A stretch of 22,786 bases of DNA, from positions 1 through 22,786 of IMG/VR virus record IMGVR_UViG_3300029914_001569, one strand, 5' to 3'. Positions 1 to 22,786 of this stretch are shown here, piece after piece. How positions within the stretch are numbered: the first letter of the stretch is position 1; every line of letters starts with the position of its first letter. A program made the position numbers and the translations under genes. This stretch comes from a virus. Below the pieces are notes generated by a model. It had not been told where the DNA came from. It made no database searches and saw nothing but the letters and a program-made list of their open reading frames with translations.

Positions 1-195
1 TTAGGGGTGGCAGAACTGGGGGCGTTTGTGGTGGCGGAGGGTGCGCCAGAGCGAGCGGTGACAGGTCTCGGCCGAGAGTTGGAAATTGATCTGCGCGAAC
101 GGTTCCAGGAGGGCTTCGAACCGCGCCGTATTGGAATGAAAAACAGCGCGGTCGAGGTCGTCGATCCGGGCGCAGAGGCGGTCGGACTCCACCAT
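1..195 (-). CDS. Hypothetical 64-residue protein downstream of the fibre gene
   Basis: Small ORF beginning MVESDRLCARIDDLD and ending at the window edge with a TAA stop. I chose the ATG at 195 because an AAGAGG Shine-Dalgarno-like run lies just upstream; the reading frame is open further but has no better start. The product is mostly helical-looking and polar, rich in His and Arg at its C-terminus, with no membrane segment or recognisable motif. It follows the long fibre-like gene on the same strand by about 40 bases, so it may be cotranscribed with it. By position it could be a fibre accessory or assembly protein, but nothing in the sequence shows this. Confidence 0.5.
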   Translation of the reverse strand: MVESDRLCARIDDLDRAVFHSNTARFEALLEPFAQINFQLSAETCHRSLWRTLRHHKRPQFCHP

Positions 196-236
196 CGCCG
201 CCTCTTTCTTGTGGTGGTTGTGGTTCACCGCAGCGG

Positions 237-3200
237 CTAAAAATCTTCTTCTGCCCATTGAACTAAGGCGCATGCCCCTCCTCCATCCTTACCAGCGACA
301 TAACCCACCCCTGGGAAATATTCACCTGTAACTACGCGGTAGTACCAATTGGGCGGGATAATCGCCGACAGCGTGGTGGTTGCGTTGTAGCCTCCACCGC
401 TAACGATGGACGCGGATGGGCCTATCATCCATGGACCTGAGGAAGTCGTGCTGATAAGTTCTAGGTGAATCGTGCATGCAGCTTGATCGGTCGCAGTGAC
501 GTAAATAGCGCGATGGAATGGGTACTGGCTTAAATAGTTAGTGTTGTAGATCTTTGACGTTGGCGAAAAGTTGGCAATGACAGCAGCGATACCGCTCTCA
601 GTGATATTCCCGTTTGCATCAAAGGCAGCATAGTCGCCAGGAGTGCCTGAACCGTCGCTCATTTGGACTGCGGAGCCATTACCATGAGCGTTGATGACCC
701 CGGTACCACCCTCTGCCACTGGCAATGCTAGCTGTAATCCCGTTATCGCAGTGATCGTTGAATTGGGGCCACTCACCACCGAGCATCCGGTGGCGGCTGT
801 GCAGGCACTACTACCGCCAACCGTGAGCGCGGGGACAGCTACGACAGCCGCGCCTGTAGAGCCGGTGTGGGTGAAGGTCAAAGTGCTTGTAGGGTTGGCT
901 CCAGAGCTGAGTACGCTTTGTGCGCTCCACGTATCAAGAGCATCTTGCGTCCCATTGAAGTAGCTTCCAAGAAAGCCATACGCGAAGGAGCCGTAATTAG
1001 TATAATTGTTAGCCAGACCCAGAGAATACTCAGTGAAACCAACAGAATTTAATATGTAGGTAGTCCCATCTTGTAGATGAGAGCACCCAGTCAGTTTTTG
1101 GGCTGATCCCGCCAGCGGAATGCAACCGGCCCCTAGGCCAGATATACCGCTCGAATGATTATTTAATTGCTCTACAGTGACAGGGTCGGTGGGGGCTACG
1201 CCATCCGGTAGATTATGGATCGGGCCTCCGCCCATATCCACAGAGCCACCACCAAAAGAAATATCTCCGCCATTCAGAAACATCTGAGTTCCGCCAGTTA
1301 GGTTAAACGTGATGCCGTCCCCGGATGTTACATTCCCCAGACCATCAATCTGAAAGTAGCCAGAGGCAAATACTGCAGCCCCAGTTCTAGGGTCAAACTG
1401 AACGTACGCATTTGAATCTATGCCATCAAAACCAAGCAACATGCCATTTGTAGGGTTGATGCCCCAGTAGCCCGCAAGATTGCTATTATTGCAAAAGACG
1501 GCTGCTCCCTGAACGTAGACACTGATGTTGGTCCCGTATACATCCTGTTCCATGCATCGGGTGCCAGAAAACACGGGGTATACGCCGGGATTACCGGAAG
1601 CTGTCTCGGATAGGGGTTGGCCATCTGTGGCATCTATCAGCCAGATGTTCTGATGAGAGTCCACACCCCAGTAATTCAGATCAACCCCTCCTACACCTGA
1701 GGTTCCAGTGGTGACACAGGGCTGACCATACAGCACAGTCAGCGTCAAGGGAGCCCCCGCCCAATCTACCGTGGTGCAGGATTGGCTACTGCTAGTATGG
1801 GCATCCACGTATTGCTTAGTGGCAGCCTGCAACGCAACAGTTGGGTCTGCTGGCAGGGTGATCGGGCCTGTCACTGCGCCGCCTGTATTCGGCAGTGCCC
1901 ACGTACTGTAATTCCCCGAATTCAGCAGGGTGTACCAAGAATTCCATGTAGAATCGATTCCAGACCGTAGGTTGATAAATGGGATTCCCCCGGCGTTGTG
2001 CGATTGACTATTGAAGGACATCTGGTAAGAAGCATCTCCAGTACTGGCGGTAGTGCCGAACCAAGGAGTAACTGTCATCAGGCCGGAATAGTTTCCCCCG
2101 CCCCCAGCTGCACCTGCTTCCACAAATTCAAAATCAATAGACTGCTGGTGGCTTGTAGGTAGGTTAGTGTTGGGATTTCGATCCGTATCTGGCAGAGTGG
2201 ATAAAAACCTAGAACTTCCCGTTGTACTCTGATTGAGCTGCGGAATCAGAGAGGCCGCAACCATTCCACTGCTCAGGTTATTGGCGTTGGCTGAGAATGT
2301 CTCGGCCATGTTTAGTGCGTTCTGGGCCGTGTTTGCAGCATCGAAGGCCGAAGTATTTTGATATGCCGCTGAACCAAGAGTCGGAGTCCCGCTCACCTGA
2401 GAGTAGGCCACCTGAGCGCAGGTGAGCCCGCTGGCTGTCGTCGCCGTTCCGTATTGGCCAGAGGTGCAGGTTCCCGGAGCGGCTTTTGCCGCCGCCGCGC
2501 CAGATACATCGAAGGCTGAGGTGCTTTGCTGTGCCGCCGAGCCAAGGCCTAGATTTGTGCGCGCTGTACTCGCACTGGACACATCGCTCAGATTGTTGGC
2601 TGGGTTGAGCGGCGCAAAGCCGAGCGATGCTTGCTTGCTATTTAGCTGATTCTGGATTGAGCTTGTCGCATCTTCGTAGCTCATCGTCGCGGGGCTTACA
2701 CCATCCACCGTTTTATTGGTGAGGGTCTGAGTGTCAGATAAGTTAACAATTGCTGATGAATTGACTGTACTGCCTGTCGCTGCTGAGAGGGACCCACTGA
2801 ATATGCCATGGGTAGCCTGCAACGTGCCACTAGCGTCTCCATTGACTCCGACGTTTACTACACCGGCTGAGGGACTGGCTAGAGTGGTGTTGTTTGGTAA
2901 AACGAAATACTCTCCGGTCTGGATGTTGGCACTTGTGGTATATATCAAACCCCAAGATCTAAGCCCGTTTGATAGCAATAGTTGATCTTGCAGCATAAGT
3001 CCTGCACTCCACGAAGAGTTCGGAGGGCCTTCATACATACCACCGTAGTTGGCGATATGTAGACTCATGTTGCACATAGCACAAGCCGAAAAGGAAGTCA
3101 CCACGCCGTAGATGCCAGACCCAGCACTTAGATACGATAAGCCCCCCACGGAGTGAACACCTCTGACGATAGTTCCGCCGAATGTGTCGTTGGCCACATT

Positions 3201-5438
3201 TGTCGTGGTTATAGCGGTGTAGCAGATCTCCTCATTTCGGACAGCAATGCAGCCGGGTACAGGGTATCCAGTGATAGTCGCAGTCGTCACTACCGGGACT
3301 GCCGCAGAGGGATAGGCGTTTATCGCCGTCAGCAAGGTCAGCCACGCGGTTGACGTGAAGGGCGCATGGTACTGATCGTGATTGGGGCAAGCATAGCCAG
3401 AACAGGATGCCGCCTGCACGAATGCGTCGGTGGCTATAGCTGCGCTGCTATCCCCAGCGGCCTGTGTAGCACCGGTGCTGCCCGTGAGGAGGGCTACTGG
3501 CTCACTCGGGGTAATAATCCCGTTCGCATCACTCAGATGGGCGCAGCCGGGTATGGTCCCAGATGATCCGGCCAGCGGGATGCAGTTGGCGGCCAAACCG
3601 GAGATCAGGCCGGGGGCCGAGGTGATCGCAGCGGGAAGTGCGGTTCCGGTCAGTGTGGCGGCGGGAGCGACCACCGGACTGGTCGTGATGCTCGTCACCC
3701 GCCCCTTGCCATCTGCGGTAACGGTTGGGATCGCCGTGGACGAGCCATACGCTCCGACCGTGGTGTTTACTGTCGCCAACGCGATCCCGCAGCCTGAATT
3801 GGCCACATCCCCGAGGAATGCGGGGAGCTGGTTACAGGCCAACGTATTAGTCAGATCGGAGAATCCCAAATTGACCACGCCGATATGGCCATTGACGCTC
3901 TGCACGGGCGCGGCAGGCGTGAGAATCATCTGCCAGTTTGTCAAGGTTATTGCTGGCTCATGCTGTAGGATGAAGCTCTCATTGGTGTCGGAGCGGATGG
4001 CCACATCGCCAATGTCCGCTGGAAGGGCGAGTTGCGAGGCCTGCGACGTGACCACGTAGGTTGTGTCGATGGCTACGGGAGGTAACTCCCCCGTCGGAAG
4101 CAGGCCATTTGCGTCCAACGAGGCCACGCCATTCGGAGCACCCTTTTGCGCCATAGGAATTGCTGCATTGGCAGTGGTCTGCGCTGCCGCCGCGTTGCTC
4201 AGCGCGGAGCTCGCCGTACTCTGTGCCGAGGCTGCATTAGCAACCCCGAGATTAGCTTGTGTCTGCGCGGTCACGGCGTTGGCCAGAGCAGCGTTGGCAG
4301 CAGCCTGCGCGGCAGCAGCGTTGGTAACGCCAAGGTTGGCTGTAGTCTGTGCCGTAGCGGCAGCGGTGTTGGCGGTTTCCGCCGATGTGCTGGCGGAGTC
4401 AGCCGTGCTCTGTGCCGTCGCAGCCGCAGTCGCCGCAGCCGTCGCTGTGCCTTGCGCGCCATTCGCAGTGGCCTGCGCTGTAGCGGCGGATGCGCTGGCA
4501 GTGGCAGCGTTGGCGATCCCCGTCTGTGCATCGGACTCAGCGGCGTTGGAAGCGGCCTGCGCGGCAGCGGCATTGGTAACGCCAAGGTTGGCGGTTGTCT
4601 GTGCGGTGGTGGCAGCGGCGTTGGCGGTTGCTGCCGATGTTCCAGTGGAGTCAGCTGTACTTTGTGCCGTAGCAGCCGCACCCGCAGCCGCCGTCGCTGT
4701 CCCTTGCGCGGCAACCGCAGCGGCCTGCGCTATTGCAGCGGATGCGCTAGCGGCAGCCGCGTTGGCGATCCCCGTCTGCGCGTCGGCCTCAGCGGCGTTG
4801 GCAGCGGCCTGCGCCGCAGCCATGGCTGCGCCCTGACCAATAGGGATAAATACCCCGGAGAAACAGACGCTCTCGGCTGCAATTCCGGCGTTGACGCGGA
4901 TGTCGATGGCGGGTGCGATGCAGCTCGTCGGCGCGCTGCCCGTTCCTGTGGTGAAAGTGAAGGCGTCCGACGTGGGTGCGATGCTGGGCGGAACGTAGCT
5001 ACCCAGTGACCAGCTCGTGCCACCAATGCCGTAGATTAGCCCCAGGTCGGCGCCAACCTCCGAGGTGCTGGTTCCCGATGCGGCGGTCACGCCGACGCCG
5101 TACGGGCCGGGCGTGGCCGCTCCGGGATAGATTGTGATGTCGTAGGCGTGTCCCGGAGCGGAGTCGGTCAGCGCGTTGGGTACGCTCAGCGCGCCGGTCA
5201 GTGAGCCGTTGACCAGCGTCTGGCAGAAGGGCCATCCGGCGAGATACATCGTCCCAGCCGAAGACGTGACAGAGATGGAATTGTTGTACTTGTCGACGGC
5301 GGACAGGCAGATCGTTCCGTTTACGGATACAGAGGCCACGTTGACGCTTGTCGCCGTAATGGTGGTCATCGCCTGGGGGAAGGCGGGAAGCGCGGCGAGG
5401 GTGAGCAGAACGAGCAGCGGCAAACGGCAGAATCGCAT
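237..5438 (-). CDS. Giant secreted tail-fibre-like protein with alanine-rich repeats
   Basis: Protein of about 1733 residues. It begins with a typical Sec signal peptide (MRFCRLPLLVLLTLAALPAF, predicted cut near residue 23). A beta-rich head of about 190 residues follows, then an Ala/Thr/Gln/Asn-rich stretch at roughly residues 210-440 built on 84-residue repeats, which is probably coiled coil. The rest is a long shaft with phage-fibre signatures: a 'LTNKTVDGV' motif, 'ATKQYVDAH', and several 'GLAANCIPLAGS'-type repeats. The C-terminus is compact and beta-rich. I prefer the ATG at 5438, which starts the signal peptide; a TTG at 5465 would add nine residues and neither start has a strong ribosome site. 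A signal peptide is unusual for a virion fibre, so this may be a surface adhesin or receptor-masking protein expressed from the prophage. It lies just downstream of the early operon; no separate promoter was identified. Confidence 0.85.
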   Translation of the reverse strand: MRFCRLPLLVLLTLAALPAFPQAMTTITATSVNVASVSVNGTICLSAVDKYNNSISVTSSAGTMYLAGWPFCQTLVNGSLTGALSVPNALTDSAPGHAYDITIYPGAATPGPYGVGVTAASGTSTSEVGADLGLIYGIGGTSWSLGSYVPPSIAPTSDAFTFTTGTGSAPTSCIAPAIDIRVNAGIAAESVCFSGVFIPIGQGAAMAAAQAAANAAEADAQTGIANAAAASASAAIAQAAAVAAQGTATAAAGAAATAQSTADSTGTSAATANAAATTAQTTANLGVTNAAAAQAASNAAESDAQTGIANAATASASAATAQATANGAQGTATAAATAAATAQSTADSASTSAETANTAAATAQTTANLGVTNAAAAQAAANAALANAVTAQTQANLGVANAASAQSTASSALSNAAAAQTTANAAIPMAQKGAPNGVASLDANGLLPTGELPPVAIDTTYVVTSQASQLALPADIGDVAIRSDTNESFILQHEPAITLTNWQMILTPAAPVQSVNGHIGVVNLGFSDLTNTLACNQLPAFLGDVANSGCGIALATVNTTVGAYGSSTAIPTVTADGKGRVTSITTSPVVAPAATLTGTALPAAITSAPGLISGLAANCIPLAGSSGTIPGCAHLSDANGIITPSEPVALLTGSTGATQAAGDSSAAIATDAFVQAASCSGYACPNHDQYHAPFTSTAWLTLLTAINAYPSAAVPVVTTATITGYPVPGCIAVRNEEICYTAITTTNVANDTFGGTIVRGVHSVGGLSYLSAGSGIYGVVTSFSACAMCNMSLHIANYGGMYEGPPNSSWSAGLMLQDQLLLSNGLRSWGLIYTTSANIQTGEYFVLPNNTTLASPSAGVVNVGVNGDASGTLQATHGIFSGSLSAATGSTVNSSAIVNLSDTQTLTNKTVDGVSPATMSYEDATSSIQNQLNSKQASLGFAPLNPANNLSDVSSASTARTNLGLGSAAQQSTSAFDVSGAAAAKAAPGTCTSGQYGTATTASGLTCAQVAYSQVSGTPTLGSAAYQNTSAFDAANTAQNALNMAETFSANANNLSSGMVAASLIPQLNQSTTGSSRFLSTLPDTDRNPNTNLPTSHQQSIDFEFVEAGAAGGGGNYSGLMTVTPWFGTTASTGDASYQMSFNSQSHNAGGIPFINLRSGIDSTWNSWYTLLNSGNYSTWALPNTGGAVTGPITLPADPTVALQAATKQYVDAHTSSSQSCTTVDWAGAPLTLTVLYGQPCVTTGTSGVGGVDLNYWGVDSHQNIWLIDATDGQPLSETASGNPGVYPVFSGTRCMEQDVYGTNISVYVQGAAVFCNNSNLAGYWGINPTNGMLLGFDGIDSNAYVQFDPRTGAAVFASGYFQIDGLGNVTSGDGITFNLTGGTQMFLNGGDISFGGGSVDMGGGPIHNLPDGVAPTDPVTVEQLNNHSSGISGLGAGCIPLAGSAQKLTGCSHLQDGTTYILNSVGFTEYSLGLANNYTNYGSFAYGFLGSYFNGTQDALDTWSAQSVLSSGANPTSTLTFTHTGSTGAAVVAVPALTVGGSSACTAATGCSVVSGPNSTITAITGLQLALPVAEGGTGVINAHGNGSAVQMSDGSGTPGDYAAFDANGNITESGIAAVIANFSPTSKIYNTNYLSQYPFHRAIYVTATDQAACTIHLELISTTSSGPWMIGPSASIVSGGGYNATTTLSAIIPPNWYYRVVTGEYFPGVGYVAGKDGGGACALVQWAEEDF
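4296..4799 (-). repeat. Two tandem 252-bp repeats inside the fibre gene
   Basis: Two successive imperfect copies (4548-4799 and 4296-4547), each encoding 84 residues. Both start NAAE(A/S)DAQTG and share blocks such as AQGTATAAA and TTANLGVTNAAAAQ. 84 is exactly 12 heptads, which fits a coiled-coil shaft that grows in whole turns. A degenerate partial copy continues downstream to about 4150. The repeat also produces long antisense ORFs with no coding meaning. Confidence 0.85.
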
Positions 5439-5468
5439 GCTTGCAGTGTGCCGCGAGCGAGGCAAAAA

Positions 5469-6023
5469 TCAGCGCGAAGATGCACCGTGATGGAAGGATG
5501 TCCTGGCCTGCGCGTGGAGCGATGCAATGTACCGTTCGAGCGAGGGACGGTGGATGCGCCACGGGCATTTAATGTGACCGTTCCGGATCTTGTAGGCGAC
5601 TAGCTTGCCCTCGTCGATCAACCCGATGCAGGCTCCCACCGAGCAATCGAGAATTGCGCAGGTCTCGGGCACACCGATGGTCTCGTCGAGCGGGAACGGC
5701 AGCAGGTCGCGATCGCGCATGCGTCCGAGGCGAGGCTTCGCGGAGCAGGCCGAGATGCCGAACTCGACGCGCAGCTTGTTGCAGAAATCGACGACCGAGT
5801 CATACTCGATGCGCCGTCCGCTGGGGCCGCAAAAACTGCGAAAGGCTTTTTCGTGGATCATGCGACGCATGGTGCGCGGGTCGATGCCCAGAATGCGTTG
5901 CAGGCGCTTGAGGTCGATCTGCGCCGATCCCTGAAAGGGCAGCTCCAGCTTGGGCGCGCACTCTGCTGGATGGAACTCGGCGAATAACTCGAATTGGCTG
6001 TAGTGCTGGCAATGAGGCATCAT
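5469..6023 (-). CDS. Two-domain DNA-binding protein in the Mor position
   Basis: 184 residues, starting MMPHCQHYSQ. Two helix-turn-helix-like segments can be seen: residues about 36-90 (IDLKRLQRILGIDPRTMRRM followed by a basic GPSGRRIEYD wing), and residues about 112-165 (IGVPETCAILDCSVGACIGL, then a KIRNGHIKCPWRIHRPSLERYI tail resembling excisionase/MerR-like winged domains). It is the last gene of the early operon, just after the GemA-like gene. In Mu that place is held by Mor, the activator of middle transcription. I see no Mor-family sequence, so a role as middle/late activator is positional inference. It could also be a general phage regulator or an excisionase-like accessory factor. Confidence 0.7.
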   Translation of the reverse strand: MMPHCQHYSQFELFAEFHPAECAPKLELPFQGSAQIDLKRLQRILGIDPRTMRRMIHEKAFRSFCGPSGRRIEYDSVVDFCNKLRVEFGISACSAKPRLGRMRDRDLLPFPLDETIGVPETCAILDCSVGACIGLIDEGKLVAYKIRNGHIKCPWRIHRPSLERYIASLHAQARTSFHHGASSR

Positions 6024-6029
6024 GGCGGG

Positions 6030-6542
6030 TTAGCTGGCTGCAAGCTGCTCCTTCCGTGCGGATATATTTTTCAGCGACCAGTAGAGCTTGTTGACGTCGC
6101 CCAGAGTGCGAATCTCCATGCGCCCCTTCAGCGGGCTTTTGCTGGAGCGCAGAAAGGCCTCCAGCCGCGTCGTGTCCCAACCCAGCCGCGTCATCTGCTG
6201 CTGGATGAGGGTGAGGTCGCTGGGCGATGCTATCGTCACCTCGGCGTGGATCTGGTCGTGGCGGCCCTCGGTGCCCGCCTTCTGCGCGGAGTAGCGGTCG
6301 ACCGGACGGACGCGGCGCGGCGTCTTCGACGGCACCTTGTTGCCGACGATGCGCTGTAGCCCGTCGATCAGCTGGATGCCCTCCTCGACGCTGAGATCGC
6401 TGAAGCTGGCGATGCGCCGCTTGATGCTCGTCGATGCCCAAGCAAGGCGATCCGCCCGCGACGCACCCGCATCCAGTGAGTGAGCCTCGAACTGCTTGTA
6501 CAGCACCTGCAAGCGGCGAAGGGCGGCATTGGTTATCTTCAT
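6030..6542 (-). CDS. GemA/Gp16-like phage regulatory protein
   Basis: 170 residues, MKITNAALRRLQVLYKQFEA at the N-terminus. The core at about residues 28-66 (RLAWASTSIKRRIASFSDLS, then EEGIQLIDGLQ) resembles the GemA/Mu gp16 family, which has a basic helical segment, an 'S..dLs..E...liD.L' motif and a C-terminal helical part. In Mu, GemA modulates host gene expression and supercoiling. The start overlaps the stop of the upstream gene (ATGA), and a GAAGGGG ribosome site precedes it. Position after the replication genes and before the putative regulator matches the Mu order gemA-mor. The family call is from memory of the pattern and is moderate. Confidence 0.6.
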   Translation of the reverse strand: MKITNAALRRLQVLYKQFEAHSLDAGASRADRLAWASTSIKRRIASFSDLSVEEGIQLIDGLQRIVGNKVPSKTPRRVRPVDRYSAQKAGTEGRHDQIHAEVTIASPSDLTLIQQQMTRLGWDTTRLEAFLRSSKSPLKGRMEIRTLGDVNKLYWSLKNISARKEQLAAS

Positions 6543-7255
6543 AACGAGGCCCCTTCGACTTCGTCGCGCATCAACTTCTCAACGCAGAAGAGAAGGCACT
6601 CGGGTGAGCAGACACGCAGGCGGATGCATCCTAGTTTGGTCTTTAAGTGGACAAATAGATACGAATCTGAAGTTTTCTCACAGGCTATGCAATGGAGCGT
6701 GTTATGCCTTTGCAGCCAACTCTTGTAGTTATGGTTGAGCGATTTTCGTCTTGCGTCCGCGCGTTGGCTTGCAGCTTCCGTCGCAGTTTCCGCAGGTACA
6801 GATGTGGGCTGTATGCAGCAGTTTGAGTGCTGCTTCGATAGCTTCGGCTCGGGCGGTGCGCTTACGCTCGTTGTAGTCTTCGCGCTTGTGGTTGTTACTG
6901 CAAAATCTGTCAAGCCGTCCTCTGACGGCAGCTTTGCATCCGGGCCGTTGACACTGTCGAGCCATTCCTGCGTGCCTTCTTTCTGTTGCTGATGCATGTG
7001 CGCACCGAGGATGCCATACCCTGCAATGTCTGCGTAGGGTGTCTCGCCGAATGCGTCGGCGTCTGTGGCGATCCGCATCTGCTTGTCGAAGATCCGCACC
7101 AATAGAAGCGCGTTGTTGTACTGCTCCGGCTGGAGTCCGGCGGGATAGAGCAGCGCAAGAAACTTTCCCGCTTTGGCAAAACTGCTGCCATAGGCTGCAT
7201 TCTTGCTCTGTACCAATTCGCCGATCTCGATTCCCAACTGCGCGAATGTCTTCAC
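6539..7255 (-). CDS. DUF1599 / nucleotide-modification-associated (Nmad1-like) protein with C-terminal Cys-rich tail
   Basis: 238 residues from a GTG at 7255, preceded by a strong GGAGGGG site; the frame is open further upstream but encodes the preceding small gene in another frame. Residues about 1-75 carry the pattern K-N-x-x-Y-G-x-S-F, then R-I-x-D-K-x-x-R, then E-T-P-Y-x-D-x-A-G-Y, which matches the DUF1599/Nmad1 family linked to phage base modification. Residues about 110-165 form a Thr/Ser/Pro-rich linker of poor coding character. The last 60 residues hold Cys pairs (CIAC, CSPEC) that suggest a zinc finger. The middle part overlaps a better-looking ORF in another frame (6729-6965), so a frameshift or a wrong gene model is possible. 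The stop overlaps the next start. Confidence 0.65.
   Translation of the reverse strand: MKTFAQLGIEIGELVQSKNAAYGSSFAKAGKFLALLYPAGLQPEQYNNALLLVRIFDKQMRIATDADAFGETPYADIAGYGILGAHMHQQQKEGTQEWLDSVNGPDAKLPSEDGLTDFAVTTTSAKTTTSVSAPPEPKLSKQHSNCCIQPTSVPAETATEAASQRADARRKSLNHNYKSWLQRHNTLHCIACEKTSDSYLFVHLKTKLGCIRLRVCSPECLLFCVEKLMRDEVEGASL
6729..6965 (-). CDS. Possible nested Cys-rich 78-residue ORF
   Basis: ORF in a second frame inside the DUF1599-like gene, starting MARQCQRPGCKAAVRG and ending RGRKTKIAQP. Its composition looks like real protein: two Cys pairs near the N-terminus (CQRPGC, FCSNNH), a charged helix with Arg/Glu/Ala, then a CTCGNCDGSC cluster and a basic tail. Its third codon positions are visibly richer in G/C than the overlapping frame, whose product here is low-complexity. 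A CAGGA just before the ATG could serve as ribosome site. It may be an independent overlapping zinc-binding gene, or the true continuation of the upstream gene after a frameshift. Confidence 0.4.
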   Translation of the reverse strand: MARQCQRPGCKAAVRGRLDRFCSNNHKREDYNERKRTARAEAIEAALKLLHTAHICTCGNCDGSCKPTRGRKTKIAQP

Positions 7256-7371
7256 TTTGTCCCCTCCAACGCGTTCTTGACGCGGATTCCAACGGCGAGC
7301 GCGACGCAGACTGCAACGACGGCGTAGCAGAGCCAACCATAACGCAGCGCATTCATGATCGCGCAGATCAT
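7252..7371 (-). CDS. Small single-span membrane protein (39 residues)
   Basis: Short gene fitted exactly between two neighbours by stop-start overlaps. Its ATG overlaps the TGA of the zinc-ribbon gene at 7368 (ATGA), and its own TGA overlaps the GTG start of the DUF1599-like gene (GTGA). The product starts MICAIMNALRYGWLCYAVV and continues as one hydrophobic helix (residues about 13-30), ending in a basic KNALEGTK tail. An internal ATG six residues in is an alternative start. The tight fit in a chain of coupled genes is the main evidence that it is translated. Function unknown. Confidence 0.65.
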   Translation of the reverse strand: MICAIMNALRYGWLCYAVVAVCVALAVGIRVKNALEGTK

Positions 7372-7700
7372 GGCTGCGAGGCCGCTAAGTTCCATTGCTC
7401 GGCATCGCTGCGCCACAGCTTGTTGCGCAGGGAGCGTACATCGCTCTCCAGATTTGACTCCTGCCGCGTGGCTCCTTCAGCCGAGCGCATGAGCGGCTTG
7501 ACGGCCTGTACCTTCGGGCAGGTGGTCAAATGGACGATGGCGGCAGAGGATAGGTACGGCATCGGATTCATGGGGAGGCTCTTGCCGTGGGTGGTGGTCC
7601 ACCACTCGATGGCCGCGCCGCAGTTCTTGCACGTCGCGACGCTGGTGCGGGTGTACATCATGCGCTCCATCTGCTGGCGCGTCTTGGGGAACTCAGCCAC
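7368..7700 (-). CDS. Zinc-ribbon phage protein
   Basis: 110 residues from a GTG at 7700 with a GGAGG site 6 bases upstream; the start lies inside the end of the previous gene by 8 bases. A probable zinc site is made by CKNC (residues about 22-25) and H-L-T-T-C (about 58-62), enclosing a W-W-T-T-T-H-G-K-S-L-P-M-N-P stretch. Small phage proteins with the plan 'CxxCGA.I.W..T..GK..P.d...HfaTCP' are common in high-GC phages. The C-terminal half is charged and helical. Role unknown; binding of DNA, RNA or a protein partner is plausible. Confidence 0.7.
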   Translation of the reverse strand: MAEFPKTRQQMERMMYTRTSVATCKNCGAAIEWWTTTHGKSLPMNPMPYLSSAAIVHLTTCPKVQAVKPLMRSAEGATRQESNLESDVRSLRNKLWRSDAEQWNLAASQP

Positions 7701-8001
7701 GGGAGGCCTCCTTCTCTTCGCGCTCTGTCTGGCGAGCTGCATCGCGCGCATGACGAGCCTTAGCCTTGTCGTAGCGGAGCGACGCTTTCCCCCGCGCCGT
7801 ATGAGACCAGGGGCGTTCCACGCGCGATCCGGTCTGGCGCGGCGCGCCCACCACGGCATGGCAGGCCGGACAATCGACTCGCCGGAACGAATTCTCAACC
7901 ACCGCGCGGAAGGCATCCGACTCTTTAGCGCACGGTTCACAGTACGCACTCAACCCGACACTGGGCCGCTTTCCGCACGAGAAGCACTTATACCCATTCA
8001 T
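7693..8001 (-). CDS. Zinc-finger protein with basic helical tail
   Basis: 102 residues from the ATG at 8001 (a GTG one codon upstream is also possible; the GGAGG spacing favours ATG). The N-terminus MNGYKCFSCGKRPSVGLSAY contains CFSC, followed by CEPC, a plausible four-Cys zinc knuckle; a third pair, CPAC, comes at about residues 44-47. The C-terminal third is strongly basic (KASLRYDKAKARHARDAARQ), suited to nucleic-acid binding. The start overlaps the stop of the winged-helix gene and the stop overlaps the next start. Function unknown. Confidence 0.7.
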   Translation of the reverse strand: MNGYKCFSCGKRPSVGLSAYCEPCAKESDAFRAVVENSFRRVDCPACHAVVGAPRQTGSRVERPWSHTARGKASLRYDKAKARHARDAARQTEREEKEASRG

Positions 8002-8486
8002 CACGCAACCTCCTTGAGCTGTAGTTCGATCTGGTTCAACAGTTGGGCAATGGTCTCGCGGTCGCGGCGCATCAGGTGGCTGACGCGCAGCATGGTGATG
8101 GCTTGCGAGCGCATCTGCGCAGTGCTCTCATCGCTCTCCGCCTCGGTGGCGACCAGATAGTATCCGCCGCCGCTGGCCTCGCGACTCGCGCCCAACTGCA
8201 CCGCGAAACTCATGCGCAGATCCTGCACCAGATCCTTGATGACGCGCGTCGACATGTTCATCCGCTCGGCGAGGGTAGCCAGCGGAACGGCGCGACCCTT
8301 GCCCTGATGTGGACGTAGCAGCATCAGGAGCTGGTGTTGTGCAGGGCTGGCCGTCCACGCGCAGTTGCGTCCGGCAATCACATCGTCCACGCGGCGCAGC
8401 ACCTTGTCCGCGAAGGACTCGAAGAGCGAACCCTCCGGTTCCATCTGCGCTCCGCTGTAGATCGTTTGGTCGAGATCAGTTTGCAC
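8001..8486 (-). CDS. Winged-helix DNA-binding protein
   Basis: 161 residues from a GTG at 8486 with an AAGGAGG ribosome site. Residues about 48-110 form a helix-turn-helix with wing: PAQHQLLMLLRPHQGKGRAV, then LATLAERMNMSTRVIKDLVQ, ending in a 'GGGYYLV' hairpin. This is a widespread phage/bacterial regulator-type domain in which the GGGYYL strand forms the wing. The C-terminal helices (SQAITMLRVSHLMRRDRETI) likely dimerise. It starts 11 bases before the preceding gene stops. It could regulate replication or act as a replication initiator-like accessory protein. Confidence 0.7.
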   Translation of the reverse strand: MQTDLDQTIYSGAQMEPEGSLFESFADKVLRRVDDVIAGRNCAWTASPAQHQLLMLLRPHQGKGRAVPLATLAERMNMSTRVIKDLVQDLRMSFAVQLGASREASGGGYYLVATEAESDESTAQMRSQAITMLRVSHLMRRDRETIAQLLNQIELQLKEVA

Positions 8487-8850
8487 GGGCGACCTCCTTC
8501 TGCTGCTGTTCTAGTAGCTGTTGCGTGAAGCGTCGCAGATCCGCTGTCAAGCTGAAGAATGCCGTGCCTGCGCTGTAGCGTTGCGCCTCGATCCGAGTAT
8601 CGACCGGCTCTTCGAGCGCGCCGTCGAGATGCAGCTCGTAGATCACGGCCTTCTCTTCGGGCGACAGGGCGCGCCACCAAGTGTCGAGCAGATCCTCGGT
8701 GAGACAGTGGACGTTGTGCTCGTCGCTGGCGATGGCGTAGATGCCGCCCTTCGTCCGCTTGCGCCCCGTCTCCTCCATCCGCTGCGTGATGCGCTGCGCC
8801 GTAGTTTGAGTACCGCACGAAGTGCTTTGAGAACCGCACGAAGTGCTCAC
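8476..8850 (-). CDS. Hypothetical early protein with STSCG(S/T)Q repeat
   Basis: 124 residues if started at the GTG at 8850, which overlaps the previous gene's TGA (GTGA). The first 14 residues are a doubled heptapeptide STSCG(S/T)Q encoded by a 21-bp DNA repeat. An internal ATG (MEETGRKRTKGG) is an alternative start and would leave the repeat untranslated. The remainder is helical and acidic, with LLDTWWRALSPEEKAVIYEL in the middle and a Gln-rich helical end. I do not recognise a family. Confidence 0.6.
   Translation of the reverse strand: MSTSCGSQSTSCGTQTTAQRITQRMEETGRKRTKGGIYAIASDEHNVHCLTEDLLDTWWRALSPEEKAVIYELHLDGALEEPVDTRIEAQRYSAGTAFFSLTADLRRFTQQLLEQQQKEVARAN
8805..8846. repeat. Tandem 21-bp repeat with internal dyad
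   Basis: Two head-to-tail copies, 8805-8825 and 8826-8846, differing at a single base (the seventh). Each contains the dyad GCACGAAGTGC, four complementary bases on each side of GAA. It lies at the very 5' end of the 124-residue gene, overlapping its likely translation start. It may simply encode the peptide repeat, or act as a protein-binding or RNA-hairpin control element. Confidence 0.75.
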
Positions 8851-9152
8851 TGGATCACCCCGCTTCCCGGTACGGAGTAGATCTCCTCGACCGCGAAGCC
8901 GAGTAGCTCGCCCAGCTTCAGAGCATCTTTTTCGAGTTGATTGCCGTCGCCTCGGTAGAGCCGAACGGCAGACATGATCAGATCGGAGGCGGATCGCCCG
9001 CCTGATTCTTCCCCGGCATCCAGAGCGCGCTTGGTCATCTGCATCCACTTGGCGGTGCACAGCAGCACCCCGATCAAGCGCGCGATGGCCTCTTCCTGTT
9101 CGCTCATTGGCCCGGCCGTGTCATCTTTGATGGCCGTAAGGGTCATGTTCAT
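8847..9152 (-). CDS. Hypothetical early protein (101 residues)
   Basis: Starts MNMTLTAIKDDTAGP at an ATG overlapping the previous stop (ATGA). It is helical throughout, with an amphipathic segment ARLIGVLLCTAKWMQMTKRA and a C-terminal LKLGELLGFAVEEIYSV. There is no signal peptide or known motif. The start at 9152 is supported by the coupling pattern of the whole operon; the longer open frame upstream translates into Arg-rich shadow sequence. Function unknown. Confidence 0.6.
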   Translation of the reverse strand: MNMTLTAIKDDTAGPMSEQEEAIARLIGVLLCTAKWMQMTKRALDAGEESGGRSASDLIMSAVRLYRGDGNQLEKDALKLGELLGFAVEEIYSVPGSGVIQ

Positions 9153-9439
9153 CGTGTCGCCTCGCTCTCGTCGTGGATCGTGACCCAGTTGGGGTTGTCT
9201 GGGTGGTGATCGATCAGCCCGCGCGCCTCCAGATACTTCACCGCCTCGGCGATCTTCGCATCGACTGAGGCGACGATCGGCGGCTCGGCACTGCTTCCAT
9301 CGCTGACCGGAGCCACGTCGAAGTACTCCAGTCCGGCGTAGAACGATGAGAGGGTATTGCAGTCGATGATCGAGCAGCATGAGTCGTAGGCGATGCCATG
9401 CGCCAGCGCGTCGAGTTCTTCCTTGGTCATCTCTGGCAT
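9149..9439 (-). CDS. Hypothetical acidic early protein (96 residues)
   Basis: Begins MPEMTKEELDALAHGIAYDS. I took the ATG at 9439 over the GTG one codon upstream because of the distance to the AGGTGG site. The product is acidic and helical, with an Asp/Cys patch (SCCSIIDC) and a small domain near the end (AEAVKYLEARGLIDHHPDNP) that resembles the last helix-turn of a winged domain. It is coupled to both neighbours by 3-4 base overlaps. No family recognised. Confidence 0.6.
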   Translation of the reverse strand: MPEMTKEELDALAHGIAYDSCCSIIDCNTLSSFYAGLEYFDVAPVSDGSSAEPPIVASVDAKIAEAVKYLEARGLIDHHPDNPNWVTIHDESEATR

Positions 9440-10017
9440 CACGCGGCCACCTTTCCGGCGGCCTTGGCTGTGCGGGGTTTGCGGGCTGGCTTCTCCGGCT
9501 GGATGACCTCGATCTTGACCGTGGCCGCCTTCGGCTTGAGGTCGATGCAGCGACCGAAGAGCGAGAGCACCTTCTCCTCGCTGCGGCGGGGCAGGGTCAG
9601 CTTCTTCAGCAGATCGCGCGCGCCCTCAACCAGGGTGTGCTTGGTGGTCTTGGCGAAGAGCTGACCGAAGAAGGGCTGGCCCAGCGTCGGGCCGAGGTAG
9701 CGCTCGAACTCGGCGACCTCCTGCTCGTTGACCGTGACCGTGGTGCCGCGCGTGACGGTCAGGGTGTTGCGCCTGCCCGCCAGGCGCAGCGACTGCTCGG
9801 CGTGGGCCGGACGATGGCCGAAGCTGTCGGCCATGAAGACCAGTTTCTGTTTGGCGGCGTCGAGTGCCTCCTTGGCGTGCGCGGCGCAGAGCTGGGCGAT
9901 CTTGTAGGCGACGATCTCGGTGTCGATCTCGTCGGGCGTTGGCGGCTTGAGGTCGTCGTGCGGGGTGGGTTGCGGGGTGATGGGTAGGCAGGTTACGGTC
10001 TCGGGTTCGGTGGTCAT
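9439..10017 (-). CDS. Conserved-looking early protein, possible Gam/DUF3164 counterpart
   Basis: 192 residues, with an AAGGAG site before the ATG. After a Pro-rich start the protein has a long helix (EIDTEIVAYKIAQLCAAHAK), then a beta segment (SLRLAGRRNTLTVTRGTTVT), then helices with FFGQLFAKTTKHTLVEGARD and a Lys/Pro/Ala-rich tail. A helix followed by a small sheet and placement a few genes after MuB recall the host-nuclease inhibitor Gam or DUF3164 proteins of Mu-like phages. The sequence does not show the Gam signatures, so this is only a positional suggestion. Confidence 0.6.
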   Translation of the reverse strand: MTTEPETVTCLPITPQPTPHDDLKPPTPDEIDTEIVAYKIAQLCAAHAKEALDAAKQKLVFMADSFGHRPAHAEQSLRLAGRRNTLTVTRGTTVTVNEQEVAEFERYLGPTLGQPFFGQLFAKTTKHTLVEGARDLLKKLTLPRRSEEKVLSLFGRCIDLKPKAATVKIEVIQPEKPARKPRTAKAAGKVAA

Positions 10018-10025
10018 AGTGCTCC

Positions 10026-10349
10026 TTAGTGGGTGAACTGCTGGGTGGTTACATCAAAGCCGGGAGCGCAGGCGAACTCGACCTCGGCGGTCGCAAGCGC
10101 GGCCATCTCAACCGCGTCATCGTGGGCGTGCAGAAAGCTGCGGTGATGCAGGTAGCGCTCGGTGAGCACCAGGGCCGAACCCTGCCCGCAGGCGAAGACG
10201 GTATCCGGCCGCTCGAAATCCAGGTCGGCGCCCTTCTCCAACTGGGTGATGCGGAGATCTCCGTCGGAGTCGATCCACAGGGCGAGCCAGCTCTTGTCCA
10301 CCAGCTCCTCCTGCATGCAGCCAGAGCAGTATGCGGTGCGCTGAATCAT
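10026..10349 (-). CDS. Small protein with N-terminal CxxC pair
   Basis: 107 residues, ATG preceded by GGAGGG. The N-terminus MIQRTAYCSGCMQEELVDKS has one CxxC (CSGC). A beta-rich middle (SWLALWIDSDGDLRITQLEK) is followed by FACGQGSALVLTERYLHHRS, with another Cys and two His that could complete a metal site. Its ATG overlaps the TGA of the preceding 34-residue membrane protein. Function unknown. Confidence 0.6.
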   Translation of the reverse strand: MIQRTAYCSGCMQEELVDKSWLALWIDSDGDLRITQLEKGADLDFERPDTVFACGQGSALVLTERYLHHRSFLHAHDDAVEMAALATAEVEFACAPGFDVTTQQFTH

Positions 10350-10450
10350 TTACCCTCCTTCTCGTTAGTGCCGAACCAGCACCAGAGGAACCAGCGGAGC
10401 GCGATGCCACAGAGCACGCCGTAGAGATAGGTCGCAATAGTGTCGACCAT
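10346..10450 (-). CDS. Small membrane protein (34 residues)
   Basis: Starts MVDTIATYLYGVLCGIALRW and is nearly all one hydrophobic, Trp-rich helix (residues about 6-27), ending TNEKEGK. Its ATG overlaps the TAA of the upstream gene (TAATG) and its TGA overlaps the start of the downstream gene (ATGA), so it fills the gap exactly. The ribosome site for the next gene lies within its last codons. Together with the 95-residue neighbour it makes a pair of membrane proteins right after MuB. Function unknown. Confidence 0.6.
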   Translation of the reverse strand: MVDTIATYLYGVLCGIALRWFLWCWFGTNEKEGK

Positions 10451-10737
10451 TAGCGCACCGCCTGGTCGATTGCGCCGGTGGCCCATGCCTCGACCAGGAC
10501 GCCGATCAGATAGAGCACCACCAGAACCAGCAGGTAGCCAAATATCGTTCCCACGCGCATCTCGAAGCGACGCCAGTCACAGCGGTCCATCCAGCGCTCA
10601 ATGCGGTCGTTGAGCCGTCCGCACCAGCCATAGGGCTGCGGCGCGGAGATGGGGAGGATCTGAGCGGATTTGCTCGGAGCGGCCTCGACGTGCTCATCGA
10701 GGTAACGGTCTATATTGGACCAGCGGTTGGCATTCAT
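10450..10737 (-). CDS. Small membrane protein after MuB
   Basis: 95 residues from the ATG at 10737, which overlaps the TGA of the MuB gene. A polar, basic N-terminal half (IERWMDRCDWRRFEMR) precedes one strong transmembrane helix at about residues 65-85 (TIFGYLLVLVVLYLIGVLVE). The basic half should stay in the cytoplasm. In Mu the gene after B is kil, whose product blocks cell division. There is no visible similarity to Kil, so the resemblance is only of position. Confidence 0.65.
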   Translation of the reverse strand: MNANRWSNIDRYLDEHVEAAPSKSAQILPISAPQPYGWCGRLNDRIERWMDRCDWRRFEMRVGTIFGYLLVLVVLYLIGVLVEAWATGAIDQAVR

Positions 10738-11726
10738 TCGGCGTCCTCTTTCTGTGCGGCATCGTATTGCTGTTTGAGGTTGGCGAGCGCGTTGCAAAGG
10801 GTTCGTATGTTGATATACGTCGCTGGAGCGTGGCCTTTGGAGACCGAGGTGTAGGCGTCGGGCACGGTGGCTAGCTCGACCAGCTTGGCGGCGACCTCTT
10901 TCCCGTTGGCCTTGCGCGCTAGAATCGGGCCAATCTCGCGCTGGATGATGGCCAGCGCCTCAACCTGCGTGCATCCTGGCAGACGCACCTTCTGGGCGAT
11001 GCGCGAGTTCCACTGCTCCAGCGTGGCCGAGCAACGTTCGAACTTGAGGTGCAGATCGTGCGATCCGGCGAAGAGCAGGCTGAAAAACGGCTCCCGATCC
11101 ATCAGCTCGCGCACCGTCTCGAAGCATTCGATGCTGAGGTGCTGTGCCTCGTCGAAGATCAGCAGACAGCGGCGACGACGATGCTCCTCGCGCAGGCGTC
11201 CGATGATCTGGTCGCGTGATCCGTACGGACTAAGACCGCAGGCCTCGGCGATGCGTCCCAACAGCGCGTAGGGACGGATGTCCTGCGAGCAGTAGCAGTA
11301 GTAGGCGCGCGCCCCGTCGGCATTTTTAGCCATCTCTGCGCGGTTCAACTTGAAGACCTCGTGCTCCAGCACGAAACTCTTCTGGCTGCCCGGAGGCGCG
11401 TAGATCAGGAAGGCCAGCGGCTGGCGCAGCAGCTTGGCGAATGTTTCGCGGATCAGGCGCACATTGGCTGTTTCGAACAGCTCGCCGTGCAGAGGCCGCG
11501 ACGGAGCCACCGGATGCGCCGACATGTATCGCTGCGCCGCCGCGACGACCTTACCGTCGTTGCCCCCCATGCTGGCGTAGCGTCCGGAGAGGAACAACGC
11601 GACGGTCGATTTGGCATAGCCGATGCGCCGGGCGAAGTCAGCCGGATGGATTCCGGTAGCATCGAGGTAGGTGCGGGTCTCCGCGATAAAGGGGCTGCTT
11701 TCGTGCGTGGCCAGGGCGAGTTTCAT
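10734..11726 (-). CDS. MuB-type AAA transposition ATPase
   Basis: 330 residues. An N-terminal helix-turn-helix (about residues 20-48, FARRIGYAKSTVALFLSGRY) is followed by an AAA ATPase domain. The Walker A region is APPGSQKS (about 110-117), with Ala and Gln where the classical GxxGxGK(S/T) loop has Gly; Walker B is LLIFDE (about 188-193). A sensor-type AGSHD follows. In Mu, MuB binds target DNA as an ATP-dependent filament, delivers it to MuA and stimulates strand transfer. The ATGA overlap with the transposase gene gives tight coupling. The N-terminal HTH plus AAA arrangement matches MuB/IstB-like proteins. Confidence 0.88.
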   Translation of the reverse strand: MKLALATHESSPFIAETRTYLDATGIHPADFARRIGYAKSTVALFLSGRYASMGGNDGKVVAAAQRYMSAHPVAPSRPLHGELFETANVRLIRETFAKLLRQPLAFLIYAPPGSQKSFVLEHEVFKLNRAEMAKNADGARAYYCYCSQDIRPYALLGRIAEACGLSPYGSRDQIIGRLREEHRRRRCLLIFDEAQHLSIECFETVRELMDREPFFSLLFAGSHDLHLKFERCSATLEQWNSRIAQKVRLPGCTQVEALAIIQREIGPILARKANGKEVAAKLVELATVPDAYTSVSKGHAPATYINIRTLCNALANLKQQYDAAQKEDAE

Positions 11727-13903
11727 GCGAGGAGATCTCCTAGAATGTCTGCTGCAATGTCGAAGCTGGATGCGGGTGCGGTTGCCGTGTCGCTGGGCTT
11801 GGTGGCCTCGCGCACGGCGCGTTGGGAGAGTAGCGGAGCGACGTCGGGAGTCAACACAGCCAGCTCCGCGAGGTGTTGCAGATCGGATTTGTAGCCAGCC
11901 AAGGCAACGGCGCGGTGCCGCTGCTTGACCGTGCCCGCCGATGCGCTGAGCAGCTTGGCGCGAATGCGCATCATGTCGCGGATCTGCGCATCGTTGGCGG
12001 TGTGAGCTTCGATCCCTGTGGGATGTTCGGTCAGCCGCTCAACCACCAGATCGGCCATGCGACGGCCCTGCGCGTCGAGCGCGATGATGCGGTCGGGGTC
12101 CAGCGGGTCATAGACGACGACGATGTTCGTCTCGTTGGCGTTATGGATCGCCATCCAGGAGGATGTGGAGGATTGCTCCGGCATGTAGCGGCGACCATCA
12201 ATGGTAACTGCGGTACGCCGAACCAGAGCGGTGCGTCGCTCGTGCAGCAGCAGAGCAAGCACATCGGGATCGGCGGTACGCCGCTGAGCGAGTGGGTAGC
12301 CCTCGTCGAATACCTCGTTCGGGGTGCGCCCGTTCATGCCGCGACCGCCGTGACGATGAGTCGCGTTGTAAATCTGCTCGATCCAGGTCTCGGCCAGCCT
12401 GACGAAGATGCTGGCGGGCATCAGACTGGATACGCTTCCCAGACCGCGTTTCATCAGCTTGCGGTGCTCCGCTCCGGCGATGACCGTTTGGTCGGGCCGC
12501 AGATAGGCGTTGCCCGTGGTGTAGTGGGGCATGATAGCGTCCAGTCCGCCGTGAACGATGCCAAAGAGGCGCTCTACCGGTTTGCTCTGCGGCGAGTAGG
12601 GGATGCAAAACTGCACCTCGATGCCAAGCTGCGCCAGCGATCCGGTACGCAGCAGCTCATTGGTCGCCGTCTCAACCGACTCCTTTGAGGGCCGGGTCTG
12701 CTTCGCTCCCTTGGCGGCCTTCTTCATATCGCGCCCGTTGTCGGTGTATACGACGTCGCAGGGGCCATAGAGCGAGGCCGCTTTGCGGATCGCCGTGGCG
12801 ATGGAGCGCGAGTCGCCGTTGACGCACCAGCAGTAGCCGACGATCTTGCGCGAGCGCAGATCCATCAGGCAGGTCAACTGGGGGCGGATCGGCGCATCCA
12901 TCGGAGCTCCGGAGAAACAGTCGTTGCGCACTTCTACGTCGTGGATCTGGTGGTCGAGCACCCAGATGCTATTGCAGGGGATGTCGGTGAAGCGGCGGTT
13001 GACGTGCGGAGCGCAGCGCGTGGAGTAAGCTGCCAGGCCCTCGCGAGCGAGAATACGCATCGCGGCGGGCAGCGAGTCCAGATAATTGCGCACGGTCGAG
13101 TACGACGGCATATCCGCAGTGGGGATCTGGAGCAGCTCACGGTTGCGCACCAGAGCCTCGAAGGCGCGGGCAACCGTGGCATACGGCTTGTGGTACTCCG
13201 CCGCCACCAGCAAGGCGGCGTTGGGATAGCGCGTGAAGAAGTGGCAGATGCCCTTGTCCTCGCGCGTCTTGCAACCCAGACCGTTCAACCCCTCGGCGCG
13301 ATACCGCGCCAGCCAGCGCCTCAACGTGCGCGAGCTGGGATGCTTGCCCTGCACCTTGATCGTCTGCGATATATAGATAGCTAGATCCTCTGCCCGCTTG
13401 ACCGCGCGGCCATCGCTCAGCCGCAACCCGGTGTACTTCGCGCAATTCTCCGCTTCGGCATATTCCACCAAAGGCCGGATTGCCTCGTAGCGGAGCAGCG
13501 CGAGCGTCTCCTGCTCCGGCGACATACTGAGCACGCGCCCGGCATTCTCCGCAGGACGAGCCGCCGCAAACAGCGGCATCAATTCCTCCTGCTGCGGCGC
13601 AGCTGGGGCAGGCAGTTGGAGGATTGGTCGCGGGCTTCCGCTGCCCAGCGCCTTGCGCTGCGCCTCAATCGGCAACGAGGCCACCGAATAGCTCTTTGCC
13701 ACACGTCCATTGCGCAGGCGCGTCTCTCCGTCGCGAGCTTCGAGATTGCCTACGGCAACCTGCATCTCGACATAGCGAGCCGACCAACCTGTTAGCTCGC
13801 ATACCTGCTCCTTGGTGATCCACTGCGCTCCACGTCTGGCTGGAAGCATGGACGGCGCAAACGGCACGATGTTCATTGGAAGAGCCAAGGCGGATGCGCT
13901 CAT
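11723..13903 (-). CDS. MuA-type DDE transposase
   Basis: 726 residues. Residues about 25-85 form a winged-helix end-binding domain (ITKEQVCELTGWSARYVEMQ), and residues about 140-300 contain helical DNA-binding domains (SSRTLRRWLARYRAEGLNGL). The RNase H-like catalytic core has the triad Asp317 (WVLDH), Asp388 (YTDNGRD) and Glu444 (SKPVERLFG). The 56-residue spacing of the second Asp and the Glu is the same as in Mu A (D336/E392). A beta-barrel and a C-terminal MuB/ClpX-interacting tail would follow. The enzyme cuts and joins phage ends during integration and replicative transposition. It is coupled to the CII-like gene upstream and MuB downstream. All catalytic residues are present. Confidence 0.92.
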   Translation of the reverse strand: MSASALALPMNIVPFAPSMLPARRGAQWITKEQVCELTGWSARYVEMQVAVGNLEARDGETRLRNGRVAKSYSVASLPIEAQRKALGSGSPRPILQLPAPAAPQQEELMPLFAAARPAENAGRVLSMSPEQETLALLRYEAIRPLVEYAEAENCAKYTGLRLSDGRAVKRAEDLAIYISQTIKVQGKHPSSRTLRRWLARYRAEGLNGLGCKTREDKGICHFFTRYPNAALLVAAEYHKPYATVARAFEALVRNRELLQIPTADMPSYSTVRNYLDSLPAAMRILAREGLAAYSTRCAPHVNRRFTDIPCNSIWVLDHQIHDVEVRNDCFSGAPMDAPIRPQLTCLMDLRSRKIVGYCWCVNGDSRSIATAIRKAASLYGPCDVVYTDNGRDMKKAAKGAKQTRPSKESVETATNELLRTGSLAQLGIEVQFCIPYSPQSKPVERLFGIVHGGLDAIMPHYTTGNAYLRPDQTVIAGAEHRKLMKRGLGSVSSLMPASIFVRLAETWIEQIYNATHRHGGRGMNGRTPNEVFDEGYPLAQRRTADPDVLALLLHERRTALVRRTAVTIDGRRYMPEQSSTSSWMAIHNANETNIVVVYDPLDPDRIIALDAQGRRMADLVVERLTEHPTGIEAHTANDAQIRDMMRIRAKLLSASAGTVKQRHRAVALAGYKSDLQHLAELAVLTPDVAPLLSQRAVREATKPSDTATAPASSFDIAADILGDLLA

Positions 13904-14457
13904 GCCGTCCTCTCGGAGATACGTCGTTGTAGAAGCTCAATCCGCTCATCAGCGTTGGTTCTCTGCGCATAAGCGCGTCCGAGCTCAAGAAGGTCTTTTT
14001 CGTTTGCATCAATGACGTAGAGGCCATGCCGCTCGACTTTCGAGATGAGGAGCCGGTTGTCTCCCGTTACAGTGCAGAAGGCTCTCTCTAACTCGGAGGG
14101 GAATCGATAGTCGTCTTTTGATTCAGCCGTAAACCCGTTGAGCATTCTTTCTGTAATTTCCCGGCCAACGAGGAAGCTCATCTCCTCCGCAATCTGGGCG
14201 CGACTTTTATCGCATGCGCGGATAGCCTCGACCAAGATGCTCCGCACCATGGGCGTATCACTTTGGCTCACCGGGGGAGTTGGGACTGTAGGCTCGGAAT
14301 TACAGGGCTTTATAGCCGCAGCCTGCTTGAGATTGACAAATAGATCATCGCGCTCTCGTGACTTGAACTCCACTTCAAATACGGCGCGGCCGTACTGGGC
14401 TAAGAGGTCTGTGTCTTGGATCGGCTGGTTGGTTTCCGTGGCCCGTTGTGGATTCAT
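13900..14457 (-). CDS. CII-like phage regulatory protein
   Basis: 185 residues from the ATG at 14457, which overlaps the TAA of the Ner-like gene. After a polar N-terminus, residues about 70-170 show a compact helical domain: ILVEAIRACDKSRAQIAEEM, FLVGREITERMLNGFTAESK, then RFPSELERAFCTVTGDNRLL. The 'AESK.dyRFP.El..Afc..Tgd..Ll' pattern is that of phage regulatory proteins related to CII (Phage_CP76 type). Expression right before the transposase suggests a role in the lysis-lysogeny choice. The C-terminus is a charged coiled coil. Confidence 0.7.
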   Translation of the reverse strand: MNPQRATETNQPIQDTDLLAQYGRAVFEVEFKSRERDDLFVNLKQAAAIKPCNSEPTVPTPPVSQSDTPMVRSILVEAIRACDKSRAQIAEEMSFLVGREITERMLNGFTAESKDDYRFPSELERAFCTVTGDNRLLISKVERHGLYVIDANEKDLLELGRAYAQRTNADERIELLQRRISERTA

Positions 14458-14678
14458 TACGCAGCACACTCCGAGGATTTAGCCAGTTCGCGTTCGATCC
14501 GCCGCTCTTCTTTTTCCAGAGCGAGAGAGATGCGCTTTGAAGTCGAGACACCTTTGGCTACACGCGCAACGATGGATAGGCTGACCCCGAGCTTTTTAGC
14601 CACTCGGGCGCAAACACCTCGATACAAAAAAGGCCGCATATGAGGCGTGGGCTTTGTGCTACCTTTGGGGTTGTTCAT
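14457..14678 (-). CDS. Ner-like early regulator (small HTH protein)
   Basis: 73 residues from the ATG at 14678 (a further ATG at 14690 adds four residues but would sit almost at the predicted transcript start). The helix-turn-helix lies at about residues 18-45: YRGVCARVAKKLGVSLSIVA, then VAKGVSTSKRI, followed by a charged helix. As the first gene of the leftward operon it holds the place of Mu Ner, which turns down both early and repressor promoters. The identification rests on fold pattern and position, not on strong sequence identity. Confidence 0.75.
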   Translation of the reverse strand: MNNPKGSTKPTPHMRPFLYRGVCARVAKKLGVSLSIVARVAKGVSTSKRISLALEKEERRIERELAKSSECAA

Positions 14679-14700
14679 ATAGTGAACCATACAGTCATAA

Positions 14701-14723
14701 GGTATACAGCTGTACTGTATACC
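14701..14723. promoter_or_regulatory. Operator palindrome in the control region
   Basis: Perfect 9-bp inverted repeat GGTATACAG (14701-14709) and CTGTATACC (14715-14723), with five bases between; the inner part also makes the palindrome TACAGCTGTA (14705-14714). A diverged third half-site, ACCATACAG, lies at 14686-14694. The element occludes the leftward early promoter and ends 16 bases before the repressor's GTG start, so repressor binding could also autoregulate. Likely binder: the S24-type repressor or the Ner-like protein. Confidence 0.8.
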
Positions 14724-14729
14724 TGTCAA
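14701..14729 (-). promoter_or_regulatory. Early leftward promoter (consensus -35, 17-bp spacer)
   Basis: Read on the minus strand: TTGACA at 14729-14724, a 17-base spacer, then TATACC at 14706-14701. The -35 is a perfect sigma70-type match and the -10 matches four of six. Transcription should start near 14694, giving a leader of about 15 bases before the Ner-like ATG at 14678. The whole spacer and the -10 are covered by the operator palindrome. Confidence 0.75.
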
Positions 14730-14739
14730 GGGCTATTTT

Positions 14740-15459
14740 GTGCCGAGCGTAAAAAGTGTAAAAACCGATCTGTCGAAGATGATCCTTGCATGGCGCGAGG
14801 CGACGGGGCGCACTCGCTTGAGCCTATCGAGAGAGCTGGAAGTATCTAAAACTTCCGTCTCAAACTGGGAGCTTGGATGTAACGATCCAGGCGTAGACGT
14901 GTTGATCGCGCTTGCCAGGATAGCCGAGGGAAATTTCAGGGATTACTTCCTTGTCCGGGCAAAAGCTAAATCGGGTCTGACGAGCGATGCAATTCAGTCC
15001 ATCGCTGAGATGTCTTCTATTTCTTCTGCCGAGGCTGGGGTCAAGAAGCAACCAAAGAGAAATCTATTCGCCGAGATCCCGCTTGTAGAGGGATGCGCCG
15101 GGGCAGGGCCTGGATACCTCCATGAATGCGACAAGCGAGAAGGAAATATTTCGGTTCCAAGGGGAATCGTCCCAAATCCATCAGAAACAGCTTGTATTCG
15201 GATTGACGGCAATAGTATGGAGCCGACAATCCAGCGCGGGACTATCGTTGCCGTGGATAGCACACAGAGACGCATTGAGAAACTGGATGGAAAGATCGTG
15301 GCGGCGCGGCATAACGTCGAAGATGTCATTATCAAACGGCTGCGTCACCATGAAGGAAAAACCTTACTCATCTCGGACAATCCGATCTATGCTCCGATCG
15401 ATATTGAATCAGGCTGGGAGGTTATAGGTAGGGTCGTGTGGTGGATACAAACAGCCTAA
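14740..15459 (+). CDS. LexA/CI-type phage repressor with S24 peptidase domain
   Basis: 239 residues from a GTG with AAGGG seven bases upstream. Residues about 8-66 are a Cro/CI-type helix-turn-helix (LSRELEVSKTSVSNWELGCN). Residues about 110-235 form the S24/LexA peptidase: Ser159 in GNSMEP and Lys199 in VIIKRL are the catalytic dyad, and Ala-Gly pairs at 120-123 (GCAGAG) are candidate self-cleavage sites. It should hold the lysogenic state by binding the adjacent operator and be inactivated by RecA-stimulated self-cleavage on DNA damage. This differs from the Mu c repressor, which lacks such a domain. It diverges from the early operon. Confidence 0.9.
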   Translation: MPSVKSVKTDLSKMILAWREATGRTRLSLSRELEVSKTSVSNWELGCNDPGVDVLIALARIAEGNFRDYFLVRAKAKSGLTSDAIQSIAEMSSISSAEAGVKKQPKRNLFAEIPLVEGCAGAGPGYLHECDKREGNISVPRGIVPNPSETACIRIDGNSMEPTIQRGTIVAVDSTQRRIEKLDGKIVAARHNVEDVIIKRLRHHEGKTLLISDNPIYAPIDIESGWEVIGRVVWWIQTA

Positions 15460-15478
15460 GGGATAAAGGGAGCTACGA

Positions 15479-15979
15479 ATGAATAGGTGGGCTATATTTC
15501 TTGCAGCATTATTGCTGGCTGGTTTCGCGATCTTAGCTGTGCGCTCGCATCGATCTGTGTGGGTGCATGAACCGGAGACTATTCTCGGCATCAAATTCGG
15601 CGTTCCTTTGAGCCAATCTGTTCCTAAATGTACATCTGTCATACTGAAGGAATGTTATGAAAATACCCTATCTGGCCCGATTCTTCGCAACACCCCCGAT
15701 GAGTTTGGTGTGGTTGGGGTTGTCCTTTCGGGTGAAGATGTAACCAATTTGTTTATTAGCTACCCCAGTTTTGAGTCAGATATAGTAAAGCGTCAGATGA
15801 TTGAAGAATATGGCGAACCTCAAGATGGGGATGAGCGATCAAAAAGCATGACATGGTATGGCAAGCGGATCAATCTCTACATCAATACCCCTGCTTCTGA
15901 AGACGACGGTTATATCGACGCTTCGTTGCGAGAGGAAAATAAGACAAAAGTTCCTATTGAAAACCCATTTAAGAAATAA
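15479..15979 (+). CDS. Membrane-anchored hypothetical protein
   Basis: 166 residues, ATG preceded by AAAGGGAG, 19 bases after the repressor stop and probably in its transcript. One N-terminal hydrophobic helix (residues about 5-21, AIFLAALLLAGFAILAV) followed by a soluble mixed alpha/beta domain points to an anchored extracytoplasmic protein. The domain has a small conserved-looking core (ILGIKFGVPLSQSVPKC, then MIEEYGEPQ and TWYGKRINLYI) typical of small periplasmic proteins of unknown function. Expression with the repressor marks it as a candidate lysogeny-expressed gene, for example superinfection exclusion; the sequence does not prove this. Confidence 0.7.
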   Translation: MNRWAIFLAALLLAGFAILAVRSHRSVWVHEPETILGIKFGVPLSQSVPKCTSVILKECYENTLSGPILRNTPDEFGVVGVVLSGEDVTNLFISYPSFESDIVKRQMIEEYGEPQDGDERSKSMTWYGKRINLYINTPASEDDGYIDASLREENKTKVPIENPFKK

Positions 15980-16013
15980 CTGTTTTTCTGTTTGGGCTTC
16001 GGCAATCAGTGGA

Positions 16014-16235
16014 CTAAATATCCGCCTGGGGCTTGATCCACTGAGCGACGCCTCCGTGGTGGGAGCAGGCCCCTGTGGGGTGCTTGGCGAAGGTATGCAG
16101 CCCGTCTTTGTACTGAGCTGTCCAGAGGTAGCTCTCACGGTTGCTGCGACGCGGATGCCGCGTTCGCTCTCTCTTCTGGCCCAGGGCTGGCAGGCTGGCC
16201 GCCAATATCAACAGAACTGCAATCCGCTTTGTCAT
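16014..16235 (-). CDS. Small secreted DUF3761-like protein
   Basis: 73 residues with an N-terminal signal peptide (MTKRIAVLLILAASLPALGQ, cut near residue 19). The mature part has the motif YKDGLHTFAKHPTGACSHHG followed by GVAQW, which resembles the short DUF3761 domain ('C.DGtyS.s.hr.GaCSHHGGVa.W') found in secreted bacterial proteins. It runs opposite to the surrounding right-arm genes and converges with the membrane-anchored gene at 15979. An AAGGA directly abuts the ATG, which is an unusually short spacing. Likely bacterial cargo rather than a core phage gene. Confidence 0.65.
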   Translation of the reverse strand: MTKRIAVLLILAASLPALGQKRERTRHPRRSNRESYLWTAQYKDGLHTFAKHPTGACSHHGGVAQWIKPQADI

Positions 16236-16245
16236 TCCTTGAAGG

Positions 16246-16555
16246 CTACGCGACTTCTTCTTTACTGTCTACTCCTTCGCCTTGCATTCGCCTTACGTCC
16301 GAGCTATTCTGCTGGGTCTTTATTCCATCACGGAGCCAAATCCGTTTGTGTTCTTCACTAAGTGGGGCATCGTGCTTCCCTTGCTCTTGCACCTCCTGTC
16401 GTCTTGTTTGAATTGCGAAGTAGGTTTGAGCAAATGCCATCGACTTTTTTGGGGAATCCCCGTTTTGAGCAATTCAGATAACTTGTCTCCGATCTGTATC
16501 TCTGCATTCGACCCAATCTCGACCATTTCGTGCACATGCACAAAATGGTCTTCCA
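16246..16555 (-). pseudogene. Decayed DinD/BRO-family remnant
   Basis: Three reading frames in succession give pieces of one protein family. From 16555: DHFVHVHEMVEIGSNAEIQI; then at about 16480-16440 in another frame: SYLNCSKRGFPKKVDG; then from 16440 in a third frame: AFAQTYFAIQTRRQEV and LSEEHKRIWLRDGIKTQ. Together they follow the DinD (DNA-damage-inducible protein D) order 'HF.DV.kMVeiGSgA.R.i.D...YL.aqNGdp+K..iAfAQTYFA.QTRrqE...Lse.qkR.wLRd..K.hN'. At least two frameshifts are present, and the first ~60 residues and the C-terminal half are missing. The 5' piece keeps a GGAGAG ribosome site. Confidence 0.7.
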
Positions 16556-16574
16556 TCGTGAACTCTCCTTTCGC

Positions 16575-17039
16575 ATGGCCAAGGGCGAGCACTTCGCCAG
16601 CGCAAACGCGAAGCTCTTCGAGGGTGGCAAGGTGAAGCGGTCACTTGATCGCGTCCGAGTACTGCTCGACGAGACCTCGGCGCGGCTGCGCCATGTGCTG
16701 ATCGAGCAGCGCAGCTTCGAGCAGATCCTGACGCGGTACGATTCGCCCGCGACGTGGTTCTATCTCGATCCTCCGTACGTCCACTATCAGGCCAACGGTC
16801 GCTATGCGGCGCTCAGCGAGGAGCAGCGAGTGGCGCTCTTCGCGCAGCTCGCCTCGCTTCAGGGTAGTTTCCTGCTCAGCTTCGACGACTGCGTGGAGGT
16901 GCGCGCCCTGGCGCGGCAGCACGGCTTCCATGTGCGGCGAGTTGAGGTCGGCTACACCCTCGGCTGCACAGCCGCCTCGCGCTCACAGAAGGCAGGCGAG
17001 CTGCTGATCTCAAAGTCGCCCCTCCAGCTAGCTGCATAG
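16575..17039 (+). pseudogene. C-terminal part of a Dam-type DNA adenine methylase
   Basis: 154 residues from the ATG at 16575. It keeps the DPPY catalytic motif (WFYLDPPYVHY, about residues 61-71), the preceding SLDRVRVLLDETSARLRHVL and SFEQILTRYD region, and the C-terminal strand and loop (FLLSFDDCVEVRALA). The N-terminal ~100 residues of D12-class methylases, with the FxGxG S-adenosylmethionine loop, are missing, and the upstream DNA is the DinD remnant. The protein should be inactive unless its partner half is supplied elsewhere. Such methylases normally protect phage DNA from host restriction. Confidence 0.78.
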
Positions 17040-17180
17040 TCCCTTCCTACGGCCAACCTTGCACGACGGCGCATGTGTCGCTCGGTTTTCTGCGTCTGCG
17101 CCTTAGTCTCTGGTCATGCCTGAACGGCATGGAACTCACATCCCTGCGAAGGAGACTGTGGGCAGACCCAGAGCGGCAAG

Positions 17181-17207
17181 CGGAGTGGGACTCGAAACCC
17201 CACTCCG
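17181..17207 (+). other. Nine-bp hairpin upstream of the endolysin gene
   Basis: CGGAGTGGG (17181-17189) pairs perfectly with CCCACTCCG (17199-17207) around a nine-base loop. No T-run follows on either side, so it is not a standard terminator. It ends nine bases before the AAGGAG ribosome site of the glucosaminidase. The stretch 17040-17228 otherwise shows no convincing gene; it could hold the late promoter or mRNA leader of the lysis operon. Confidence 0.5.
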
Positions 17208-17228
17208 TACGCCATAAGGAGCAGGGCA

Positions 17229-17735
17229 ATGGCGACACCGGAACAACTCGAAATTTTGCGCTCGGCTGCACCGGCGGCGCAGGCGGCGGAGCGTAAGTGG
17301 GGCGTCCCCGCGTCGGTGACCCTGGCGCAGTGGATCTTTGAATCGACCTGGGGAACCAGCAAGCTGGCGCTTCAGGCAAACAATTATTTCGGGATCAAGT
17401 ACAGCCACCAGCAGTCCCCCTGCATGTATGTCGAGTTTCCAAGCCCCGAGTACGTTGACGGCAAGCGCGAGGTTTTAATGTCGCTCTTCGCCAAGTACCC
17501 CAGCGAGGAGGCCAGCTTCGAGGACCATGCGCGGCTGCTTGCGATCTCTCCGCGCTACCGCCTCGCGATGCGGCAAGCTGGGCATCCCGACGCCTTCGCT
17601 GAGCGGCTAGCGCATTCGGGCTACTCGACCAACCCGGCCTATGCGGAGATGCTGACCGGAGCGATGCGCGAGTACGACCTCTATCAGTACGACGTGCCTA
17701 CGCCGCCCGCTGCGGCCAAGGAGGTGGCCGCTTGA
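17229..17735 (+). CDS. GH73-type glucosaminidase endolysin
   Basis: 168 residues, AAGGAG ribosome site. The catalytic Glu is probably Glu38 in TLAQWIFESTWGTSKLA. The family motifs NNYFGIK (about 51-57) and FAKYPSEEASFEDHARLL (about 87-104) follow, and 'GYSTNPAYAEML' ends the domain. This is the flagellar-FlgJ-like, mannosyl-glycoprotein endo-beta-N-acetylglucosaminidase fold used by phages to cut peptidoglycan for lysis. There is no signal peptide, so it needs a holin for release. It is the first gene of the lysis set and overlaps the next start by four bases. Confidence 0.88.
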   Translation: MATPEQLEILRSAAPAAQAAERKWGVPASVTLAQWIFESTWGTSKLALQANNYFGIKYSHQQSPCMYVEFPSPEYVDGKREVLMSLFAKYPSEEASFEDHARLLAISPRYRLAMRQAGHPDAFAERLAHSGYSTNPAYAEMLTGAMREYDLYQYDVPTPPAAAKEVAA

Positions 17736-17992
17736 TCCAAATCCCCATGACGGCAGACCAGTATGCCAAGGCTCGCGCCGCGCTGACCACTAGCGCGCAG
17801 GTGCTCAGCCACACCGAGCAGGGTGCGCTGAATGGCAGCTTCAGTACGGCGCAGATCGAGATGACCTATTACTACGCGCAACCCTTGGGTCAATTGCAGC
17901 TCGCCGTAAAGGCGCGCCATGGGCTGGAGGCGCGGGTCGCCAGTGAGGGGCAGATTCAAGCCAAGCTGGAGACGTTGCTGGCACAGGTTTAG
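17732..17992 (+). CDS. Hypothetical lysis-region protein (86 residues)
   Basis: Starts at a TTG overlapping the endolysin stop (TTGA), with AAGGAGG about seven bases before; an ATG five codons in is the alternative. The product (MIQIPMTADQYAKARAALTT, ending AKLETLLAQV) is soluble and helical with a YYYAQPLG turn in the middle. No membrane segment or known motif. It sits between the endolysin and the holin-like gene and is probably cotranscribed with them. Confidence 0.6.
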   Translation: MIQIPMTADQYAKARAALTTSAQVLSHTEQGALNGSFSTAQIEMTYYYAQPLGQLQLAVKARHGLEARVASEGQIQAKLETLLAQV

Positions 17993-18040
17993 AAGCACCC
18001 CGCCCTCGGCTCAACCGGAGGCGGCGATGGGAGGAAGAAA

Positions 18041-18457
18041 ATGACGTTTATTAAGCTGTTGACGGAGATCGGCAAGGGATTCGAGCGGGGCCTTGCCTGG
18101 GCTGTGACGTATGCGGTGCCAGTAGAGAAGCTGGTCGCCATGATCTTTCCCGCCGCCGCGCCCGAGGTAACCGAGCTGGCCGACGCCACTGGGCTGATCC
18201 AGACGGCGGTGCTTGAAGTCGAGCAGAAGTATGCCGCCGCCAAGATTCAGGACGGCACGGGAGCGCAGAAGCTGGCTGACGTGATGACGCTGGTCGGGCC
18301 GGTGGTCACCAACCTACTGACCAAGGCTGGCGTGAGCAACGCCAACAGCAGCTACGTAGAGAGCCTCATCTCCGCCGTGGTCGCGATCCTCAACGTGCAA
18401 GTGCTGACCGAGAGTGCAACCACGACCGCCGCGACGACCGAAGCCGCTGCGGCCTAA
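18041..18457 (+). CDS. Small helical protein, possible holin-like
   Basis: 138 residues with GGAGGAAGAAA before the ATG. The first part has a moderately hydrophobic helix (GLAWAVTYAVPVEKLVAMIF). Residues about 50-118 (TAVLEVEQKYAAAKIQDGTG, then LTKAGVSNANSSYVESLISA) follow the plan of LLH-type phage holins, in which a 'E.....g..K...v.......gi......ie.lIe.aV..lN' segment closes the protein. The membrane segment is weak, so the call is tentative. The tail is Ala/Thr-rich. Confidence 0.55.
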   Translation: MTFIKLLTEIGKGFERGLAWAVTYAVPVEKLVAMIFPAAAPEVTELADATGLIQTAVLEVEQKYAAAKIQDGTGAQKLADVMTLVGPVVTNLLTKAGVSNANSSYVESLISAVVAILNVQVLTESATTTAATTEAAAA

Positions 18458-18478
18458 ACACAACCCCAAACGGCACGG

Positions 18479-18528
18479 CTGCGGGTAGCGCACGGAACGG
18501 CTGGGGGATGTCCCCTGCCTCCCCGCAG
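18479..18528 (+). other. Structured leader before the Acb2-like gene
   Basis: An outer stem CTGCGGG (18479-18485) with CCCGCAG (18522-18528) encloses an inner GGGG/CCCC hairpin (18504-18515). It ends about six bases before the GAGGAGGG ribosome site of the next gene. No T-run follows. It may be a translation-control or RNA-processing element, or just GC-rich sequence. Confidence 0.35.
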
Positions 18529-18546
18529 AGATAGAGGAGGGCTTCG

Positions 18547-18777
18547 ATGGCAGAGCTGACGGAAGAGCAAATTTGTGATCTAGATCACGCGTATGGCTAC
18601 CATGCGCCGAACGCCGAGCAGATCGAAAAGTACGCAGCTATTAATGCGGCAGCTAAGCAGTTCGAGCGGACGGTGCTGGAATCTTGCCCGCCGAGTGCTG
18701 ACCGGACGTTTGCTACGCGCCAGATCCGCGATGCGCGGATGACGGCCAACCGCTCCATCGCTCTCTACAAGGAGTAA
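18547..18777 (+). CDS. Acb2/Tad1-hairpin-domain protein (likely anti-CBASS/anti-Thoeris sponge)
   Basis: 76 residues, strong GAGGAGGG ribosome site. Residues about 18-74 form two long helices with a short turn: YHAPNAEQIEKYAAINAAAK, FERTVLESCPPSADRTFATR, then QIRDARMTANRSIALYKE. This follows the Acb2/Tad1 hairpin pattern (helix, 'C/tPPsadr..A...i..A.M.AN.aIA' second helix). Family members, such as phage Acb2, assemble into small oligomers that bind and hide cyclic oligonucleotides made by host CBASS, and Tad1 members hide the Thoeris signal. Here it is predicted to protect the phage from a nucleotide-signalled abortive defence. Placement in the lysis-gene transcript fits a cheap accessory gene. 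Ligand cannot be told from the sequence. Confidence 0.75.
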   Translation: MAELTEEQICDLDHAYGYHAPNAEQIEKYAAINAAAKQFERTVLESCPPSADRTFATRQIRDARMTANRSIALYKE

Positions 18778-18782
18778 CCCAG

Positions 18783-18983
18783 ATGGCACACAGCTACGGG
18801 CCGGGCGGCAAGGTAGAGGGCAACGCGTTCGATCGGGCGTGAGCGGGCAAGGTGCCCTACCCGACCGAGGCTGGAGCGCTGGCTGGGCTGAAGTTTTTGC
18901 AGCAGGAGAGGGCTCTGCGGACGGGCGACGGAATGGTCGTCTACGAATGCAAATTTTGTTCGAAATGGCACTTCGGTCATTAG
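18783..18983 (+). pseudogene. Zinc-finger ORF interrupted by an in-frame TGA
   Basis: Starts MAHSYGPGGKVEGNAFDRA, five bases after the Acb2-like stop, and meets a TGA at 18840-18842. The same frame then continues sensibly for 46 codons: AGKVPYPTEAGALAGLKFLQ and GDGMVVYECKFCSKWHFGH, ending at a TAG (18981-18983). The CKFC...WHFGH end is the hallmark of small phage/plasmid zinc-finger proteins of this size. One CGA-to-TGA change (Arg) would explain the break. Re-initiation at GTG 18852 or ATG 18933 could yield a shorter product. Confidence 0.6.
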
Positions 18984-19143
18984 CGGCACTAGGACGCGCC
19001 GGAGGAGTTTGCGGGTAGGGTTGGACGTTCGGAATTAGCGCCACGCGTGGCAGCTATTGTTTTGAGCGATTACGGGGCAGTACAGGGAGCGGTCGGAGGC
19101 GGGATTGATGGTCAGGACGACGATAGCGGTTTTGGAGGTAGGG

Positions 19144-19548
19144 ATGCAGGTTTGGGCTGGGAAGGTTCGGGAGTGGTTCGTCGGCAAGAAAACGACGCTG
19201 GGCGGATGCCTGATAATCGCTGCCACAGTCGGCGGGGTAGCGACAGGATCGTTATCTATAGTAGATGGCATCACTGTGGTCGGGTTCGGCTTCTCGATCT
19301 GTGGTTGGTCGGCCAAAGCCAACCGGCATCAGTCGGAACTGCTGTCGGCTCTGGAATCGGTCGCCGCCGCCGGGGTCGATCTGCGGACTGACAATAAGGC
19401 TGCTGCGATTGCGGAGATTGACTCGCAGATCAGTCAGGCCATCGCCCTAGTCGCCCCGACGGTGATCTCCGCAGAGCCAGCAGCCACTCCAGTCGCAGCA
19501 CCGGCACCGGTTACAGCGGCGCAGCCGCAGGGGACGATCCTGCGATGA
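19144..19548 (+). CDS. Two-span membrane protein, holin candidate
   Basis: 134 residues from the ATG at 19144 (GGAGGTAGGG directly before it); an ATG at 19108 with GGAGGCGGG upstream would add 12 residues. Two hydrophobic helices are predicted at about residues 18-36 (TLGGCLIIAATVGGVATG) and 40-56 (VDGITVVGFGFSICGW), after a basic stretch (FVGKKT). The rest is a soluble tail ending in Ala/Pro repeats. Size, two close spans and place beside the endolysin suggest a holin. Its stop overlaps the next start (ATGA). The 160 bases before it hold no convincing gene. Confidence 0.6.
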   Translation: MQVWAGKVREWFVGKKTTLGGCLIIAATVGGVATGSLSIVDGITVVGFGFSICGWSAKANRHQSELLSALESVAAAGVDLRTDNKAAAIAEIDSQISQAIALVAPTVISAEPAATPVAAPAPVTAAQPQGTILR

Positions 19549-20045
19549 CAGAGCATGTTCAATTTCTCCGCGCGAGTAAGTCGGACGGATTCTCGACCGT
19601 GCTGATGGTCGGCGTGACCGTCTTCGGCGGTGGGTCGTTCGCATACGGGATCTTCCAGATCATCCGGTCGGAGCCGGATAAGGCCTTTGATCTGTTGAAG
19701 TCGTGGGGGCCGGGGTTCCTGCTGGCTATCTTCATCGCCTGGTGCGTGAGCAACCTATTCAATCGCGGTCTGGACGTCACGGTACGCACCGGGGAACGCA
19801 GTGCGGCTGCTATGGAGGGCGCCACGATCCAGATGCAGTCCATCGCCGAGGCGATGCACGCGCAGGCTCTGGCGCTGCAATCCACCGCAGATAGAGATGA
19901 CCGAGACAAACAGGAGATGCAGATTCTAGTCGGCGTCGTGAACTCCAAGGTCGAGCAGGCCCTGGAGGAGTTGAAGTTCCAACGTAGGACGTTCGAGCGG
20001 ATCGAGGAAGCGCTGAATATCCGCAGGCCCCAGGAAAGCGAGTAG
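19545..20045 (+). CDS. Membrane protein with C-terminal coiled coil (holin/spanin-region)
   Basis: 166 residues with two predicted transmembrane helices (about 17-40, TVLMVGVTVFGGGSFAYGIF, and 55-72, GPGFLLAIFIAWCVSNLF) and a long helical tail (residues about 85-155) rich in Gln, Met and Glu that is probably a coiled coil. It is translationally coupled to the two-span protein before it (ATGA). Together they look like a holin/antiholin or holin/spanin pair. No lipobox or spanin signature is visible. Confidence 0.6.
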   Translation: MTEHVQFLRASKSDGFSTVLMVGVTVFGGGSFAYGIFQIIRSEPDKAFDLLKSWGPGFLLAIFIAWCVSNLFNRGLDVTVRTGERSAAAMEGATIQMQSIAEAMHAQALALQSTADRDDRDKQEMQILVGVVNSKVEQALEELKFQRRTFERIEEALNIRRPQESE

Positions 20046-20047
20046 CT

Positions 20048-20371
20048 ATGGCGATGATTGAATGGCACCCCGATAAGAAGCGGCATCTACGTATGGAGAT
20101 CCTGCGCATCCTGAGTGTGCGTCATGGGCAACAGCGGTCGCGCATGGATGACACCATGCTCTGCATCTCGCTGCGCGATCTGGGCTGGTTTGATCTCGAC
20201 ATGAACGACACGGTGACCATTCTGCAAGATATGAGCGGTCGCGGTTGGATCAAGTTCCGCACCCTGAAGAACATCTACGCGCGCCGGGTGCAGCTCTCCC
20301 AGATTGAGATTCTGCCGGAAGGTCAAGATATTTTTGACCAGGTGAAAACCGATCCCGCCGTGGAGATCTAG
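20048..20371 (+). CDS. Mu gp25-like / VpaChn25_0724-family phage protein
   Basis: 107 residues. Winged-helix-like arrangement: ILRILSVRHGQQRSRMDDTM, then ISLRDLGWFDLDMNDTVTIL and DMSGRGWIKF, ending RVQLSQIEILPEGQDIFDQV ('.l..I.lTerGldva.G' in the family). In Mu-like phages this protein sits between the lysis genes and the gp27/gp28 terminase genes, as here. It has a role in late development that is not well defined. It starts two bases after the coiled-coil membrane gene ends. Confidence 0.7.
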   Translation: MAMIEWHPDKKRHLRMEILRILSVRHGQQRSRMDDTMLCISLRDLGWFDLDMNDTVTILQDMSGRGWIKFRTLKNIYARRVQLSQIEILPEGQDIFDQVKTDPAVEI

Positions 20372-20373
20372 CT

Positions 20374-21054
20374 ATGGCGATCCGAAAAGCAAGACCAAAG
20401 ACCGGCGAGAAGCGCAAGACGCGTCAGCCGCTCAAGATCGACCAATTGCCCGAGACGGTGCGCGAGGCTATCGTTAGCCTGCGCAACGACCGCTTCAAGA
20501 CGTGGGAACAGATTGAAGAGCTGAGCGCAAAGTCCTACAGCCACGAATGGAATAAGGACGGCGGCGGATTCATCGACTGGCCATCCATTGACCCAGAGCT
20601 ATTGGATGACTTCCCTGGCCTGAAGTTGCCTCACTCCAGTCTGCAACGTTGGTACGATCTGCGCGTCAGCCAGGTGCAGACGCAGGTAATCGAAGAGTCA
20701 AAGACAGCGCGCGCCTTCGCTGCAAAATTTAGCGGCGCGAACATCGACGACCCGAATGGCGCGGTGATCAACGCCATGCGCGATGAGGTCTTCGCCCTGG
20801 CTTCAAAGATGGACTCAGGGAGTCGTGGACAGTATATGAAGGCGCTCAACGCGCTAACGCTGGCCATGACCCGCATTCAGCGGGTGCAGATGCAGGCGCT
20901 GAAGGTGAAGGCGGAGATCGCTAAGAGCGAGACAGAGCGGGCACGCATTGCCGCGACCTCTGGGGATCCGCGCGAGGTATATCTTCGCCGAGGAGCAACA
21001 GCAGACTGCGAAGATCGACGCCGAGTACTCCAAGCGCGTGCGCGAGGCGAATGA
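20374..21054 (+). CDS. Mu gp27-like small terminase (DUF3486) with aberrant C-terminus
   Basis: 226 residues. The first ~190 fit the Mu gp27/DUF3486 small-terminase plan: a basic N-terminus, IDQLPETVREAIVSLRNDRF, a helix-turn region with LKLPHSSLQRWYDLRVSQVQ, and long helices (AEIAKSETERARIAAT) towards the end. After about residue 195 the sequence turns Arg-rich (REVYLRRGATADCEDRRRVL). This last part is translated out of frame from DNA that encodes the tape-measure protein in another frame. The normal C-terminus is lost at the junction near 20960-20985. Whether the truncated protein still functions is unknown. Confidence 0.72.
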   Translation: MAIRKARPKTGEKRKTRQPLKIDQLPETVREAIVSLRNDRFKTWEQIEELSAKSYSHEWNKDGGGFIDWPSIDPELLDDFPGLKLPHSSLQRWYDLRVSQVQTQVIEESKTARAFAAKFSGANIDDPNGAVINAMRDEVFALASKMDSGSRGQYMKALNALTLAMTRIQRVQMQALKVKAEIAKSETERARIAATSGDPREVYLRRGATADCEDRRRVLQARARGE

Positions 21055-22786
21055 AGCCGACGACCACACCGTCGAGGGCCATCAGGAGACGCTGGCCAAG
21101 ATCGCCGCGCTTGATGACCTGCGCAACGCGCAGATGGGTGAGCAGGCAAACGCGATGCGTGACAAGCTGGCTGGCACGCTAGAGTCCGCATGGAAGGATC
21201 CAATGGGATCGATCAAGGACGCCATGCAGCACGAGATGGCCGAGATCGTCGCCAACTGGATAATGCAACTGACTCTCTTCAAGCATGTCCAGAGTTCCAT
21301 CTTGGGCGGACAGAGCGCGCCGGTGACTGCTGGTGTGGCTGGTGGTATCGGAGCAGCTACTACGGGCACTGGCGGCATTCTGGGCAGCCTGCTGCATGGA
21401 TCATCTGCGCGTTCGAGTGCGGGGCCGCACTCTTCTGGCAGCGGGGGCAGCAGCAATAGTGGCACATTCAATGGCGGCAGCTATGCGGGGACTTCGGGCG
21501 GGAGCTATGGAGGATCTTCGAGTGTGGGTAGCTACGGAGGAACTTCTGGCGGTAGCTACGGCGGCTCTTCGAGCGTAGGCCCCAGCTATAGTCCGGCGAG
21601 CGGTTCAAACATCGGACCGACCGTAAGTATGGCTGCTTCCGACATTCCTGCGATCAGCCATGATGTCAAAGCGGCTCGCGCTCAGGCTTCGGGCCATTCG
21701 CCCATCGGCGCAAAGGTCCCTCCCAGCGCCAGCGGCAGCGTTGATGATTCCGCCGCGCAGGGCGATGGCGGTCTGGGCGCAGGAGATGATTGGAAAAACG
21801 CCGACTCAAAGACTGCGGGAAGCTCCGGTGTGGATCTCTCCGACAGCGATCCGCATGGCGATGGATCCGGCACGGCGAACTACTCGTCTTCCTCTGTGCC
21901 GAAGGGCAACACAGCTGCGACTGCCGTAGGCGATGCGGCGACTGTTGGCATAGCGGGCTACGAGGGCTACACCTCAACCAAGGCCGATTTTATGTCTGAC
22001 TCGGTTGGTGGCATGATGAAGGGTACTCTGGGCGATGCAATGTCGGGGATGGCCATCGGCGGCATGTTTGGGCCGGAGGGCGCGCTGATTGGCGCAGGTG
22101 TCGGCGCGGCAGTCGGGCTGTTCACTGGCGCAGTCAGTATGCTAACCGGCGAGGGTGGACGACTGGCCGCGCGCGATTACTACAAGAAATCGATCTCGCC
22201 TGAGATCGAAAAGGATCGCAACGGATACGAGGGCGGAGACTTTCAATCAGCAATCTCCGAGATCAACAAAACAGCCTCTGATGGCCTGACCTACATGGGC
22301 GCGCACTGGGGCGGAAGCGCTGCGGAGTGGGTCGATCAGAACTACCTGCGCAAGGAGCAACTGGCCGCCGTCGGAGAAATATCTTCGCGCGCTAAGGGCG
22401 GCGCTGGTTATGTAAGCATGTCGGCCAAACAATTTCACACCGGAACGAGCGCAATTACCGATTTCGGCGACCTGGCGACGAGTCCGAACGAGGGGTTTAT
22501 TCATGCACTGCTTGGCGAAGCCATCGTGAACCCAGTGGCTGCTTCGACTCACGGACCAGCTATTCAGGCTATGAACTCTGGCGCTTCTCCGGCGGATATG
22601 GCCTCGATGTATCAGGGCTCGTCGAACAGCAACTCCGGTGGCGGCGACACGCACCACCACTACAACATCAGCGCGATCGACGCCAAGGGGTTCGATACAT
22701 TCCTGCGCAACGGCGGAGCGCGCCAAATCATAAAGCACACCAACAACTATGCATCGCAGTATGCGGGAGACGGCATCAGTGGCTGA
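20948..22786 (+). pseudogene. C-terminal part of a tail tape-measure protein
   Basis: 612 codons, open from a TTG at 20948 inside the gp27-like gene to a TGA at the window end. The recognisable part starts near 20985 (FAEEQQQTAKIDAEYSKRVR) with an N-terminal coiled-coil-like stretch, continues as helices (LAGTLESAWKDPMGSIKDAM), a Gly/Ser-rich region with 17-residue repeats, then Gly/Ala-rich hydrophobic helices (MAIGGMFGPEGALIGAGVGA), and finishes with HHHYNISAIDAKGFDTFLRN, a typical end of tape-measure proteins. The normal N-terminal hundreds of residues are absent, and there is no proper start or ribosome site. It is the 3' remnant of a gene that should lie many genes after gp27. Confidence 0.75.
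21476..21580 (+). repeat. Gly/Ser repeat in the tape-measure remnant
   Basis: Two imperfect copies of a 17-residue unit of the type SYGGTSGGSYGGSSSVG, encoded by about 51 bases each. This gives a flexible linker between the helical N-terminal part and the hydrophobic segment. Codon choices differ between copies, so the repeat is old or selected at protein level. Confidence 0.7.

Follow-up and report, generated by a model that had tools for sequence, protein, structure and literature searches.

A Mu-like element in a metagenomic virus record that has probably lost about 14 kb of morphogenesis genes in one recent deletion

Here we argue that the DNA analysed, which is the whole IMG/VR virus record IMGVR_UViG_3300029914_001569 (22,786 bases; hereafter, the window), is probably a Mu-like element that became defective in nature, in all likelihood as an integrated prophage, when about 14 kb was recently lost in one deletion. 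The lost segment would have begun within the gene for a gp27-like small terminase and ended about halfway through the tape-measure gene. The element looks like a representative of an already known kind, namely, a commonplace defective version of a phage that is found with its gene order unbroken in related records.

The window contains no Ns, and its first three bases (TTA) and last three bases (TGA) are the stop codons of the terminal open reading frames, at the start on the minus strand and at the end on the plus strand, respectively. Since such a coincidence with gene ends on both sides is very unlikely to be accidental, the record appears to be a provirus that was excised from a longer contig at gene boundaries, and the phage termini with their transposase sites are probably outside it. 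As expected of a Mu-like element, a MuA-type DDE transposase adjoins a MuB-type ATPase (phrog_310 and phrog_296; 10734-13903), and the gp27-like gene typical of the Mu late region is recognized by PF11985 and phrog_426, being truncated at residue 203. The genes for the transposase, the MuB-like ATPase, the repressor and the endolysin are open and of full length (Table 1), so that the gene set of a mini-Mu (full-length A, B and repressor) is present in the window. A reading made earlier from the sequence only had credited the element with genes for transposition, immunity, anti-defence and lysis; the first two (the latter in the form of the repressor) and the last (the endolysin) are borne out, whereas family searches named no anti-defence gene.

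The early operon lies on one strand and the genes from the repressor to the tape measure on the other, a layout that the window has in common with four longer relatives of 35-44 kb used for comparison: G003 (IMGVR_UViG_3300044470_000215), G004 (3300010396_000062), G007 (3300047495_000038) and G009 (3300047642_000013). The remainder of the window is largely explained by genes that are ordered as in the relatives. The fibre-like protein at the distal end of the early operon, which is remote from the other tail genes, contains Ala-rich repeats; it has relatives at the equivalent position in G003, G004 and G007, and its N-terminal part is 59% identical to the gene in the equivalent place of G004 and 50% identical to that of G003.

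Table 1. Features of the window that bear on the proposed deletion
Feature	Position	Strand	Evidence or remark
Tail-fibre-like protein, 1742 aa, distal end of early operon	237..5465	-	weak tail-protein PHROG matches
MuB-like AAA ATPase	10734..11726	-	phrog_296 DNA transposition protein, PF13401
MuA-like transposase, full length	11723..13903	-	phrog_310 3e-77; 62% full-length to G003
CI/S24-type repressor	14740..15459	+	PF00717, phrog_4
D12-type adenine methylase remnant	16530..17039	+	residues ~17-120 lost, frame changed at join ~16575
Endolysin (glucosaminidase)	17229..17735	+	PF01832 2e-30, phrog_3513
Mu gp27-like small terminase gene, 5' part	20374..20984	+	PF11985, phrog_426; 100% to L002
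Putative deletion join	20981..20985	+	ATCT common to both sides
Tape-measure gene, 3' part, ~last 600 codons, no start	20985..22786	+	other frame than gp27

The four longer relatives, whose gp27 and tape-measure proteins are, respectively, 51-77% and 40-67% identical to those of the window, possess the 14 kb that the window lacks: the distance between the two points is 14.4 kb in G003, 14.2 kb in G007 and 13.9 kb in G009, in line with the single deletion of many kilobases that had been proposed from the sequence. In G003, this interval encodes the large terminase (phrog_38), the portal protein (phrog_10963), a head morphogenesis protein (phrog_2468) and a protease/major head protein (phrog_4523, phrog_133), along with several genes that belong to no named family and the initial ~567 codons of the tape-measure gene. 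No gene could be assigned to the sheath or the tube, not even among the undeleted relatives. When the open reading frames of the four relatives were used as queries (E<=1e-4), genes for the large terminase, the portal, the head and the tail had no match in the window apart from the tape-measure fragment and the fibre-like gene. The absence of the morphogenesis genes, noted previously, is thus upheld, and no terminase-to-tail set lies elsewhere within the record; further phage genes may exist beyond its ends. Because these virion genes are missing here and present in the relatives, the record represents a defective derivative rather than a complete phage.

The position of the join can be narrowed to a few bases. 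The gp27-like open frame (20374-21054; PF11985, 3e-11; phrog_426, terminase small subunit, 2e-10) and the tape-measure frame differ in phase (20374 mod 3 = 1, 20948 mod 3 = 2) and overlap at 20948-21054, within which the two genes had been supposed to be fused out of frame; the join proper is at 20981-20985, inside this zone. On the gp27 side, the evidence comes from L002, a record from another metagenome, which is identical to the window over 3,650 bases (17335-20984, zero differences) and first differs at 20985. Beyond this point, L002 runs into the remainder of gp27 (251 residues in the undeleted gene, 203 of whose codons are retained in the window), a 551-residue large terminase that is 79% identical to that of G003, and the start of the portal gene; hence, the intact order sought in related genomes is found as gp27 followed by the large terminase in L002, and as the ~14 kb block in the longer relatives. 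Ten loci from other viral records align with the gp27 frame over residues 1-205, although in L007 the match stops at residue 181; no close relative matches the final 21 residues of the frame.

On the other side, the tape-measure relatives L012-L014 align to the window only from 20981. Matches to the downstream frame are confined to the C-terminal half of relatives 1124-1185 residues long (the open frames of the tape-measure relatives comprise 1096-1208 codons), with 66-67% identity to G002, G003 and G011 and 40-44% to G004, G007 and G009, and the first codon of this frame, TTG at 20948, is an upstream extension of the open frame and not a gene start. The third-position GC content is similar on the two sides of the join (0.73 and 0.67), and G003 and G002 are among the closest relatives of each side. 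Judged from the sequence, the two sides probably, though not certainly, come from one phage, the join being present in a single record.

It is this last circumstance that keeps open an artefactual origin of the join, whereby pieces of one or two related phages would have been connected by a chimeric read in the library or in the assembly, the true genome being undeleted. We regard such an origin as unlikely, though conceivable. The join is absent from all other records searched, and the near-identical L002 lacks it; exact DNA patterns taken from the window (at its left end and on the tape-measure side) and from the right end of L002 retrieved no further near-identical viral record, and the tape-measure sequence of the window was absent from every other viral contig in such a pattern search. 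No near-identical prophage was seen among the genome contigs searched, and a large-terminase scan of genome contigs, made with poor patterns, yielded nothing. Chimeras that arise upon amplification typically join at few common bases, and just four bases are common to both sides here. Random joins would reach four or more in 1.6% of cases, so that an overlap of this size suits a short-homology deletion as well as such a chimera. However, the longest repeat near the two sites does not exceed 10 bases, which is below the usual word lengths of assembly programs, and the window is free of Ns; moreover, an abundant undeleted form should have made the assembler follow, or stop at, the better covered path.

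Further lesions at short repeats have a bearing on the same question. The methylase gene of the window has lost ~104 internal codons, and the identical join occurs in a third record, L015, which differs from the window by one base in 13,173 (6159-19331) and so supports the middle of the window. In L002, the portal gene (5400-5600) lacks a segment of ~57-60 bases that is conserved in five relatives, with the frame changing upstream of the segment; CGCTG is found at both edges of this segment in G004. Because of this lesion, L002 can be taken to show the ancestral gene order, and not to be a certainly functional phage. Either this lineage loses DNA by short-repeat deletion or libraries of this type create such joins, a common artefact that the portal lesion could reflect. 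We favour the former, because the methylase lesion is present in two separate records, which argues against the chimeric origin of the main join as well.

Another way to account for the join is an exchange of modules, in which recombination at gp27 would have swapped the morphogenesis module, the rest of it lying beyond the end of the record. There is a precedent: in L007 (3047-6617), a related N-terminal part of gp27 leads into an unrelated large terminase and portal of Mu type; to judge by its sequence, this locus has exchanged its morphogenesis module at a boundary within gp27. L007 was also considered as a second case of deletion, since no matching large terminase is found behind its gp27, and was rejected because a different terminase and portal follow directly. 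For the window, we find an exchange hardly credible, because the join leads, out of frame, into the interior of a tape-measure gene from the same phage group, and not to the start of a new module.

Turning back to the deletion, its age can be gauged from the same comparisons. Since the window has not diverged at all from the undeleted L002 up to the join, the deletion would be very recent, unless the join is an artefact. The near-identity to L002 and L015 therefore leaves no time for domestication, and neither the domesticated element suggested earlier nor a parasite lineage of long standing is supported. A satellite that had long been without virion genes and had been selected for parasitism or for a benefit to the host is, accordingly, very improbable. 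The intact genes for transposase, MuB-like ATPase, repressor and endolysin would befit such an element, and a mini-Mu that retains both ends, the repressor, A and B does replicate upon induction (PMC10052514), but the out-of-frame remnants of the truncated genes are still in place, no second record has the join, and nine of the ten other gp27 loci have, immediately after gp27, a large terminase belonging to one and the same family (in L007, it is a different one).

The scenario that we prefer, a recent loss in a prophage, can be envisaged as follows. A single deletion that began within gp27 and ended about halfway through the tape-measure gene would have removed ~14 kb, the cut possibly being made by short-homology recombination, via slippage or end-joining, between two ATCT sites; no repeat longer than 10 bases was found near both sites. 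Neither of the truncated genes would yield a working product and, in the absence of large terminase, portal and head genes, the element probably cannot build particles of its own. Upon induction, derepression, transposition and lysis of the cell could still take place, and the element may transpose in the manner of a mini-Mu. Its DNA would then be packaged only with the head, tail and large terminase of a helper, which would make it a natural counterpart of the laboratory mini-Mu. Dependence on a helper phage, which had also been put forward, is thus possible in principle; that the element is a transmissible parasite, which spreads by replicative transposition and relies for its packaging on undeleted copies of this phage in its community, appears to us improbable. 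A limited literature search found no direct precedent for a natural helper-dependent mini-Mu.

The case provides a natural deletion defined to the base among Mu-like phages of an uncultivated group, and a near-identical record gives the ancestral order. If the deletion is real, such phages naturally give rise to deletion derivatives of the mini-Mu type, as would be predicted from work in the laboratory; otherwise, we deal with an ordinary defective prophage or with a reason for caution over joins that are present in a single record. Among known systems, the pool of defective prophages of O157 Sakai (PMC2669165) offers a likeness in that temperate elements there lack a block of virion genes, whereas the window holds a transposable phage, comes from a metagenome and would have been deleted very recently. 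Closer still in gene content are the laboratory mini-Mu and mini-D3112, in which the repressor along with A and B are kept and most of the morphogenesis region is gone (PMC10052514, PMC8705779); unlike these constructs, the element described here is natural and belongs to a distant phage group, its transposase being, among the matches listed, at best ~27% identical to those of known phages.
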